NCBI RefSeq assembly: GCF_010450875.1
Contig: NZ_CP048422.1
Span: 2,949,001 to 3,013,000 of the forward strand
Source: Sphingomonas insulae
GTDB lineage: Bacteria; Pseudomonadota; Alphaproteobacteria; Sphingomonadales; Sphingomonadaceae
DNA length: 64,000 nucleotides
Direction: 5' to 3'
Below, one piece after another: positions 1-64,000 of the stretch. The position numbers and the translations under genes are program-made. The notes under the pieces were generated by a model. The model made no database searches and had not been told where the DNA came from. It saw only the letters and a list, made by a program, of their open reading frames with translations. Position 1 is the first letter of the stretch; every line of letters starts with the position of its first letter.

Positions 1-482
1 TTCTCGACCGCCAGCGGCGTCTTGCCGCGGGCAAGGCCGGTGCGGTTGCCGACGCGGAATATATGGGTGTCGACCGCGAACGTCTCCGCGCCGAACGCGA
101 CGTTGAGGACGACATTGGCGGTCTTGCGGCCGACGCCGGGCAGTCGCTCCAGTGCGGCACGATCGTCCGGCACCGCGCTGCCATGGTCGGCGACCAGCGC
201 CTCGGACAGGGCGATGACGTTCTTGGCCTTGGTGTTGAACAGGCCGATCGTCCGGATATGCTGCTTCAGCGCGTCGAGGCCCAATGCGACCATCTGTTCC
301 GGGGTCTTCACTCGGTCGAACAGCGCGCGCGTCGCCGTGTTGACGCCGGCGTCGGTGGCCTGCGCCGACAGCACCACCGCGACCAGCAGCTGGTAGGCGT
401 TGCCTGATTCCAGCTCCGTTTCCGGATGCGGGTTGGCCTCCGCCAGCCGGCGGTAGAATTCGAAGACGTCCGCCTTCTTCAC
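1..482 (-). CDS. nth: Endonuclease III (DNA base-excision repair), partial
   Basis: Bifunctional DNA glycosylase/AP lyase that removes oxidised pyrimidines. The gene runs off the left edge, so only the N-terminal 160 residues are present. Visible are the helix-hairpin-helix segment LPGVGRKTANVVL, with the catalytic lysine, and the following VDTHIFRV motif, with the catalytic aspartate. The C-terminal iron-sulfur cysteines lie outside the window. The start is a GTG (480-482) whose last bases overlap the dapB stop as GTGA, so the two genes are translationally coupled with dapB upstream. An ATG-initiated alternative is not evident. Identity is secure; only the 3' end is missing. Confidence 0.93.
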   Translation of the reverse strand, partial: MKKADVFEFYRRLAEANPHPETELESGNAYQLLVAVVLSAQATDAGVNTATRALFDRVKTPEQMVALGLDALKQHIRTIGLFNTKAKNVIALSEALVADHGSAVPDDRAALERLPGVGRKTANVVLNVAFGAETFAVDTHIFRVGNRTGLARGKTPLAVE

Positions 483-1207
483 AGGCCCAGCACGTCGCCC
501 ATGCGATAGCGGCCCGGCGGCTGGCTGGCGATCCACAGGGCGGCGCGAACCGCACCCTTGGCGAAGATGCTGCGGTCCTGCGCCAGATGCGCCAGCTCGA
601 TCCGCTCCCCCTCGCTGGCGAAGACGACGTTGTGATCGCCGATCACCGACCCCCCGCGCAGCGAGGCCATGCCGATCGTCCCCTCGGTCCGTGCGCCGGT
701 CAGCCCGGCACGGCCATCGACCCGCAATTCGGACAGCGTCGTCCCCCGCCCCGCCGCCGCGGCCTCGCCGAGCAGGATAGCGGTACCGGACGGCGCGTCG
801 ACCTTGTGGCGATGGTGGCTCTCGACGATCTCGATGTCCCAGTCGGTGCCCAGCTTCGCCGCAGTCTCGCGCACCAGCCGGGCGAGCAGGGTGACGCCGA
901 GCGAGGTGTTGCCGGTTTGCAGTACCGCGATGTCGGCCGCCGCGGCATCGATCGCGGCATGCTGGGCCTGGGTAAGGCCGGTGGTGCCGATCACCAGCGG
1001 CGTGCCGGCCGCGCGCGAAATGGCAAGATGCGCGTCGAGTGCCGAGGGCGTCGAGAAATCCACCAGCACATCCGCCACCCCCGCCAACGCCGACGGATCG
1101 CCGCCCGCATCGACGCCGCCCGCGAACGTGGCTCCCGCGACCGCAATTTGCTCGGCAATCGCGCGCCCCATGCGCCCGCTACTGCCGTAGATGCCGATCG
1201 CGGTCAT
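479..1207 (-). CDS. dapB: 4-hydroxy-tetrahydrodipicolinate reductase
   Basis: Cytoplasmic NAD(P)H-dependent reductase of the diaminopimelate/lysine pathway. The 242 residues match the family's usual length. The nucleotide-binding glycine motif GSSGRMGRA is at residues 8-16. The family signature ESHHRHKVDAPSGTA is at about 129-143, carrying the catalytic His pair (131-132) and Lys135. It starts with ATG at 1207 and its stop overlaps the GTG of nth by 4 bases, so dapB and nth form a two-gene unit. The 180 bases up to the divergent sirtuin gene must hold both promoters. Confidence 0.96.
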   Translation of the reverse strand: MTAIGIYGSSGRMGRAIAEQIAVAGATFAGGVDAGGDPSALAGVADVLVDFSTPSALDAHLAISRAAGTPLVIGTTGLTQAQHAAIDAAAADIAVLQTGNTSLGVTLLARLVRETAAKLGTDWDIEIVESHHRHKVDAPSGTAILLGEAAAAGRGTTLSELRVDGRAGLTGARTEGTIGMASLRGGSVIGDHNVVFASEGERIELAHLAQDRSIFAKGAVRAALWIASQPPGRYRMGDVLGL

Positions 1208-1388
1208 GCGCGCGCTCCACGATCATGGGCGATGGCCATGCGAGGCGTCGGGTTCATGGGCGCGAAGGTCATGGCGCCCCTTTGGCACAGGCCGGCTGCT
1301 TAGGACAGGCGGTGCCGCTAACATAACGGTGAAGCGAACCGCCGCGAGCGGCTTCTGCGAGCGCGGGATCGACGCTAAGGCTGCGACG

Positions 1389-2108
1389 ATGACGCACATC
1401 CGCAACATCGTCGTCCTGACCGGGGCCGGCATCTCCGCCGAGTCCGGCATCGCCACCTTTCGCGGTCCAGGCGGGCTGTGGGAGGGACATCGGATCGAGG
1501 ATGTCTGCACGCCGCAGGCACTCGTGATCGACCCGCAGTTGGTGCACCGTTTCTATGACATGCGACGCGCGGCGCTGGCCGATGTCGTACCGAATGTGGC
1601 GCATGTCGCGCTCGCGCGGCTTGATCGAGAGTGGCCGGGCGATCTGTTGATCGTGACGCAGAACGTCGACGACCTGCACGAGCGCGCCGGCGCACGACGC
1701 ATGCTGCATATGCACGGCGAGTTGCGCTCCGCCCTGTGTGCAGATTGTGGGCAACGGCAGACCTGGGCAGCGTCGTTGCCGATGGGCGCTGTATGCGAGG
1801 CATGCGGTGCCGCTGCATTACGGCCCGACATCGTGTTCTTTGGCGAGATGCCGTACGAGATGGAGGGCATCGAGACAGCGCTGGCACAGGCCGATTTGTT
1901 CGTCTCGATCGGCACGTCGGGCGCCGTTTACCCGGCGGCCGGATTCGTGCAGCTTGCTGCGGCCAGTGGCGCCGCGACGCTGGAACTCAATCTCGAGCGA
2001 TCGGCGGGAAGCGGATTTTTCGACGAGACGCGCCTGGGTACGGCCGGCACGTTGGTGCCGGCATGGGTGGACGCCCTGCTGGGCGATAGTGCGGCGTTGC
2101 CGCGCTAG
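1389..2108 (+). CDS. cobB: NAD-dependent protein deacylase, class III sirtuin
   Basis: SIR2-family enzyme that uses NAD to remove acyl groups from lysines. The 239-residue protein from ATG 1389 opens directly with the NAD-binding GAGISAESGIATFRG motif (12-26). It has TQNVDDLH, the catalytic His109 in HMHGE, and a zinc knuckle formed by Cys117, Cys120, Cys136 and Cys139. Tyr56 and Arg59 form the YxxR pair that in class III sirtuins binds malonyl- or succinyl-lysine, so desuccinylation is likely. The frame is open further upstream to 1191, but that part is unrelated to the family and overlaps the dapB start, so the internal ATG is preferred. Confidence 0.92.
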   Translation: MTHIRNIVVLTGAGISAESGIATFRGPGGLWEGHRIEDVCTPQALVIDPQLVHRFYDMRRAALADVVPNVAHVALARLDREWPGDLLIVTQNVDDLHERAGARRMLHMHGELRSALCADCGQRQTWAASLPMGAVCEACGAAALRPDIVFFGEMPYEMEGIETALAQADLFVSIGTSGAVYPAAGFVQLAAASGAATLELNLERSAGSGFFDETRLGTAGTLVPAWVDALLGDSAALPR

Positions 2109-2114
2109 ACCGCC

Positions 2115-3014
2115 CTATTCGACCCAGTCCAATCCGAGGTCCTTGTAAACGTCGCGATCCTCGTCCCAGCCGGGCTTGACCTTGACGTGCAGGTACAGGT
2201 GCACCGGACGATCCATGATCCCGGCGAGTTCGGTTCGGGCGCGGGCGCCGATCTCCTTGATCCGTTGGCCGCCCTTGCCCAGCACGATCGCGCGCTGGGT
2301 GGGGCGTTCGACGAGGATCTGCTGGTGAATTTCGACCGACCCGTCTTCGCGCTCGCTGTATTTCTCCGTCTCGACGGTGCTGGCGTAGGGAAGTTCGGCG
2401 TGCAACTGGAGGTAGAGCTGTTCGCGCGTCACCTCCGATGCGAGCGCCCGTTCGGTGGCGTCGGACACCTGATCCTCCGGGTAATGCCACGGCCCCGCCG
2501 GCATCGCCGCAGCGAGCGCAGACTTCAATTCGGGCAGGCCGTCACCCGTCTGCGCGCTCACGAACCAGGTGTCGGCGAAATGCATCAGGGCATTCAGCTT
2601 TTCAGCATGCAGCAGCAGCTTCGGCTTGTCCGCGACATCGACCTTGTTGAGGATCAGGATCTTCGGCTCGGGCCGATCCTTCAGCGCTTCGGCGATGGCG
2701 GTGACCTTGCTCCCGATCCCGCCCTTTCCGTCCACCACCAGCGCGATCATGTCCGCGCCTTCGGTGCCGCTCCATGCCGCGGATACCATCGCGCGATCGA
2801 GCCGGCGCTGCGGTTCGAAGATGCCGGGGGTGTCGACGAGAAGGATCTGAGCGTCGTCCTGGATCGCGACGCCGAGCAGCTTGGTGCGGGTCGTCTGCGC
2901 TTTGGGGCTGACGATAGCGACCTTCTGCCCGACGAGGGCGTTGACCAGGGTGGACTTGCCGGCATTGGGCGCGCCGACGACGGCGACGAGGCCGCAATGT
3001 TGGGTTTGGATCAT
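2115..3014 (-). CDS. era: GTPase Era, 30S ribosome assembly
   Basis: Essential Ras-like GTPase that binds the 3' end of 16S rRNA. The P-loop GAPNAGKS is at residues 14-21 of the 299-residue form, followed by the DTPG switch, NKVD, and a C-terminal KH domain (about 205-280) with the GKGGQRIKEIG loop. The frame is open for 18 more codons upstream, but the start at 3014 has a clear AGGAG ribosome site in the right place and begins in phase with the family. It is the last gene of the conserved lepB-rnc-era unit. Confidence 0.96.
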   Translation of the reverse strand: MIQTQHCGLVAVVGAPNAGKSTLVNALVGQKVAIVSPKAQTTRTKLLGVAIQDDAQILLVDTPGIFEPQRRLDRAMVSAAWSGTEGADMIALVVDGKGGIGSKVTAIAEALKDRPEPKILILNKVDVADKPKLLLHAEKLNALMHFADTWFVSAQTGDGLPELKSALAAAMPAGPWHYPEDQVSDATERALASEVTREQLYLQLHAELPYASTVETEKYSEREDGSVEIHQQILVERPTQRAIVLGKGGQRIKEIGARARTELAGIMDRPVHLYLHVKVKPGWDEDRDVYKDLGLDWVE

Positions 3015-3080
3015 GACTGCTCCTTTGGGGGGAATGAGCGGCGAGGGCAAGGCGGCGCCGTCCGTCATCGCTCGGGAGGA

Positions 3081-3773
3081 TCAGGTCGTCAGCTTCGCCA
3101 GCAACGCCTTTGCCGCCGCCGTCTCGGCTTCCTGCTTGTTCGCGCCGTCGGCAATGGCATCGGCATAGGTCCCGATCTTGACCTGCACCTTGAACCGCGG
3201 CGCGTGGTGCGGCCCGGAACGGTCGATCACTACATATTCGGGCGTGCGGCGGCCCGCCGCGGCGGCCCATTCCTGCAACGCCGACTTGGGATGCTGCGGC
3301 GCCTTGTGACCGCTCTGTACCCGAGCGCCCCACGCGCTCCGCACGAATGCCCGCGCCGCGTCGAGCCCGCATTCGCGATACCAGGCCCCGATCAACGCCT
3401 CCATCACGTCACCAAGAATGTTGTCGCTTTCATACGCGCCATCATCCCGCGCCTGCTTGCCGAGCCGCAGGTGCGCGCGCACGCCAAGATTGCGCGCCAC
3501 GTCGGCGCAGACCACGCCCGTCACCAGCGCGTTCAGCCGCTTCGACAGCTGGCCCTCCGGTTCGTTCGGAAACAGTTCCCATAGCCATTCCGCCATGACG
3601 AGCCCCAGCACCCGGTCGCCAAGGAACTCGAGCCGCTCGTAATTCTCGGCGGCCTGGCTGCCATGGGTCAGCGCGCGTTCGTAGGGCTTGAGGTCGGCGG
3701 GCCGGCGGCCGAATGTCTGCGTCAGCCAGCCGGACAGATCGGCGTTCAGAAGCCCTCTCCCACGCGGCTCCAC
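3081..3773 (-). CDS. rnc: Ribonuclease III
   Basis: Double-strand-specific endoribonuclease for rRNA and mRNA processing. The 230 residues carry the RNase III signature ERLEFLGDRVLG at 46-57 with the metal-binding acidic residues, a second acidic patch in DNILGDVMEALIGA, and a C-terminal double-stranded-RNA-binding domain (about 158-228). The ATG at 3773 lies 28 bases inside lepB. A CTG a few codons downstream that straddles the lepB stop is an alternative start. The order lepB-rnc-era is the classical operon. Confidence 0.95.
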   Translation of the reverse strand: MEPRGRGLLNADLSGWLTQTFGRRPADLKPYERALTHGSQAAENYERLEFLGDRVLGLVMAEWLWELFPNEPEGQLSKRLNALVTGVVCADVARNLGVRAHLRLGKQARDDGAYESDNILGDVMEALIGAWYRECGLDAARAFVRSAWGARVQSGHKAPQHPKSALQEWAAAAGRRTPEYVVIDRSGPHHAPRFKVQVKIGTYADAIADGANKQEAETAAAKALLAKLTT

Positions 3774-4573
3774 CGGGCAGCGGAAAACCAGCTGACCGGG
3801 TTGATCCAGGACGCGTTACCGTTGGTGGAGAAGAAGGTGACGACGGCCTTCCCCTCGATCCGTTCCATCGGAATGTAGCCCATGCCGATCGGCGCGGGGA
3901 AACGACTGTCGGCGCTGTCGTCGCGATTGTCGCCCATCAGAAAAACATTGCCTGCGGGCACCGTGTACAGGCCCGTATCGTCGGCCTGCGGGATTTCCGC
4001 CTGATCCAGTACCATGTAGCTCTTGCCGCCCGGCAGCGTCTCGCGGAAGCGGGGATAGCGGCAGATCGGCGCGCCCGCCGCATCCACGTCCTGGAACGTC
4101 GCTCCGCATTTCTGCGCGTCGAAATTGGCCGTCAGCGGCAGCACGAAATCGGCGACGCGCTGCTTCGGAATCGGTTTGCCGTTGAGGATCACCTGACCGT
4201 GAACCACCTGGATCGTATCGCCCGGCAGGCCGATGACGCGCTTGATGACGTCATGATCGTCCGGTCCCGGCGAGCGGAAGACAACCACGTCGCCACGAGC
4301 CGGATCGCGCCCCAGAATTCGGCCCGGGATCGGCGGTACGCCATACGGCAGCGACCACCGCGAATAGCCGTAGTTCCATTTGGTGACGAAGAGGTAATCT
4401 CCGATCAGGAGGCGGGGCAGCATGGATTCGGACGGAATCGAGAAGGGCGCGAAGATAAAACTGCGCAGGATCAGCACCGCGATCGCGAGCTTCACGAGAA
4501 AACGGATCGTCTCGTTGAGTTCGGAGCGCGGCGCCCGTGCGGGCCTGGCCGGTGTCGCGGAAGTGTCTGGCAT
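3746..4573 (-). CDS. lepB: Signal peptidase I
   Basis: Inner-membrane serine protease that removes signal peptides from exported proteins. The N-terminal 20 residues are cytoplasmic and proline/arginine rich, one transmembrane segment spans about 22-42, and the catalytic Ser50 lies in IPSESMLP. The catalytic Lys111 is in the DVIKRVIGLPGD box, and the family box GDNRDDSADSR is near residue 218. At 275 residues it is typical for sphingomonads. It heads the lepB-rnc-era operon and is divergent from pgi. Confidence 0.95.
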   Translation of the reverse strand: MPDTSATPARPARAPRSELNETIRFLVKLAIAVLILRSFIFAPFSIPSESMLPRLLIGDYLFVTKWNYGYSRWSLPYGVPPIPGRILGRDPARGDVVVFRSPGPDDHDVIKRVIGLPGDTIQVVHGQVILNGKPIPKQRVADFVLPLTANFDAQKCGATFQDVDAAGAPICRYPRFRETLPGGKSYMVLDQAEIPQADDTGLYTVPAGNVFLMGDNRDDSADSRFPAPIGMGYIPMERIEGKAVVTFFSTNGNASWINPVSWFSAARWSRVGEGF

Positions 4574-4627
4574 AGGTGGGGAGCCTTAGCGCTCCCCGAG
4601 CGTCCTGAGTAGTCGTTCCGCACAACC

Positions 4628-4645
4628 GACAGGACTTGTCCTGTC
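4628..4645. promoter_or_regulatory. Perfect 8+8 inverted repeat between lepB and pgi
   Basis: GACAGGAC-TT-GTCCTGTC is an uninterrupted inverted repeat with a 2-base centre. It lies in the 129-base divergent intergenic region, 58 bases upstream of the pgi ATG and 55 bases upstream of lepB. There is no T-run, so it does not look like a terminator. Such symmetry suits a dimeric repressor or activator, but no cognate regulator is in the window. Confidence 0.35.
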
Positions 4646-4702
4646 ACACAGGTTGATTACGGAGCTGTCACGAACACCCCCTCCCCTGAAGGACGGACAC
4701 CC

Positions 4703-6193
4703 ATGAGCGACTGGACCGCGATCGAAGCCCTCCCCTCCCCCCGACTGGTCGACCTGTTCGAGGCCGATGGCGAGCGATTGTCGAAGTTCAGCCTGGATGT
4801 CGCGGGCATCCATTTCGACTGGTCGAAGACCCACCTGACCACGCAGGCGGTGGATGCCTTCATCGCCCTGGCGCAGGCGCAGGACCTGACGGGCAAGCGC
4901 GACGCCATGTTCGGCGGCGAGCACGTCAACGTCACCGAGGATCGCCCGGTCGAGCACACCGCCGAACGCTATGAGGGCAATGCCGACAGCGTCGCCCGCG
5001 CCCGCAGGTTCCACGAACGCATGCGCTCGCTGATCGATGCGATCGAGGGCGGTGCGCTGGGCGACATCCGCCACGTGCTGCATATCGGCATCGGCGGATC
5101 GGCGCTGGGACCGCACCTGCTGGTCGACGCGCTCGGCCGCGAGGATGCGCGCTACGACGTCGCGATCGTGTCCAATGTCGACGGTGTGGCGCTGGAGGAT
5201 GCCATCAAGGATTTCGATCCCGCCGCGACGCTGCTGGTGCTGGCATCCAAGACCTTCACCACCAAGGAAACGATGCTCAACGCCGAATCGGCGCTGCAAT
5301 GGATGAAGGAGCACGGCGTCGAGGACCCGTATGGCAAGGTGATCGCGCTGACCGCGGCCCCCGACAAGGCGATGGAATGGGGCGTCGACGAAACCCGCAT
5401 CCTGCCGTTCAGCGAAGGCGTCGGCGGGCGCTATTCCTTATGGTCGTCGATCGGGTTTCCCGCCGCGATCGGGCTCGGCTGGGGCGCGTTCGAGGAACTG
5501 CTGGAAGGCGCGGCCGAAATGGACCGCCATTTCCGCCTGACCGCGCTGCACGAGAACGCACCGGCGCTCGCCGCGTTCGCCGACCTCTATTACACGCAGG
5601 TCCGCCACGCCGAGACCCGCGCGCCCTTCGCCTATGACGAGCGGCTGCGCCTGCTGCCGAGCTACCTCCAGCAGCTGGAGATGGAATCGAACGGCAAGGG
5701 CGTGAAGACCGACGGCACGCCGGTCGGGCGCCCTACCGCGGCGATCACCTGGGGCGGCGTGGGCACCGATGCCCAGCATGCGGTGTTCCAGCTGCTCCAC
5801 CAGGGCACGCATCTGGTGCCGGTCGAATTCATCGCGGTGATCGAGGCGGGCGATACGCTGGCCCCGGACCATCATCGCGACCTGCTGCTCAACGCCTTTG
5901 CCCAGGGCGCGGCACTGATGAAGGGCAAGCAGGTCGAGGACCCGGCGCGCTCGTACAGCGGTGACCGGCCGTCGTCGACGCTGCTGCTCGACGTGCTCGA
6001 CCCGCGGACGCTGGGCGCGCTGATCGCCTTCTACGAACATCGCGTGTTCGTGAACGGCGTGCTGCTGGGCATCAATTCGTTCGACCAGTTCGGCGTGGAG
6101 CTGGGCAAGGAAATGGCCAAGGCGGCGGATCAGGGCGGGCAGTCGTTCGATCCCTCGACCGAAGACCTCATCAAGCGCGCCGGCCTCGACTGA
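4703..6193 (+). CDS. pgi: Glucose-6-phosphate isomerase
   Basis: Interconverts glucose-6-phosphate and fructose-6-phosphate in the cytoplasm. The 496-residue protein is shorter than the roughly 550 of enteric enzymes, as is common in sphingomonads. The substrate-binding GIGGSALGP is at residues 129-137, the second family signature with MESNGKGVKTDG is near 330, and the catalytic-region motif HQGTHLVPVEFI follows. The ATG at 4703 has an AAGGA site 10 bases upstream. It stands alone, divergent from lepB, and is followed at once by a strong hairpin. Confidence 0.97.
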   Translation: MSDWTAIEALPSPRLVDLFEADGERLSKFSLDVAGIHFDWSKTHLTTQAVDAFIALAQAQDLTGKRDAMFGGEHVNVTEDRPVEHTAERYEGNADSVARARRFHERMRSLIDAIEGGALGDIRHVLHIGIGGSALGPHLLVDALGREDARYDVAIVSNVDGVALEDAIKDFDPAATLLVLASKTFTTKETMLNAESALQWMKEHGVEDPYGKVIALTAAPDKAMEWGVDETRILPFSEGVGGRYSLWSSIGFPAAIGLGWGAFEELLEGAAEMDRHFRLTALHENAPALAAFADLYYTQVRHAETRAPFAYDERLRLLPSYLQQLEMESNGKGVKTDGTPVGRPTAAITWGGVGTDAQHAVFQLLHQGTHLVPVEFIAVIEAGDTLAPDHHRDLLLNAFAQGAALMKGKQVEDPARSYSGDRPSSTLLLDVLDPRTLGALIAFYEHRVFVNGVLLGINSFDQFGVELGKEMAKAADQGGQSFDPSTEDLIKRAGLD

Positions 6194-6204
6194 CGCTGCG
6201 GAAC

Positions 6205-6236
6205 GGGATCGTCGCGCGGTGTGGCGCGATGATCCC
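6205..6236 (+). terminator. Hairpin after pgi
   Basis: A 13-pair stem (one G-T wobble) GGGATCGTCGCGC / GCGCGATGATCCC with a 6-base loop begins 12 bases after the pgi stop. There is no U-tract, so it may act as an mRNA 3' end stabiliser or a weak terminator. Confidence 0.45.
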
Positions 6237-6241
6237 GATGC

Positions 6242-6341
6242 GCTGATGCCGACGCCCGGCAACGTCAGCGATGCGAAGGCGGCGCCCGCTCTGCGTAAAC
6301 GCGCCGGGCGCGTGCGCCGCCTGCTCGGGGACAAGGGCTAA
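6242..6341 (+). pseudogene. Scrap of an IS5-family transposase
   Basis: Translated in frame from 6242, the segment reads LMPTPGNVSDAKAAP, then AGRVRRLLGDKG and a stop. This resembles the middle of IS5-type DDE transposases, where TPGN(V)SD leads to GDKGYDAD with a catalytic Asp. Only about 33 codons survive; the stop falls where the conserved Tyr should be. No ends or terminal repeats were found. It is read as a remnant on the strength of motif likeness only. Confidence 0.4.
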
Positions 6342-6866
6342 GCTGCCTACCGACGCGCCTTCTGGTCTGACCGCTGAAATTCCCGCTTTGGCTTTTGTGC
6401 GTAACGAGATCGACCGGTCCGGGTGTCGGCTCCAGTCGATACGACTCGCCATTCCATGCGCGAGTGACTCGGAGGACCGCTCCTTGCCCGTGACTTCCGG
6501 CAACTGACCGCCAGTTCCTCCTGGGTGCCCGACTTCGATCGGGCATTCCTCCCTTCCCGTAACGCCATGTCGACCAGGCCATTTTGGGTTGAACGGTTTC
6601 GGGAACGGATTTTGGAAAAACAGGCTTACGGGGAGCGGATCGGCTGAGCCGTCGACATGGTCGTCTTACTGGCCGTTCGTTTGCGTGAATGTCGGCTCTC
6701 GCCCATATCCGGTCATTGGCGAAGTATTTGCCCCGCCCCAACTTCGGCCATTGGTTCATCTCGAGTAAGCGTCCAATCTCACCGGTGAGGGCAAGTCGGC
6801 GAGATATGGGTATTTCAAGCCACTCATGGGGTCATCCGGGGGCGGCAGTCGGCAGATTCAATTTGA
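6342..6866. other. Gene-free interval with dispersed repeats
   Basis: About 525 bases between the IS5 scrap and the Crp-like regulator. No reading frame is convincing on either strand. It contains the 50-base element at 6421-6470 that recurs at 40156-40205. At 6735-6768 it has a CCCCAACTTCGGCC-ATT-GTTCATCTC stretch that resembles stretches at 15845-15870 and 16912-16940. Confidence 0.6.
6421..6470 (-). repeat. 50-base dispersed repeat, copy 1
   Basis: The reverse complement matches 40156-40205 at 47 of 50 positions. The core holds the inverted arms ACTCGC and GCGAGT around a 10-base loop, so the unit can form a small hairpin. It lies outside genes in both places and in opposite orientation. 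Confidence 0.7.
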
Positions 6867-7625
6867 TCAGAGGCCGAGTAGGCGCCGATGTTCCGCCTCG
6901 GCGAACCCGTAGGTGTCGCCGGCGAGCCTCAGCAGCCGCTCGCGATCACGCACGATCACGCGCCCGCGCACGGACCGGACAGCCTCATCCTCTTCGAGCT
7001 TGTGCAGTGCGTCGGTCACGCTGCTACGGCGGACGCCGAGCATGAGCCTGAACTCCTCGTGCGTCATGCAGATGTCGTCCCCCTGCACACGATCGTGGTA
7101 GAGCAGGATCCATCGCGCCATCCGCCGCTCGATCGAATGCGCGAGCGACGAGACGATCGTCCTAGACATTTGAATCATGACCACGTCGACGAAACGGAGC
7201 AGAACGGTTCGGATCGCCGGACGGTCGGCCAGTATCTCGTTCAACGCCGCAGCCGACAGCCGCATCGCCGTGCCGTGTTCGGCCCTCATCACCACGTCAT
7301 GCGACCAACGCTCGTTGCCAAGCAGCAACTGCCAACCGATGAACCCTTCGCTGCCGACCAGCGCGACTGCGTAGCGGCGGTCACCCTCGAGCGAGTCAAG
7401 TATTGCAGCGATACCGGTCAACGGGAAGCAGATGCTGTTGGCCGCATCGCCAGCGCGTGCGATCATGTCGCCATTGCGAAACGGTACCGGTTCCAGATGC
7501 GGCGCAAGGGCGGCGCGGTCAGCGTCATTCAAGAGACGCAGCAGCCCATTCGCCTCACAGGGCAACGCGTTAGACCTGCGCGTCCCATCCACGATCGAAG
7601 CCTGATTATCCATGCCGCCCCCCAT
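6867..7625 (-). CDS. Crp/Fnr-family transcriptional regulator
   Basis: An N-terminal cyclic-nucleotide-binding-like beta-barrel (about 28-140, with GDMIARAGD and GSEGFIGW) is followed by a dimerisation helix and a winged helix-turn-helix of the Crp type. The latter includes MTHEEFRLMLGVRRSSVT near residues 190-207. The four cysteines of oxygen-sensing Fnr are absent, so the effector is unknown; this subgroup often answers to stress. It is divergent from the esterase and catalase genes, with only 99 bases between, and is their most likely local regulator by position. The start could be ATG 7625 or the internal ATG 7613. Confidence 0.85.
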   Translation of the reverse strand: MGGGMDNQASIVDGTRRSNALPCEANGLLRLLNDADRAALAPHLEPVPFRNGDMIARAGDAANSICFPLTGIAAILDSLEGDRRYAVALVGSEGFIGWQLLLGNERWSHDVVMRAEHGTAMRLSAAALNEILADRPAIRTVLLRFVDVVMIQMSRTIVSSLAHSIERRMARWILLYHDRVQGDDICMTHEEFRLMLGVRRSSVTDALHKLEEDEAVRSVRGRVIVRDRERLLRLAGDTYGFAEAEHRRLLGL

Positions 7626-7724
7626 ACTCCCGAATTTCGCTGCCCAAACGCTTGCGTCTACTTTCGTACCGAAACGCCGAAGCGCGCCCGATGGTTGAGA
7701 AACGGATAGTTACAGGAGGGATTT

Positions 7725-8819
7725 TTGCGCAAAACCATTTCCATGCTGATCGCCGCGTCGACGGCGATCGCAGGCGTTCCGGCTCTCGCCCAGTCAGCCC
7801 GCTCGGTCACGGCCCCTCCTCCGCCACCTCCGCCCCCGACATCCGTGCAGCCCCCGAAAGCCGCACCCGACATGCAGTCGGTCCTAGACGCGCTTGCGTC
7901 GCTCGGCGGCAAGCCGATCGAGACGCTCACGCCGGCCGAAGCCCGGATGCAGCCCTCGGCTGCGGACGGCGCCAAAGCGGCGATGCAGAAGAAGGGTATG
8001 TCGACGGCGCCTGATCCGTCGGTAACGACGAAGGACCTGCCGTACGGCAGCGACCCCAAGCAATTCGCGCGCATCTACAAGCCGGCCGGTGCACCCGCCG
8101 GTGGCAAGGCCATGCCGGTCATCGTCTACTACCATGGCGGCGGCTGGGTCATCGCCGACGTCGACACCTACGATGCTGCGCCGCGGGCCATGGCGAAGGC
8201 GCTGAGCGCCATCGTCGTCTCGGTCGAATACCGCCATGCGCCCGAGTTCAAGTTCCCGGCGCAGCATGACGATGCGGCCGCTGCCTATCGCTGGACGCTC
8301 CAGAATGCGGCAAGCTGGGGTGGCGACCCTGCACGGATCGCGACGGTCGGCGAGAGTGCCGGCGGCAATCTTGCGGTCGCGACCGCGATCTACGCGCGGG
8401 ACAACGGCCTGACGGTGCCGCGGCACATCGTGTCGGTCTATCCGATCGCGAACAGCAGTATGACGCTTCCCTCGCGGCGGGACTCGGCGAACGCCAAGCC
8501 GCTCAACACTGCGATGCTGCCGTGGTTCGGCTATTATTATCAGACGAGCAAGGCCGATGCGCAGGATCCGCGTCTCAACCTGGTCGCCTCGAACCTGCGT
8601 GGTCTGCCGCCGACGACGATCATCAACGCGCAGATCGATCCGCTCCGCTCGGATGGCGAAACGCTGGCGGCCGCGATGCGGGCGGCCGGCGACAAGGTCG
8701 AGCAGAAGACCTTCCCGGGCGTCACCCATGAGTTCTTCGGCATGGCCAAGGTCGTGAACGGCGCCAAGCAGGCGAACGACCTCGCTGTAGCGCGGCTCAA
8801 AGCAGCGCTGGCGCGTTGA
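7725..8819 (+). CDS. Secreted alpha/beta-hydrolase (HSL-type esterase)
   Basis: A 364-residue carboxylesterase-like enzyme. Residues 1-23 are a signal peptide ending ALAQ, followed by a proline-rich linker that includes eight consecutive prolines. The oxyanion motif HGGGW is at 137-141, the nucleophile Ser211 is in GESAGG, and the catalytic Asp and His fit the late INAQIDPLRSDG and GVTHEFFG segments. This is the hormone-sensitive-lipase family layout. The start is a TTG, supported by a perfect AGGAGG (7714-7719) 5 bases upstream. The natural substrate is not evident. Confidence 0.85.
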   Translation: MRKTISMLIAASTAIAGVPALAQSARSVTAPPPPPPPPTSVQPPKAAPDMQSVLDALASLGGKPIETLTPAEARMQPSAADGAKAAMQKKGMSTAPDPSVTTKDLPYGSDPKQFARIYKPAGAPAGGKAMPVIVYYHGGGWVIADVDTYDAAPRAMAKALSAIVVSVEYRHAPEFKFPAQHDDAAAAYRWTLQNAASWGGDPARIATVGESAGGNLAVATAIYARDNGLTVPRHIVSVYPIANSSMTLPSRRDSANAKPLNTAMLPWFGYYYQTSKADAQDPRLNLVASNLRGLPPTTIINAQIDPLRSDGETLAAAMRAAGDKVEQKTFPGVTHEFFGMAKVVNGAKQANDLAVARLKAALAR

Positions 8820-8828
8820 TCGATATGG

Positions 8829-8858
8829 AAGGGCGGCGACTGCCGCCCTTCTCCCCTT
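8829..8858 (+). terminator. Hairpin between esterase and catalase genes
   Basis: AAGGGCGGC-GACT-GCCGCCCTT is followed by a pyrimidine-rich CTCCCCTTTC tail, 9 bases after the esterase stop. It is probably an intrinsic or attenuating terminator before the next gene at 8879. Confidence 0.55.
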
Positions 8859-8878
8859 TCTAATCACGAGGCCGTGCC

Positions 8879-9961
8879 ATGACCGGTTCCCCTGTCCGCT
8901 ATGCACCCGACGTCGAGCAGAAGCAGCCCGATGAAGCTGATACCATCCAGCAGCTCAACGAGGCGTTCGACGTCATCCTAGAACGGACGGCGGAGGATTA
9001 CGGCCATGCGGTCCGCTCCGTCCATGCCAAGGCGCATGGCGTCTTGAAGGGCGAACTCGTCATCGACGATGCCCTGCCGCCGGAACTTGCGCAGGGAGCG
9101 TTCGCCTCTCCCGGCACGCATGAGGCACTCATCCGCATCTCGACCAATGCCGGCGACATCCTACGCGATGGCATCAGCCTGCCACGGGGCCTCGCGATCA
9201 AGGTTTTCGACGTGAAGGGTGAGCGCCTTCCTGGTGCGGATGGAACGGCACAGGATTTCGTCACCAACAACGGCAAGGTGTTCGTGGCGAAGGACGCCAA
9301 GACCTTCCTCGGCAACGTCAAGATACTGGCGAAGACGACCGACCGAATGGAGGGGACCAAGGAGGTGCTCTCAACGGCATTGCGTGGCGTGCACAACGCC
9401 CTGGAGGCGGTCGGGCTCTCCAGTCCGAAGGTCGACACGCTGGGCGGCACGCCCAACGTCGATCCGTTGGGCGAAACCTACAATTCGGTCACGCCGTATC
9501 GGTGGGGCGACTACATCGCCAAATATCGCCTCGTGCCGATTGCGCCCGATCAGGTCGCGCTGACCGGCCGCATCGTAGAGGCGGCCGACCGACCCGATGC
9601 GATCCGCGAGGATGTGCGGGTTGAGATGGAACGGCTCGATGCGGAATGGGAATTCCAGGTCCAGCTTTGCCGCGACCTCGAAAAGCAGCCGATCGAAGAC
9701 CCCACGGTCGAATGGGACGAGGAGGTCTCGCCGTTCCAGCGCGTCGCCGTGTTGCGCGTACCGGCGCAGGATAGCTGGAATCCGGCCCAGGTGCGCAAGA
9801 TCGATGAGGAAACACGCTTCAGCATCTGGACCGGGCTCGCGGCACATCGGCCGCTCGGCAACGTCAACCGTGCGCGCAACGAGACCTACCGTCACTCCGC
9901 GGACTTCAGGGCGAGCGTGAACGGCTGCCCCTATCACGAGCCGACCAGCGCAAACGCCTGA
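8879..9961 (+). CDS. Catalase-fold haem protein, first copy
   Basis: A 360-residue member of the catalase-related y4iL-like group. It has the catalase core without the full-length N- and C-terminal parts of classical catalases. It shows GHAVRSVHAKAHG (about 42-54), bearing the presumed distal His, PRGLAIKVFDV, and an AQDFVTNNG segment typical of the fold. Its paralogue at 13764-14849 shares the same block order, such as PPELAQG-F and HRPLG. Peroxide or organic-peroxide turnover is likely but not shown. It precedes the alcohol dehydrogenase by 25 bases and is probably co-transcribed with it. Confidence 0.85.
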   Translation: MTGSPVRYAPDVEQKQPDEADTIQQLNEAFDVILERTAEDYGHAVRSVHAKAHGVLKGELVIDDALPPELAQGAFASPGTHEALIRISTNAGDILRDGISLPRGLAIKVFDVKGERLPGADGTAQDFVTNNGKVFVAKDAKTFLGNVKILAKTTDRMEGTKEVLSTALRGVHNALEAVGLSSPKVDTLGGTPNVDPLGETYNSVTPYRWGDYIAKYRLVPIAPDQVALTGRIVEAADRPDAIREDVRVEMERLDAEWEFQVQLCRDLEKQPIEDPTVEWDEEVSPFQRVAVLRVPAQDSWNPAQVRKIDEETRFSIWTGLAAHRPLGNVNRARNETYRHSADFRASVNGCPYHEPTSANA

Positions 9962-9986
9962 TTAATCGAAACAAGGAATACACAGG

Positions 9987-11093
9987 ATGACCAAGGCCCT
10001 CGGCTACGCCGCCAAGCATTCGTTCAGCCGCCTGAAGCCCCTCGAGTTCGATCGCCCCGAGCCGAAGGCCAACGAGGTGCAGATAGACGTCCTCTATTGC
10101 GGCGTCTGCCATTCCGACATTCACCAGGTCGAGAACGACTGGGGCAATACGGTCTATCCCTGCATGCCGGGCCATGAGATCATTGGCCGCGTCTCGGCTG
10201 CCGGTGCAAGCGTTTCGCGGCACAAGGTCGGCGACCTCGTCGGGGTCGGCTGCATGATCGACAGCTGCCGGCAGTGCGAGCCCTGCCGCGAGGGCGACGA
10301 GCATCATTGCGAGGGGCATAACAGCTGGCTGGCGACCTACAACGGCCCGATGAAGCCCGCCGCGCAGACCGAGGATGGGGTCAATACCTACGCCGAGGAC
10401 AACACCTATGGCGGCTATTCGAACGTCATCGTGATTCCGGAGGATTTCGTCCTGAAGGTGCCCGAAAGCCTGCCGATCGAAGCGGCGGCGCCGATCCTGT
10501 GCGCCGGCGTCACCACCTATTCGCCGCTCAAGCACTGGGGCGTGAAGGCGGGCGACAAGGTCGGCATCGTCGGTCTCGGCGGGCTGGGCCACATGGCGGT
10601 GAAGCTCGCGATCGCGATGGGCGCCGACGTCACGGTGTTCACGACCGACAAGGACAAGGTCGAGCCGGGCAAGGCGCTGGGCGCCAGCCGAGTCGTGATC
10701 GAGGGCGACAAGGACGCCTACAAGGAACTTGAGCTCAGCTTCGACTTCATCCTTTCGACCATCCCGGAAAAGCACAAAGTCGACCCGTTCATCACGCTCC
10801 TGAAGCGCAATGCGACCTATTGCGCGGTCGGTGCGCTCGATCAGATCCCCGGCTACAATAACCAGGAACTCATCATGCACCGCCGGACGCTGGCGGGCTC
10901 GCTGATCGGGTCGATCGCCGAGACGCAGGAGGTGCTCGACTTCTGCGCCGAGAAGGGCGTCGCGCCCGACGTCCAGGTGATCGACATCCAGGACGTCAAT
11001 GCGGCCTACAAGAAGGTCAAAAACGAGGACGTGCGGTTCCGCTATGTCATCGACATGGCCAGTCTGAAGCGCGAGATGGACGAGGCCGCCTGA
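9987..11093 (+). CDS. Zinc-dependent NAD(P)-alcohol dehydrogenase (CAD type)
   Basis: Medium-chain dehydrogenase of the cinnamyl-alcohol/YahK type, 368 residues. The catalytic zinc site is CGVCHSDIH (from Cys38) and GHE (61-63). The structural zinc cysteines form a cluster at about 92-111 (CMIDSCRQCEPCREGDEHHC), and the nucleotide fold GLGGLGHMAVKLA is near 190. It probably reduces or oxidises aldehydes and alcohols. Its stop overlaps the next start (TGATG), indicating coupling. Confidence 0.92.
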   Translation: MTKALGYAAKHSFSRLKPLEFDRPEPKANEVQIDVLYCGVCHSDIHQVENDWGNTVYPCMPGHEIIGRVSAAGASVSRHKVGDLVGVGCMIDSCRQCEPCREGDEHHCEGHNSWLATYNGPMKPAAQTEDGVNTYAEDNTYGGYSNVIVIPEDFVLKVPESLPIEAAAPILCAGVTTYSPLKHWGVKAGDKVGIVGLGGLGHMAVKLAIAMGADVTVFTTDKDKVEPGKALGASRVVIEGDKDAYKELELSFDFILSTIPEKHKVDPFITLLKRNATYCAVGALDQIPGYNNQELIMHRRTLAGSLIGSIAETQEVLDFCAEKGVAPDVQVIDIQDVNAAYKKVKNEDVRFRYVIDMASLKREMDEAA

Positions 11094-11707
11094 TGCGCGC
11101 GCCTCCATTTCCTCCGGCAGACATGCCGGAGGATCTCCGCTCGCTGCACGATGAGATGAGCGGATATATCGCCGAGCACCTCAAGGGATTCGTGTCCCGT
11201 CGGACCGATGGCGCGCTCATCGGACCATTCGCACCGATGCTCCGCTTCCCGGCATTCGGTCGCGCCGCCTGGGTCTACACAAAGGCGCTGATCGACAATG
11301 CGAGCCTTCCCAAGGCAGCGCACGAGGTAGCGATCCTCGCCACCGGCGCGGCTATGAATTCCCGTTATGAACTTTACGCGCACGAACGGGTCGGCGAGGC
11401 CGCCGGGCTGTCGAACGAGAAGATTGCCACGATCGCAGCAGGCCAGCGGCCCACCGATCTCACCGAAGAAGAACAGGCCGCCTATGACGTGGCGGCGACC
11501 TTGGCCGGTGGATGCCAGTTACCCGCCTCTACTTATGGTCGCGCCGTTCGCGCGTTCGGCGAAGATCAGACCGCAGAGCTGATCTACCTCGTCGGAGGTT
11601 ATTGCCTCGTGTCGCTGCTGCTCAACGCATACGACATGTCCGTGCCCGGCCGCGAGGAGGGCTTGCCCAACGATGCCCGAGAGGAAGCGGCCGGGGACCG
11701 ATCGTGA
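11093..11707 (+). CDS. Carboxymuconolactone-decarboxylase-family protein
   Basis: A 204-residue all-helical protein of the CMD/AhpD superfamily. The family segment NSRYELYAHERVGEAAGL places His where proton-transfer residues lie. The CxxC pair that gives AhpD its peroxidase activity is missing, so a decarboxylase-like or isomerase-like role is more plausible than alkylhydroperoxidase. The start overlaps the preceding stop by one base, and its own stop overlaps the next GTG as GTGA. Confidence 0.8.
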   Translation: MRAPPFPPADMPEDLRSLHDEMSGYIAEHLKGFVSRRTDGALIGPFAPMLRFPAFGRAAWVYTKALIDNASLPKAAHEVAILATGAAMNSRYELYAHERVGEAAGLSNEKIATIAAGQRPTDLTEEEQAAYDVAATLAGGCQLPASTYGRAVRAFGEDQTAELIYLVGGYCLVSLLLNAYDMSVPGREEGLPNDAREEAAGDRS

Positions 11708-13752
11708 GCGGCGACCAAGGTTTGGCATACTTTGCGACCGACACACTCGACATCGTTTATCGCGACCAGGGCCCGCGGGACGGCACGGTAGTCGTGTTGC
11801 TCCATGGCTGGCCGGACGATGCCTCGACATGGGAGCATGTCGCAGGACGCCTGAACGAGGCTGGCCTGCGTACGATCGTGCCGACGCTTCGTGGCTTTGG
11901 GGCGACGCGGTTTCGGGACGATGCATCGCCCCGGACCGGTAATAGCGCGATCCATGCAATGGACGTGGTCGCGCTGCTTGACGGCTTGGAGATCGACCGG
12001 TTCATGGTGGCCGGTCACGATTGGGGATCGAACATCGCTGAAGCGCTTGCGGTAGGCTGGCCAGAGCGGGTGGAACGGCTGGCGATGCTGTCGACCCCGC
12101 CCCGGCTCGGCGGCATGGCGAATCCGCCCTTCGAGCAGACCCAGCGGCAATGGTATCACTGGTTTATGGCGACCGCGCGCGGGGCGGAGGCGGTCCGTGC
12201 AGACCGCCGCGGCTTCGCCCATCTCCACTGGGTCAATTGGTCGCCGCCTGGCTGGTTTGACGAAGCAACGTTCGCTCGTGTCGCGCGGTCGTTCGACAAT
12301 CCCGACTGGGTCGACGTGACGCTCCATAGCTATCGTTCCCGGTGGGATGAAGCGGCGCCCGACCCGGGCAGTGCATGGCTGGAGGAGAAGGTGAAAGCGG
12401 CTCAGACCCTGTCGCTGCCAACGCTTTACCTCCATGGAGATGCGGATGGTGTAAACCCGCCCTCTACAGCTGAGGACGTCCCCTCGAAGTTCGCCGGCCC
12501 GTTCGCGCCCGTCACGCTGGCAAGCGTGGGTCACTTCCCGCAGCGCGAGAACCCGGAGGCGGTCGTCCGCCACCTTCTCACCCTCTTTACCGGCGACCCC
12601 GCCGCGCTCACCGATACGACCGACAGGAGCCTGACCATGAAGAAAGCCGCCCCCTATGCCGCCGGGATCGCCGCCATCGGCCTAGTCGCCGCTGCCGCAG
12701 CCGGCGTCGCCCATGCCCAGGGACGCAGCGCACAGCTGACCCAGGTGGCGCAGTTCGATCATCAGGCGACCGGCGTCGCCGTGACCGAGGATGGCCGTCG
12801 CTTCGTCAACTTTCCCCGCTGGACCGACGACGCGCCCATCTCGGTTGCCGAGGTGATGAAGGACGGATCCTTGCGTCCCTATCCCGACGCCAAGTGGAAC
12901 AGCTGGCGCAACGCCCGCGCCAACGAACTGCCGGTCGGTGATTATTTCGTCTGCGTGCAGTCGATCGTACCCGATGGCCATGGCAACCTCTGGGTGCTGG
13001 ATCCTGGCGCGCCCGGAAACGAGAAGATCCTCGAAGGCGCGCCCAAGCTCGTCCGCATCGATCTGTCATCGAACACCGTGACGAAGACGATTCTGGTTCC
13101 CGGCGACGTCGCGCTGCAGGGTACCTATCTCAACGACATCCGCTTCTCGCCCGATGGCAAGACCGGCTACATCACCGACAGCGGCACGCGCGGCGCGATC
13201 ATCGTCGTCGATCTGGAAAGCGGCAAAAGCCACCGTGCGCTCGACGGGCACGCCTCGACGCAGATCGACAAGACGGTGAAGGTCACGCTGGACGGCAAGC
13301 CGCTCGTCCGTCCCGATGGCCGCCAGCCCGCCTTCGCCGCCGATGGCATCGCGATCTCCAAGGACGGCAAGACGCTCTACTATCAGGCGCTGACCGGCAA
13401 GACGCTCTATTCGATCGACACCGCCAAGCTGCGGTCGGACGTCAGCGAGACCGACAGGTCAGCTGCTGTGAAGACGGTCGCGCAGACCCACGTCGCTGAC
13501 GGCCTGTGGATGAGCAAGGCAGGCGTGCTCTACCTGACCTCACCGACCGACTATGCGATCAAGCGGCTCAACGGTGCGTCCGTCGAGACGGTGCTGACCG
13601 ACCGCCGGCTGCGCTGGCCCGACACCTTCTCCGAAGGGCGTGACGGGACGATGTACGTCACCGCCAGCCATATCCAGGACACCAACTGGTTCACGCCCGG
13701 CGCACCGCCGTCGATCAAGACGCAGCTGTTCTCCTTTACGCCCGCCAAGTGA
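11704..13752 (+). CDS. Epoxide-hydrolase-like enzyme reading in frame into a secreted Yellow-like protein
   Basis: From GTG 11704 a 682-codon frame runs without a stop. Residues about 8-300 form an alpha/beta hydrolase of the epoxide hydrolase/dehalogenase type: HGWPDD (34-39), nucleophile Asp106 in GHDWGS, and a final His in VGHFPQREN. At residue 312 a second complete protein begins with its own signal peptide. The expected hydrolase stop between about 12597 and 12636 is absent. Either a fusion is made, or most of the downstream product comes from the internal start at 12637. A signal peptide buried in mid-protein argues for the latter. Confidence 0.7.
   Translation: MSGDQGLAYFATDTLDIVYRDQGPRDGTVVVLLHGWPDDASTWEHVAGRLNEAGLRTIVPTLRGFGATRFRDDASPRTGNSAIHAMDVVALLDGLEIDRFMVAGHDWGSNIAEALAVGWPERVERLAMLSTPPRLGGMANPPFEQTQRQWYHWFMATARGAEAVRADRRGFAHLHWVNWSPPGWFDEATFARVARSFDNPDWVDVTLHSYRSRWDEAAPDPGSAWLEEKVKAAQTLSLPTLYLHGDADGVNPPSTAEDVPSKFAGPFAPVTLASVGHFPQRENPEAVVRHLLTLFTGDPAALTDTTDRSLTMKKAAPYAAGIAAIGLVAAAAAGVAHAQGRSAQLTQVAQFDHQATGVAVTEDGRRFVNFPRWTDDAPISVAEVMKDGSLRPYPDAKWNSWRNARANELPVGDYFVCVQSIVPDGHGNLWVLDPGAPGNEKILEGAPKLVRIDLSSNTVTKTILVPGDVALQGTYLNDIRFSPDGKTGYITDSGTRGAIIVVDLESGKSHRALDGHASTQIDKTVKVTLDGKPLVRPDGRQPAFAADGIAISKDGKTLYYQALTGKTLYSIDTAKLRSDVSETDRSAAVKTVAQTHVADGLWMSKAGVLYLTSPTDYAIKRLNGASVETVLTDRRLRWPDTFSEGRDGTMYVTASHIQDTNWFTPGAPPSIKTQLFSFTPAK
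12637..13752 (+). CDS. Secreted Yellow/major-royal-jelly-like beta-propeller protein (internal start)
   Basis: A 371-residue protein beginning at ATG 12637, preceded by AGGAG (12625-12629) at ideal spacing. Residues 1-27 form a signal peptide (MKK, hydrophobic stretch, AHAQ). The rest resembles bacterial Yellow/MRJP proteins, also named L-dopachrome-tautomerase-related: NLWVLDPGAP, LNDIRFSPDGKTGYITDSG and PDTFSEGRDG are recurrent propeller blades. It is in the same frame as the upstream hydrolase, with no stop between. The function is unknown; a periplasmic lactonase- or tautomerase-like activity is conceivable. Confidence 0.75.
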   Translation: MKKAAPYAAGIAAIGLVAAAAAGVAHAQGRSAQLTQVAQFDHQATGVAVTEDGRRFVNFPRWTDDAPISVAEVMKDGSLRPYPDAKWNSWRNARANELPVGDYFVCVQSIVPDGHGNLWVLDPGAPGNEKILEGAPKLVRIDLSSNTVTKTILVPGDVALQGTYLNDIRFSPDGKTGYITDSGTRGAIIVVDLESGKSHRALDGHASTQIDKTVKVTLDGKPLVRPDGRQPAFAADGIAISKDGKTLYYQALTGKTLYSIDTAKLRSDVSETDRSAAVKTVAQTHVADGLWMSKAGVLYLTSPTDYAIKRLNGASVETVLTDRRLRWPDTFSEGRDGTMYVTASHIQDTNWFTPGAPPSIKTQLFSFTPAK

Positions 13753-13763
13753 TCGGACATCCC

Positions 13764-14849
13764 ATGACTTATCTCCGCTATTCGGCCGACATCGAGACAC
13801 GCGAGCCCGATGAACAGGAGAGCATCGACGGCATCATCCAGGGTATGACCCAGGAAAGCCAGACGGTGGAGAAGCGGGACGGGCACGCGGTACGGGCAAG
13901 CCATGCCAAGAGCACGGCCTGTGTGATCGGCCAGCTCACTGTCGCGCCCGGGCTGCCGCCCGAACTCGCACAGGGCCTGTTCGCGGAGCCGGGCACGTTC
14001 GATGTCGCCGTCCGCTTCGCGCAAGGACCCGGTGAAAAGCTTGGCGACCGTGTCTCGACCCATCGCGGCATGTCGATCAAGGTGTTCGGCGTCGAGGGCG
14101 CCAAGCTGCCTGGCCATGACGCACCGACGCAGGACTTCGTTCTCGCCAGCGGGACAACCTTTCCGGCGGGGACCGCCGGGGGCTTCCTCTCGCAAGCCAA
14201 GAAGATAGGCTTGACGGTTCCCATGCCTGAGGGAGTGAAGAGCGCGGCCGCCTCTGTCGCTCGCAACATCAACAAGGTGCTGAACGCCGTTGGTGCGGGT
14301 CCAAGCGCGAAGCTGGACTTCTATGGCCACCCCTTCAGCCACCCGCTGGTCGAGGAATATTTCAGCCAGTGCCCGGTGCGCTACGGCGACCATGTCGCGA
14401 AGATCGGGGCCTTTCCCGTTTCAGCCGAGCAACATGCGCTCGCCGATTGGCAGCTCGACCCGCATCAGGATGAGGATGGCTTCCGCCATGCCGCGGTCGA
14501 TTACTTCGAAGGCAACGACGCAGTGTTCGAGCTTCGGGCGCAGCTGTGGACCGATGCCGGGACGCAGCCGATCGAGGACACCTCCGTCGATTGGCCGACA
14601 AGCGAAAGCCCATATTGTACCGTCGCCACGATCCGACTGCCGCGGCAGTCGGCCTATGGTCCCGACCGCGTCCGCTACTTCGACGAGGTGATGACGTTCC
14701 GCCCGGCCCATAGCCTTGAGGTCCATCGCCCGCTGGGCGGCGTAATGCGCGCGCGCATGCAGGTCTACCAGGCGCTCAGCGACTTCCGTCACCGTGAGAA
14801 CGGCATCGCCGCCGCCAACACCGTTACCATCCAGGACATTCCAGCCTGA
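13764..14849 (+). CDS. Catalase-fold haem protein, second copy
   Basis: A 361-residue paralogue of the gene at 8879, with the same order of blocks: RDGHAVRASHAK, PPELAQGLF, HRGMSIKVFGV, TQDFV and the late HRPLGG. The ATG at 13764 aligns with the start of the paralogue. A GTG at 13749 overlapping the previous stop would add only five residues. Having two diverged copies in one cluster suggests separate substrates or conditions. Haem binding is inferred from the fold. Confidence 0.85.
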   Translation: MTYLRYSADIETREPDEQESIDGIIQGMTQESQTVEKRDGHAVRASHAKSTACVIGQLTVAPGLPPELAQGLFAEPGTFDVAVRFAQGPGEKLGDRVSTHRGMSIKVFGVEGAKLPGHDAPTQDFVLASGTTFPAGTAGGFLSQAKKIGLTVPMPEGVKSAAASVARNINKVLNAVGAGPSAKLDFYGHPFSHPLVEEYFSQCPVRYGDHVAKIGAFPVSAEQHALADWQLDPHQDEDGFRHAAVDYFEGNDAVFELRAQLWTDAGTQPIEDTSVDWPTSESPYCTVATIRLPRQSAYGPDRVRYFDEVMTFRPAHSLEVHRPLGGVMRARMQVYQALSDFRHRENGIAAANTVTIQDIPA

Positions 14850-14886
14850 GCTGAACACCAGTCCTGACGACAGTGAGAGGACAATC

Positions 14887-14931
14887 ATGAAGCTGCAAGG
14901 CAACCACGACGCTCAGGCGGGGAATGCATAA
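14887..14931 (+). CDS. 14-codon leader or remnant reading frame
   Basis: ATG 14887 follows a GAGAGGA site and encodes MKLQGNHDAQAGNA. Its TAA overlaps the ATG of the next gene as TAATG. MKLQG is a common opening of short-chain dehydrogenases, so it may be the stump of a deleted SDR gene. It could also simply couple translation into the next gene. Real expression is uncertain. Confidence 0.25.
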   Translation: MKLQGNHDAQAGNA

Positions 14932-15692
14932 TGGCGCGCTTTTCCAACAAGGTCATCGTCATCACGGGTGCCGCCTCGGGGATCGGTGAAGGGGTCGCGC
15001 GTCGCTTCGCTGAGGAAGGCGCAACGCTGGTATTGAGCGACATCGACAAGGCCGCGCTCGACAAGCTGGCGGGCGAACTGCACGGCACAGTCGAAACCCG
15101 CGAGACCGACGTGTCCGATCACGCTGCATGCGAGACGCTCGTCCAGGCTGCGATCGATCGCTTCGGTCGGATAGACGTGCTGGTTAACGACGCGGGCGTC
15201 GATCATCTCGGCAAAGTCGATGAAGGCGACTTCGCCGAATTCACCAAGGTGATTGAGACCGACCTCTACGGCGTCGTTCACATGAGCCGCGCGGCGATCC
15301 CCCATCTGCGCCAATCGAAAGGCTGCATCGTCAATGTGTCGTCGGTGTCCGGGCTGGGCGGCGACTGGAACCATAGCTTCTACTGCGCGGCAAAGGGCGC
15401 AGTGAGCAACTTCACCCGTGCGCTGGCGATGGACGAGGCGAAGCACGGCGTCCGCGTCAACGCGGTCAACCCGTCGCTCACCTACACCGCGCTGACCGCG
15501 GGCATGAAGGAGCAGCCCGAGTTGATCACCAAGTTCGAAGAACGCATCCCATTGGGCCGCGGTGCCGAGCCCGCCGACATTGCGGGGGTAATCGCGTTCC
15601 TCGCGAGTGAGGATGCGCATTTCGTGACGGGCGTGAACCTGCCAGTCGATGGCGGCCTTACTGCCTCAAACGGGCAACCGCCGCTGTCTTGA
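14931..15692 (+). CDS. Short-chain dehydrogenase/reductase
   Basis: Classical 253-residue SDR. The cofactor motif TGAASGIGEG is near residue 13, followed by NDAGV, the catalytic Ser in VNVSSVSG, and the Tyr and Lys in YCAAKGA. The C-terminal VTGVNLPVDGG is typical. An acidic residue after the second strand (LSDID) favours NAD over NADP. It is the last gene of the 7.7-15.7 kb run; the substrate is not deducible. Confidence 0.9.
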   Translation: MARFSNKVIVITGAASGIGEGVARRFAEEGATLVLSDIDKAALDKLAGELHGTVETRETDVSDHAACETLVQAAIDRFGRIDVLVNDAGVDHLGKVDEGDFAEFTKVIETDLYGVVHMSRAAIPHLRQSKGCIVNVSSVSGLGGDWNHSFYCAAKGAVSNFTRALAMDEAKHGVRVNAVNPSLTYTALTAGMKEQPELITKFEERIPLGRGAEPADIAGVIAFLASEDAHFVTGVNLPVDGGLTASNGQPPLS

Positions 15693-16061
15693 TGGATGTG
15701 AGGTGGGCCCTAGCGCCCGCCCACTATTCGGGATGTGAGCATGCCCCTGATGCCAGATTCATTAAAGGGCAAATTGCTCAAGCCGATTGATTCACGTCGC
15801 AGCAATTTGACCCATTTGCAGACGTTCGCGGACTGTTTGCGGCTCCCCGATTTCGGTTGTTTGTTCGTCTCCGCCATCGCCGACCTAAGTGGCAAAATCC
15901 CCTTCACGATGCAGGAAGCCTGCTCTGCCGGGATTGAATATTCGAATCTCCATCGTCCTGATGCGAAGTCACCCTGTTCCGTGCGCAGGGCACGATGTCG
16001 GCCGCGAGATGTTTAGGTCGTTGGGTGCGGTGGCTAAAACAGCTTTGCGAGGAACTCGACG
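15693..16061. other. Gene-free interval with dispersed repeat
   Basis: About 370 bases between the SDR and the lipoprotein gene. A short hairpin GTGGGC/GCCCAC (15703-15724) follows the SDR stop. The stretch TTGACCCATTTGCAGACGTTCG through TTTGTTCGTCTCC (15808-15868) resembles 16872-16940, pointing to a shared degenerate intergenic element. No credible gene is seen on either strand. Confidence 0.6.
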
Positions 16062-16841
16062 ATGGCAAAAACGGCGACTCTGGGGCTAATCGGACTGGCG
16101 CTGACTGGCTTGGCAGCCTGCGATCAAACGCCCACGGGTTCGACTGCGCGGACCGCGTCGAACGGTTCGGCCGACGGAGCGGCGATGCCCGCCAACGGCC
16201 CCGGCCGACTGCGCGGCACGCTCGCCACCATCGATTCGAATACCATGACGGTTACCACCTACGACGGCGCGTCGATGCCGGTGCTGCTTAACGGCCAGAC
16301 GAAATACGCTTGGGTCGTCAAATCCAGCCTCGCCACGCTCAAGAACGGCGACTTCATCGGCACCGCGACGACCGGCCCGGACAGCGACCTGAAAGCGGTC
16401 GAAATCTTGATCTTTCCTGAGGACATGCGCGGAGCCGGTGAGGGCCATTACGGCTGGGATACACCCGGAGTGAAGCAGGCAGCCGGGCAAGCGAGTGGGG
16501 CCGCCAGCGGAATGACTAATGGCACCGTAACGCAGAGCACGAAGACGAACGGCACGGTCGAGCAGAGCGCCATGACCAACGGAACCGTGCAGCAGAGCGG
16601 TATGACCAATGGCACTGTCACTGCGGCCGAGAATGGCTCGGCAACGACGAAACTGACCGTCGGCTACAAGGGCGGAACCGCGCAGGTGAGCGTCCCGGAA
16701 GGAACGCCGGTCGTACGTTTCGTACCGACCGAGAAGACATCGCTCGCGAAAGGCCAGAAGCTGTTCATCAAGCTGGCCGACGATCAGAAGAACGCGCAGT
16801 TCGTCGCGATCGGCAAGGATGGCCTGACGCCGCCGATGTAG
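16062..16841 (+). CDS. Lipoprotein with 10-residue tandem repeats
   Basis: A 259-residue envelope protein of unknown function. A signal peptide ends in the lipobox LAAC with the lipidated Cys20. Residues about 48-125 form a small beta domain (GTLATIDSNTMTVTTYDG, like DUF5666-type OB folds). Residues 150-189 hold four units of x-x-TNGTV-x-QS, and a second beta domain follows. The start ATG has GAGGAA 7 bases upstream. The two domains look related, perhaps a duplicated fold joined by the repeat linker. It is flanked by intergenic repeats on both sides and stands alone. Confidence 0.75.
   Translation: MAKTATLGLIGLALTGLAACDQTPTGSTARTASNGSADGAAMPANGPGRLRGTLATIDSNTMTVTTYDGASMPVLLNGQTKYAWVVKSSLATLKNGDFIGTATTGPDSDLKAVEILIFPEDMRGAGEGHYGWDTPGVKQAAGQASGAASGMTNGTVTQSTKTNGTVEQSAMTNGTVQQSGMTNGTVTAAENGSATTKLTVGYKGGTAQVSVPEGTPVVRFVPTEKTSLAKGQKLFIKLADDQKNAQFVAIGKDGLTPPM
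16509..16628 (+). repeat. Four 30-base coding tandem repeats
   Basis: Four in-frame units encode (G/T/A)(M/K)TNGTV(T/E/Q)(Q/A)(S/A). DNA similarity between units is high enough to allow copy-number change by slippage without breaking the frame. Confidence 0.7.
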
Positions 16842-17077
16842 CTGGGCCGTTCAAGGTGATGACGGTGGCTAGCTTGACCCAGAAGCAGACATTCGAGGCC
16901 GCCTGCCCACATCCCAACTTTTGCCGTTCGTTCATCATGGAGGCGGCGGGCCTGGAGGAGCCGCCCAAGTTGAACGAGGCGCATGGCATCGGGGGATGTG
17001 GTTCGTCCGCTCACGGGATCGCCAACAGCCATAGCCGCAGTTCGCTCTGCCACCTTTCCTGATAGGAGGTGAAGGGC

Positions 17078-17251
17078 ATGAAGCGTGCTGAGCCCGACGG
17101 GGAGGACCGCCAGTTCAAAAAGCGCCGAACTCTTGGCGGTCTTTCCGGGAGTTCTGTGACGCCTCCGTGGGGAGAGAGACAGAAGAGTGCCTCAGGGTCG
17201 GACACATTCCCCTTCTTCAAACGTCTTGCCATCCGGACGCGCACCGCATAG
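17078..17251 (+). CDS. Possible 57-residue basic protein
   Basis: ATG 17078 has AGGAGG (17064-17069) at near-ideal spacing. The product is rich in Arg, Lys and Ser and matches nothing I recognise. A 12-pair hairpin lies within the coding stretch, so the site could instead belong to a regulatory leader. Low confidence as a gene. Confidence 0.22.
   Translation: MKRAEPDGEDRQFKKRRTLGGLSGSSVTPPWGERQKSASGSDTFPFFKRLAIRTRTA
17105..17141 (+). ncRNA. Strong stem-loop of unknown role
   Basis: GACCGCCA-GTTC, loop AAAAAGCGCC, GAAC-TCT-TGGCGGTC gives 12 pairs with a 3-base bulge, followed by TTT. It lies 36 bases after an AGGAGG site and could be a structured leader element, attenuator or terminator. Confidence 0.3.
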
Positions 17252-17264
17252 GTTCGAAATAGAA

Positions 17265-17615
17265 ATGAAGACGATCATAGTCATTGCAGCCGCAGTAGGG
17301 ATCTACTGCTTGTATTGGTTAACGCCAAATCCACTAGGGGTGGTAGCCGTTGTTGTCGCGCTGATCCTTCTGCCCCTCTTTGTCTACCTTTTCATGTCGC
17401 TCATGGCCGCGGCTGCACGCGTGCGGCGTGGCGGACCGGCCCAGTCTCGTGAGTTCGCGCGTGCGGGCGTCAGGCTGAAGCCCTTCATCGGCGCAAAGGT
17501 TCGACGGCAGGACAGCGGCTCGCTGATTTCTACTAGAGCCGGCATACGCATCCGATCGACGTCAAGCGGACTCGTCGTCGGCGAGACGCGGACGATCGCC
17601 AAGGACGTCTTCTAG
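17265..17615 (+). CDS. Small membrane protein, unknown function
   Basis: A 116-residue protein from ATG 17265. Two hydrophobic segments (about 2-20 and 24-50) are followed by a basic cytoplasmic or periplasmic tail with no recognised domain. The frame is open further upstream, but the earlier part is not hydrophobic and has no ribosome site. It lies 18 bases before the 489-residue membrane protein, so the two are probably a unit. Confidence 0.6.
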   Translation: MKTIIVIAAAVGIYCLYWLTPNPLGVVAVVVALILLPLFVYLFMSLMAAAARVRRGGPAQSREFARAGVRLKPFIGAKVRRQDSGSLISTRAGIRIRSTSSGLVVGETRTIAKDVF

Positions 17616-17633
17616 GGCGCGCTGACAGATTCC

Positions 17634-19103
17634 ATGGAGGAGGAGGATTGGACGGTCCCTTGGGCCGGCGCGACGAGAAGCTACGCGGGCTGGGTCCCGA
17701 ACGTGCGCAGCCATCTTTCCTTCAGCGTGATCGGAGCCTCCAGACGTGCCGAGGCCTATTCGCGATCCTATCATGACGGCACCTCCAGGCTCGTCGTAGC
17801 GATCGAACGCAGGACTTCGCACGACTATCCCTGGCCGCAGTGGCTGGTTCGTCGCCTCTGGCCGGATCTGACCCAGCACTGGCTAATGGAGGGGAAGACC
17901 CGGCCGGCTCGCGTCTTCTACCCCGAGCCTGCCAACTCCGTGCCCGTCGATCCCGACCTGACGCGCGACCGGCAGGGCATGCTCGTCGGACGCGTGCACG
18001 TTTTCCCGTACCAGGAAGAGCCCGTCCCGAAAGACAATCAGGACGTGGCGATCAAGGCGATCCGCGAGGAGCTGCTTCTCGCGCCCGCGAACCCGGACGA
18101 TGCGGAGCTCGACGCGCTGCACCAGGAGATCGTCTCCCGCGCCATGAACGGCTCGCTCAACCGTATCGAGGTGCAGTTCGCGCTGCTCCGCACAGGGGAG
18201 CTCCGTCTGTGGTATGCGGAAAAGGGGACGCCCACGCTCGACCCCGCCAGCGATGATCCCGAAGACGACCTGCGCAAGTTCGCGGAGCAGGCGTACTTCT
18301 TCATCAAGGACGTGGTCCACGATCACACCCACCACGATCCGTCATCCGATCAGATCACGCCTCTGGTTCAGATCAATTCGGACAAGGCCGACGCGAGTCA
18401 CCTCGGGGAGGTCGCCTGGCGTCGGGAGACGCTCTGGAGTCTCTCCCGGGAGATCGAGCGACTGAACCGCGACGGCGGTCTGGTCGACAGGCGCCGCTCG
18501 CTCGGTATCGTCGCCTACGCGCAGGCATTCCAGCAGGGGATGATGGGGCACCTCCGCGATCCGGATAAGGCCAGCGGATTCAGAGCGGCACCTGCCGTCT
18601 ACGACTATGACTTCGCACACCTCAAGGAATCGATACGGTCGAGCATCGACGTCGCCAGCGCGGCGAAGGCCCAGTTCGTCCAGCTGACGATCGCCTTCGT
18701 CGCCACGGCGATATCGGCGATATCGCTGGTCGCTTCGCTCACCAGCGCCCACAACGGCGTTCAGACGCGAGACCCTGCCGGCTCACCAAAGGACGGTGTC
18801 AGCTTCGCCCATGGCGACGGCGCCATAGCGATCCTGGCGTGGAACCCGTTCCTGACCGGCGGTACCATCGCAATCGTTCTCCTGGGCGTTCTCAGCGCCA
18901 CGCTCGCCGACGGCGAGGCCGGACTGTTCAACTCGCTGCAACGGGTTATATCCCAGCTGTCTCGAGCGACGTCGATCAGTCTGGCTCGCAGCTCCCGCAA
19001 GCAGGTAGCGATCGACTGGGGAATGCACGTGGTCGCCGCGTTGCTCGCGCTTGCAGGCGCGATCGGCTGCCTCGTGGTGCTGACCACCAGCCTCGGCGCT
19101 TGA
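17634..19103 (+). CDS. Large membrane protein, unknown function
   Basis: A 489-residue protein. The N-terminal 330 residues are soluble and match no family I recognise. Three to four transmembrane segments lie near the C-terminus (about 350-375, 400-425 and 460-488). It has a His/Asp-rich stretch HDHTHHD near 230. It is followed 32 bases later by the dGTPase gene on the same strand. This soluble-plus-membrane design next to a nucleotide-depleting enzyme would suit a sensor or effector, but that is inference. Confidence 0.65.
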   Translation: MEEEDWTVPWAGATRSYAGWVPNVRSHLSFSVIGASRRAEAYSRSYHDGTSRLVVAIERRTSHDYPWPQWLVRRLWPDLTQHWLMEGKTRPARVFYPEPANSVPVDPDLTRDRQGMLVGRVHVFPYQEEPVPKDNQDVAIKAIREELLLAPANPDDAELDALHQEIVSRAMNGSLNRIEVQFALLRTGELRLWYAEKGTPTLDPASDDPEDDLRKFAEQAYFFIKDVVHDHTHHDPSSDQITPLVQINSDKADASHLGEVAWRRETLWSLSREIERLNRDGGLVDRRRSLGIVAYAQAFQQGMMGHLRDPDKASGFRAAPAVYDYDFAHLKESIRSSIDVASAAKAQFVQLTIAFVATAISAISLVASLTSAHNGVQTRDPAGSPKDGVSFAHGDGAIAILAWNPFLTGGTIAIVLLGVLSATLADGEAGLFNSLQRVISQLSRATSISLARSSRKQVAIDWGMHVVAALLALAGAIGCLVVLTTSLGA

Positions 19104-19135
19104 CGCCACCGTTCCAGCCACAGGAAGACCGGCCG

Positions 19136-20467
19136 ATGTTCTGGACTGAACGACGCAGCGGACGGCTCAGGCATCTCGACGACGCCCGATCCGAGTACGG
19201 GATAGACTATGCCCGCGTGGTCCACTCGGGATCCTTCCGGCGGCTCCAGGGCAAGACGCAGATCCTGGCGCTCGGCGACGACGATTTCTATCGGACACGC
19301 CTGACCCACTCGATGGAGGTAGCGCAAGTCGCCGAAGGCGTCGTGCAGCAGCTGCGTCACTCGGGTGCGATGGCTGGTAGCGACGACCTTCTTCCCAGCA
19401 CATCGCTGATCTCGGCGATCGGGCTTGCCCATGACATCGGGCACCCGCCATTTGGTCACGGGGGCGAACTCGCGCTCAACTACTGCATGCGGGATGCTGG
19501 CGGCTTCGAAGGTAATGCCCAGACACTTCGGATACTCGCGCGGCTTGAAGGATATGACGCCGACCATGGCGCCGATCTTACCCGTCGGACACTGCTCGGT
19601 ACGCTGAAATACCCCGTCGTGCGCAATGCCGCGCTGAACGCAGTACTTGTCCCGGCCCTCGATCCGGGTCCGACGACCTTCGCCCCTTTGGATCGCGCCT
19701 CCTGCAAGCCAGTGAAGGCCTACTACGAGGAGGAGGCTGACGTCGTCTCGTGGATTCTCGCGCCCCTCCCCGCAGCTGACCGGACGCGGTTCGAGGAACT
19801 ACGCGCCGGTGAAAGCGGTCACGGCAGAACACGGCACAAGTCCTTCGACTGCAGCATCATGGATGTCGCCGATGATATCGCCTACGGCGTACACGATCTC
19901 GAGGACGCGATCGCGCTCGGTCTCGTCGGCCGCGACTGCTTCCAGGAGAGGCTGGATCCCACTCGCTGCGAGACGCTCGTCTCCGCCCTGCGCGACCGTC
20001 CGCTCGGCACCGGCGGCTATGATGGCTTCCTCGACGCCCTCTTCGGCGATCCGGGAGCACGCAAGCGCGCGATCGGGAGGCTGGTGCACCACTTCCTGCG
20101 CGCTGTGTCGCTCAAGGTAGAGGATAGCTTCGAGACCCCCCTGCTGTCCCTGCGCGCCTTGCTGCGCCCCGACGATCGGGCACTGCTCGACGACCTCCAG
20201 TCTCTCGTCGTCACCGAGGTGATCGAGAGTCCGGGCGTCCAGCACCTCGAGTTCAAGGGGCAAAGGATGGTCGTCGCCGTCTTCGAGGCGATGGCATCGG
20301 ACCCGAGGCGCCTCCTCCCGACCTCCGTACACATAGACTACGAGAAAGCCGGGCGCAGTAAGCGCGTCATCTGCGACTATGTCGCGTCGATGACGGACGG
20401 ATCCCTGCTCAAGACCTACGAACGGCTCTTCAGCCCCCGCATGGGGTCGGTCTTCGACCGCCTCTAG
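19136..20467 (+). CDS. dgt: dGTPase-family HD phosphohydrolase, anti-phage type
   Basis: Deoxynucleotide triphosphohydrolase, 443 residues from ATG 19136 with an AGGAAG site. The HD metal site is assembled from His58 (RTRLTHSMEVAQ), His99-Asp100 (AHDIGHPPFGHGGE) and a later Asp in IMDVADDIAYG. The opening SGSFRRLQGKTQ is diagnostic for the Dgt family. Some bacterial dGTPases of about this length deplete dNTPs to stop phage replication (Tal and co-workers, 2022). The accessory neighbourhood makes that more likely here than housekeeping. The gene converges with a PPDK-like gene, the stops overlapping by 4 bases. Confidence 0.88.
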   Translation: MFWTERRSGRLRHLDDARSEYGIDYARVVHSGSFRRLQGKTQILALGDDDFYRTRLTHSMEVAQVAEGVVQQLRHSGAMAGSDDLLPSTSLISAIGLAHDIGHPPFGHGGELALNYCMRDAGGFEGNAQTLRILARLEGYDADHGADLTRRTLLGTLKYPVVRNAALNAVLVPALDPGPTTFAPLDRASCKPVKAYYEEEADVVSWILAPLPAADRTRFEELRAGESGHGRTRHKSFDCSIMDVADDIAYGVHDLEDAIALGLVGRDCFQERLDPTRCETLVSALRDRPLGTGGYDGFLDALFGDPGARKRAIGRLVHHFLRAVSLKVEDSFETPLLSLRALLRPDDRALLDDLQSLVVTEVIESPGVQHLEFKGQRMVVAVFEAMASDPRRLLPTSVHIDYEKAGRSKRVICDYVASMTDGSLLKTYERLFSPRMGSVFDRL

Positions 20468-21834
20468 TCCATGGCGCGGGCGGACCTGACCCTTGTCGGC
20501 ACTCCCGCCTTCCGGACTAGGTCGGCGACATGGCTGGTCATACCGACCTCCCCTACGATGATCAGTCCAGTCGCCGCGTCGATCGTCGGCAGAAACGCCC
20601 TTAGCGCCTCCAGCCCCGAGGAGATCTCAAATTCGACCCACGTGTCCCGTTCGCCGGGCACGATCGCGGTCGCCTCGCTGACGGTATTGCCTCGATGCAT
20701 CTGCACGATCCACGCCGTCGATCCGTCATGTACCCACTCGAGCCGAACAGGACCGAACAAGGAAACGGCCTGATTGTTGCGGGCTACGACGTCACGTCTG
20801 ATCACGTCGGGCAGATGCTCTTGCGCGCGACGGCCGAGCATGAAGACGTCCCCCTCCCCTGCGATTCCCTCGATGAACAGAGTTCCGTCCGCGCCCGCGA
20901 CAGCAGCTCCCGAAAACTGCGCATCGACCGCCTGCTGCGCCAGCACTGCAGATATCCTCTCGCCCGTAGGATCCTCCTCCATCATAAGCCGAAAGGGATC
21001 GAGCCAACCCTTGTGCGTAGTGAAGAGCCCGGGCTCCGGTTCCTTAGGACAGGTTCTGATCCAGGTCTCCCTGCCGCCGGTTTTTTTGCCGAAGCGGAAA
21101 GGGGCAAGCCTGCGGCAGATGGCGAGTGTGTCCGGCACCGGCAGCCCCATGAGATGGGCCATCAGAAGACCGTACGTCTTGTCTCCGACATGTCTGCTGA
21201 AACGGTTCGGCCAGACCATCGTAGGCATGGCCTCATCCTTCTCGCCTTCCTCGTACTCCCACAGCAGGGTTCGCGACTGTTTCCACCCGCGCGGCTTGGG
21301 ATGCAGGCTGAACTCCGTCCTTCCGGAACCCGTCCCCAGTTCCGGCCGGAAGCCATACACGGTCTCGAGAAGCCGTAGTCCCAGATCCAGCGGCAGTGAT
21401 GCAACGCCAGGCTTCTCAACGCAGCGTGGCGTATCGTCGGGAGCGAATTCGATCACCCCCGACTGCACCACGCCGGACACGCCGCCATCCTCGATATCGA
21501 CCGTCTCGTTGACGATCACGTGAAGCCCTTCGCGAGTCAGCCGTTTGACGTTGGCGAGGACATCTTCCACTCGCTCTAGCCCGTACACGAACTCCCTGCT
21601 GCGAGGGCTCTCGGGCGCGTAGCTCCTGACGTTCACCTTGCGGTCCGGAGCGGCCTCGAGGAGCGCTACGGCTGCGTCCGATACGCTCGCGAACTTGTGG
21701 TTCTCGTCGTACCCGGCGACGCGGGAATATGTCTGCGAAGGGGGCACGTCCGCTTCGGGAGCGAAGCTCACAAACTGCGCGACGTTGCCGACGCGTGCGA
21801 GTTCGTCGAGCGATCGGTCCTTGCGGAAGTGCAT
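20464..21834 (-). CDS. PPDK/PEP-synthase-like protein with swivelling His domain
   Basis: A 456-residue protein. The middle region has PVRLEWVHDGSTAWIVQMH, which copies the end of the ATP-grasp domain of pyruvate phosphate dikinase and PEP synthase (PVDIEWAIDG...ILQARP). The C-terminus has LIIVGEVGMTSHVADLVRKAG, like the mobile phospho-His domain (TGGxxSHAAIxAR). The third, PEP/pyruvate-binding barrel is missing, so it cannot be a normal PPDK. It may transfer phosphate to another target, as in rifampicin phosphotransferase-like relatives. ATG 21834 has GAGGAA 5 bases upstream; an earlier ATG (21852) lacks one. Confidence 0.65.
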   Translation of the reverse strand: MHFRKDRSLDELARVGNVAQFVSFAPEADVPPSQTYSRVAGYDENHKFASVSDAAVALLEAAPDRKVNVRSYAPESPRSREFVYGLERVEDVLANVKRLTREGLHVIVNETVDIEDGGVSGVVQSGVIEFAPDDTPRCVEKPGVASLPLDLGLRLLETVYGFRPELGTGSGRTEFSLHPKPRGWKQSRTLLWEYEEGEKDEAMPTMVWPNRFSRHVGDKTYGLLMAHLMGLPVPDTLAICRRLAPFRFGKKTGGRETWIRTCPKEPEPGLFTTHKGWLDPFRLMMEEDPTGERISAVLAQQAVDAQFSGAAVAGADGTLFIEGIAGEGDVFMLGRRAQEHLPDVIRRDVVARNNQAVSLFGPVRLEWVHDGSTAWIVQMHRGNTVSEATAIVPGERDTWVEFEISSGLEALRAFLPTIDAATGLIIVGEVGMTSHVADLVRKAGVPTRVRSARAMD

Positions 21835-22613
21835 TCGTTGTTCCTCGCACATGTCGTTCTATCACCGTCGGCATCGGCCAACGACGGCTGTTAGCAGGAT
21901 GGAGCCTTAGAACGAAGCTGCCGGACGTAGTGTTAAAGAGATACGGCGAATCGCTCGGTGTCGACCGATAACCCCTGCCGTATCTCAAGCGCCGGGTCGA
22001 TGCGGCTACGAGGGCTACGGAAGCATCTGCGCCAGCCTGACCTGGATTGATAAGGATAGCGGACGTCGCTCAGCCACGCTGAATGGCGGCTCTCTACAAC
22101 CTTAAGCATCCCCGGGACGGCCCCTTAATTGGTCGCGTTGCTGCCAGACGGCTTCAGGTCGACCGAGTGGCAGTTTTGGCATGAAGCTGTCGTTAAATTT
22201 GGAGCGACCAACGACGCATCTTGGTCGACACCCGCCGCAGCCACGACCCATGCTGACGACCCAATCCCGGCCATTCATGCGCCCCCTTCCGCTGCCCCAA
22301 ACCTGCCCCTCATTCATGTGAGCGGACCAACAGCTTGGGCGGACCCAGCCAGCAGCTTGGAACGGCATAAATTGGGACTGTTCTTCCGTGGTCAGCTGCC
22401 GTTCACTATTGGCGGTTCACCCATTTTTGAACGATAGTAGCATCCTCTTCGAGGAGGATGAGAAGCGCGGCTGTTACGCCTTTCCAAGCTGGTCTAACTC
22501 GCTTTCGGCGTCGGTATCGACGGATAGGGCGATTACGCCAAGGCGTAGTGAGCCAGACACTGAGCGTTCAGCCAGCACTGTCCACGAGCGCCGGGTTCGG
22601 TCATGGAGAGACA
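21835..22613. other. Gene-free interval, about 780 bases
   Basis: No convincing coding on either strand. It contains degenerate repeat-like stretches (22120-22205 and 22380-22435) in the style of the other intergenic repeats. A hairpin CATCCTC/GAGGATG lies at 22441-22460. Promoters for the leftward PPDK-like gene and the rightward nuclease must be here. Confidence 0.5.
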
Positions 22614-23411
22614 ATGTTAAGCTTCCCACGGTGCATGTCGTCGATCATCGGCGTCGCCATTGCCCTTGTCGCTATCCAGCCGGCAGCGGCGGCGACCAAA
22701 TGCCCGACCCATTTTGCTGGTGGAGTGGAGCCGGCGCTGGTCAATCCGAAGCTGTCCCGCAGTGCGACCGAGCTATGCAATCAGCGCTTCGTCGTCCTGC
22801 ATTCTGCGATCACCCGGACTCCACTTTACGTCGCGGAGCATCTGACGCGTGCCGGGATCGCGGCTGCGCGCGACTACGATCAGCGTGATAACCGCTTTCA
22901 TGCCGATCCCCGGCTGCCTCCTGCCGACCGGGCGGAGTTGGGGGACTATGTGCGGTCAGGGTTCGACCGTGGCCACATGGCACCCTCGGGCAACATGAAC
23001 GATGAGGAATCGGACTATGAAAGTTTCAGCCTCGCCAACATCGTCCCCCAAATTGGGGCGCTGAACCGCAACAGCTGGGCGGACATGGAGAACTATGTTC
23101 GCACCCTGACGACAAAGCTGGGTGACGCCTATGTCGTCACGGGACCGGCCTATGAGGGCAAGACGATCAAGGCGCTGAACGGGCGCGTGCTGGTGCCGAC
23201 GTCGACTTGGAAGGCGATGTACGTGCCGGGTCAGGGTGCTGGTGCCTGGATCGCCACCAACACCGTGAACCCACGCTGGCAGGTTATTTCAATCGCGGAG
23301 TTGGCGCGCCGGATCGGGATCGATCCGTTTCCGCGGCTGGCGGCTGCAACTAAGGCCAAGGTCCCCGCATTCCCTAATTTCGGGCGCGATCGCGCCGAAC
23401 GTGAGAGGTGA
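22614..23411 (+). CDS. Secreted DNA/RNA non-specific endonuclease (NucA type)
   Basis: A 265-residue beta-beta-alpha-metal nuclease. Residues 1-27 are a signal peptide ending AAAA. The catalytic motif FDRGHMAPSG places the general-base His at 121, and the metal-binding Asn (142) is in ANIVPQIGALNRNSW. ATG 22614 has a GGAGAG site; the frame is open upstream but unrelated. It degrades nucleic acid in the periplasm or outside the cell, for nutrition or attack. A small acidic protein follows with nearly no gap. Confidence 0.88.
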   Translation: MLSFPRCMSSIIGVAIALVAIQPAAAATKCPTHFAGGVEPALVNPKLSRSATELCNQRFVVLHSAITRTPLYVAEHLTRAGIAAARDYDQRDNRFHADPRLPPADRAELGDYVRSGFDRGHMAPSGNMNDEESDYESFSLANIVPQIGALNRNSWADMENYVRTLTTKLGDAYVVTGPAYEGKTIKALNGRVLVPTSTWKAMYVPGQGAGAWIATNTVNPRWQVISIAELARRIGIDPFPRLAAATKAKVPAFPNFGRDRAERER

Positions 23412-23415
23412 ACTG

Positions 23416-23667
23416 ATGACGATGAAGCCCTTTGACGATGACTCCGCTTCAACCACGATCGGCGAGCTGGCCGTCGAGAACGGCACCGGTGCAGTCACGC
23501 TGTCTGGATCGCTAGAGATCACCCGCGACAAGGCGGGGCTGAAGCGGGCGCAGGCGCTGAAGACGCTCGCCGATGCGATCTGCCAGGAACTGGAGGCCGA
23601 CGATTTACCGGATCATGTTGCGGTCGCGGCAGCGACAACGCAGGCTGTGGCTAACCCATTTGCTTGA
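23416..23667 (+). CDS. Small conserved acidic protein after the nuclease
   Basis: An 83-residue protein from ATG 23416, four bases after the nuclease stop, with a GAGG site within that stop region. It has the recognisable pattern GELAVENG...VTLSGSLEITRDKAGLKRAQALK ending NPFA, seen in conserved hypothetical proteins of proteobacteria. No signal peptide. The pairing raises the thought of an inhibitor of the nuclease, but the nuclease is exported and this is not, so it is only a guess. Confidence 0.7.
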   Translation: MTMKPFDDDSASTTIGELAVENGTGAVTLSGSLEITRDKAGLKRAQALKTLADAICQELEADDLPDHVAVAAATTQAVANPFA

Positions 23668-23827
23668 TAACGCCGAGAGCAAGAGCAAAGATGCCGGAAC
23701 GATCGACAATCCCTTCATGTAAAACCTGGAATTAAGATCGCTGATTGATCTTCCCTTATCGTCATCGCTGTTCTAGCCTTTCCGGGTTGTGGCCGGAACT
23801 CGATGTCGGCTGACCGGGGGATAAGGG

Positions 23828-25282
23828 ATGGCATCTGCCCTGGGGGCGGTGAGTAGCAAAGACCGATGGCGCCCGTTCGCCCGTTCTCAGTTCGGGACGA
23901 GGCGAAGGAGCGTGGCAGGGGGAATGCTGCATGTCGACGATGGCGGCAGGTTTTTCCTGGCCGATGACGGGATGCAGGCTCGCCTCGACGCTGACGAGCT
24001 TGACAGTGGTGACGCCGCTTTCCTGGCACGGACTGGTCTCCTGCGTCGACCGGGTCTGCAGACGCACGTCGCAACGTTCACCGCCGCCCGCAGACGCTGC
24101 ACGGCCGGTCCGTTGGACTACCTGATCCTCGTTCCGACGCTCCGCTGCAATCTCGCCTGTTCCTACTGTCAGGTGTCGAGGGCGGATGTCGGCTCGCGAA
24201 GGCACGACTGGTCCGAAGAGAGGCTCGCCGCCGTGCTGGCCATCATTAGCGGTCTGGAGGCGCGTGCAGTCAAGATCGAGTTTCAGGGTGGCGAGCCGAC
24301 CCTTCGGCCGGACCTGATCCGCAGGGTAATCGACGCGGTTCCTCCCGGCGTCGACGCTACCTTCGTCGTCTGCACGAACCTTCAGGAAATCGGACCGGAG
24401 GTGCTGTCCGTGTTCGACCGGGAGGACGTCCAGATCAGCACGTCGCTTGACGGTGCAGCCGCCACGCATGGACGCCAGCGCACCGGCGCGGTCGATCGTA
24501 CCGACATCTTCCTCAGCAACCTGGACTTCCTGCTCGATCGCTACGGACCCGGAAAGATCTCCGCACTGCCGACCATCGATCCCGTCTCGCCTCCTCCCGC
24601 CTCCGAGCTGATCGGGGCGTTCTCCTCGCGGGGTCTCCATTCGATCTATCTAAGGCCAATCAACTACCAGGGGTTCGCCCGCAAGCGGCATCCTCACGCC
24701 CGCGATTTGAACGCGGATTGGCGGCGCTACCACGAGGAGTTCGTCAGGACGCTGATCGCGCGTAACTGGGCCGATCGCACCGTCGTGCTTGAGGAGAGCT
24801 ACTTCAGCCTGTTGCTCCGGCGCATCTTCCGGCCGGGACAGGACCGACACGTCGATCTGCGCAATCCGAACCCGGTCGGTCGCGACTACGTCGTGATCGA
24901 TCACGACGGGCAGGTCTACCCTACCGACGAGGCGCGCATGCTGACCAGGTCGGGCGTGATCGACCTCGCCATCGGGGACGTGGAACGCGGATGGGACACG
25001 CCAGAGCGCGCCGCGTTGGACGCCGCCTCCACCAACGACGGCGATCCGCACTGCGAGGCGTGTGCCTACAAGCCGTTCTGCGGTCGGGACTTGGTCGACG
25101 ACGTCGCCCGCTACGGCAGGATCGACCTGCCGCGACCGGAGACTGAGTTCTGCCGTCGGCATCTGCACCTCTTCGATCTCGCCTTCGAGCTGATCCACTC
25201 GGATGACGAGGCCGTGCTCTTCTCCCTGCGGCGCTGGCTCGGCCTGGCGGGAGACGACGCCCGCTTGGCGATGCGGCGATGA
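23828..25282 (+). CDS. hxsB: His-Xaa-Ser system radical SAM maturase HxsB
   Basis: A 484-residue radical-SAM/SPASM-type enzyme. The S-adenosylmethionine 4Fe-4S site is CNLACSYC (Cys107, 111, 114), followed by EFQGGEPTLRPDL. A C-terminal auxiliary-cluster region has CEACAYKPFCGRD plus a later EFC. The N-terminal 90 residues match the lead domain of HxsB. It is predicted to modify HxsA, with HxsC. The next gene overlaps by ATGA. Assignment is by this architecture and the adjoining hxsC and hxsA. Confidence 0.85.
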   Translation: MASALGAVSSKDRWRPFARSQFGTRRRSVAGGMLHVDDGGRFFLADDGMQARLDADELDSGDAAFLARTGLLRRPGLQTHVATFTAARRRCTAGPLDYLILVPTLRCNLACSYCQVSRADVGSRRHDWSEERLAAVLAIISGLEARAVKIEFQGGEPTLRPDLIRRVIDAVPPGVDATFVVCTNLQEIGPEVLSVFDREDVQISTSLDGAAATHGRQRTGAVDRTDIFLSNLDFLLDRYGPGKISALPTIDPVSPPPASELIGAFSSRGLHSIYLRPINYQGFARKRHPHARDLNADWRRYHEEFVRTLIARNWADRTVVLEESYFSLLLRRIFRPGQDRHVDLRNPNPVGRDYVVIDHDGQVYPTDEARMLTRSGVIDLAIGDVERGWDTPERAALDAASTNDGDPHCEACAYKPFCGRDLVDDVARYGRIDLPRPETEFCRRHLHLFDLAFELIHSDDEAVLFSLRRWLGLAGDDARLAMRR

Positions 25283-26352
25283 TCCCGCTCGCGCTCGCCG
25301 CCTCCAGCGATGCCGAGGCGCCGTTCGTGACGCGGCTGGCCGGCTTGGAAGGAAACGATGCCGGCGGCAGCCGGTGCATCGCCTCGTCCGCCGAGGACAG
25401 TCTGTGGAGCGGGCCTCACGGACTACTGAGGATCGAGCATTCGCGCGAGGCGGTCTCCGGCGACGTCGTGCTGGTGCGTCCCGCCGAGGGTCGGCTCGAC
25501 CGGCTCCTTCGATCAGGATCGCGGCACAATTCGCTGCTGGTCACCGAGCAGTGCGACCAGCTGTGCGTGATGTGCTCGCAACCGCCGAAGAAGACGCACG
25601 ACGACCGCTTCGACCTGCTGCGTGACGCGTGTCTGCTGGCCGATGCGGGCATGACCATCGGCATTACCGGCGGGGAGCCGACGCTGCATCGCGAGAGGCT
25701 GCTCGGCATGATCGAGGACGTGCTGGCGGCCCGGCCTGACCTGTCCTTCCACGTCCTCACCAACGCCCAGCACTTCCGACGCGAGGACGTCTTCCGCCTG
25801 AGGCGACCGGAGTACTCGAAGGTCGTTTGGGGCATCCCGCTCTACTCGGCCGATCCGCTCACCCACGACCGCATCGTCGGCAAGGTAGGCGCCTACGAGC
25901 GGCTGATCGACGGCTTCGCTCACCTCATGCTCGCCGGAGCGCGGATCGAACTCCGGACGGTGCTGACGCGCACGACCGTCGACGGCATCGTCGATCTCGC
26001 GGACATGGTGGTGCGCGATCTCGCCCATGTCGAGCAGTGGTCGCTCATGGGACTGGAGAACATCGGCTTCGCCCGCAACCGGTGGAGCGAACTCCACGTC
26101 GATCTTCGCGCCGACTTCGCGCCGGTCGGGCACGCCCTCGACGTGGCGACGCTCCGCGGTGTTCGCGCCAGGCTCTTCAACGTGCCGCTGTGCCACGTAC
26201 CGGAACCGTTTCGTCACGCGGCCGTGGCCTCCATATCCGACTGGAAGCAGCGGTTCGGCGAGGCCTGCTCCGCCTGCCGAGCAAGATCCGCCTGCTCGGG
26301 ATTTTTCGAATGGCATCCTCCAGCCCTCCTCGAAGAGGTGACACCCCTATGA
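25279..26352 (+). CDS. hxsC: His-Xaa-Ser system radical SAM maturase HxsC
   Basis: A 357-residue radical-SAM enzyme. The cluster motif is CDQLCVMCSQPPKK (Cys92, 96, 99), with the CSQPP extension characteristic of HxsC. It is followed by ITGGEPTLHRE and a C-terminal CSACRARSACSGF that could hold a second cluster. The N-terminal GDVVLVRP stretch is also typical. The start overlaps hxsB (ATGA) and the stop overlaps hxsA (ATGA), so three genes are tightly coupled. The chemistry it performs on its peptide is not established. Confidence 0.87.
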   Translation: MIPLALAASSDAEAPFVTRLAGLEGNDAGGSRCIASSAEDSLWSGPHGLLRIEHSREAVSGDVVLVRPAEGRLDRLLRSGSRHNSLLVTEQCDQLCVMCSQPPKKTHDDRFDLLRDACLLADAGMTIGITGGEPTLHRERLLGMIEDVLAARPDLSFHVLTNAQHFRREDVFRLRRPEYSKVVWGIPLYSADPLTHDRIVGKVGAYERLIDGFAHLMLAGARIELRTVLTRTTVDGIVDLADMVVRDLAHVEQWSLMGLENIGFARNRWSELHVDLRADFAPVGHALDVATLRGVRARLFNVPLCHVPEPFRHAAVASISDWKQRFGEACSACRARSACSGFFEWHPPALLEEVTPL

Positions 26353-26963
26353 AGAAGCGCAGGTTCATGATCTCCAGCCTCCTGATGGCCGGCATCGCGC
26401 CGCTGCCGCCCCTGCACGCGCAGGACGCCGGAACGGCGCCGCCCGCGGGCGGGCCCGATCCGGACGACGGCCAGTGGGTGCAGCGATTCGCGCAGGATCA
26501 TGGGTTCCTCCTGGCGCAGCACCGTTCTCATTCCAGCCACGCCTCGCACAGCAGCCATCGGTCCGGCTCGAGCGGCACCTATCGGGCTCCCGTCTACACG
26601 CCGAGGGCGCCGAGCCGACCTCGCGTCACGGCTCCGTCATCCTCGTCTTCTTCATCCTCGACGCGCTCCCGCTCGCGCAACACTCGGAGCACGCCGGACT
26701 CGTCGGTCCTACCGTCCTCGCCGGCCATCACCGACAACCCGTTCTCCACCTACACTCCACCCAGCACGGCGACGATCGAGTCGGTCGTGCGCCGCGTGCA
26801 GATCGGACTACAGGCGCAGGGCTACTACCATGGCGCGTTCGACGGCGTCGTCGGCAAGGAGACCAGAGCGGCGCTTGTCAGGTTCCAGACGGACAAGAGC
26901 CTGACCGTGACCGGCACGATCACGCCCGAGGTGCTGGATGCGCTTCGCATTCGCGCGCAATAG
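26349..26963 (+). CDS. hxsA: His-Xaa-Ser repeat protein HxsA, putative modified substrate
   Basis: A 204-residue exported protein. Signal peptide at 1-25 (PLHAQ). Residues 58-72 read HRS HSS HAS HSS HRS, five His-Xaa-Ser triplets, which name the family and are the presumed sites of radical-SAM modification. A Ser/Arg/Pro-rich linker (about 75-125) follows. A C-terminal peptidoglycan-binding domain (about 142-200, QIGLQAQGYYHGAFDG and FQTDKSLTVTG) would anchor it to the wall. ATG 26349 overlaps the hxsC stop. Confidence 0.9.
   Translation: MKKRRFMISSLLMAGIAPLPPLHAQDAGTAPPAGGPDPDDGQWVQRFAQDHGFLLAQHRSHSSHASHSSHRSGSSGTYRAPVYTPRAPSRPRVTAPSSSSSSSSTRSRSRNTRSTPDSSVLPSSPAITDNPFSTYTPPSTATIESVVRRVQIGLQAQGYYHGAFDGVVGKETRAALVRFQTDKSLTVTGTITPEVLDALRIRAQ
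26520..26564 (+). repeat. Five His-Xaa-Ser codon triplets in hxsA
   Basis: Nine-base units encode HRS, HSS, HAS, HSS and HRS in succession, directly after the short pre-repeat domain. They are the likely target of the HxsB and HxsC enzymes. Confidence 0.85.
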
Positions 26964-27336
26964 GGTCGTCACCCATGCGGTCGCGCTCGTCGCCGGGGTG
27001 CTGCTCGCGTGGCAGGCGCTGCCGGTGTGGCGCGAGGCGGTGATGCGCTGGAACCAGAAGGACTATGGTCTTCTGGTCGAGCAGTGCGACGGTGCCATGC
27101 GAGATCACTACCAAGCCAAGATGCGGGCCGCCGACGAGCCGTCGAGGGACACGGGGCTCGCGCTGCAGGCCGGCGAGGTGGGGCTCATCGTCTGCCAGGA
27201 CTACGACCTCTACCAGAAGCGGCTGGTCCAATGGGGGCTGCGGGAGGACGAGCTCGCGCAGATGCGGCTGAAGGCGATCGAGGCGCGGGCGGGCGATCTG
27301 GACGAGGTGGTGGGGACCCATGAGATACGCTTCTAA
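26938..27336 (+). CDS. His-Xaa-Ser system small membrane protein (TIGR03982-like)
   Basis: A 132-residue protein with one N-terminal transmembrane helix (about 10-28), then a compact domain with two cysteines (EQCDGAMRDHYQAK and GLIVCQDYD). The length, position after hxsA and the QDYDLYQKRL segment agree with the family known as TIGR03982, found only in His-Xaa-Ser loci. It overlaps hxsA by 26 bases and the next gene by 17, so it is firmly in the operon. Its role is unknown; the paired cysteines might form a disulfide or hold a cofactor. Confidence 0.75.
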   Translation: MRFAFARNRVVTHAVALVAGVLLAWQALPVWREAVMRWNQKDYGLLVEQCDGAMRDHYQAKMRAADEPSRDTGLALQAGEVGLIVCQDYDLYQKRLVQWGLREDELAQMRLKAIEARAGDLDEVVGTHEIRF

Positions 27337-28594
27337 CCTGACTCTCGCCGTCAGCTCGGCCCTGTTCGCTGTCGCCGTCCTGGTCGCCTGCGGTCGGAGC
27401 GACGAGAGTGGATCGGCGGCGTCGACCTTCACGGATCCGCCCGCGACCGATGCCATGCGGCTCGGAGCGCTTCGGAAGGCGGCGCTCGCAAACGGCTTCG
27501 TGCGGGCGAGCGAGCTGGCGGTCCCGGTCGTGCCCGCCCGCCACGACGTCGGTCGCCTCATCTTCGCCTCGCCCATCATGAGCCTTAACGGGCGCATCAG
27601 CTGCCAGGACTGCCATCTGGACCAGTTCGGCTCCGCGGACGGTCTGCCGAACGCGATCGGCGTCGGTGGAGAGGGAGCGGGCGCCGCCCGCCTCCACAGC
27701 GGCGGACGCATCCTGCCCCGCAACGTCCTTCCGTTCTGGGGCCGCGGAAGCCGCGGCTTCGACACGTTCTTCTGGGACGGACGGGTGCAGAAGGTCGACG
27801 GCCGCGTCGTGAGCCAGTTCGGCGTTCATGCACCCTCGACCGATCCGATGATCGTGGCCGCCCATCTCCCATCCGTGGAGGTGCGCGAGATGGTCACGGA
27901 CACGCCCCAGATCCGCGACGGGCTCATGTCCGAGGACGTGGGTGCGGCCGCCTCGATCCAGTCGACGCTCGCCAGCCGCTTCGCCGCCGATCCGGCGATC
28001 GGTCCGAAGCTGGCCGCCGCCTACGGCCTGCCGCGCGACCGGGTGTCCTTCCGCGAGGTCACGGATGCGCTCGCGTCGTTCATCCGCTTCAACTTCCGCA
28101 TTAGGCCGACAAGGTTCGAGCGCTTCGTCCACGACGGCGGGTCCCTGTCGCGGCGTGAAATGGCGGGAGGCGTGCTGTTCTACGGACGCGGCCGCTGCGC
28201 CGCCTGCCACGGGGGACCATACTTCAGCGACATGAAGTTCCACTCCGTTGCCTTCCCCCAGGCCGGCTTCGGCAAGAACGGCTTCGGCGTCGACGAGGGC
28301 CGCTACAACACCACTCTGAATCCGAAGGACCGCTTCCTCTTCAGGACGCCGCCCCTCTACAACGTGGCCAAGACTGCGCCCTACTCTCACTCCGGTTCGG
28401 TCGTGCGGCTCGAGGACGCGATCGTCGCGCACTTCGATCCATTGCGCCTCGTCGACACCCGCGAGATGACGGTGCGCGAGCGGTCGGATCTCTACGCCAG
28501 GCTGGGCACCGCCTCCCGCGAGACGCTGCCGTCGGCTCTCACGGACGAGGAGGTCCGCCAGCTCGCCGCCTTCCTCCGGACGCTCAGCTTCTAG
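27320..28594 (+). CDS. MauG-like dihaem cytochrome c peroxidase-family lipoprotein
   Basis: A 424-residue exported protein. The lipobox LVAC gives lipidated Cys24. Two haem-c sites are CQDCH (95-99) and CAACH (293-297), each with the following conserved context (SLNGRISCQDCH; GRGRCAACHGGPYFSD). MauG-like proteins use a high-valent dihaem state to oxidise protein side chains, so it probably completes the maturation of HxsA after the radical-SAM steps. Such a partner is known in other Hxs loci. Its 3' end overlaps the opposite-strand gene by 11 bases. Confidence 0.88.
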   Translation: MRYASNLTLAVSSALFAVAVLVACGRSDESGSAASTFTDPPATDAMRLGALRKAALANGFVRASELAVPVVPARHDVGRLIFASPIMSLNGRISCQDCHLDQFGSADGLPNAIGVGGEGAGAARLHSGGRILPRNVLPFWGRGSRGFDTFFWDGRVQKVDGRVVSQFGVHAPSTDPMIVAAHLPSVEVREMVTDTPQIRDGLMSEDVGAAASIQSTLASRFAADPAIGPKLAAAYGLPRDRVSFREVTDALASFIRFNFRIRPTRFERFVHDGGSLSRREMAGGVLFYGRGRCAACHGGPYFSDMKFHSVAFPQAGFGKNGFGVDEGRYNTTLNPKDRFLFRTPPLYNVAKTAPYSHSGSVVRLEDAIVAHFDPLRLVDTREMTVRERSDLYARLGTASRETLPSALTDEEVRQLAAFLRTLSF

Positions 28595-29288
28595 GGGCGG
28601 GATCCGCGCCGTCTGCTTCGGGCGGGGCGGTCATCTCCCTATCCGTCCCGTCCGCTTCCGGTTCGACCGCCTGCGGGGCCTCCTCGCCGTCGGTCGTGAT
28701 GGTTTCGGAGCCAGTCATCAGGGCCGCCTCGGAGCTCGAGACGGTCGGTGCGGCGGTCGGACCGAGACCCGCGATGGCGGCGCTGACTCGCGCAATCCGA
28801 GCGTCGACGCCCGTTTCGCCGGAGCCGAACGACTGTCGATACCTATTGACCGCGGACTGTTCGGAGAACCAGAACGCCTCCGCCTGATCGCCCGCCTCGT
28901 CGAGCAGGCGTCCCGCGATCCGGTCGAAGGCGAAGCATCGGTCGCGGACGCTGTCGGAGGATCTGGGGGCGAGCGCCGCGTAGCAGTTCTCGCTGTATAG
29001 CCTGGCGCCGGAGGACCCGAGCGCCTCGACGGATCGTCGTGCGTCGGCGGCTGCCGTTCCGACGATCGTCTGCAGGCTGGGCTCCGCAGGTGTCGCCTTC
29101 GTGGCGGGCGGCGGCGATGCGGCCATCGGCCGCGCGGCAACGGCCTGCTGCGGAGCAACGGTAGCCGGAGGCTCCTCCGCGTCGGGGCGTAGCGCACGCA
29201 CGAGCAGGAAGACGGCGACGAGCGCGATCGCTACGCCCACCTTGCCGGGGGGACGTGTCACGGGACCGGCGTTCGAGCCCGCGGCCAT
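28584..29288 (-). CDS. Single-span membrane protein, unknown function
   Basis: A 234-residue protein with one N-terminal transmembrane helix (about 17-33), then a proline/alanine linker. A central helical domain carries cysteines (SENCYAALAPRSSDSVRDRCF) and aromatic residues (QAEAFWFSEQSAVNRY). An acidic tail ends the protein. No family recognised. It lies between the Hxs operon and the TerY-P triad, converging with the MauG-like gene, and may be co-transcribed with the small basic gene upstream (29335-29538). Confidence 0.6.
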   Translation of the reverse strand: MAAGSNAGPVTRPPGKVGVAIALVAVFLLVRALRPDAEEPPATVAPQQAVAARPMAASPPPATKATPAEPSLQTIVGTAAADARRSVEALGSSGARLYSENCYAALAPRSSDSVRDRCFAFDRIAGRLLDEAGDQAEAFWFSEQSAVNRYRQSFGSGETGVDARIARVSAAIAGLGPTAAPTVSSSEAALMTGSETITTDGEEAPQAVEPEADGTDREMTAPPEADGADPAPRS

Positions 29289-29334
29289 CAGCGGACCCTC
29301 GCTTGCTGGACACTCGGAGTGTTCGTCCGCATGA

Positions 29335-29538
29335 TCAGCGGAGCAGCTTGCGAAGGATGGACCAGAACGAGAATGTCGTCCGATTGTAGGCCCGGTTGTA
29401 CGCGGCTCGCTTCGGATTGGTCAGCCAGCCGTATCCGCGCGGTGCCTTCAGGCCGAGAGCGTTCCTGACCATCCTCTTGGTCGAGGTTCTCGCGGCGATG
29501 CTCTTCCGCAGGCTCGGTTTCCGCATTCCGTATTTCAT
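29335..29538 (-). CDS. Small basic conserved protein, 67 residues
   Basis: Very basic protein with the recognisable core [35 protein letters not shown] and [10 protein letters not shown]. This resembles short proteins of phages and Firmicutes (KARTTGKAKR...GWIKNPKKAAYNKVYNKTT). It stands head to head with the vWA gene, 62 bases apart. The function is not known; a nucleic-acid or kinase-pathway adaptor role is possible. Confidence 0.65.
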
Positions 29539-29600
29539 CAGCAGAGGCTATTCTTCCACATGGCCGAGGACAAGCGTCCCGTCCGCGATGGGGGAATGAT

Positions 29601-30278
29601 ATGGCCGACCTGGAACAGATGCCGTTCGGCGGAGCCGAGTTCGCGGAGAATCCGGAGCCGAGATGCCCCTGCCTGCTGCTGCTCGACACATCGAGTTCGA
29701 TGGGTGGTCGACCGATCGGCGAACTGAACGCTGGCCTCACCGCCTTCCGGGACGAGCTGAACGCGGACGCGCTCGCCGCCAAGAGGGTCGAGGTGGGGAT
29801 CGTGACCTTCGGTCCGGTCCAGGTGGCCACCGAGTTCACGTCCGCCTCGAACTTCTACCCTCCGCATTTCGAGGCCAGCGGCGTCACCCCGATGGGTGAG
29901 GCAATACGGCGCGGCATCGAACTGCTGCGCGCCCGCAAGGACGAATACCGCGCCAATGGCGTGGCCTACTATCGTCCCTGGATCTTCCTGATGACCGATG
30001 GCGCACCGACCGACGCATGGTCGGGCGCGGCGGATCTCGTCCGCCAGGGGGAAGAGCGCAAGGAGTTCATGTTTTATGCCGCGGGCGTCGAAGGTGCCGA
30101 CATGGCGACCCTGGGCCAGATTGCGGTACGTGCGCCGTTGAAGCTGAAGGGCCTGGCCTTCCGCGAGCTGTTCGCCTGGCTGTCCAGCTCACTCGGCTCG
30201 GTGTCGCGTTCCAATCCGGGGGAGCCGGTCCCGCTCGCCAACCCCGCCGCCCCGAACGGCTGGGCGGTGGCCGACTGA
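29601..30278 (+). CDS. TerY-like von Willebrand factor A protein (YegL homologue)
   Basis: A 225-residue single-domain vWA protein. The metal-ion-dependent adhesion site is DTSSS (29-33), completed by Thr in GVTPMGEA and Asp in [12 protein letters not shown] 29601 has a GGGGGAA site. It is the first gene of a vWA/PP2C/kinase triad, known as TerY-P from tellurite-resistance islands and as yegL-yegK-yegI in E. coli. It probably binds phosphorylated or metal-bound partners as a scaffold. Confidence 0.88.
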
Positions 30279-30285
30279 AGAGCGC

Positions 30286-31044
30286 ATGTGGACCTGGGTC
30301 GCGGCATCAGTCCGCGGAACATCGCACGAGAGGACCGGCACGCGCAGACAGGATGCGTTTCGCTGCTTCTCCGTCGGGAACGGTGGAACGCTGGTCGCCG
30401 TGGCCTGCGACGGTGCCGGCAGCGCCAGCCGTGGGGGCGAGGGAGCCTCGCTCGTCGCGCGTCGGCTGTCCCTCGCGGCGGAAGCGCATCTGCGAACCTC
30501 GACTGATCTCCCGTCTGACGAGCTCGTCGGCGATTGGGTCGACTCCGTCCGCGACCTGATCGCCGCGGCGGCGGAGCGGCGAGGGCTGCGCCCGCGCGAC
30601 TTCGCGACCACGCTGGTCATGGTCGTCGCGATGCCGGGTCGAACCCTGACGGTCCATGTCGGCGACGGGGCCGCGGTCGGACGGCTGACCGACGACGGCC
30701 GCTGGGTGTCACTGAGCTGGCCGGAGAACGGGGAGTTCGCGTCGACGACCTTCTTCGTCACGGACGACGTCGAGGTTCGGCTGCGCATCGAGCGGACCGA
30801 TCGCGATCTCGACCGGATAGCGGTGATGACCGACGGGATCGAACGTCTCGCGCTCGATCTGGCCGGCGGCGCACCGCACCGCCCCTTCTTTCAAGGGATT
30901 AGCGAACCCGTGGCGAAGAGCGCGGTCGCGGGACGCGATGGCGCACTGTCCCGCAAGCTGGCGCAGTATCTCTCTTCGGACGCGATCAACGCCCGCACGG
31001 ACGACGACAAGACCCTGATCGTCGCGAGCAGGCGCGGAACGTGA
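30286..31044 (+). CDS. PP2C-family serine/threonine phosphatase (YegK homologue)
   Basis: A 252-residue protein. PP2C metal motifs are present: DGAGSASRGGEGA near residue 40, VHVGDGAAVG near 125, MTDGIER near 182 and DDDKTLIVA near the end. It presumably removes phosphates placed by the kinase encoded next. It starts 7 bases after the vWA gene, and its stop overlaps the kinase GTG as GTGA, so production is coupled. Confidence 0.88.
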   Translation: MWTWVAASVRGTSHERTGTRRQDAFRCFSVGNGGTLVAVACDGAGSASRGGEGASLVARRLSLAAEAHLRTSTDLPSDELVGDWVDSVRDLIAAAAERRGLRPRDFATTLVMVVAMPGRTLTVHVGDGAAVGRLTDDGRWVSLSWPENGEFASTTFFVTDDVEVRLRIERTDRDLDRIAVMTDGIERLALDLAGGAPHRPFFQGISEPVAKSAVAGRDGALSRKLAQYLSSDAINARTDDDKTLIVASRRGT

Positions 31045-33185
31045 CGCCGCTCTACATCGGCGGGCGGCCGGTGAGGCTCGGCGAACGGGTCGGCCGGGGC
31101 GGCGAGGGCGAGGTCTTCGTCCTGGCGGATCGGCCGGATCAAGCGATCAAGCTCTACGGCAGTCCCGACGACCGCAGGCGCGAGAAGATCGAGGCGATGG
31201 TCGCGGCGGGGCTGGCCGCCCGCTCCGACCTGGTCGCCTTCCCAGTTGCGATGGTCCAGGGGCCGGGTGGCGCGTTCGCGGGCTTCGCGATGCGTCTGGT
31301 GCGAGGACACAAGCCTCTCTTCGAGCTCTACGCGCCGGGCGCCCGCAAGGTCGCCTTCCCCGAAGCGGACTACCGCTTCCTCGTGCGGTCGGCGGCAAAC
31401 GTGGCCGTGGCAGTGGCCAAGGTGCACGAGGCCGGCGTGGTCGTGGGGGACATCAACCATTCGGGCATCCTCGTCTCGGACAGGGCGACGGCGGCGCTCA
31501 TAGACGCCGACAGCTTCCAGTTCGGCGAGCGTCACCTCTGCCGCGTCGGCGTACCGGAATACACGCCTCCCGAACTGCAGTCGCGGCGGCTGGACGGCAT
31601 CGTAAGGACGCCGGAGCACGACGCGTTCGGGCTCGCCATCGTGATCTTCCAGCTCCTCTTCATGGGACGACATCCGTTCGTCGGCCGCTATCGGGGCAGC
31701 GGAGATATGCCCATCGAGCGGGCGATCGCGGAGCATCGCTTCGCCTATTCGGCCAGGGGGCGGAGCGACATGTCGCCGCCGCCCGGGGCCGCCCGTCTGC
31801 AGGAGTTCCCGGATGAGATCGGCGCCATGTTCGAGGCGGCGTTCGGCGGTGCCCCGAGCGCCCGGCCCCGCCCTCCGCAGTGGGCCGAGGCCTTACGCCG
31901 GCTGGAAGGCGGGCTGTCGCGGTGCTCCAGGAACGACATCCACTACTTCCCCAGTGCGGCGGGCGGCTGCTCGTGGTGCAGGATGGAGCGCGAGTCGGGG
32001 ATCGTGCTGTTCGTCGCACCTCTTCCGAAGGGGGCGGCGCGATCCGATCCGGGCGCAGCCGGCTTCGATCTTGCCGGCGTCTGGAGGAGCATACAGGCGG
32101 TAAGGCTCCCGGCGGTCGACGGGCTGCTGCCCCCTCTGACGCAGACCGCACCGCAATCCAGCAGCGAGGTTGCAGCCTTCGCAGGCGCGATACGGACCCG
32201 ACGCCGCTCGGGTCTCGCCCTGCTCCTCGTCGCGGCGGCGCTGCTCGGGTGGTCGGGCGACCTGTGGCTGCTCTGCCTGCCGCTCGCTTGGTGGGGCTAC
32301 CATCTCACCTGGCAGGGCGGCTCTGATCTGCGGCGCTTCGTCGAGCGCCATGGGCGAGCGCGATCGGCATACGAGGCCGCTGTCGTGGATTGGCGGAAGC
32401 GCATCGGCATCGAGGAGGCTGTCGCACGCCGCCGGACGCTGGAGAAGGCCAAGAGTACCTACGATGGCCTGCCCGGCGAGGAGAAGCGGCGGCTGGGTGA
32501 ACTGACGACCAAGCGGAGGGAGAACCAGCTGCGGCGGCACATGGAGAGCTTTCCGCTCAGACGCGCGAAGATCCGAGGGATCGGCGCCGGCAAGCTCGCC
32601 ACGCTGGCGTCATACGGCATCGACACCGCCGCGCAGGTCAGGCGCGATCGGGTGCTGGCAATTCCGGGCTTCGGTCCGGTCAACTCGCAGGAGCTGATCG
32701 CTTGGCGCGCTTCGGTGGAGAGCCGCTTCGTCTACAATCCCTCCCCTACGCAGCAGGACCGTCAGGACGAGGACCGGGTCCGTCGGGAGATCGCGAACGA
32801 AGCCGGCAGGCTGCGCGGCGAGCTCTCCTCGGGAGCCGCCGACCTGCGTGCGACCGCAGCGGCGGTCGAGCAGCGCATGACCGTGTCCGATCCGGTGGTC
32901 AACCGGGCTTATCACGACCTGGAGCAGGCACGCATCGATCTGGAAGCCCTCGGCACAGCCGCTCCCACGATTGCGCCGAGCCCTGCTCCGACCACGTTAA
33001 GCGGCGGTGTGGGTGGAGCGGCTTGGAAGCCGACTAGGCCTCCCAAGCCAGTCGCCGGCACTCCGGCCTGCCCAAGTTGCGGAGGTCCCATGATTCGCCG
33101 GGCGGCGCATCGGGGCGCGCGCACCGGCAGGCCCTTCATGGGGTGTGCGCGGTATCCGACCTGTCGAGGCACCCGGTCGACATGA
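31041..33185 (+). CDS. Membrane-linked protein kinase with helix-hairpin-helix and zinc ribbon (YegI homologue)
   Basis: A 714-residue protein. The kinase domain (1-300) has the glycine loop GRGGEGEVF (18-26), Lys37 in AIKLY, GDIN with Asp137 as catalytic loop, and IDADSF (Asp155) in place of DFG. A short Cys-containing segment and hydrophobic spans follow near 395-430. A coiled-coil stretch is next, then a helix-hairpin-helix (RGIGAGKLATLASYGID...IPGFG) near 515-560. A topoisomerase-type zinc ribbon (CPSCGGP...CARYPTC) closes the protein. The last two suggest nucleic-acid contact. This layout is that of YegI-type kinases of the TerY-P triad. Confidence 0.88.
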   Translation: MTPLYIGGRPVRLGERVGRGGEGEVFVLADRPDQAIKLYGSPDDRRREKIEAMVAAGLAARSDLVAFPVAMVQGPGGAFAGFAMRLVRGHKPLFELYAPGARKVAFPEADYRFLVRSAANVAVAVAKVHEAGVVVGDINHSGILVSDRATAALIDADSFQFGERHLCRVGVPEYTPPELQSRRLDGIVRTPEHDAFGLAIVIFQLLFMGRHPFVGRYRGSGDMPIERAIAEHRFAYSARGRSDMSPPPGAARLQEFPDEIGAMFEAAFGGAPSARPRPPQWAEALRRLEGGLSRCSRNDIHYFPSAAGGCSWCRMERESGIVLFVAPLPKGAARSDPGAAGFDLAGVWRSIQAVRLPAVDGLLPPLTQTAPQSSSEVAAFAGAIRTRRRSGLALLLVAAALLGWSGDLWLLCLPLAWWGYHLTWQGGSDLRRFVERHGRARSAYEAAVVDWRKRIGIEEAVARRRTLEKAKSTYDGLPGEEKRRLGELTTKRRENQLRRHMESFPLRRAKIRGIGAGKLATLASYGIDTAAQVRRDRVLAIPGFGPVNSQELIAWRASVESRFVYNPSPTQQDRQDEDRVRREIANEAGRLRGELSSGAADLRATAAAVEQRMTVSDPVVNRAYHDLEQARIDLEALGTAAPTIAPSPAPTTLSGGVGGAAWKPTRPPKPVAGTPACPSCGGPMIRRAAHRGARTGRPFMGCARYPTCRGTRST

Positions 33186-33665
33186 GCTATACCGGGCGTT
33201 CGGCCTGCCGGGACGGCCCCATTCCTTTCATTGGGCGTTGGGCGGGATGACCCATAGGTGGCTGTTCAGGCCGCCCTGCTCGCTCCCGGACTTCGATCAT
33301 TAATCCATGTAGACTGAGCCGCTCGCCGGAAGCGACGTGTCTAGGGACGCAGATCAGCGAACAGCGGGGGTTTGCTGCCGTTCCTATCGAAGTCGCCAAA
33401 CTTATATTTCCAAAAAGGCAGACAGCCCCGAATTTGAATATCTTGCAGTCAGAAATGCCTTTTTTGACGATGAAAACGCATTTTTCGTTTCCGTTCCTCA
33501 AACAAGTGAGCGTTTGCTTATTAGTAGGCGTAATAAATTACGATCTACAATCTGTAATCATAACAAATTCATTAGCCTCATTTTATTTGGCTACGACATC
33601 ATTATAAACTATGGCCTATCTGACACGCAGAGGCCGAAGATCAAGCGAGATCTTCGGCCTCTTCT
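33186..33665. other. AT-rich gene-free block
   Basis: After the triad the base composition falls sharply: 33390-33620 has frequent A/T runs, unlike anything else in the window. A plus-strand frame crosses it but has no ribosome site and resembles no family. It looks like inserted foreign or decayed DNA. A hairpin (33629-33662) borders it. Confidence 0.55.
33629..33662 (-). terminator. 14-pair hairpin after the glycine-zipper gene
   Basis: AGAGGCCGAAGATC / GATCTTCGGCCTCT with a 6-base loop. It begins four bases beyond the stop codon of the repaired leftward gene (33666). That makes it the natural transcription end of the minus-strand envelope operon, though it lacks a clean U-tract on that strand. 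Confidence 0.6.
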
Positions 33666-34300
33666 TCAAGAAGCCTTCTTGCCCTTGCCGCTGTCAGCCA
33701 CCTGCAGGCCATACGGCTTGTAGTCGCCATCAGGCGTGCGGCAGACGTACTGGGTAGGCAGCGCCGCACGAACGTCGTTCGCCCCCCAAGCGTTCCGCTG
33801 ATCGGGCGGCAGTCCTGCCCGGCACCCGCAAGGACCGGCGACTCCATCTTGGCTCCGTCTAGCAACATATAGCGGACAGGCTGCAGACGGACCGCATCAA
33901 TGCTTTCGCTCGCGCCGGCACGCCCCTCGAACGTAGTCTCGCTAGTACCGTCGTCGGCTGCGAACGTCGTCCGGTAGGTCGCGTTCTGATAGTTCGCAGA
34001 GGCGATCTGAGCCGCGATGATCCTATCAGCCCTTTTCGCGTTGGCCAAAATGAGTGCGCAAACGCCGGCTCCCGCAGCGGCGCCGATCGCCGCTCCTGCC
34101 GCCAAGCCGCTTTTGCCGGTTGCCCTGCCTACGAGGGCGCCGAGCAGAGCGCCGCCGAGCACTGAGCCGACGCACTTGCCCCGAGCTTTCTCGACCTCCG
34201 TCTTGGCATACTTGATCTTCTCGGCTTGGGCGACGCCCGCAACCACGTCGCAAAACGGCAAGGTCACCGCAAGGAGCAGCGTCAGTGATCTTCTCTTCAT
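33666..34300 (-). pseudogene. Glycine-zipper exported protein, frameshifted at a homopolymer
   Basis: Last gene of the envelope operon. The product has a signal peptide (1-26, ending AQA) and a long glycine zipper (GSVLGGALLGALVGRATG...GAAIGAAAGAGV, about 45-85). The annotated-looking frame continues to 33641 with an improbable Arg-rich tail. At the run of six C at 33782-33787, one extra base gives ANDVRAALPTQYVCRTPDGDYKPYGLQVADSG and a stop at 33666, just before a hairpin. The true protein is therefore about 211 residues. The break may be a sequencing error. Confidence 0.7.
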
Positions 34301-34334
34301 CGTCTTCCCCCATTTTTGTTCAGCTGGTCAGTCT

Positions 34335-35621
34335 TCACTTCGCCCTGCCGTTGACGGCTATTCCTTGACGCCCCTTGTCGGCACCAATGTAGACACCCTC
34401 GTCCGTTGCTTCGCCTGACAGTTTGTCGCCCGTGATCCTGAATGCGAAGTTCCGCATGCCGCCGAACGGCATCTCGTTTCCGAACTCAGGCTCACCGCCC
34501 GGCTGCGGACTCCATGCCTGCGCGAAACCGCCGCGGTCCGATCTAATCTCACAATCGTCGCCCGAGCAGGAAATGCTACCGGTCATCGGAATCGGGTAGG
34601 ACGGCGTGCCGAGCAACGTCAGCCAGGATGCCGTCAGCTTCCCCTTGCCGTCGTCGCCGATGCGCACATCGGCAAGCTCGTCTCCAGAAGGGTAGGCGGC
34701 CTTAGCCGAAAAGTGCCACAGCCGCTCGGGCGCTGGCGAAGCATTGCCGATCTTGTCCGGACCGTAGGACAGAAGTCTGCCGCCCTGGGCCAGCCAATAG
34801 CTCTCGAAGAAGTCCTTTCCTGCGGCGCTCCGGCCGGCCGGCAATACCACGTGCAGGTCGACCTGCGGTAAATCGGTCGCAGCCTTCCGCCCAGCCTCCA
34901 CGCCGCTCCTGCGAACGGCTTCTGCATCGCCGCTCGGCAGGTCAAGGCCGCTGAGATCCGACACTAGAACAAGGCGTTGGACGCGGTCGTCTCCCTCGAA
35001 CATGCCCTTCGAGGCCTTGAGCCCTGCAAGGAACGGGGCGGCATCGACGCTGCCGCTTTGCGCACCTGGCTTGTCGGCGGCTAGCGCTCCCGCCGCCACC
35101 ATGCCGCCGATTAGCTGCGTCCGGAAATTGGACGCCTGGTCCTCAAGCTCTCGCGCGGTGCCTGAGGAGAACATGCTCCCGACGCCGCCCTCTTTCTGTT
35201 GAGCCGCCGCCATTTCCTGTGAGGAGAGGCCGGGAATGCATCCGACGAACGTCGTCTGCGCGGCGGACCCGTCGGCAGGCACGACGGCGATGGTGATCTG
35301 CTCGCGAGCGGCGCTCGTCCCGGCCGGCAGCGCGACTGCCGGATCCGAGATGGAGAGGACCAGGTCGCGAAAAGCTTTGTTCTGCTCGGCGAACGTTACC
35401 GCATCGGCCGCCTTCCTCAGCGCTTTCGCGTCGACGAAGATCAGCGTTCGACGAAGCGGCGCCTGCACTCCTTTGAGATCGCAGGCACCCTCCGCCCTGA
35501 TGGTGGAGCCTCCCACTTTCGTCGGTGTGCCGCCGGACCCGCTGTTGCAGCCGGCGAGGAGAAGCGGGAGGACCGATGCAGCGCCGACGAGCAGCGCGCG
35601 GCACGAAGACGCTCCGCTCAC
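34335..35621 (-). CDS. Lipoprotein with vWA-like architecture
   Basis: A 428-residue protein. The lipobox LLAGC sets the lipidated Cys at 25. The following region has the strand-rich pattern of a degenerate vWA fold (RTLIFVDAKALRK near 60; LVLVSDLSGLDLPSGDAEAV near 218; VDLHVVLPAG) with an incomplete metal site. The C-terminal third (GKLTASWLTLLG, SISCSGDDCEIRSDRGG) may be a separate beta domain with a disulfide. The GTG start overlaps the stop of the membrane-protein gene. No family is recognised with certainty. Confidence 0.65.
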   Translation of the reverse strand: MSGASSCRALLVGAASVLPLLLAGCNSGSGGTPTKVGGSTIRAEGACDLKGVQAPLRRTLIFVDAKALRKAADAVTFAEQNKAFRDLVLSISDPAVALPAGTSAAREQITIAVVPADGSAAQTTFVGCIPGLSSQEMAAAQQKEGGVGSMFSSGTARELEDQASNFRTQLIGGMVAAGALAADKPGAQSGSVDAAPFLAGLKASKGMFEGDDRVQRLVLVSDLSGLDLPSGDAEAVRRSGVEAGRKAATDLPQVDLHVVLPAGRSAAGKDFFESYWLAQGGRLLSYGPDKIGNASPAPERLWHFSAKAAYPSGDELADVRIGDDGKGKLTASWLTLLGTPSYPIPMTGSISCSGDDCEIRSDRGGFAQAWSPQPGGEPEFGNEMPFGGMRNFAFRITGDKLSGEATDEGVYIGADKGRQGIAVNGRAK

Positions 35622-36928
35622 AGCTGCACGCTCCGGTAGAGGTGGATGGAGCGGGCGGCGAAGTCGTTTGGCGTAATCGTCTCGACCGCCGCGCCGGCGT
35701 GCCTGTCGACCGCCGGACCGGTGAATCGAAAGTCGGGATCCCGATCGCAGATCAGGTCGACCAGCCGGTTCTGATAGGCGCGGAGAAGCCCCACCACTTC
35801 GGCATCCTTACTCGTGATTTGTCCAGCGTCGTGCGAGATGTCCACGTTGTCGGGCTGCGAGCGCATCTGATTGGACTTGCGTCCCAGATCGTCGATGCGC
35901 CGCTTGTGGTTCCGGTCGATGTCGGCGAGTTTCGCGGAGAGCTGCTTACCGTATATTCCCTCCATCTCCGCCTTCAGACGCAGGTACTTTTCCGCTTTGT
36001 GTGCATACTCCGGGTTCTCGTCGTGCTGCAGGTAAGTGAAGGCCGCACCCACCGCGAACACGATGAGGTTGCCAGCCAGCAGACCCGCCGTCTGCGCGAT
36101 CACGTTAGGGGGGGTGAGCCCGAGAACGACTGCGGCTTCCACTTGTGCGAGCACGGTCGAGTAACGGGCGTAGCCGACCGCCGTCATCGAGATGACGAGC
36201 AGGGCCACCGCGATCGCCATCAGCCTGATGCCCTTGGCGCGCTGCTCATCGTCGTCGGGCCGCATGTAGTATTGATAGGCCTTGAGGAAGATACCTGTCA
36301 TGTAGGACGATACCGCCACGGCTAGCGCCACAACGAGTGAGAGGCCGGCGGCGATCGCCGGCACGCCGGCGAGCTTGAAGAAGCTACTGTAGTTCATGAA
36401 GAACTCGGGGATCATTATGACCGCCGGAATGCCATATACTAGCAGCTTCGCCGGCACCTGCGCATCCCTACCACCCAGTTCGGTGCGAAGGCGGGCGTAT
36501 TCCGTCTCCGCGACTTCTAGTCGGTCCAATCGGCCACGCTGCTTCTCGTAGAACGTCGTCGTCTCCTGCGCCTTACGGACGGCACGTTCACGTCCGATGA
36601 CGTCCCGCTCAAAGTCCTCGACGAATCCTTCGACTCCGCCCTGGAGGCGCACGCGCTTGGCCGCACCGACAACGTAGTTCAGGGCGTTGGCCCGCGGCCG
36701 CGCGACATGCGTGGAAAGCCAGGCGTTCATCTCGGGCGTGAGATTCGCGCTCATGGCACCGGATTGACCATCGCCCGTCAGGCTTATGCCTCTTCCACCA
36801 CTCTCGCGATCAGCACGCGCGAAGAGGTCGGTCGCCAGCGCGCCAGTCGGCGAAAGATCCATGTCGAGATACGTCTTGAGCGGCACAATTTCCCCCATTC
36901 CACTAACTTCGTTGGTCCCGTCCGTCAC
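35618..36928 (-). CDS. Multi-span membrane protein with coiled coils
   Basis: A 436-residue protein. The N-terminal 150 residues are soluble and partly coiled coil (RERAVRKAQETTTFYEKQRGR). About five transmembrane helices occupy 155-305, then another charged helical region (305-360) and a C-terminal tail. The GTG start overlaps the preceding OmpA-like stop; an ATG ten codons in (36898) is an alternative. No family recognised. It would bridge cytoplasm and periplasm between its OmpA-like and lipoprotein neighbours. Confidence 0.65.
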   Translation of the reverse strand: MTDGTNEVSGMGEIVPLKTYLDMDLSPTGALATDLFARADRESGGRGISLTGDGQSGAMSANLTPEMNAWLSTHVARPRANALNYVVGAAKRVRLQGGVEGFVEDFERDVIGRERAVRKAQETTTFYEKQRGRLDRLEVAETEYARLRTELGGRDAQVPAKLLVYGIPAVIMIPEFFMNYSSFFKLAGVPAIAAGLSLVVALAVAVSSYMTGIFLKAYQYYMRPDDDEQRAKGIRLMAIAVALLVISMTAVGYARYSTVLAQVEAAVVLGLTPPNVIAQTAGLLAGNLIVFAVGAAFTYLQHDENPEYAHKAEKYLRLKAEMEGIYGKQLSAKLADIDRNHKRRIDDLGRKSNQMRSQPDNVDISHDAGQITSKDAEVVGLLRAYQNRLVDLICDRDPDFRFTGPAVDRHAGAAVETITPNDFAARSIHLYRSVQL

Positions 36929-37962
36929 AAATCGATCCGCACCGGCGTGGCACGGCGCAGCACGGGGTCGATCCTGATCCTCCTGGATCCGGTCGGCATC
37001 ACGCTCACCGGCCCTCCCGGCGTTGGCTTTACTGCGGCTAGGCTAGTTCCCAAAGGCGCGATGGCGTCGCGATGACCCCCGTTCGGCTTGAGGCCGCTCC
37101 TCTGGCCGTGTTCGGGATCGACCCGTGTCGGCAGGCGCCGCACGATCTCGACGGCCTCGTAGTTTCGTTTCAGAACTAGTTGCGCCTTGCACCGTTCAGC
37201 TTCGATCCTTGACCGCGCCTGGCAAAGTTCGGAGAGTTGCTGGTCGGCCATCCAGACGCCGACCGCTTCGGGCTTAGAGGCGAACAAAAATTCAATTCGC
37301 CGGTTCTGGTCTAGCGCGGCCTCGTCGTCGCCAATCACAAGAGGCATGTCCTCGCCGAAGCCTATCCGCCAGATCGAACTGTAAGCGACACCCTGCTCGT
37401 AAATGGCCTCTGCTAAAGCATTCGCGCGATCAATCGAGAGCGCCTCGTTATATTTAGCGTCACCCCGCTTGTCAGCGTGACCGGCGACGAACAGCGCGAC
37501 ATCGGGCGGTTCGCGTCGGAGACTTTCCGCGATGATCGTCACCAGCGGATCGGCTTCGGGTCTCAGTCGGCTCTGCGCTGTATCGAAGAAGACGTGGTCC
37601 GGGAAGACGACCCGCAGCACGGGCACGTCCACGCCGAACTCACTCGGCAATCGATCTGCCGGCACCACACCTTCGAAAAAGACAGGCTGGCGGTTTGGTG
37701 GAAGAGCCGCAGAGAGGCGGGCCAGCCGCTTGATCCGGTCGCAATGCTCCATTCTGACGAACGCCTGCCAGGGCTGCATGACACCCGCAGTCGAAGGCGC
37801 CTTCAGATCACGGCAGTCGACCGGCACGGAACGCACCTGCGTCATCGCCTGAGCCGATGCGAGAGATGGAACCAGACATGACGCCGCCGTCGCGCAAAGC
37901 AACATGCCGAACAAATGCGCTCGGCTCCGGAACAACCGGATTGACGACCCACCAGCCTTCAC
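36925..37962 (-). CDS. OmpA-like peptidoglycan-binding protein
   Basis: First gene of a four-gene minus-strand unit, 345 residues from GTG 37962, which follows AGGGGGAAG; a TTG eight codons upstream is possible. A signal peptide ends LASAQA. An OmpA C-terminal-like domain (about 120-230 of the mature region) carries HADKRGDAKYNEALSIDRA, GFGEDMP and NRRIEF, the diaminopimelate-binding pattern. A basic, proline-rich C-terminal part follows. It should tie the complex to peptidoglycan. The next gene overlaps by GTGA. Confidence 0.82.
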   Translation of the reverse strand: MKAGGSSIRLFRSRAHLFGMLLCATAASCLVPSLASAQAMTQVRSVPVDCRDLKAPSTAGVMQPWQAFVRMEHCDRIKRLARLSAALPPNRQPVFFEGVVPADRLPSEFGVDVPVLRVVFPDHVFFDTAQSRLRPEADPLVTIIAESLRREPPDVALFVAGHADKRGDAKYNEALSIDRANALAEAIYEQGVAYSSIWRIGFGEDMPLVIGDDEAALDQNRRIEFLFASKPEAVGVWMADQQLSELCQARSRIEAERCKAQLVLKRNYEAVEIVRRLPTRVDPEHGQRSGLKPNGGHRDAIAPLGTSLAAVKPTPGGPVSVMPTGSRRIRIDPVLRRATPVRIDL

Positions 37963-38374
37963 AAACTTCCCCCTTGTCGGAGTCAACGTGCTTTGTCGTA
38001 GCTAATTTGTCCAGCGCAACAATGCAGCAATTTGGATCTGTTCGTCGATACACCCGGCCATGCGGAGCAAATCGGAGCGACTTTGTTTTTCAAGCGTGGG
38101 TGCCGCACGACGGTTCAGCCTGGCCGAACCTGTTGCTCAGCCATGTACTAGTTCTAAAATTTTTGGTTGGAGGATGCTTAGATGATCGGCTGCTATTGGT
38201 GGATAAGACATTCGTTAACGCTACGACGATAGACTGGCTATAGTCAGGAGCCGCCGCTTTTCCTATCTGTCCTCGTGACCACGATGCAGACGTAAGCAAC
38301 CCCATTTTACAGGAACCGTTTCTGCCGTTCGCTCTTTTCGCGTTTGGTACGATTTCCCTGGTGTCACAACCGCT
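37963..38374. other. Interval between envelope operon and insertion sequence
   Basis: About 410 bases. It must contain the promoter of the leftward OmpA-led operon. It is slightly AT-rich around 38140-38240. No open frame is credible, and no tRNA or direct repeat that would mark an island end was seen. Confidence 0.45.
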
Positions 38375-38453
38375 CGAGACTGTTGAAAAAGGCCTGCGCG
38401 AAATCGGCGTGGCGGATGGCTGGTGACGCCGGCACGGTAGGATACGCCGCGTG

Positions 38454-39830
38454 TCAGGCCGGCGCAGCCTGCCGGGCGAGCAGCTGAAGGTTGTATGCCG
38501 CGGCGGCCATGGTGAACTTTTCGGCGGCTCCTGACAGGCCTCGCAGCTTGAGCGTTCGTAGCCCCAGGTTGCGTTTCAGGTGGCCGAACACGCGCTCGAT
38601 CCGCTGTCTTCGACGCCGTGCGTGCACATAGGCGTCGGTGCCGGCAAGGGCGCGCACGGTATCGCGGGCTTCCTCGCTGACAAGCCGGGTGACACCCCGC
38701 TTCGGACCGATGGTGCATTGCGGCTTCGGCTCGCAGGCGGTGCAATCGGCCGGCCGGCTTCGGTAGACGCGCACCTGCTTGGTCCGGTTGGTGCCGCAAT
38801 AGCGGCACCTGCTTGGTCCGGTTGGTGCCGCAATAGCCGAGCAGCTTGTCCGCCGGACAGCGATAGGCATCCACTTCCCGGTCGTAGCGGAAGGCATCCC
38901 GGGTGAAGAAGGCGTCCCGCTGGCGGGTCCGGTCGATGACCGGGATGTATGGCGTGATGTTCCGGTCGATCAGCCAACCGAGCAGCGGACCGCTACCATA
39001 AGCCTTGTCGGCCGAGAGACTGGCGGGTTCGATGCCCAGCCTGGTGCCGGCGCGTGACACCAGCGTCCGAGTGGCCGCCACCTCGGCTGCGAAGCGGGCG
39101 GGCGTCGCCTCCACGTCGAGGATGCAGCCGGTGTCGAGGTCGAGCAGGGGGTTAATGGCGTATGCGTAGCGCGCCGGTCCGTGCTTGCAGGTGAGCGCCG
39201 CCTGCGGGTCGGTCGGCGAGATGCTGGTCGGATCGACGGGCGCTGGTTCGTCGGGGTCCGGCGGCAACGCGGCATCGAGCGCCGCCAGATATTCGGCGAC
39301 GGGTCGCGATATGCTTTCCCCGGCACGAAGCTCGTCTGCAGCGTCGGCCCCCTTCAGCTTCTTCTCGCGGCTGGCGTCGGCTATGATCGTGCTGCCGTCC
39401 ACCGCCAAGTCACGCCCCGTTACCAGCCCAGCCGCGGCGCACCGCGCGACTACCTGCTCGAATAGCAGACGATGTAGGTCGCAGGCGCGGAAGCGGCCGT
39501 GCCGGTTCTTGGAGAAGGTGGAATGGTCGGGCACTCGGTCGCTCAGATCGAGACGGCAGAACCAACGATATGCGAGGTTGAGGTGCACCTCCTCGCAGAG
39601 GCGGCGCTCCGAGCGGACGCCGAACAGATATCCAACCAGCAGCATCCTGAGCATCAGCTCCGGGTCGATCGAGGGTCGCCCACTCGTGCTGTAGCTCGAC
39701 GCCAGCGCCTCGCGCACGAAGCCGAAGTCCAACACGCCGTCGATGCGTCGGAGCAGGTGGTCGACCGGCACATGCTCATTGCGCCGGAAACCATAGAACA
39801 GCGCCCCTGCGCCACCTGCCGACCCATCAT
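38454..39830 (-). pseudogene. IS1182-family transposase, two frameshifts
   Basis: DDE-type transposase. Recognisable blocks are VPVDHLLRRIDGVLDF, GRPSIDPELMLRMLLVGYLFG, LAYRWFCRLDL, DLAVDGSTIIADAS, SADKAYGSG and the C-terminal RRQRIERVFGHLKRNLG. The expected start MMGRQVAQG at 39830 is out of frame with ALFYGF by one base at the C-run 39803-39806. A 34-base tandem duplication at 38771-38838 then shifts the frame again, so the last 110 residues are read in another phase. The protein is not functional unless the sequence is in error. Confidence 0.85.
38771..38838. repeat. 34-base tandem duplication in the transposase gene
   Basis: Two adjacent copies (38771-38804 and 38805-38838) differ only in the last base. 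The length is not a multiple of three and explains the frame break; removing one copy restores the family-typical reading across YCGTNRTKQVRVYRS. Confidence 0.9.
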
Positions 39831-39909
39831 GTCCGTGATCCCCCACCGCCTTGCCGGAGTGAATCACGCCCTCGTCACCGTCGCAAGCAGCCGTTTTTCA
39901 ACAGCCTCG

Positions 39910-40357
39910 GACGGTTATGAGCCGCTCGTTAGCGCACGGACCCGTGCCCGTTTCAGGGCGTCAAAAGGGCGCGTCAAAAGGCCGCTCATACTTCGAGGGA
40001 CGACTAGGTCACGCCCCCCGCCCCCCTCTTAACGAACGGCAGCTTATTACGATTGGTCGCCCGAAAGCGGACAGGCCGCTCTCCACCAATAGCGAACATT
40101 CCCGTTTCACCATCGTTTTCGAGAATGCTGGTTGAGGTCATTACGCCGGAATAAGGAGTCACTCGCGCATGGAATGGCGAGTCATATCGACTGGAGCCAA
40201 CATCCGGGAAAACAAAGGGGTGTGGCGGGTTCCTTGAGAGGGATGCATTTTCCATTACCCCGTTCAGCCGGGCAATCGGCCCCTCATCGACTTGGAAGAT
40301 CGGCGTAGAACGCGCCAAACATATAGCCTGGTATACCAGTCCCGGATGCGGGCAGGG
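39910..40357. other. Gene-free interval with repeats
   Basis: About 450 bases between the insertion sequence and the ATPase gene. It holds a short direct duplication GCGTCAAAAGG (39958-39983) and the 50-base dispersed repeat. No gene seen. Confidence 0.55.
40156..40205 (+). repeat. 50-base dispersed repeat, copy 2
   Basis: Matches the reverse complement of 6421-6470 at 47 of 50 positions. Contains the ACTCGC/GCGAGT hairpin arms. Confidence 0.7.
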
Positions 40358-41533
40358 TCAGCGTGAAGGCCAGACCCATTTGGAATAATGGTCTTCGTCG
40401 CTGTGCAGGAATGTCTCGCCGCAGTCTTTCTCCAGCCGATATGTCCTGGTGTCGGGATCGCCTGCCAAGCCGGTGAGCAGCCGGTCGCTGTGCGATACCA
40501 CGACGATCTGACATGCTTTGGCCGCCGTCGTCAGGAGCCGTGCGAGCGGGTCCAGCAAGGATGGGTGCAGGCTGGATTCCGGTTCGTTGAGTATCAGGAT
40601 TTCCGGCTTGTTCGGCGCGAGCAGCGCGGCGCACAGCATGATGTAGCGCAGGGTGCCGTCCGACAGTTCGCTGGCACGCATCGCGCGGAGCAGACCTCTT
40701 TGCCGCATCGCGACGCTGCCATCCCCGTCGCCGTCGATGGTCGATCCCGGAAACGCATCCTCGATCGCACTATCGAAGGCCTCCGCATCGCCGACCGCGT
40801 GGATCGTCGCGACAGCCGCAGCCAGATCGGCCCCGTCATTGGCCAGTGCCGGCGTGTAGGTGAGGATCGGAGTCTTGCGTGCCGGAGCGTCGATATCGGT
40901 GCGCAAATTGTCGTAGAAGCGCCAGTTGCGCATCCGCTCGCGCATGAGCAGCATTTCCAGCCCATCCTCGCGATCGGACGCGTGCGTGACCATGCTGTCG
41001 AAAGGGTGAAGGTTCGCCATCCCGGTCCGCCATTCGCCGGTCGCCGCCCGTCGGACACGGACCATTTGTCCGCGGCGTTCCGCGAACAGGTTCGATCGGC
41101 CAAGCACGCCGCCCGTCCACATGGCCTCGACCTTGATTTCGGGATCGAAGGCGAAGGCTGAGCCCGGCGTCGGCAGGCCCAGATCGATAGCGTAGCCCAG
41201 ATCGTCCCCCGAAAAGCCAAGGCGCAGGCTGACCGGGCCGGACCGGACGGTCCCCTGAATGGGCACCGTGCCGCTCCGCATGCCCTGGCTGATCCGCTCC
41301 GGGCCGGCCCATAGCGTCGAGGGCAAGCCACCCTCGCGGGCCAGCGAGTTGACCAATCGCCCCTGCGCCACATCGGCGAGCAGGCGCAAGGCGCGGTAGA
41401 TGCTGGATTTTCCAGTTCCGTTGGCACCGGTTATGATCGTCAGGGGGCCAGCGGCAGTGTGATGTCCCGCAGGGAGCGATACCCGGAAATGGCGAGTTGC
41501 GAAATCATCGTTACTGTCTCCGCCGACTGACAT
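40358..41533 (-). CDS. RecF-like AAA ATPase, unknown role
   Basis: A 391-residue ABC/SMC-type ATPase. Walker A GANGTGKSS is near residue 35, the signature-like ELSDGTLRYIML is near 290, and Walker B ILILNEPESSLHP is near 315. A switch His follows in VVVSHSDRL. There is no long coiled coil, so it belongs to the short AAA_21-like group. Such proteins occur both as lone housekeeping-like genes and with effectors in defence loci; no nuclease partner lies beside it here. An ATG 12 codons upstream (41569) is an alternative start. Confidence 0.75.
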   Translation of the reverse strand: MSVGGDSNDDFATRHFRVSLPAGHHTAAGPLTIITGANGTGKSSIYRALRLLADVAQGRLVNSLAREGGLPSTLWAGPERISQGMRSGTVPIQGTVRSGPVSLRLGFSGDDLGYAIDLGLPTPGSAFAFDPEIKVEAMWTGGVLGRSNLFAERRGQMVRVRRAATGEWRTGMANLHPFDSMVTHASDREDGLEMLLMRERMRNWRFYDNLRTDIDAPARKTPILTYTPALANDGADLAAAVATIHAVGDAEAFDSAIEDAFPGSTIDGDGDGSVAMRQRGLLRAMRASELSDGTLRYIMLCAALLAPNKPEILILNEPESSLHPSLLDPLARLLTTAAKACQIVVVSHSDRLLTGLAGDPDTRTYRLEKDCGETFLHSDEDHYSKWVWPSR

Positions 41534-42102
41534 CCGTCGATGTTTGCGGCACGCCCTATCATAGTTCATCGACAGCGACGTCCCTTGCGAGTGCCAGAAA
41601 GGTCGAACGTGAGCTTGCGGTCTTCTTATCCGATGCCTCCCGACTCGCGGACGATACGTTCCAGAACTATGGTGTCCTTGTCGCGCGCTACGGCCGGCGG
41701 CAATGCGACCATATCCGTAATCGTCCTGACACCCAGGCCGGATCGACGTTCAACACCGAAGGCGGCATTTGGAGACGCTTGCTTCCCCGGCGGAGGCCGG
41801 GGCCCGGTTGGGGCGGGCTGGTGATGAGGCGCATGCAAGCGTTACAGCTGCTTTCCCAACTGGGCCCCGGCCTCCGCCGGGGAGGTAGGAGGCTGCATGT
41901 CGATACACCCTGGCAGGCCGTGAGGTGCCTCGAGTGCCCCGCCTCTACCCGAACCTCGCTGACCGTCTTTGCTCGAAACGGCGGGCTGCGCAATTCGACG
42001 TCGCGCGGACCATGGACGCGATGCCGATGCGTCGCGCGGGGCGGCGCCGATTGCGGTGATGCCACCGATCGCCTATGTGTACAGACGCGTCGGAGGCTAC
42101 AC
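41534..42102. other. Gene-free interval with palindromic repeat
   Basis: About 570 bases between the ATPase and VapB. The large palindromic unit at 41743-41913 fills its centre. No gene seen; the vapBC promoter must lie in its last part. Confidence 0.6.
41743..41913. repeat. Palindromic repeat with 52-base core, copy 1
   Basis: The outer TCGAC-TTCA ends and the strong arms CCCCGGCGGAGGCCGGGG and CCCCGGCCTCCGCCGGGG enclose a 52-base core. The copy at 57970-58141 has the same outer flanks and arms but the core in the opposite orientation (47 of 52 matching after inversion). Confidence 0.8.
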
Positions 42103-42429
42103 ATGCGCACCAACATCGAGATCGACGACGCCCTGATGGCAGAGGTGATGGAGACCTTTGGCGTCAAGACGAAGCGCGAGGCCGTCGAGCGTGCCATGCG
42201 CGAAGCCGTTCGCATCAAGCGGCAGCTGCAAGCGCTGGATGGCTTGCGCGGCATCGGCTGGGACGGCGACCTGGATGACATGCGCACCAGCAAATACATC
42301 CCTGCCGGGTGGTCGTCCTCGTCGATTCCAGCGTGTGGATCGATCTGTCCGCCGATCGGACAACGCGTCAAACCCTGGCGCTGCGCGATATCACCGCACA
42401 AGGCGGACGTCTTCGGGTCGGCGACCTGA
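42103..42429 (+). CDS. vapB: VapB-type antitoxin with lost stop codon
   Basis: Type II antitoxin. Residues 1-69 are standard: MRTNIEIDDALMAEVM, TKREAVERAMREAVRIKRQ and the C-terminal toxin-binding GWDGDLDDMR. Codon 70 is TGG at 42310-42312, exactly where a TGA would overlap the VapC GTG as GTGA. The frame therefore runs 39 residues further, overlapping vapC by 121 bases. The tail has no family resemblance. Most likely a stop-loss mutation; the core still should bind VapC. Confidence 0.82.
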   Translation: MRTNIEIDDALMAEVMETFGVKTKREAVERAMREAVRIKRQLQALDGLRGIGWDGDLDDMRTSKYIPAGWSSSSIPACGSICPPIGQRVKPWRCAISPHKADVFGSAT

Positions 42430-42719
42430 TACTGACCGAAGTCTTGCAGGGGACGCGCAGTGCGCGCAATTTCCAGCGGACGCTGGCGTGGATGATGGAA
42501 TTCGACGCGATACCGATCGCCGACCATCGCGTCGCGGTAGAGGCCGCCCGCCACTATCGCCATTTACGCGCCCTGGGCATCACCATCCGCAAGACGATCG
42601 ACACGCTGATCGCCACGCGGTGCATCCTTGATCGCCTTCCGCTGTTATACAGCGATCGCGATTTCGACCCTTTCGTCCAGCATCTCGGCCTCCGGTCGGC
42701 GCTCGTGACCCCGGAGTAA
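42309..42719 (+). CDS. vapC: VapC-type PIN-domain ribonuclease toxin
   Basis: A 136-residue PIN nuclease. The acidic site is built from Asp6 (VLVDSSVW), Glu in LTEVLQG near 44, and Asp residues in KTIDTLIATRC and YSDRDFDPF. It cleaves RNA when released from VapB. The GTG start lies inside the extended vapB frame. The adjacent gor gene begins 7 bases after its stop. Confidence 0.88.
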   Translation: MVVLVDSSVWIDLSADRTTRQTLALRDITAQGGRLRVGDLILTEVLQGTRSARNFQRTLAWMMEFDAIPIADHRVAVEAARHYRHLRALGITIRKTIDTLIATRCILDRLPLLYSDRDFDPFVQHLGLRSALVTPE

Positions 42720-42726
42720 GAACACC

Positions 42727-44072
42727 ATGTCCGACTACGATTACGACCTTTTCGTCATCGGCGCAGGGTCGGGCGGAACGCGCGCCAGCCGGGTCGCAGC
42801 GGCGCATGGCGCGCGCGTTGCGGTGGCCGAGGAATATCGCGTCGGTGGCACCTGCGTGATCCGCGGGTGCGTGCCGAAGAAGCTGCTGATCTATGGCGCG
42901 CATTTCGCCGAGGATCTGAAGGATGCCAAACGCTTCGGCTGGCAGGTGCCCGACCAGTGCGACTTTCACTGGACGACGTTGCGCGACAATGTGCTCGAGG
43001 AGGTCGACCGGATCAACGGCGCCTACACCCAGACGCTGGAGAACCACGGGGTGGAGATCATCCACCAGCGTGCGGTCGTCACCGGCCCGCACAGCGTCCG
43101 CCTGGCCGACGGCACCGAAAAGACGGCGGGGCGCATCCTCATCGCGGTCGGCGCCCGCCCGATGGTACCCGATTGCCCCGGCGCGGAACATGGCATCACC
43201 AGCAATGAGGCGTTCCACCTGGACGCCATTCCCCGCCGGGTGCTGATCGCCGGCGCGGGCTATATCGCCAACGAATTCGCGGGCATCTTCCACCAGTTCG
43301 GCGCGCACGTCACGATCATGAACCGGACGCAGGACATCCTGCGCGGCTACGATCTGTCGATCCGCGACCGGCTGCTCCAGATCAGCATGATGAAGGGGCT
43401 GGAATTCAAGTTCGACGCCAATTTCGAAGGCATCGACAAGGGCGAGGACGGCTGCCTTACGGTCCACATGTCCAACCACGAACCGGTCACGGTCGACATG
43501 GTGATGTTCGCCACCGGCCGCGTGCCGAACACCGAGGGACTGGGGCTGGAAGAGGCCGGCGTCACGCTGGACAAAGGCGCGGTCGTCGTCGACGCCTGCA
43601 ACCAGTCGAGCGTCGACAGCATCTTCGCGATCGGCGACGTCACCAACCGTATCCAGCTGACCCCGGTCGCCATCCGCGAAGGCCAGGCGTTCGCCGACAC
43701 CTTCTACGGCGACAAGCCGACGACGGTCGATTACGCCAACATCCCGTCGGCGGTGTTCAGCCATCCCCCCTTGCCGGCGTCGGCATGACCGAGAGCGAGG
43801 CGAAGCAGAAGCTGGGTTCGGTCAGCGTCTATTCGTCGGACTTCCGCCCGATGAAGAACGTGCTGGCCGGCCGCAACGAACGTGCGCTCTACAAGATGGT
43901 GTGCGACGGCGAGACGGGCCGCATCGTCGGTCTGCACATGATCGGTCCCGACGTACCCGAAATCCTGCAAGCCGCGGCGATCGCGGTGAAGGCCGGGCTG
44001 ACCAAGGCGCAATTCGACGACACCGTCGCGCTCCACCCGACGATGGCAGAAGAACTGGTATTGATGAAGTGA
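42727..44072 (+). pseudogene. gor: Glutathione-disulfide reductase, split by a one-base shift
   Basis: Flavoprotein that regenerates reduced glutathione with NADPH. The first frame (42727-43788) has the FAD motif GAGSGGTRAS, the redox disulfide GGTCVIRGCVPKK (Cys43, Cys48) and the NAD(P) domain GAGYIANEFAG. It ends after SAVFSHPPLPASA. The second frame (43785-44072) holds the remaining dimerisation domain with the HPTMAEELV active-site His. Adding one C to the run at 43765-43770 joins them as HPPLAGVGMTESE into a normal protein of about 448 residues. Sequencing error or a fresh mutation. Confidence 0.9.
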
Positions 44073-44108
44073 GCCGAACGGCGCCCTCCCGGCCGGAAGG
44101 GCGCCGGT

Positions 44109-44891
44109 TCACCGCCCGGTGAAACGGCCCGGACGGCGCTCGTTCACCGCCCTCACCCCCTCGGCGAAATCGGCGGTCTTCAGCAGCCATGCCTGCTCTG
44201 CCAGTTCGTGATCGGTCTGGCGTTGCACCAGCGCGAACAGGTCGCCGCGCATCGTCGCCCGCGTCGAGCGCACCGCCAGCGGTGCACCGGCCGCAATCTC
44301 CTGCGCCAGTGCCAGCGCCTCGGCGCGCAGCCGATCCGCTGGGACCAGTGCGTCGACCAGGCCCCATTCGGCCGCCTGCTCCGCCTTGATCCGCCGCGCG
44401 GTGAGGTTCATCAGCAAGGCGCGCTGGCGGCCGATCACCCGCTCCAGTACCGCCGAAATGCCGAAACCGGGATGAAAGCCGAGCGCCACGAAATTGGCGA
44501 CGAAGCGCGCTTCCGGTGCAGCGACGCGGAAATCGGCGACCAGCGCCAGACCCAGCCCCGCCCCCACCGCCGAACCCTGGATCGCGGCGACCACCGGGGT
44601 CTGCACCGCGAACAGCTGCGCCGCGGCGACGTAGAAGGGGTTGCGCGTGCCGGCCGGCTGGTCCGTCGCAATCGGATTGTCGCGCGCCAGGTCGGCGCCG
44701 GCGCAGAAGATGCGCCCGTCCGATTGCAGGACGATCGCCCGCACATCCGGATCGCCATCGGCGGCGGCGAACGCGTCACCGATCGCCTGGATCAGCGCCA
44801 GATCGGCGAAATTGTGCGGCGGGCGCGAAAAGGTGACGATGGCGACATGACCGTCGCGGGCGACGGCTACGGGATCGGCGTAATGGGTCAT
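44109..44891 (-). CDS. Enoyl-CoA hydratase/isomerase family protein
   Basis: A 260-residue crotonase-fold enzyme from ATG 44891. The oxyanion-hole segments are IFCAGADL (about 61-68) and IQGSAVGAGLGLALVADFR (about 99-117). A downstream part is typical of hydratases and isomerases. The frame is open far upstream but that stretch is antisense to the cytochrome gene and non-family. Probably part of fatty acid or branched-chain CoA breakdown. Confidence 0.88.
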   Translation of the reverse strand: MTHYADPVAVARDGHVAIVTFSRPPHNFADLALIQAIGDAFAAADGDPDVRAIVLQSDGRIFCAGADLARDNPIATDQPAGTRNPFYVAAAQLFAVQTPVVAAIQGSAVGAGLGLALVADFRVAAPEARFVANFVALGFHPGFGISAVLERVIGRQRALLMNLTARRIKAEQAAEWGLVDALVPADRLRAEALALAQEIAAGAPLAVRSTRATMRGDLFALVQRQTDHELAEQAWLLKTADFAEGVRAVNERRPGRFTGR

Positions 44892-44958
44892 CGACGCTGT
44901 CTGCCCGGTAGAGGCGACCGAGACCAGTCCCCGTGATGCTGACCTCATGCCGCCGGTA

Positions 44959-45408
44959 TTACCGCCGTGACTGGAGGTAGGCGATGAGGTCGGCGCGGGC
45001 GAGCGGATCGGCCAGCCCCGGAAAGCCCATCGACGTGCCGGGCGCGAACCGGCGCGGCGCGGCAAGCCATGCGTCCATCCGCTCCGGCGTCCAGCGTCCG
45101 CCGACCTGCCGGAGCGCGGCAGTGTAGCCGAAGCGCGGACTCGCCTGCGCGACGCCGCCGCCCATGACGCCGTACAGATTGGGACCGTTGCGATCGGGCG
45201 CACCGGCACGAATGGCGTGGCATTGCGCGCAGATCGCAAAGCGTCGCGCCCCTGCCGCGGGGCTGGCGATACGAAGCCATGCCGCAAGGTCGGGCCGTGG
45301 ACCGGCGGCGTCGCGCCGCGCCTGCGTATCGTCGTTCGAACACGCGGCGACGAGCAGCGTCAGGACGGCGGCGAGGTGACGGCGATACCGGGCGGCGGTA
45401 CCGATCAT
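44959..45408 (-). CDS. Class I c-type cytochrome, lipoprotein
   Basis: A 149-residue small cytochrome. An N-terminal hydrophobic segment ends LVAAC, a lipobox with Cys23. The haem site is CAQCH (60-64), and the axial Met is in GTSMGFPG near 125, followed by the last helix LIAYLQSRR. It acts as an electron carrier at the periplasmic face. It lies between the hydratase and the E2 gene, same strand. Confidence 0.85.
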   Translation of the reverse strand: MIGTAARYRRHLAAVLTLLVAACSNDDTQARRDAAGPRPDLAAWLRIASPAAGARRFAICAQCHAIRAGAPDRNGPNLYGVMGGGVAQASPRFGYTAALRQVGGRWTPERMDAWLAAPRRFAPGTSMGFPGLADPLARADLIAYLQSRR

Positions 45409-45431
45409 GCCGTGCCGCCCCGTCCCGTCGC

Positions 45432-46793
45432 TCAGTCGGCGAACAGCAGGACGGGCGTCTCCAGCTGCTTCTTCAGCGCCTGCACATAGCTTGCCGCGTC
45501 CCAGCCATCGACGACGCGATGGTCGCAGCTGATCGACAGGTTCATCAGCTTGGCACGCCGGATTTCGTCGCCGCGCCCGGTGAACACGGGACGCTCGACG
45601 ATCTTGTTGGGGCCGATGATCGCCACCTCGGGCCGGTTGATGACCGGCGTCGTCGCGATCCCGCCGAGCGGCCCCAGCGACGTCACCGTGATCGTGCCGT
45701 TGCCAAGTTCCTTGGGCTTCAGCCTGTTCGCGCGTGCCGCTTCCGCCAGGCGCGTGATCTCGGTCGCAAGCTGCCAGACGTTGCGGTCCTGCGCATCGCG
45801 GATCACCGGCACCGTCAGCCCGGCGTCGGTCTGCGCCGCCATGCCCAGATGCACGCGGCCCGACCGCGTCACCACCCCCGCCTCGTCGTCGTAGCGCGCG
45901 TTTAGCATGGGGAATTCAGGCAGCGTGCGGCAGATCGCGACGATCAGCAGCGGCAGCATGGTCAGCTTGGGGCGGGCGCCGCGGTGGTCGTTGAGGTCGG
46001 CGCGCATCGCTTCCAGCGCCGTCACGTCGATCTCGTCGACATAGGTGAAGTGCGGGATGTTGCGCTTCGCGGCGGCCATGTTCTCCGCGATGCGGCGGCG
46101 CATGCCGATGACGCGGACCTGTTCGTCAGGCCGCGCGCGCGATGCGCCGGGGGACTGATAGCCCTGCCCGGCGTTGTAGCGCAGGAAGGCGTCGAGGTCG
46201 GCGTGGCGGACGCGGTCGGCGTCGGTCTTCACCTGGGCGAGATCGATGCCGAGGTCCTTCGCGCGTGCGCGGACCGCGGGCGATGCGAGGACGTGGGGTT
46301 GCGGAGGCGCCTTCTCCTCCGTTCGCCCCGAGCCTGTCGAAGGGCTGCTCACCGCAGGCGCGACACTTGCGGCCTGTGCCTCGACAGGCTCCGCCCGCAC
46401 GGGGGTCGGGGTGTCGCCCGAACGCGCCGGCGTCGTCATACCTGCCGCCTGCGCCTCCTCAACCCCCGGATTCTCCGCCTCATATTGTTCGGCGACCTCG
46501 GCCTGTTCGGCCGAAGCCGGTGCGGCGGCGACGTCGCCATCGCCCGCGGCGGCGTCGGTTTCGATCACCACCAGACCGGCGCCGATCGCAACCTGGTCGC
46601 CGACCTCGCCCGCCAGTTCGACGACGACGCCGGATACCGGCGATTCCATCTCGACGGTGGCCTTGTCGGTCATCATGTCGGCGATGTTCTGGTCTTCCTC
46701 GACCCGGTCGCCGACCTTGACGTGCCAGGCGACGATCTCGGCCTCGGCGATGCCTTCGCCGATGTCGGGCAGCTTGAAGGTGAAGCGAGCCAT
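45432..46793 (-). CDS. bkdB: Branched-chain alpha-keto acid dehydrogenase E2 (acyltransferase)
   Basis: A 453-residue lipoyl enzyme. The lipoyl domain (1-78) has Lys44 in DKATVEM. An alanine/proline-rich linker follows, then a peripheral-subunit-binding domain (about 165-200, SPAVRARAKDLGID). The catalytic domain has the active-site His in SCDHRVVDGWD near the C-terminus. With E1beta and E1alpha upstream it forms acyl-CoA from branched 2-oxo acids. The E3 subunit is not in the window. Confidence 0.92.
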   Translation of the reverse strand: MARFTFKLPDIGEGIAEAEIVAWHVKVGDRVEEDQNIADMMTDKATVEMESPVSGVVVELAGEVGDQVAIGAGLVVIETDAAAGDGDVAAAPASAEQAEVAEQYEAENPGVEEAQAAGMTTPARSGDTPTPVRAEPVEAQAASVAPAVSSPSTGSGRTEEKAPPQPHVLASPAVRARAKDLGIDLAQVKTDADRVRHADLDAFLRYNAGQGYQSPGASRARPDEQVRVIGMRRRIAENMAAAKRNIPHFTYVDEIDVTALEAMRADLNDHRGARPKLTMLPLLIVAICRTLPEFPMLNARYDDEAGVVTRSGRVHLGMAAQTDAGLTVPVIRDAQDRNVWQLATEITRLAEAARANRLKPKELGNGTITVTSLGPLGGIATTPVINRPEVAIIGPNKIVERPVFTGRGDEIRRAKLMNLSISCDHRVVDGWDAASYVQALKKQLETPVLLFAD

Positions 46794-46796
46794 GAC

Positions 46797-47858
46797 TTAT
46801 GCGTCCTTCATGATCTTCTTGAGGGCCTGGCCGATGCGGACCGGTCCCGGGAAATAGGCCCATTCCAGGCTGTGCGGATAGGGCGTGTCGAAGCCGGTGA
46901 CGCGCTCGATCGGCGCTTCGAGGTGGTAGAAGCAGCGTTCCTGCACCAGCGCCGACAGTTCCGCGCCGAAGCCCGAGGTGCGCGTCGCCTCATGCACGAT
47001 CATGCAGCGGCCGGTCTTCTTCACCGACGCCTCGATCGTCTCGATATCGAGCGGCACCAGCGTGCGCAGGTCGACGATTTCCGCATCGATGCCGTGCTCG
47101 GCGATCACCGCGGCGCAGACGTGCACCATCGTGCCATAGGCGAGGATCGTCAGCGCCTCGCCCGGGCGCACGATCGCCGCCTTGCCGAGGTCGACGCGAT
47201 AATAGCCGGTCGGCACATCGCCGGCGGCATGCTTCGACCAGTTTTCCGCGGGGCGGTCCCAATAGCCGTTGAACGGGCCGTTGTAGATGCGCTTGGGTTC
47301 GAGGAAGAGGACGGGGTCGTTGTCCTCGATCGCGGCGATCAGCAGGCCCTTGGCATCGTAGGGCGTCGACGGGATCACCGTCTTCATGCCCGACACGTGG
47401 GTGAAGATGCCCTCTGGCGACTGCGAATGCGTCTGGCCGCCGAAGATGCCGCCGCCATAGGGGGAACGGATCGTGATCGGGGCGATGAACTCGCCTGCCG
47501 AACGGTAGCGCAGCCGCGCCGCCTCGCTGACCAGCTGGTCGAGCGCGGGGTAGATGTAGTCGGCGAACTGGATCTCGGGCACCGGGCGCAGGCCGTAGGC
47601 ACCCATGCCGATCGCGACGCCCATGATCCCCGTCTCGGTGATCGGCGTATCGAACACGCGGGTCTTGCCGTATTTCGCCTGAAGCCCGGCGGTGGCGCGG
47701 AACACGCCGCCGAAATAGCCGACGTCCTCGCCCATCACCAGCACGTCCGGGTCGCGGCCCATGCAGACGTCGAGCGCGGAGTTGATCGCTTGGATCATGT
47801 TCATGCGGGTGGTGCCGGTGTCGGCGTCCGCTTCAGTTTGGATTGCGGTGTCGGTCAT
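46797..47858 (-). CDS. bkdA2: Branched-chain alpha-keto acid dehydrogenase E1 beta
   Basis: A 353-residue transketolase-like subunit. It shows MNMIQAINSALD, GEDVGYFGGVFRAT, the metal/diphosphate region and GIDAEIVDLRTLVPLD of 2-oxo acid dehydrogenase E1 beta. The ATG at 47858 directly borders a palindromic repeat (47870-47963) inserted between this and E1alpha. It pairs with the downstream-lying E1alpha to decarboxylate the substrate on thiamine diphosphate. Confidence 0.94.
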   Translation of the reverse strand: MTDTAIQTEADADTGTTRMNMIQAINSALDVCMGRDPDVLVMGEDVGYFGGVFRATAGLQAKYGKTRVFDTPITETGIMGVAIGMGAYGLRPVPEIQFADYIYPALDQLVSEAARLRYRSAGEFIAPITIRSPYGGGIFGGQTHSQSPEGIFTHVSGMKTVIPSTPYDAKGLLIAAIEDNDPVLFLEPKRIYNGPFNGYWDRPAENWSKHAAGDVPTGYYRVDLGKAAIVRPGEALTILAYGTMVHVCAAVIAEHGIDAEIVDLRTLVPLDIETIEASVKKTGRCMIVHEATRTSGFGAELSALVQERCFYHLEAPIERVTGFDTPYPHSLEWAYFPGPVRIGQALKKIMKDA

Positions 47859-47869
47859 ACAGACATCCT

Positions 47870-47963
47870 CGTCATCCCCGCGCAGGCGGGGATCCAGACG
47901 TGCAGGTCATGGAAGGAGCCGCTGGCGTTGCGGCTATGGATCCCCGCCTTCGCGGGGATGACG
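47870..47963. repeat. REP-type palindromic element between E1alpha and E1beta
   Basis: Arms CGTCATCCCCGCGCAGGCGGGGATCCA and TGGATCCCCGCCTTCGCGGGGATGACG enclose about 40 bases. A sister copy is at 60921-61022. Lying inside an operon, it could stabilise the upstream mRNA or reduce the downstream expression. Confidence 0.85.
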
Positions 47964-47979
47964 GACCCTTGGGGCGGCA

Positions 47980-49269
47980 TCACGATTTCCGCGCCCATGG
48001 CCGCCCCGATGCCTCCTCTTCGGCCATCATCTGCGCCTGCTGTTCGCGCAGGTGCCACGGCATTTCCTCGAACACGCCGTCGAACAAAGTGTCGAGCGGC
48101 TGGTGCAGGCCGTGGCCGAGAATGCCGTTCTTCTCGGCCTCCTTCTGTTCGGCCTTCACATATTCGGCCAGCTCGCGGTCCTGCGCGGCGTGGCGTTCGT
48201 CGTCCCATTCGCCGATCGCGATCAGATGCTGCTTCAGCCGCGCGATTGGATCGCCCAGCGGCCACGCCGTCGGCTCGCCCGCGCTGCGATATTGCGAGGG
48301 ATCGTCGGAGGTCGAATGCCCTTCCGCGCGATAGGTGAAATGCTCGATCAGCGTCGGCCCCGCGTTCGTCCGCGCCCGTTCCGCCGCCCACAGGGTCGCC
48401 GCATAGACCGCCAGCGCATCGTTGCCGTCGACCCGCAGGCCGGCGATGCCATAACCGATCGCGCGCGCCGCAAAGGTCGTCGCCTCGGCACCCGCGAACC
48501 CCGAAAAGCTGCTGATCGCCCATTGGTTGTTGACGACGTTGAAGATCACCGGCGCGCGGTAGACCGAGGCGAAGGTGCAGGCCGAATGGAAATCGCCTTC
48601 CGCCGTCGACCCCTCGCCGCACCACACCGCGGCGATGCGGGTGTCGCCCTTCGCCGCCGAGGCCATCGCCCAGCCCACCGCCTGCGGATATTGGGTGGTG
48701 AGGTTGCCCGAGATCGAGAAGAACCCGTAGTCCCGCGCCGAATACATGATCGGCAGCTGCTTGCCCTGCAGCTTGTCGCCGCGGTTCGAATAGATCTGGT
48801 TCATCATCTCGACCAGCGGATAGCCGCGCGAGATGAGCAGCCCCTGCTGGCGATAGGACGGGAAGCACATGTCCTCGAAATCGAGCGCCTGCGCCGCCGC
48901 CACGGCGACCGCCTCCTCGCCCGTCGCCTTCATGTAGAAGCTGGTCTTGCCCTGACGCTGCGCGCGGAACATCCGTTCGTCGAAGGCGCGGAGCAGCGCC
49001 ATGTTGCGCAGCATCTTGCGCAGCGCATCGGGCGACAGCTTCGGGTCCCACGGCCCGACCGCCTGCCCGTCCTCGTCAAGGACGCGCACCATCGTATAGG
49101 CGAGTTCGGTGAAGTCGCGCGCGGGTTCCGCCGTGTCCGGCCGCCGCGCAGACCCGGCGGGCGGCACGTCCACCGTGGCGAAATCGACGGCGTCGCCGGG
49201 CCGGAACCTGGGTTCCGGCACATGCAGCGTCAGCGGCTGCAAATTGGCGCGAGGATGCTCGCTGGCCAC
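47980..49269 (-). CDS. bkdA1: Branched-chain alpha-keto acid dehydrogenase E1 alpha
   Basis: A 429-residue thiamine-diphosphate subunit with the cofactor motif GEGSTAEGDFHSA...VVNNQWAIS. The phosphorylation-loop region THE/RAEGHSTSDDPSQYR and the catalytic-site stretch SYRQQGLLISRG are typical. The start is GTG 49269 after AGGAGAG. It heads the leftward E1alpha-E1beta-E2 operon. Confidence 0.93.
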   Translation of the reverse strand: MASEHPRANLQPLTLHVPEPRFRPGDAVDFATVDVPPAGSARRPDTAEPARDFTELAYTMVRVLDEDGQAVGPWDPKLSPDALRKMLRNMALLRAFDERMFRAQRQGKTSFYMKATGEEAVAVAAAQALDFEDMCFPSYRQQGLLISRGYPLVEMMNQIYSNRGDKLQGKQLPIMYSARDYGFFSISGNLTTQYPQAVGWAMASAAKGDTRIAAVWCGEGSTAEGDFHSACTFASVYRAPVIFNVVNNQWAISSFSGFAGAEATTFAARAIGYGIAGLRVDGNDALAVYAATLWAAERARTNAGPTLIEHFTYRAEGHSTSDDPSQYRSAGEPTAWPLGDPIARLKQHLIAIGEWDDERHAAQDRELAEYVKAEQKEAEKNGILGHGLHQPLDTLFDGVFEEMPWHLREQQAQMMAEEEASGRPWARKS

Positions 49270-49545
49270 TCTTCTCTCCTGTACGTCCGGCGAGATTCGC
49301 CGACAGCCTTGTTTGATCCTGTTGCGCCGTTGTAATTAAATTTCAAGCGCATTTCAGCGCGCCAGCGACATACCGATCGGAACGCAGGATGTGCCGCGAT
49401 GCTCCATTCCGAGTCCGCGATACACGCGTGGCGGCGCCCCGATGACCGCTGGGGTTTCGCCGACGACGGCATGCGTCGCGAAACCTCCACGTCATCGTCC
49501 GGCACCGCCGAACCGGCCCCCTCCCCCTGCGGGACCGGGCGGCGC

Positions 49546-50547
49546 TTATTCCACCGTCTGTTCGATCACCCCGAAGATCGGGTGATGCCTGTCGTCCTCC
49601 GCCCAGATGCGGACGGTATCGCCCTTCTTCAGGAACGGCGTCACCGGCTTGCCGCCGGCGATCGTCTCGATCGTGCGCAATTCGGCCAGGCAGGAATAGC
49701 CGACGCCGCCGGCCGCGATCGTCTGGCCCGGTCCGCCGTCCGGCCCGCGGTTCGACACGGTGCCCGATCCGACGATCGTGCCCGCCCCCAGCTTTCGCGT
49801 TTTGGCGGCGTGCGCCACCAGCGTGCCGAAGTCGAACGTCATGTCCTCGCCCGCCTCGGCACGGCCGAACGGCTGGCCGTTCAGGTCGACCATCAGCTTG
49901 CGGTGCAGCTTGCCGCCCTGCCACCAGTCGCCCAGCGCATCGGGGGTCACGAACACCGGCGAAAACGCGCTCGCCGGCTTCGACTGGAAGAAGCCGAACC
50001 CCTTGGCGAGTTCGCCCGGGATCAGGTTGCGCAGGCTGACGTCGTTGGTCAGGCCGATCAGGCGGATAGCCGCCAGCGCCTCGTCGCGGCTTGCCCCTAG
50101 CGGCACGTCGCCGGTCACCACCACGACCTCCGCCTCGAGGTCGCAGCCCCAGGCCTCGTCGCCCAGCGGGATCGCATCGCGCGGCCCGAGGAAGCCGTCC
50201 GAACCACCCTGATACATCAGCGGATCGTGCCAGAACGTTTCCGGCATCTCGGCCGCCCGCGCCTGCCGCACCAGCGCGACATGGTTCACGTACGCGGACC
50301 CGTCCGCCCATTGATAGGCGCGCGGCAGCGGCGAGGCGGCGTCATGTTCGTGGAACCGTTCGCGCGGGATCACCGCATGGTCCAGGTCGGTCGCGAGATT
50401 CTGCAGATCCGGCAGCCACCGGTCCCAATCGTCCAGCGCGGCCTGCAGCGTCGGCACGATATGCCCCGCATCGGCATACCAGGCCAGATCGTTGGACACG
50501 ACGACGAGCTTGCCGTCACGGCCGTGCTTCAGGCTGGCGAGTTTCAT
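49546..50547 (-). CDS. Fumarylacetoacetate hydrolase-family protein
   Basis: A 333-residue FAH-fold hydrolase from ATG 50547. It contains metal and substrate motifs such as CDLEAEVVVVTG, LTNDVSLRN, KLMVDLNGQP and GSGTVSNRGPDGG. It probably splits a beta-diketone or related product in aromatic or tyrosine degradation. The frame is open 19 codons upstream without support. It is followed by 276 bases without a gene up to E1alpha. Confidence 0.88.
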   Translation of the reverse strand: MKLASLKHGRDGKLVVVSNDLAWYADAGHIVPTLQAALDDWDRWLPDLQNLATDLDHAVIPRERFHEHDAASPLPRAYQWADGSAYVNHVALVRQARAAEMPETFWHDPLMYQGGSDGFLGPRDAIPLGDEAWGCDLEAEVVVVTGDVPLGASRDEALAAIRLIGLTNDVSLRNLIPGELAKGFGFFQSKPASAFSPVFVTPDALGDWWQGGKLHRKLMVDLNGQPFGRAEAGEDMTFDFGTLVAHAAKTRKLGAGTIVGSGTVSNRGPDGGPGQTIAAGGVGYSCLAELRTIETIAGGKPVTPFLKKGDTVRIWAEDDRHHPIFGVIEQTVE

Positions 50548-50707
50548 GGGCGCATCCTCTTGTCGTTGGACCCACTGTGTATCGGCTGCCGCGCGATCGC
50601 GCACCGGAAAAGTATCCCTCGATACGAAGCCGCCATAACATTTGTTATTTTAGGCTTGACGCCCGCGGCAGCCGATCGCAGCCTGCCGGCAAAATCGGGA
50701 GAGAGAG

Positions 50708-51862
50708 ATGACGCTCGACGATGTCGCGGGGCGGTTCGCCTATGACGAGGATCATGAGGCGTTCCGCCAGACGGTGCGGAGCTTCCTGCGCAAGGACGGC
50801 GTGCCGCATGTCGCCGACTGGGAGGCGAACCGGCTGGTCCCGCCGGCCTTCTGGCAACAGGCGGGCGCGGTCGGCATGCTCTGCCCGACCGTGCCGGAGG
50901 CCTATGGCGGGCTCGGCCTGGATTTCGGCTATAACGCGATCGTCAACGAGGAGCTGACCTACAACGGCGTCCCCGCGGGCTTCACGCTGCAATCCGACAT
51001 CGTCGTCGGCTATATCGAACATTACGGATCGGAGGAGCAGAAGCGGCACTGGCTGCCGCGCATGGTGTCGGGCGAGACGATCAGCGCGATCGCGATGACC
51101 GAACCCGGCACCGGCAGCGACCTGCAGGCGATCCGCACCACCGCCCGGCGCGACGGCAACCATTATGTCGTCAACGGCAGCAAGACCTATATCACCAACG
51201 GCCAGAACGCCGACCTGATCCTGGTCGTCGCCAAGACCGATCCCGATGCGCAGCCCGCCTATAAGGGGATGTCGATCATCCTCGTCGAAGGGTCGCGCGA
51301 CGGCTTTCGCCGCGGACGCAAGCTCGACAAGATCGGGCAGGAGGCGGCGGACACGTCCGAGCTGTTCTTCGACGACGTCCGCGTCCCGATCACCAACTGC
51401 CTGGGCGAAGAGGGCAAGGGCTTCGTCTATCTCATGAGCCAATTGCCGCAGGAACGGCTGTCGATCGCAATTGGCGCGCAGGCCTCCGCACAGAAGGCGT
51501 TCGACGAGACGGTCGCCTTCACCAAGGATCGCAAGGCGTTCGCGGGCGTGGTGTTCGATTTCCAGAACACCCGCTTCGTCCTCGCCGGGCTGAAGGCCAA
51601 ATTACAGGTCGGCTGGGCGCACCTGGACTGGGCGATCCGCCGCCATCTTGCCGGGCAATTGACCAACGAGGAGGGCGCGGCGGCCAAGCTGTGGCACACC
51701 GACCTGCAATGGGAGGTGATGGACGCCTGCCTTCAGCTGCACGGCGGCGCGGGTTACATGAACGAATATCCGATCGCCCGCGCATGGCGATCCGCGCGCG
51801 TCAGCCGCATCTATGGCGGCACCAACGAAATCATGAAGGAGGTGATCGGCCGCAAGCTCTGA
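50708..51862 (+). CDS. Acyl-CoA dehydrogenase
   Basis: A 384-residue FAD enzyme for the first step of acyl-CoA beta-oxidation. It has ISAIAMTEPGTGSDLQAIRT, the signature for FAD binding, then DTSELFFDDVRVP, the LHGGAGYMNEYP segment and the C-terminal YGGTNEIMKEVIGRKL. ATG 50708 follows GGGAGAGAG. A good bidirectional hairpin follows 150 bases later. The alternative of an isovaleryl-CoA enzyme cannot be ruled out; the nearby keto-acid dehydrogenase fits it. Confidence 0.93.
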   Translation: MTLDDVAGRFAYDEDHEAFRQTVRSFLRKDGVPHVADWEANRLVPPAFWQQAGAVGMLCPTVPEAYGGLGLDFGYNAIVNEELTYNGVPAGFTLQSDIVVGYIEHYGSEEQKRHWLPRMVSGETISAIAMTEPGTGSDLQAIRTTARRDGNHYVVNGSKTYITNGQNADLILVVAKTDPDAQPAYKGMSIILVEGSRDGFRRGRKLDKIGQEAADTSELFFDDVRVPITNCLGEEGKGFVYLMSQLPQERLSIAIGAQASAQKAFDETVAFTKDRKAFAGVVFDFQNTRFVLAGLKAKLQVGWAHLDWAIRRHLAGQLTNEEGAAAKLWHTDLQWEVMDACLQLHGGAGYMNEYPIARAWRSARVSRIYGGTNEIMKEVIGRKL

Positions 51863-52008
51863 CCCGGCCTTGCCGGCGTGCGGGCGGCATCGCGTCCGGC
51901 GAACCGGCCGTTACCGTGCGGCTCTGCAAGGCCGTGCGGCCCGCGGCGCTTCACGCCGCCGCGCACCCGCAGGACCGGTCGTGGCGAGCGCCATGCCCCG
52001 GACGTACG

Positions 52009-52042
52009 AAAGGCCGCCCTTCCGATTGGAGGGGCGGCCTTT
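52009..52042. terminator. Bidirectional terminator
   Basis: AAAGGCCGCCC / GGGCGGCCTTT, 11 pairs with a 12-base loop and T/A ends on both strands. It lies between the converging acyl-CoA dehydrogenase and autotransporter genes. Confidence 0.8.
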
Positions 52043-52063
52043 GCGCAGCGGTCGATCAGCCGA

Positions 52064-55000
52064 TCAGAACTTGAACTTGATCGCCCCGCGATAGGCCTGG
52101 TTGCGCACGTCCTTGCGCTCGACCGTCGTGTCGGCGCTGACCGACAGTTCGAGCATCCCGGTGGAGTAGGACAGGCCGGCGGCGATTTCGCCCCAGTTCT
52201 GGTCCTGGCTGCTCAACCGGAAACCCGCCGGTGCCGTGCCGCCGAAGAAGTTGGCGGTGAAGACGCCCGGCTGGTCCTTGAAGTCGTGCACGAAATAGGC
52301 CGAGGCGAACGGCTTGAGCGTCTGGCCGCCGGCGATCTGCAGGCCGGCACGCCCCTGCACGCTGTTCAGGTCGTATTTGTCGAAGCGCAGCGCGCCGTTG
52401 CCGCCGGTTTCCAGCGTCGGCGTGAAGCCGATGTGGTTGACCCGGCCGGCGACGCGCGGCCCAACCTGGAAACCACCGACATCGAACATCTGCGCCACGC
52501 CGACTTCCGCCGACACGGCCAGCGCATTGTCGCGGCTGCGCAAGGTCGAGCTGGTGTTGGCGATCGCCACCGTGCGGCGGGTGTTCGCCTGGAAGACGCC
52601 GCCACCGACCTGCGCATCGAGCACCTGTCCGGTCGGGCTCTGCGCCTTGGCGAACAGCGTTCCCTGGAACAGCTCGCCGCGGACGCTCTGCGACACGCCG
52701 CCGGTGGTGCCGTCGAGCTTGGTGTACCCGAAGCCGAAGCCGATCACGCCATTGTCGCCGACCTTCGCCTCGATCCCGCTGACGACGTAGAAGCCGTCGA
52801 AATTGTCGCGGCCGCCGAACGGACGCGCATCGCGCAGGCTGCGGCTGTCGCCATCGACATAGCCGCCGGCGATGAACACCGCGACATTCTCCGGCAGCAC
52901 GCCCTCGCGTACCGTCGTCGAGGTCGTGTCGCTCGCCGTCTGCTGCCCCATCGGCAGGTCGCTCGCCATCAGCGAGGCGAACTGCAACGGCTGGCCCGTC
53001 ATCGTCAGCGTCCCCGATAGCGGCGCGCTGGCATCGATGCCGGCGAGGTGCTGGCGGTAGAAGCGCGACATGTTCTCGGTCGCGACGGTTCCCATGCCGT
53101 ATTTCAGCGGCGTGGTGCGCGGCGCCAGCCCTTCCAGCGTCGACTGGATCGTCGCCGCGTTCTGGAGATCGAGGATGCCGTACAGGCCCGACAGGTTGTT
53201 GTAGTTGCTGGCGCGGTTGCGATCGAGCAACCCGGCGAACGCGGTCTGGATCGGCGTGTTCGCGACTACGCTGGCATAGGTGCCCGCGGCGATGCGCGCC
53301 TGCACCGCATTGGCCGAATAGACGAACTGCGGGGTCAGGATCGCCGACAGCGGGGCCGCCGACTGGAACGTGCCGGTGACGCCGCCCGCGGCGGTCAGGA
53401 TCGTATAGACGTCGTTATAGCGGATCGTGTGGCCGGCCACCGGCGCGAAGCCGACGCGGCCACCGATGTTGGCGATCCCGTCCGTCGTGGTGTTGCGCAC
53501 CACGGCGATGCTGTCCGACGTGCCGTTCGGGCCGACGTCCACCAGGACCGTGCTCGCCGAGGCGAGGATGAGGTTGCCGCCCACCGTCAGCGTGCCGATC
53601 GTGCCGGTCGTCCCCGGTGCGATCATGCCCGACACGTTGGTCAGGAACGGCGCGTTGATGCGGCCCGAACCGGTGATCATGCCGCCGAGGTTCATATAGT
53701 CGCCGCGGCTGTTGATGACGCCGTTGTTGTCGACGACGCCGGTCACCTGCGTGACGCCCATCAGGCTGGTCAGCGATCCGCCGCTGGTCACCGCCAGCTT
53801 CGCCGTGCTGCCCGCGACGGTGAAGCGGTCGATCGTCACCGCGCTGTTCAGCGTGGTGGTGCCAGCCGCCGTCAGCGAGACGTCGTAATAGCGCCCGTTG
53901 GTCTTGGTGACGCGGTTGGGATCGACGTTGTTGGGGACGAAGTTGGTCGCGCCCGGCAGGCCGTTCGTCGGGGTTGCGGCCGGGGTCGGCGTCACCGCCG
54001 CGATCGCATCGCCTGCCTGCGCCGCATTCTCGCCGCCGACCAGCAGCGATGCGTCCGTGCGCGTCGGCTGGCTGGCGTTCTGCACGCCGATGCCGCTGCC
54101 CGCGAACGCCGCATCGTCGGTGGCGTCCGCCGGCGTCGTGCCGGTGCCCGGCACCGGCCGGCCGTTGACGTATTCGATGCCCGTCTTGATGTCGACGCAG
54201 TCGCTCAGCGTCGCGGTGTCGAAGCAGACCTTGCCGAACTTGTTGGCATCGCCCGCGATGCCCGCGCCGGTCTGGGTCGGCACGCCGTTGGCCAGCTGGC
54301 CGTTGACGATCACCTGGTAATTGGGATCGAGCGCCGTCACCCAGCGCGACGCATCGGTCCACAGGCCGTCACCGGCCTTGGTCTGCGCATAGCGATAGGG
54401 GTTGTTGGCGACGACATAGTCCCAGAACAGATAGAGCGGCTGATAGAAGCTCTCGGTCCCGTACGAACCGAACGGTTGCGCCGCGTAGAAGCGGCTGCCG
54501 CCCGACAGCACGCCGATCACCACCTGCTTGGCGAACGCGCGGTCGAGGATCAGCGGACCACCCGAATCGCCGCCGGCGGTCGTGCCCTCGTTGGGCAGCG
54601 CGTCGTCCTTGAACAGGTTGAAATCGTAGGGGCTCTTCGTCGCGGTGCCGCGACGCGGATCGTCCATGTCGAGCTGGTACAGGTTCTGCGGCAGCGTGCC
54701 GTTCGTGCCGAAGATGAAGGCATCGCGGTCGTTGAACGAACCGAGGATGCCGATCGTGTTTTCGGCGATGCGGCGGCGGTAATCCACCGCCAGCGTGTCG
54801 CCGGTGGTCGTCGTCGCGGTGCCGCTGCGGCCGTAGCCGGTGATCGTGACGTGATAGCCGGTGCCGGTCGTGTCGCTGATCGACGCAGGCGCGGGCAAGG
54901 CCGAGAACAGCAGCGCCCAGGTCGGCACGTTGGCCGCCGGCGTGTCGAGCGTCGCGATCGCGATGTCGGCCTGGATGAAGTTCTGCGACAGACCGAGCTT

Positions 55001-55690
55001 CAGCGAGTCCGCGTTATAGACGACCTGGTTGACGTTATACAGGAAGTTGGCGGTGCTGGTCTTGAACTGGTTGGCGTTTACCGCGCCGGTCGAGGTGGTC
55101 GGCAGGAACCAGTCGCGCACCGCGGGAAGGTTGTTCGCCTGGAAACCGAAGGCGATCGGGATGCCGCCGCCCGCCGAACCATATTGCCATGGGTCCTGCG
55201 CGCCGTCGCCCGCCGCATTCTCGTTCACGCAATGCGCGGCGAAGATCACCGTGCGCGGGTTGATGAGCGTGCCGGTGCAGATGCCGAGGCCGTTGCCATA
55301 GGCGATCGTCATGTTGCCGACGCCGTTGACGCTGGTGCCGAGGTCGAGCGAGGTCGTCGACGTGCCCGGCTGGCGGATCACGATGTTCGGCTCGTTCTCC
55401 AGCGACGACAGCGGCAGCGCGCGGTTCTGCGCGATCTTCGCATCGATATCGGCCAGCGATCCCAGCGTCACGCCCTGCGCGATGTTGTCGGCGAACACGG
55501 GACGCTCGGACTGAGAGATCGTGTCGAGGCCGGAGATCGAGAGGCGCGGGCCGCTCTGCGCGATATTCTCAACGTCGGCCGGCCTGCTTTGCGCCTGCGC
55601 GAGCGTCGGCAATGCGATAAGTGCGGTGGATGCGAGAAGCGCGCGGCGCGCGGCGCCACGGATTACGGTATCGGCCATCTGTGTCTTCAA
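52064..55690 (-). CDS. Autotransporter with trypsin-like serine protease passenger
   Basis: A 1208-residue secreted protein. The signal peptide ends LAQAQ at about 34. The passenger is an S1 protease with a full catalytic triad: His153 (IFAAHCV), Asp242 (ADIAIATLD) and Ser376 (GGDSGGPL). A long beta-helix/spacer follows (about 520-900, with repeated G-rich PATR-like strands). A C-terminal beta-barrel of about 280 residues ends with the terminal aromatic signature KFKF. Two possible starts, ATG 55690 and ATG 55678. It is released or displayed at the cell surface. Confidence 0.92.
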   Translation of the reverse strand: MKTQMADTVIRGAARRALLASTALIALPTLAQAQSRPADVENIAQSGPRLSISGLDTISQSERPVFADNIAQGVTLGSLADIDAKIAQNRALPLSSLENEPNIVIRQPGTSTTSLDLGTSVNGVGNMTIAYGNGLGICTGTLINPRTVIFAAHCVNENAAGDGAQDPWQYGSAGGGIPIAFGFQANNLPAVRDWFLPTTSTGAVNANQFKTSTANFLYNVNQVVYNADSLKLGLSQNFIQADIAIATLDTPAANVPTWALLFSALPAPASISDTTGTGYHVTITGYGRSGTATTTTGDTLAVDYRRRIAENTIGILGSFNDRDAFIFGTNGTLPQNLYQLDMDDPRRGTATKSPYDFNLFKDDALPNEGTTAGGDSGGPLILDRAFAKQVVIGVLSGGSRFYAAQPFGSYGTESFYQPLYLFWDYVVANNPYRYAQTKAGDGLWTDASRWVTALDPNYQVIVNGQLANGVPTQTGAGIAGDANKFGKVCFDTATLSDCVDIKTGIEYVNGRPVPGTGTTPADATDDAAFAGSGIGVQNASQPTRTDASLLVGGENAAQAGDAIAAVTPTPAATPTNGLPGATNFVPNNVDPNRVTKTNGRYYDVSLTAAGTTTLNSAVTIDRFTVAGSTAKLAVTSGGSLTSLMGVTQVTGVVDNNGVINSRGDYMNLGGMITGSGRINAPFLTNVSGMIAPGTTGTIGTLTVGGNLILASASTVLVDVGPNGTSDSIAVVRNTTTDGIANIGGRVGFAPVAGHTIRYNDVYTILTAAGGVTGTFQSAAPLSAILTPQFVYSANAVQARIAAGTYASVVANTPIQTAFAGLLDRNRASNYNNLSGLYGILDLQNAATIQSTLEGLAPRTTPLKYGMGTVATENMSRFYRQHLAGIDASAPLSGTLTMTGQPLQFASLMASDLPMGQQTASDTTSTTVREGVLPENVAVFIAGGYVDGDSRSLRDARPFGGRDNFDGFYVVSGIEAKVGDNGVIGFGFGYTKLDGTTGGVSQSVRGELFQGTLFAKAQSPTGQVLDAQVGGGVFQANTRRTVAIANTSSTLRSRDNALAVSAEVGVAQMFDVGGFQVGPRVAGRVNHIGFTPTLETGGNGALRFDKYDLNSVQGRAGLQIAGGQTLKPFASAYFVHDFKDQPGVFTANFFGGTAPAGFRLSSQDQNWGEIAAGLSYSTGMLELSVSADTTVERKDVRNQAYRGAIKFKF

Positions 55691-56073
55691 CCCCTGTTAA
55701 TCCGCCGCTTCTCCCAAGCGGCTTATCGGACGGTCGGGAGCGTATCGGGGCGATGATCCGAGTCAAGTGAAGAAGGTCGGGGCAACCCGAACACCCCGGA
55801 AACCGCCACGTGTGTTGAGGGAATGCAACACATCGGAACGGCAGCGCAACGAGCGACGCCCTTGACTTTTGCCGCAGCGCAGCGCACATGCCGGGCAATC
55901 GAGGCGTCATGCAGCGTGAACGGGTTGGCTTTCGGCCGCCCGCGGCTCCGCCTCGGTCGTTAGCGCAAGGCTTCCCTTTTCACGCGGGGTGTCGGTTTCC
56001 CCCGCCGCACCGGCGTGCCGTTCCTGTTTGGTCCGGCGCGCGGGCAAGGCCGTTTTTCAAGGTTTACACTGTC

Positions 56074-57453
56074 ATGTCATTCGCCAACCTCGGCCTCGCC
56101 GAGCCCCTCGTCCGTGCGCTCGAAGCCAAGGGCTACACCAATCCCACCCCGATCCAGGCGCAGTCGATCCCGATCCTGCTCGAAGGCGGCGACCTGCTGG
56201 GCATCGCGCAGACCGGCACCGGCAAGACCGCCGCATTCGTGCTGCCGTCGATCCAGCGCCTGACCGCCGCGCAGAAGCGCGTCCTGCCGACGCATTGCCG
56301 CATGCTCGTCCTTGCCCCGACGCGCGAACTCGCCAGCCAGATCGCCGACAATGCGCGCGGCTATGGCCAGTTCAGCAAGCTGTCGGTCGCGACCGTGTTC
56401 GGCGGCACCAGCATCAACAAGAACCGCCAGGACCTCAGCCGCGGCGTCGACATCCTCGTCGCCACGCCGGGCCGCCTGATCGACCTCGTCGAACAGGGCA
56501 TGTGCAACCTGTCGATGATCGAGATCCTGGTGCTCGACGAAGCCGACCAGATGATGGACCTGGGCTTCATCCACGCGCTCAAGAAGATCGTGCGGATGAT
56601 CCCGCGCAAGCGCCAGACCCTGTTCTTCTCGGCGACCATGCCGACCGCGATCCGCGAACTGGCCAATCAGTTCCTGCATGAGCCCAAGACGGTGTCGGTC
56701 GTTCCCGCATCCACCACCGCAGAACGCGTCGACCAGTACGTCACCTTCGTCAACCAGTCCGAAAAGCAGGCGCTGCTGACGATCGTGCTACAGGATCCGA
56801 CGATCAATCGCGCACTCGTGTTCACCCGCACCAAGCACGGCGCCGACCGCGTCGTGAAGCTGCTGGCGGGCAACGGCATCGCGGCGAACGCGATCCACGG
56901 CAACAAGAGCCAGGGCCAGCGCGAGCGCGCGCTGGGCGAATTCAAGGACGGCAAGACCAAGGTGCTGGTCGCGACCGACATCGCGGCGCGTGGCATCGAC
57001 GTGTCGGGCGTCAGCCACGTCATCAACTTCGAACTGCCCAATGTCGCCGAGCAATACGTCCACCGTATCGGACGGACGGCACGCGCGGGCGCAAGCGGCA
57101 TCGCCGTCGCCTTCTGCGCGGACGACGAGCGTCCGTACCTGAAGGATATCGAGAAGCTGACCCGCCAGAAGGTCGCGGTGCAGCCGTTGCCCGACAATTT
57201 CCAGGGCCTGTCGAACGAGATCAAGGCGACCCGCGTCAAGGCGATCGGTGCCGATCCCGCACCGCGTGCCGATCTGCCGCGCGGCCAGCGCCAGCCGGCA
57301 CGCCCCCGTGCCACGCACGCGCCGACCGCCACGCGCAACTACGCCAATGCCAGCCGTGGCGGCCAGCGCGGCGGTGGCGGCGGCGGCGGCGGCGGTCGCG
57401 GCCGCTCGGGCGGCGGCGGTGGTCGCGGCCAGGGTGCCGGCGCCTCGCGCTAA
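56074..57453 (+). CDS. DEAD-box ATP-dependent RNA helicase
   Basis: A 459-residue helicase from ATG 56074. It has motif Q (PTPIQAQSIP), AQTGTGKT, PTRELA, DEAD (VLDEADQM), SAT, RGIDV and HRIGRTAR. The C-terminal tail is glycine/arginine-rich (about 425-459), favouring RNA binding as in cold-shock helicases. The frame is open upstream to 55888 but that part is unrelated. It ends at a strong intrinsic terminator. Confidence 0.95.
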   Translation: MSFANLGLAEPLVRALEAKGYTNPTPIQAQSIPILLEGGDLLGIAQTGTGKTAAFVLPSIQRLTAAQKRVLPTHCRMLVLAPTRELASQIADNARGYGQFSKLSVATVFGGTSINKNRQDLSRGVDILVATPGRLIDLVEQGMCNLSMIEILVLDEADQMMDLGFIHALKKIVRMIPRKRQTLFFSATMPTAIRELANQFLHEPKTVSVVPASTTAERVDQYVTFVNQSEKQALLTIVLQDPTINRALVFTRTKHGADRVVKLLAGNGIAANAIHGNKSQGQRERALGEFKDGKTKVLVATDIAARGIDVSGVSHVINFELPNVAEQYVHRIGRTARAGASGIAVAFCADDERPYLKDIEKLTRQKVAVQPLPDNFQGLSNEIKATRVKAIGADPAPRADLPRGQRQPARPRATHAPTATRNYANASRGGQRGGGGGGGGGRGRSGGGGGRGQGAGASR

Positions 57454-57477
57454 ACCCGTCGGCGACGATCGACAGCA

Positions 57478-57510
57478 ACGGCCCGGCGAGCATTCCTCGC
57501 CGGGCCGTTT
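57478..57510 (+). terminator. Intrinsic terminator of the helicase gene
   Basis: ACGGCCCGGCGAG-CATTC-CTCGCCGGGCCGT, a perfect 13-pair stem followed by TTG, 24 bases after the helicase stop. Confidence 0.82.
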
Positions 57511-57569
57511 GCATTGTGGCTGGCAACTCCCCCGGTGCTGACGCATTGTTTGCCCGAAGGAGAGACAAC

Positions 57570-57836
57570 ATGGACGTGTCCACCACTCCCGTCGCCGAAC
57601 GGATCGCCCGGGTGCTCGCCGGTCAGCGGATCAGCGCGAACGCGGGCGGCGACACCGAAAGCGCCGGCGATCAGGTGGACAGCGCCTGGCGCGACTATCT
57701 GCCCGACGCGCTTGCGGTCCTGCGCACGCTTCGCGAACCCGATCGCAGGATGGCGGCCGCCGGCGACCCCGCGATCTGGGAACGCATGGTGCTGGCCGCG
57801 ATCGAGGAATCCAAGCCGGAACGCGTGGTGCTGTAA
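57570..57836 (+). CDS. Small hypothetical protein, 88 residues
   Basis: ATG 57570 has AAGGAGAG at ideal distance. The product is helical and acidic (PVAERIARVLAGQRISA...DYLPDALAVLRTLREPD) and carries no signal or membrane segment. I do not recognise the family. It stands alone after the helicase terminator. Confidence 0.7.
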   Translation: MDVSTTPVAERIARVLAGQRISANAGGDTESAGDQVDSAWRDYLPDALAVLRTLREPDRRMAAAGDPAIWERMVLAAIEESKPERVVL

Positions 57837-57969
57837 CGGCTGGAGGGGTTCGCGAGGCCGCGGCACATCCCGTCACGCCGGACGTGGTCCGGGGTCGACC
57901 GAACCGCAGGCGAGTGTCAGCGCCTCGCACCGTCTGCCTCGCCGCCGAGTGCTCCCGGAACAGGTCGTA

Positions 57970-58141
57970 TCGACATTCAACTGCGAAGGCGGCATTTGGA
58001 CCAGCTTGCTTCCCCGGCGGAGGCCGGGGGCCCAGTTGGGAAAGCAGCTGTAACGCTGGAATGCGCCCTACCACCAGCCCGCCCCAACTGGGCCCCGGCC
58101 TCCGCCGGGGAGGGATAAGGCTGAATGTCGAAACACCCTGG
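57970..58141. repeat. Palindromic repeat with inverted core, copy 2
   Basis: Same outer flanks and CCCCGGC-rich arms as 41743-41913, with the 52-base core in the opposite direction. It accounts for most of the otherwise gene-free 340 bases between 57837 and 58175. Confidence 0.8.
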
Positions 58142-58175
58142 TCCGGGGTGACGGAAGGATCGCAGAGTGTGCGGC

Positions 58176-58859
58176 CTACCCCTCGCCGTCCGCGACCACG
58201 CTCAACCACTCCTCCACCGGCGCACGCTCGCTTCGCAGGGCATTCGCCGGCGCTTGCGTATCCTCCACCCCGATCGCCACGCCGCAGAACAGCATCCGCC
58301 CTTCCGGCAGTTCGAGGAGCCGGCCGATCGTATCCGGATACAGCGCCCAGCATTCCTGCGGACACGTCGCCAGCCCGGCATCCACCGCCAGCAGCATCAA
58401 CGTTTGCAGGTACATGCCGAGGTCCGACCATTGCGGCGGCCCCATCCCCCGGTCGACCGAACAGAAATAGGCCGCCGGCGCGCCGAAGAAGCGGAAATTC
58501 TCCGCGAACCACCGCCGCCGCGCCTGTCGATCCGCACGCGGGATGCCGAGCCGTGCGTAGAGCGCCTCCCCGACGTCGGACCGCCGGGCACTATACGGCT
58601 CCCCCAGCCCGTCCGGATAGACGGCATATTCGGCGATTTCGACGTCGCCACGCAGCAGCTTGCCCGCCATTGCCGCCTTCAGCCGCACCATCGCCCCGCC
58701 CGCGACGATATGCACGTGCCACGGCTGGAGGTTGCCACCCGACGGCGCCCGTGCCGCCGCCCTTGCAAGCTCGCGGAGCATGTCCACCGCCACCGGCGTA
58801 TCAACGAACCCGCGCACCGATCGCCGCGCCGCCACCGCTTCTGCTACCTGCATGCCCAT
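58176..58859 (-). CDS. Nitroreductase-family flavoprotein
   Basis: A 227-residue FMN oxidoreductase. The N-terminal FMN-binding RRSVRGF and PSGGNLQPWHVHIV segments are clear. The late GLATCPQECWALYPD and PEGRMLFCGVAIG match the fold. The substrate is undetermined. It is divergent from the thiolase, 68 bases apart. Confidence 0.88.
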   Translation of the reverse strand: MGMQVAEAVAARRSVRGFVDTPVAVDMLRELARAAARAPSGGNLQPWHVHIVAGGAMVRLKAAMAGKLLRGDVEIAEYAVYPDGLGEPYSARRSDVGEALYARLGIPRADRQARRRWFAENFRFFGAPAAYFCSVDRGMGPPQWSDLGMYLQTLMLLAVDAGLATCPQECWALYPDTIGRLLELPEGRMLFCGVAIGVEDTQAPANALRSERAPVEEWLSVVADGEG

Positions 58860-58927
58860 CCCCTTGCGCTTCGCCCCGGATTAAGCGACACCGTCGCGAC
58901 AATAACAAGAGTTATGGAGAGCGCAGG

Positions 58928-60097
58928 ATGGCGGAAGCCTATATCGTCGAGGCGGTGCGCACCGCCGGCGGGCGGCGCGGCGGGCGGCTTGCCGGCTGGC
59001 ACCCGGCAGACATGGCGGGCGAGGTGCTCGACGCGATCGTGACGCGCAGCGGCATCGATCCCGCCGCGGTCGAGGATGTCATCATGGGCTGCGTCAGCCA
59101 AGGCGGCGAACAGGGCTTTCAGGTCGGGCGCGGCGCCGTCCTCGCATCGACGCTGCCGACCAGCGTTCCCGCGGTCACCATTGACCGCCAGTGCGGTTCT
59201 TCGCAACAGGCGATCCAGTTCGCCGCGCAGGCGGTGATGAGCGGCACGCAGGACGTCGTCATCGCCGCCGGCGTCGAGAGCATGAGCCGCGTGCCGATGG
59301 GATCGACCGGCGCGCTGTTCGCCAAGGCCGGCCTCGGCAAGGCGAAGAGCCCGCGGCAGGAGGCGCGCTTTCCCGACGTGCAGTTCAGCCAGTTCATGGG
59401 TGCCGAGATGATCGCGCGCAAATACGGCTTCGATCGCGCGGCGCTGGACGCCTATGCGCTGGAAAGCCACCGCCGCGCCGCCGCCGCGACGGAGCGCGGC
59501 GACTTCGCCGACGAGATCGTGCCGCTGGAGGTCGAGACGCCCGACGGCACGATCCGTCACGACCGCGACGAGGGCATCCGCTACGACGCCAGCGCCGAGA
59601 CGATCGGCGCGGTGAAGCTGTTGCAGGAGGGCGGCACGATCACCGCCGCCAACGCCAGCCAGATCTGCGACGGGTCGAGCGCGGTGCTGGTGGTGAGCGA
59701 GGCGGCGCTGAAGGCGCATGGCCTCACGCCGCTGGCGCGAGTCCACAATCTGACGGTCACCGGTGGCGATCCCGTCATCATGCTCGAAGAACCGCTGTTC
59801 GCCACCGACAAGGCGCTGCGCCGTGCGGGAATGCGGATCGAGGACATCGACCTGTACGAGGTGAACGAGGCGTTCGCGCCGGTGCCGCTCGCCTGGCTGC
59901 GCCATGTCGGCGGCGATCCCGCGCGGCTCAACGTCAACGGCGGTGCGATCGCGCTCGGCCATCCGCTGGGCGCAAGCGGGACGAAGCTGATGGCGACATT
60001 GATCCATGCGCTGCACGCGCGCGGCGGCCGCTACGGCCTCCAGACGATGTGCGAGGGCGGTGGCATCGCCAACGTCACGATCGTCGAACGGCTATAG
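58928..60097 (+). CDS. Acetyl-CoA acyltransferase (thiolase)
   Basis: A 389-residue thiolase. The nucleophile Cys89 is in DRQCGSSQQ, and the GHPLGASG motif carries the His. The second catalytic Cys is in TMCEGGG. The start ATG 58928 follows GCGCAGG. Twelve bases later comes an SDR, so beta-keto and hydroxy steps are probably run together. The chain-length preference is not evident. Confidence 0.94.
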   Translation: MAEAYIVEAVRTAGGRRGGRLAGWHPADMAGEVLDAIVTRSGIDPAAVEDVIMGCVSQGGEQGFQVGRGAVLASTLPTSVPAVTIDRQCGSSQQAIQFAAQAVMSGTQDVVIAAGVESMSRVPMGSTGALFAKAGLGKAKSPRQEARFPDVQFSQFMGAEMIARKYGFDRAALDAYALESHRRAAAATERGDFADEIVPLEVETPDGTIRHDRDEGIRYDASAETIGAVKLLQEGGTITAANASQICDGSSAVLVVSEAALKAHGLTPLARVHNLTVTGGDPVIMLEEPLFATDKALRRAGMRIEDIDLYEVNEAFAPVPLAWLRHVGGDPARLNVNGGAIALGHPLGASGTKLMATLIHALHARGGRYGLQTMCEGGGIANVTIVERL

Positions 60098-60108
60098 GGG
60101 ACACGACC

Positions 60109-60891
60109 ATGCACATCACCGACACCACCGCCGCCGTCGTCACCGGCGGCGCATCGGGCCTCGGCGCCGCCACCGCACGTGCGCTCGCCGCGAAGGGTGC
60201 GAAGGTCGCGATCTTCGACCTGCAACGCGAGAAGGGCGAGGCGCTGGCGACCGAGATCGGCGGCGTGTTCTGCGAGGTGAACGTCACCAGCGACGACAGC
60301 GTCGATGCCGGCTTTGCGAAGGCCCGCGCCGCGCACGGCCAGGAATCGATGCTGGTGTGCTGCGCCGGCACCGGCAATGCGGTGAAGACCGCCAGCCGGT
60401 CGAAGGAAGACGGCAGCATCAAGCATTTCCCGCTCGCCGCGTTCGACTGGCTCCTCCAGATCAACCTCGTCGGCACCTTCCGCTGCGTCGCCAAATCCGC
60501 CGCCGGCATGCTGACGCTGACGCCGGGCGAACACGGCGAGCGCGGCGCGATCGTGATGACCGCCAGCGTCGCCGCGGAGGACGGCCAGATCGGCCAGGCC
60601 GCCTATGCCGCATCGAAGGGCGGCGTGGTCGGCATGACCCTGCCGATCGCACGCGACCTGATGGGCGAGGGTATCCGGGTGAACACGATCCTGCCCGGCA
60701 TCTTCGACACGCCGCTGCTGCAGGGCGCGCCGCAACCGGTGAAGGACGCGCTCGCCGCCAGCGTACCGTTTCCCAAGCGGCTCGGCGACCCGGCCGAATA
60801 TGCCCAGCTGGCGCTGACGCTGATCGAAAACGGCTATTTCAACGGCGAGGACATCCGCCTCGACGGCGGCATTCGCATGGCGCCGCGGTAG
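60109..60891 (+). CDS. Short-chain dehydrogenase (3-hydroxyacyl-CoA dehydrogenase type)
   Basis: A 260-residue SDR with VTGGASGLGAATA, an Asp after the second strand (IFDLQ, NAD preference), Ser in TASVAAEDGQIGQAAYAASKGG, and the C-terminal GEDIRLDGGIRM. The blocks match the type II 3-hydroxyacyl-CoA dehydrogenases. It follows the thiolase and precedes a REP element. Confidence 0.88.
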   Translation: MHITDTTAAVVTGGASGLGAATARALAAKGAKVAIFDLQREKGEALATEIGGVFCEVNVTSDDSVDAGFAKARAAHGQESMLVCCAGTGNAVKTASRSKEDGSIKHFPLAAFDWLLQINLVGTFRCVAKSAAGMLTLTPGEHGERGAIVMTASVAAEDGQIGQAAYAASKGGVVGMTLPIARDLMGEGIRVNTILPGIFDTPLLQGAPQPVKDALAASVPFPKRLGDPAEYAQLALTLIENGYFNGEDIRLDGGIRMAPR

Positions 60892-60920
60892 GATCTGCAG
60901 GACAGCCCTTTCCGACATCC

Positions 60921-61022
60921 CTTCGTCATTCCCGCGCAGGCGGGAATCCATAAACGCCGACATTGGCGATCCCTCGTCGACGGTAGCGCCTATGGATTCC
61001 CGCCTTCGCGGGAATGACGAAG
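60921..61022. repeat. REP-type palindromic element
   Basis: CTTCGTCATTCCCGCGCAGGCGGGAATCCA and TGGATTCCCGCCTTCGCGGGAATGACGAAG are the arms, with about 40 bases between. Homologous in arms to 47870-47963. Located between convergent SDR and hydratase genes. Confidence 0.85.
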
Positions 61023-61059
61023 GTTGGTCTTCCCCATCGTCATGCGACGCCCCCGGCAA

Positions 61060-61839
61060 TCAATCCACGAACACCGCCGGCCGCTTCGCCATGTTCGCGG
61101 CGACCGCCTCCATCATGTTGGGCTTGCCGATCACCTTCAGCTGTTCCTCGGTTTCCGCCTTCAGCATCGTGAGCGGATCGGCGTCGTGCGCCATGTTGAG
61201 CAACCGCTTCGCGCCGCGGATCGCGTGCGGCGACCGCGCCGCGATGGTCCGCGCCAGCGCCAGCGCCTCGGCCAGCGGATCGTCCGCCAGCCGCGTCACG
61301 AACCCCTGCGCCAGCGCCTCCGCCGCGTCGAATTCGCGCGCGGTATAGACCAGCTCGCGCAGCACATCGTCGCGCACCAGCCCGCGCCAGATCGGAAAGC
61401 CCGCCATGTCCGGCACCAGCCCCCAGTGCGTCTCGCGGATCGCAAAGCGGGTGGCCGGCGCGGCGATGCGGATGTCGGCGCCCGACATGATCTGGAACCC
61501 GCCGCCGAACGCGACGCCATGCACCGCGGCGATCACCGGCATCGGCAATTGCCGCCAGCCCCAGGTGACGTGCTGCGGCAATATGCTGCCCTGGGCGTTG
61601 CGTTCGTGCGAGGTGCCCGATCCGCCGCGCGCCATGCTCTCCATGTCGAGCCCGGCGCAAAAGCCGCGCCCCTCGCCGGACAGCACGACGCAGCGAATGT
61701 CGGTGCGGTCGGCCAGCGCATCGATCGTCGCACCGATCCCCTCGAACATCGCCGGGTCGATCGCGTTCATCTTGTCAGGCCGGGCGAGGCGGACGTCGGC
61801 GATCCCCTCCTGGACGCTGAGCGTGACGCGGTCGTTCAT
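61060..61839 (-). CDS. Crotonase/enoyl-CoA hydratase-family protein
   Basis: A 259-residue crotonase-fold enzyme. It has the oxyanion segments GRGFCAGLDM (about 57-66) and VHGVAFGGGFQIMSGADIR (about 107-125). The catalytic-region glutamate of hydratases in the fold is replaced in this group (FAIRETHWGLVPD), so an isomerase- or hydrolase-like reaction is also possible. Divergent from the thioesterase genes. Confidence 0.88.
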   Translation of the reverse strand: MNDRVTLSVQEGIADVRLARPDKMNAIDPAMFEGIGATIDALADRTDIRCVVLSGEGRGFCAGLDMESMARGGSGTSHERNAQGSILPQHVTWGWRQLPMPVIAAVHGVAFGGGFQIMSGADIRIAAPATRFAIRETHWGLVPDMAGFPIWRGLVRDDVLRELVYTAREFDAAEALAQGFVTRLADDPLAEALALARTIAARSPHAIRGAKRLLNMAHDADPLTMLKAETEEQLKVIGKPNMMEAVAANMAKRPAVFVD

Positions 61840-61957
61840 GTCTCTCTCCTTTTGCCCGCTACGCTAGGGGGCCGTTCGGCAATGCGCCATCGCGGATTTC
61901 GCGCGCGCGCCGGACGCCTGCGTTGCGCTGCCATCGTCACCGTGTAGAGGAACGCGC

Positions 61958-62410
61958 ATGAGCGGCTTCAACATCGATGCATTCATGAACCACCGGTTCG
62001 GCGGCCACGGCGGCGCGCTGGGCATCGTCTATCACGCGCGGAGCGATGCGCCCGGCGATACGTGGGTCGAACTCGCTTTGCCCTATGCCGGGGCGCTGAT
62101 CGGCGACACCGATACGGGGGTGCTGGCATCCGGCCCGATCATCGCGCTGATGGACATGGCGACCAGCGTCGCGGTGTGGGTGAAGCGGGGCAGGTTCGCG
62201 CCCCAGGCGACGCTGGACCTGCGCGTCGATTACCTGCGCCCCGCGGTGCCGGGCCGCACCGTGATCGGCCGCGGCGAATGCCTGAAAGTCACCCGCTCGA
62301 TCGCCTTCGTCCGCGGCATCGCCTATGACGAGACGCCCGACGATCCGCTGGCGCATGTCGCCGGCACCTTCATGCTGATGGATGCGCAGGCGATGGGGGC
62401 GGCGGCATGA
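61958..62410 (+). CDS. PaaI-type hotdog thioesterase, first of a pair
   Basis: A 150-residue acyl-CoA thioesterase-like hotdog protein. The helical segment GPIIALMDMATSVAVW and following LDLRVDYLRPAVPGRTV are family blocks. The stop overlaps the ATG of the next hotdog gene (ATGA), so two different subunits are made together, possibly as a heteromer. Confidence 0.87.
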   Translation: MSGFNIDAFMNHRFGGHGGALGIVYHARSDAPGDTWVELALPYAGALIGDTDTGVLASGPIIALMDMATSVAVWVKRGRFAPQATLDLRVDYLRPAVPGRTVIGRGECLKVTRSIAFVRGIAYDETPDDPLAHVAGTFMLMDAQAMGAAA

Positions 62411-62805
62411 GCCTGCCCCCCTATGCCGACCTGCTCGGCATCACGCTCGCGCCGCGCGACGGCGAGGCACCGGTGCTGGAGATGCCGTTCCGCGACGACG
62501 TGCTCGGCCGTCCCGGCTTCCTGCACGGCGGCGCGATCGCGGGGTTGCTGGAAGTCGCGGCGATCGTCTCGCTGCAACACGCGCTGGCGGAAGAAGGCGG
62601 CGCCAAAGGCCCGCCTGCACGTATCAAGCCGGTCAACGTCACCGTCGACTTCATGCGCGGCGGTCGCGACAAGCCGACCCATGCGGAAGGGATCGTCACC
62701 CGCCTCGGCACCCGCGTCGCCAATGTCGAGGCGATCGCCTGGCAGGACGATCGCACCAGACCGATCGCCCATGCCCGCATGAACTATTTGATCGCGCGGG
62801 ACTGA
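62407..62805 (+). CDS. PaaI-type hotdog thioesterase, second of a pair
   Basis: A 132-residue hotdog protein with LHGGAIAGLLEVAAIVSL, the phenylacetate PaaI-like active-site helix, and VTVDFMRGGRDKPTHAEG. It overlaps the first by four bases. Probably hydrolyses acyl-CoA products of the surrounding pathway. Confidence 0.87.
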   Translation: MSLPPYADLLGITLAPRDGEAPVLEMPFRDDVLGRPGFLHGGAIAGLLEVAAIVSLQHALAEEGGAKGPPARIKPVNVTVDFMRGGRDKPTHAEGIVTRLGTRVANVEAIAWQDDRTRPIAHARMNYLIARD

Positions 62806-63012
62806 AGCGCCTTCCCTTCGGTCAAAGGTAGGGGCGGCGGATGCACGAACGGTGCATCGGGCAGACGCCCAGGCAATCCAACGACGTCGAACTGGATTGG
62901 TTTAGCGAACAAGGCGGCGCCATCCTCTTCGTCACCGCCGAGTCGTTCTGGAATCCACTCCGCGGCGGGACGATCCGCTCAAGCATCTCGCCTTGCCCTT
63001 GCCGACTGGTGG

Positions 63013-63033
63013 ACCCCGGAACGGATCCGGGGT
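63013..63033. repeat. Small hairpin ACCCCGGA/TCCGGGGT
   Basis: An 8-pair stem, 5-base loop, between the thioesterase pair and the shikimate dehydrogenase homologue. Resembles the short REP-like units seen at 57880 and 58140. It lies just beyond the stop of the leftward gene. Confidence 0.45.
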
Positions 63034-63047
63034 GACGAAAGCGGGAG

Positions 63048-63866
63048 TCAGCCTCGCGCCACCGCCGCGGCATCGGTGATCTGTGCGTCGGTCGGCGTCA
63101 CGCCGGTATAGAGCACGAACTGCTCCACCGCCTGCAACACGCCGATCGCCGCGCCGGTGATCGTGCGCTTGCCTGCGTCCTGTGCCGCACGCAGCAACGG
63201 CGTTTCCGGCGGCAGCGCGACCGCGTCGAGCACCATGTCGGCCGCCGCGATCGTATCGCGATCGAACGCCAGCACGCCGGCATCCGCGCCCTCCATGCCC
63301 AGCGGCGTCACGTTGGCGAGCAGCCCCGCGGTCCGCGTCCCCACCTCCGGCGCCCAGTCCCAGCCGACCGACCCGGCCAGCGCCCGCCCGGTCGCCTCGT
63401 TCCGTGCGATCACCGTGCCCTGCGTCAATCCGGCATCGCGCAACGCGGTCGCCACCGCCTTGCCCATGCCGCCGGACCCGCGCAGCAGTACCCGCGTGCC
63501 CGCAGGCAGCCTCGCCCGCTCGACCAGCGTCCGCACCGCCGAATAATCGGTATTGTATCCGGTCAGCCGCCCGCCGTCGTTGACGATCGTGTTGACGCTG
63601 TCGATCGCGGCGGCCGATCCCTTCAGCCCGTCGAGCAACGGGATCACCGCCTCCTTGAACGGCATCGACACCGCGCATCCACGAATGCCGAGCGCACGGA
63701 TACCGCCGATCGCCGCGGGCAGGTCCTGCGTCGTGAACGCCTTGTAGACATAGTCGAGGCCGGTCAGCTCATAGAGCCGGTTGTGGAACCGCGTCCCGAA
63801 ATTGCTCGGCCGCGCCGACAGCGACATGCAGAGCAACGTGTCCCGGCCGATGAGGGGTTTGGTCAT
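63048..63866 (-). CDS. aroE: Shikimate 5-dehydrogenase family protein
   Basis: A 272-residue NADP-dependent reductase of the AroE type. It has the substrate Lys in VSMPFKEAV, the Asn/Asp pair in SVNTIVNDGG...YNTDY and the nucleotide motif GSGGMGKAVATAL. The N-terminal SLSARPSNFGTRFHNRLY resembles the AroE-like paralogues rather than the biosynthetic enzyme, so the substrate may differ from shikimate (for instance quinate). Therefore the gene symbol is tentative. Confidence 0.8.
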   Translation of the reverse strand: MTKPLIGRDTLLCMSLSARPSNFGTRFHNRLYELTGLDYVYKAFTTQDLPAAIGGIRALGIRGCAVSMPFKEAVIPLLDGLKGSAAAIDSVNTIVNDGGRLTGYNTDYSAVRTLVERARLPAGTRVLLRGSGGMGKAVATALRDAGLTQGTVIARNEATGRALAGSVGWDWAPEVGTRTAGLLANVTPLGMEGADAGVLAFDRDTIAAADMVLDAVALPPETPLLRAAQDAGKRTITGAAIGVLQAVEQFVLYTGVTPTDAQITDAAAVARG

Positions 63867-64000
63867 GAAGGTCCTTCATTCACTGTGGAGGGCGTCGCAC
63901 GCCCTCGCATCCGTCGACCCGGCGGTCGTCGGGATGACGGGGGGAAGACAGGTCGTCCGCCTCGCCTTCCCCCTCACATCGTTACTTCGCCGTCAGCCGG
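63867..64000. other. Right-edge segment, possible gene end
   Basis: Contains a perfect 8-pair hairpin GAGGGCGT/ACGCCCTC (63888-63906). At 63982-64000 the minus strand reads RLTAK then TAA, which could be the C-terminus of a leftward gene cut by the window edge. Too short to identify. Confidence 0.3.

Follow-up and report, generated by a model that had tools for sequence, protein, structure and literature searches.

The His-Xaa-Ser (Hxs) system is catalogued in NCBIfam as a set of families (TIGR03976–TIGR03979, TIGR03981 and TIGR03982), and our literature search found no experimental study of its product. Two groups of described enzymes bear on what it might make. First, the triceptide enzymes are SPASM-type radical-SAM proteins whose substrates carry an aromatic residue at position i and another residue at i+2, and the sections of PMC11002830 used here give the linkages as C2(His)–Cbeta(Ala) for HaaB, C2(His)–Cbeta(Arg) for YhhB and C4(Phe)–Cbeta(Ser) for MscB. 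Second, in the di-haem enzymes MauG and BthA, which with MbnH belong to PF03150, the haem has Tyr–His ligation; exchange of Tyr for His at the ligand position abolishes the bis-Fe(IV) signature in both, and BthA Y463H retains peroxide reduction (PMC6405878, in part).

Here we analyse an hxs locus of Sphingomonas insulae within the window, by which we mean the whole 64,000-nucleotide stretch examined. As judged from its profile matches, the locus is an HxsD-less variant of the catalogued Hxs system rather than a complete one, and its main use may lie in learning what the Hxs system makes.

Gene content of the operon

Five genes on the forward strand follow one another with overlaps of 4, 4, 26 and 17 bases: hxsB (23828..25282), encoding a SPASM-type radical-SAM maturase of 484 aa that also matches PF04055; hxsC (25279..26352), a second radical-SAM maturase of 357 aa; hxsA (26349..26963), the His-Xaa-Ser repeat substrate of 204 aa, with a PF01471 peptidoglycan-binding domain at its C-terminus; a gene for a membrane-anchored TIGR03982 protein of 132 aa (26938..27336); and a gene for a MauG-like di-haem TIGR03981 protein of 424 aa (27320..28594). 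Annotation of the Tritonibacter plasmid NZ_CP136707 shows the same order. All five proteins match NCBIfam Hxs models, and four exceed the cut-offs: HxsC (TIGR03977, 307.4 bits against 267.9), HxsA (TIGR03979, 128.2 against 121.65), the TIGR03982 protein (80.2 against 40) and the di-haem protein (TIGR03981, 383.7 against 340). HxsB falls below its curated cut-off (TIGR03978, 334.7 bits, E 8e-100, against 370); TIGR03978 leads the next family (70.4 bits) by 264 bits, and the protein falls on the same tree as plasmid proteins annotated as HxsB.

The first-pass annotation of this DNA had described two radical-SAM genes, an H-x-S substrate, a TIGR03982-like gene and a two-CxxCH MauG-like gene overlapping by 4–26 bases, and these coordinates and overlaps are confirmed, as is the assignment to an Hxs-type operon. 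The profile search that it proposed returned Hxs families for all five proteins, with HxsB short of its cut-off. Its view of the system as undescribed does not hold: all five families are already catalogued as Hxs components, including the MauG-like one, whose NCBIfam model is named ‘His-Xaa-Ser system-associated MauG-like protein’.

HxsD and its divergent relatives

The locus was compared with others drawn from 123 candidates, of which the best 80 were retained. Owing to this selection, and to seeding with near relatives of the window's HxsC, shares in the sample do not reflect nature; one locus that is the window again (L005) was left out of counts and tree, and loci with too short an HxsB or HxsC were left out of the tree. 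Directly before hxsB, 59 of 82 sampled loci have an HxsD-like ORF that is divergent and in most cases unnamed, and many alphaproteobacterial loci therefore look HxsD-less to annotation. On profile evidence this ORF is a homologue of HxsD that lies outside the curated TIGR03976 family. In hhalign its family scores 37.0 against the HxsD profile; reversing the profile gives 14.5, and the highest of 200 column shuffles reaches 19.7. An HMM of nine HxsD sequences (built without those of L120 and L127) finds the ORFs of L084, L089, L083, L113 and L079 at E 3e-5 to 2e-4, L111 being scored as HxsD-bearing on other evidence. An HxsB-like ORF likewise comes next after HxsD in all ten TIGR03976 loci. The TIGR03976 cut-off of 50 bits is not reached by the HxsD-like ORFs, of which 2/23 match the model (best E 0.01), while one of ten database relatives matches it at E 1, with 16.4 bits.

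Neither form was found with the window's operon. The whole-genome TIGR03976 search suggested by the first-pass annotation gave 0 matches, upholding the absence of HxsD, and no match over cut-off occurs in 11 Sphingomonadales genomes with HxsC; since the model does find matches within the phylum (10 of 398 genomes, 5 of them over cut-off), the search is able to detect HxsD. Two further models, A2 and A3, represent the divergent alphaproteobacterial form. They find no credible HxsD-like ORF in the window genome or in three relatives (G254, G236, G140), the best match in the window genome having E 0.011 and lying inside a 703-codon frame. Of the 11 Sphingomonadales genomes whose HxsC exceeds its cut-off, 7 yield an ORF at the hxs locus with these models (E 1.9e-11 to 4e-27), although several of the seven are the same as or near loci that built A3, and only for G062 (A3, E 4.5e-19) and G049 (A2, E 1.9e-11) is independence from the training rows clear. 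HxsD thus appears to be missing from the genome as far as three models see, and a more divergent HxsD is possible; the earlier suggestion that it is encoded elsewhere finds no credible copy to point to. The proposed five-gene variant is real as a gene set lacking HxsD, but it is not unique, being the state of a Sphingomonadales clade of 16 rows, window included, with SH-aLRT 100. Five plasmid records also name hxsB, hxsC and hxsA with no HxsD annotated (their gene table is incomplete), and we therefore treat HxsD as a usual rather than an obligatory Hxs part. Such a natural HxsD-less version suggests that HxsB and HxsC can be retained without HxsD, and it would offer the smallest set for rebuilding in a laboratory host.

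A small forward-strand ORF of 83 aa (23416..23667), clustering with ORFs of L039, L040 and L041 and adjoining a nuclease gene in three near relatives, was considered as HxsD itself and rejected (hhalign probability 0.1 to HxsD and 0.4 to the HxsD-like family).

Candidate substitutes for HxsD

The role of HxsD might instead have been kept by an unrelated protein, either this small ORF or the TIGR03982/MauG-like pair. The small ORF is near the expected place and conserved in L039–L041, but it was found only in the four closest loci, 107–161 bases before hxsB with no overlap, and has no profile similarity to HxsD; L042–L045 and L047–L050 show neither it nor HxsD. In favour of the pair is its distribution among Sphingomonadales, where the HxsD-like ORF is absent from 11 of 12 rows seen with a MauG-like gene and present in 21 of the 26 rows that make up the neighbouring group; TIGR03982 occurs in just one of those 21 (L055), with L002, L051 and L067 ending too early to tell. 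Outside the window's clade, however, 13 loci hold both the HxsD-like ORF and a MauG-like gene, and five relatives seem to have neither, so the MauG-like protein is no simple replacement of HxsD. The tree offers three independent pairs, too few for significance in any test, in a comparison that leaves nine rows uncoded for HxsD, scores L002, L051, L067 and L081 as TIGR03982-less though they end 54–397 bases past hxsA, and scores short stretches of genomes as lacking the kinase triad described below though they are unable to show it. We consider a substitute of either kind unlikely.

Proposed modification of the HxsA repeats

Our preferred reading, to which we give a probability of roughly 0.55, is that an HxsD-less operon directs modification of HxsA by HxsB and HxsC, its export, and then a step by the TIGR03982 and di-haem proteins. 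In the cytoplasm the two radical-SAM enzymes would modify the tandem His-Xaa-Ser units with no HxsD helper; HxsA would then leave the cytoplasm and be anchored to peptidoglycan through its C-terminal domain. The TIGR03982 and di-haem proteins would subsequently either act on it or employ it, as a redox partner driven by peroxide. Gene order, families, HxsD absence within the models, clade history, the His at the haem ligand position and the TIGR03982–MauG-like pairing were computed; from these we infer the chemistry of every step, the sequence in which the steps occur and where each protein resides. That Hxs enzymes alter a His-Ser repeat protein of the cell envelope is probable. Export of HxsA was read by eye from its N-terminus.

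The window's HxsA has five tandem units, HRS HSS HAS HSS HRS (residues 58–72; 26520..26564, + strand). Five is the longest run in all 16 rows of the clade, and runs of 4–7 occur across 89 distinct HxsA, in which the middle residue of 481 units is R (224), S (211), A (27), G (13) or another (6). Cys is absent beyond residue 30 in most of these proteins (78/89) and absent altogether from the window's HxsA, which excludes intramolecular thioethers in the latter. Among 94 aligned HxsB rows, 92 have Cys at each of positions 107/111/114 and 91–94 at the C-terminal positions 409/412/418/442, and C92/C96/C99 and C330/C333/C339 of HxsC are invariant in 20 rows.

The likeliest single chemistry, which we offer tentatively, is a carbon–carbon cross-link between His(i) and Ser(i+2), an imidazole cyclophane of the kind for which the triceptide enzymes give precedent. 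Those enzymes act on short peptides, whereas the Hxs substrate is a protein with a peptidoglycan-binding domain. By its NCBIfam scores HxsB is no nearer to the cyclophane-forming families than to other SPASM families: YhhB (47 bits) and AmcB (43) rank below PapB (70) and the nif11 maturase (65). It is also possible, though less likely than not, that the radical-SAM step changes Ser or His singly, by formylglycine-like oxidation, epimerisation or methylation: HxsB falls within the IPR023867 group, which includes AnSME (PMC9062424, in part), and matches the anaerobic sulfatase maturase model at E 2e-10. The fixed His(i)/Ser(i+2) spacing around a variable middle suggests instead that both ends matter, although the units were picked by that same pattern and so are not independent evidence.

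The di-haem protein and its partner

The TIGR03982 protein has an all-helical AlphaFold2 model (mean pLDDT 85), and its invariant columns include C50, D51, M54, R55, C86, H128 and E129 (20 rows). All 27 named loci that carry the MauG-like gene also have TIGR03982; L046, alone in showing TIGR03982 with no MauG-like gene, is a 3.2-kb contig ending right after TIGR03982.

Like the MauG, BthA and MbnH enzymes, the MauG-like protein has two haem motifs (CQDCH at residue 95, CAACH at 293), and its WDG motif aligns with that of MauG relatives. The Trp of this motif is presumably the inter-haem residue. Against the MauG model TIGR03791 it scores 71.3 bits, far from the cut-off of 443.85. Where MauG has Tyr as sixth ligand of its six-coordinate haem, all 121 aligned sequences, window included, have His (His371). 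This residue aligns with Met in two peroxidase chains and with Tyr in 6e1c (three PDB alignments), and, counted without gaps from the PYxH motif, it falls on the Tyr of 9/10 MauG relatives, at a point where MAFFT sets one gap; the comparison used relatives rather than MauG itself, and L151 and L152, missed by the ORF filter, are absent from it and from the WDG comparison. Conservation of His in the place of MauG Tyr294 speaks against bis-Fe(IV) chemistry of the MauG type, and the label ‘MauG-like’ may be misleading for a TIGR03981 protein with neither Tyr nor Met there; the invariant His is a sharp test of that label. The protein had also been called a lipoprotein, and a lipobox-like LVAC24 can be read by eye in the window's sequence; such a pattern occurs in only 48 of 119 homologues starting with Met, so that state is not general.

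Alternatively, the repeats might bind metal or serve a structural purpose, with the haem protein being an ordinary peroxide-defence peroxidase that merely travels with the operon. A His at the distal ligand position makes this plausible, as BthA Y463H keeps peroxide reduction (PMC6405878, in part), and Glu187 and Glu190 are conserved in 121/121 sequences and Trp152 in 117/121. We find it doubtful: the overlap of the haem gene with TIGR03982 and their constant pairing fit a joint task better. Under the preferred reading, oxidation of modified HxsA by the haem protein is possible. A more specific version is improbable, namely that HxsB and HxsC make a ladder of His-Ser imidazole cyclophanes without HxsD, which a bis-His di-haem enzyme oxidises again on the peptidoglycan. 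If true, an enzyme with a bis-His six-coordinate haem would be a naturally occurring equivalent of MauG Y294H, and the twice-oxidised ladder could form a new kind of redox or metal site built from protein.

Neighbouring genes

Downstream lies a second group of forward-strand genes, encoding a VWA protein (29601..30278, PF00092), a PP2C protein (30286..31044, PF13672) and a kinase with a C-terminal zinc ribbon (31041..33185; PF00069 at 27.2 bits, below the cut-off of 31.7, and PF01396 over cut-off at 677–713). By its domains this triad is TerY-P-like, following the definition in part of PMC11090510, and is taken as outside the Hxs core. It differs in adjoining hxs, which the part of PMC11090510 used here does not mention for TerY-P; profile scans of part of the neighbouring genes in the window revealed neither a restriction gene nor a CoCoNuT gene. 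The triad stands beside hxs in 9 of 87 loci, 80 of which extend 3 kb beyond hxsA. Between it and the operon, on the reverse strand, a gene at 28584..29288 encodes a membrane-anchored protein that matches nothing in Pfam or NCBIfam at E 0.1; it recurs beside Sphingomonadales hxs loci and is found in 22 of 87 named loci, window included.

The hxs operon of the window

The five overlapping genes proposed in the first-pass annotation are present on the + strand at 23828-28594, with successive overlaps of 4, 4, 26 and 17 bases, and profile searches assign them as hxsB, hxsC, hxsA, a gene for a membrane-anchored protein (TIGR03982) and one for a MauG-like di-haem protein (TIGR03981). Four of the five proteins lie above the curated NCBIfam cut-offs; the exception is HxsB, which at 334.7 falls short of its cut-off of 370 and is still far above any other family. 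The proposal that this is an undescribed system is not supported by these searches, since all five genes fall in Hxs families and, with the MauG-like protein assigned to TIGR03981, its pairing with Hxs has already been named as a curated family. The operon is well supported as an HxsD-less variant of a known, uncharacterised Hxs system.

The HxsD model, TIGR03976, has no match anywhere in the window's genome (listed as 100% complete, five contigs), in keeping with the lack of a visible HxsD at first pass. The model works: among 398 genomes from the phylum it matches 10, 5 of them over the cut-off. Among Sphingomonadales, 11 of 296 genomes drawn have HxsC over the cut-off, and TIGR03976 exceeds its own in none of these 11 (two chance-level matches, E 0.25). 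A Leptospira phage record (L038) carries the cassette hxsA-hxsD-hxsB-hxsC.

Divergent HxsD-like ORFs in related loci

Small ORFs directly before hxsB in relatives look like divergent forms of HxsD. In four plasmid records the end of a 'hypothetical protein' of 82-95 aa overlaps the hxsB start, and among loci fetched by HxsC (the best 80 of 123, plus six annotated records) a single BLAST cluster joins ORFs before hxsB from 37 loci, its 43 members including a few shadow ORFs. Against nine HxsD, these ORFs score 37.0 in hhalign, where 200 column shuffles reach no more than 19.7 and the reversed profile 14.5, and an HMM from the same nine picks up members of the set at E 3e-5 to 2e-4. HxsD is likewise followed by an HxsB-like ORF in 10/10 TIGR03976 loci. 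Sphingomonadales have another group, still further diverged, which aligns with the first at a probability of 97, but with HxsD itself at just 11. Against this reading, TIGR03976 matches just 2 of 23 members (E 0.01 or worse) and 1 of 10 database relatives (16.4 bits), and two relatives with UniRef names starting 'His-Xaa-Ser system' have no match to it at E 1.

Models of the divergent form still find nothing in the window. Of 82 named loci with 600 or more bases ahead of hxsB (the window and one phage record counted), 59 have HxsD or an HxsD-like ORF and 23 do not; 34 of the loci contributed rows when the two models were built, and these match by construction. Among the negatives, three (L057, L059, L063) show a short overlapping ORF whose divergence prevents a call, two (L076, L077) show an open frame that overlaps, and in L035 HxsB is annotated as unusually short; L058, L065, L070, L073 and L074 yielded no credible candidate. 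The remaining twelve, made up of the window and its clade, give no match better than E 0.2. Across the 11 Sphingomonadales genomes with HxsC over the cut-off, the two models find the ORF at the hxs locus in seven, several near-identical to model-building loci, and none in G000 (the window's genome), G254, G236 or G140.

History of the operon

In a quick-search tree of HxsB and HxsC (94 rows), rooted with some uncertainty on one very long phage branch, the window lies within a clade of 16 Sphingomonadales rows (SH-aLRT 100). An HxsD-like ORF is lacking from all 15 of its testable rows, at least two pairs of which are near-identical; 12 were judged from the DNA upstream and 3 by searching the genome. 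L046, the sixteenth, offers too short a stretch to show one. TIGR03982 occurs in 15 of the 16 (L039 stops at a contig edge), and 11 carry the MauG-like gene, the remainder being short stretches or contig ends. In the neighbouring 26-row group (support 89), 21 rows have an HxsD-like ORF and only L055, which carries all six genes, has TIGR03982, three rows ending too soon to show it. The six-gene form is also found in the near-root rows L096, L117, L090, L093 and L094.

Among 78 named loci judgeable for both, 13 have an HxsD-like ORF and TIGR03982, 43 the ORF alone, 12 TIGR03982 alone, and 10 neither, about five of these last being doubtful. The tree requires at least four changes for HxsD and seven for TIGR03982, with only three independent pairs, and therefore demonstrates no dependence between them.

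Possible chemistry

The window's HxsA has five H-x-S units and a peptidoglycan-binding domain. It contains no Cys, which excludes intramolecular thioethers. In several MauG-negative Sphingomonadales (L052, L054, L056, L060 and relatives) HxsA carries an additional block of H-x-S units, such as GGHYSHTSHRSS, which is absent from the window's clade. PMC11002830 describes three-residue cyclophanes (i to i+2) made by the SPASM enzymes HaaB and YhhB, which bond His C2 to the Cbeta of Ala or Arg, and by MscB, which bonds Phe to Ser. As H-x-S units share this i/i+2 spacing, a His-Ser cyclophane would by analogy be a good guess for the HxsA product. By profile score, the families of these enzymes are not the closest to HxsB.

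In the MauG-like protein, His371 is invariant among 121 sequences. Phmmer alignments place it opposite Met in PDB chains 2c1u and 3o5c and opposite Tyr in 6e1c ('Di-heme enzyme'), which we take to be MbnH. Counted without gaps from the PYxH motif, the equivalent position in MauG relatives holds Tyr in nine of ten cases and Phe in the tenth, although MAFFT places one gap in this interval and all ten score below the TIGR03791 cut-off, which no protein in 299 genomes exceeds. According to PMC6405878, the near-infrared bis-Fe(IV) feature is gone in BthA Y463H and MauG Y294H, and BthA Y463H retains peroxide reduction. From these variants and from the alignments, which put an invariant His at the MauG-type Tyr position, we predict a bis-His six-coordinate haem, with peroxidase-type or other chemistry.

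Neighbourhood and possible mobile context

The surroundings of the operon look like an accessory region, with an HD-domain phosphohydrolase gene upstream (18839-20467) and, on the downstream side (38263-41569), genes for a transposase (PF05598) and an AAA_21 ATPase. Before hxsB, a DNA/RNA non-specific endonuclease (PF01223) and a small conserved ORF (22458-23667) recur in the four closest loci (the window and L039-L041). A membrane-anchored protein of no known family (28584-29288, - strand) recurs near Sphingomonadales hxs loci; it is found near 22 of 87 named loci, in 17 of the 22 on the opposite strand before hxsB.

Downstream of the operon lies a TerY-P-like triad of VWA, PP2C and kinase genes (29601-33185), which adjoins hxs in nine loci (the window, L040, L041, L036, L095, L099, L105, L109 and L118) that fall in two distinct regions of the tree. 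In the six of these that are rhizobial, the triad begins no more than about 50 bases from the hxsA end, and its VWA protein is 63-67% identical to the window's. The association is recurrent, not general, because just three changes on the tree suffice for the nine loci and, among 20 genomes from the class that encode a close VWA, hxs or lp genes are nearby only in the window's own. CBASS-type genes lie close to hxsBCA on one Aminobacter and one Mesorhizobium plasmid (L033, 1-3914; L034, 8166-12019), which fits a mobile accessory region.
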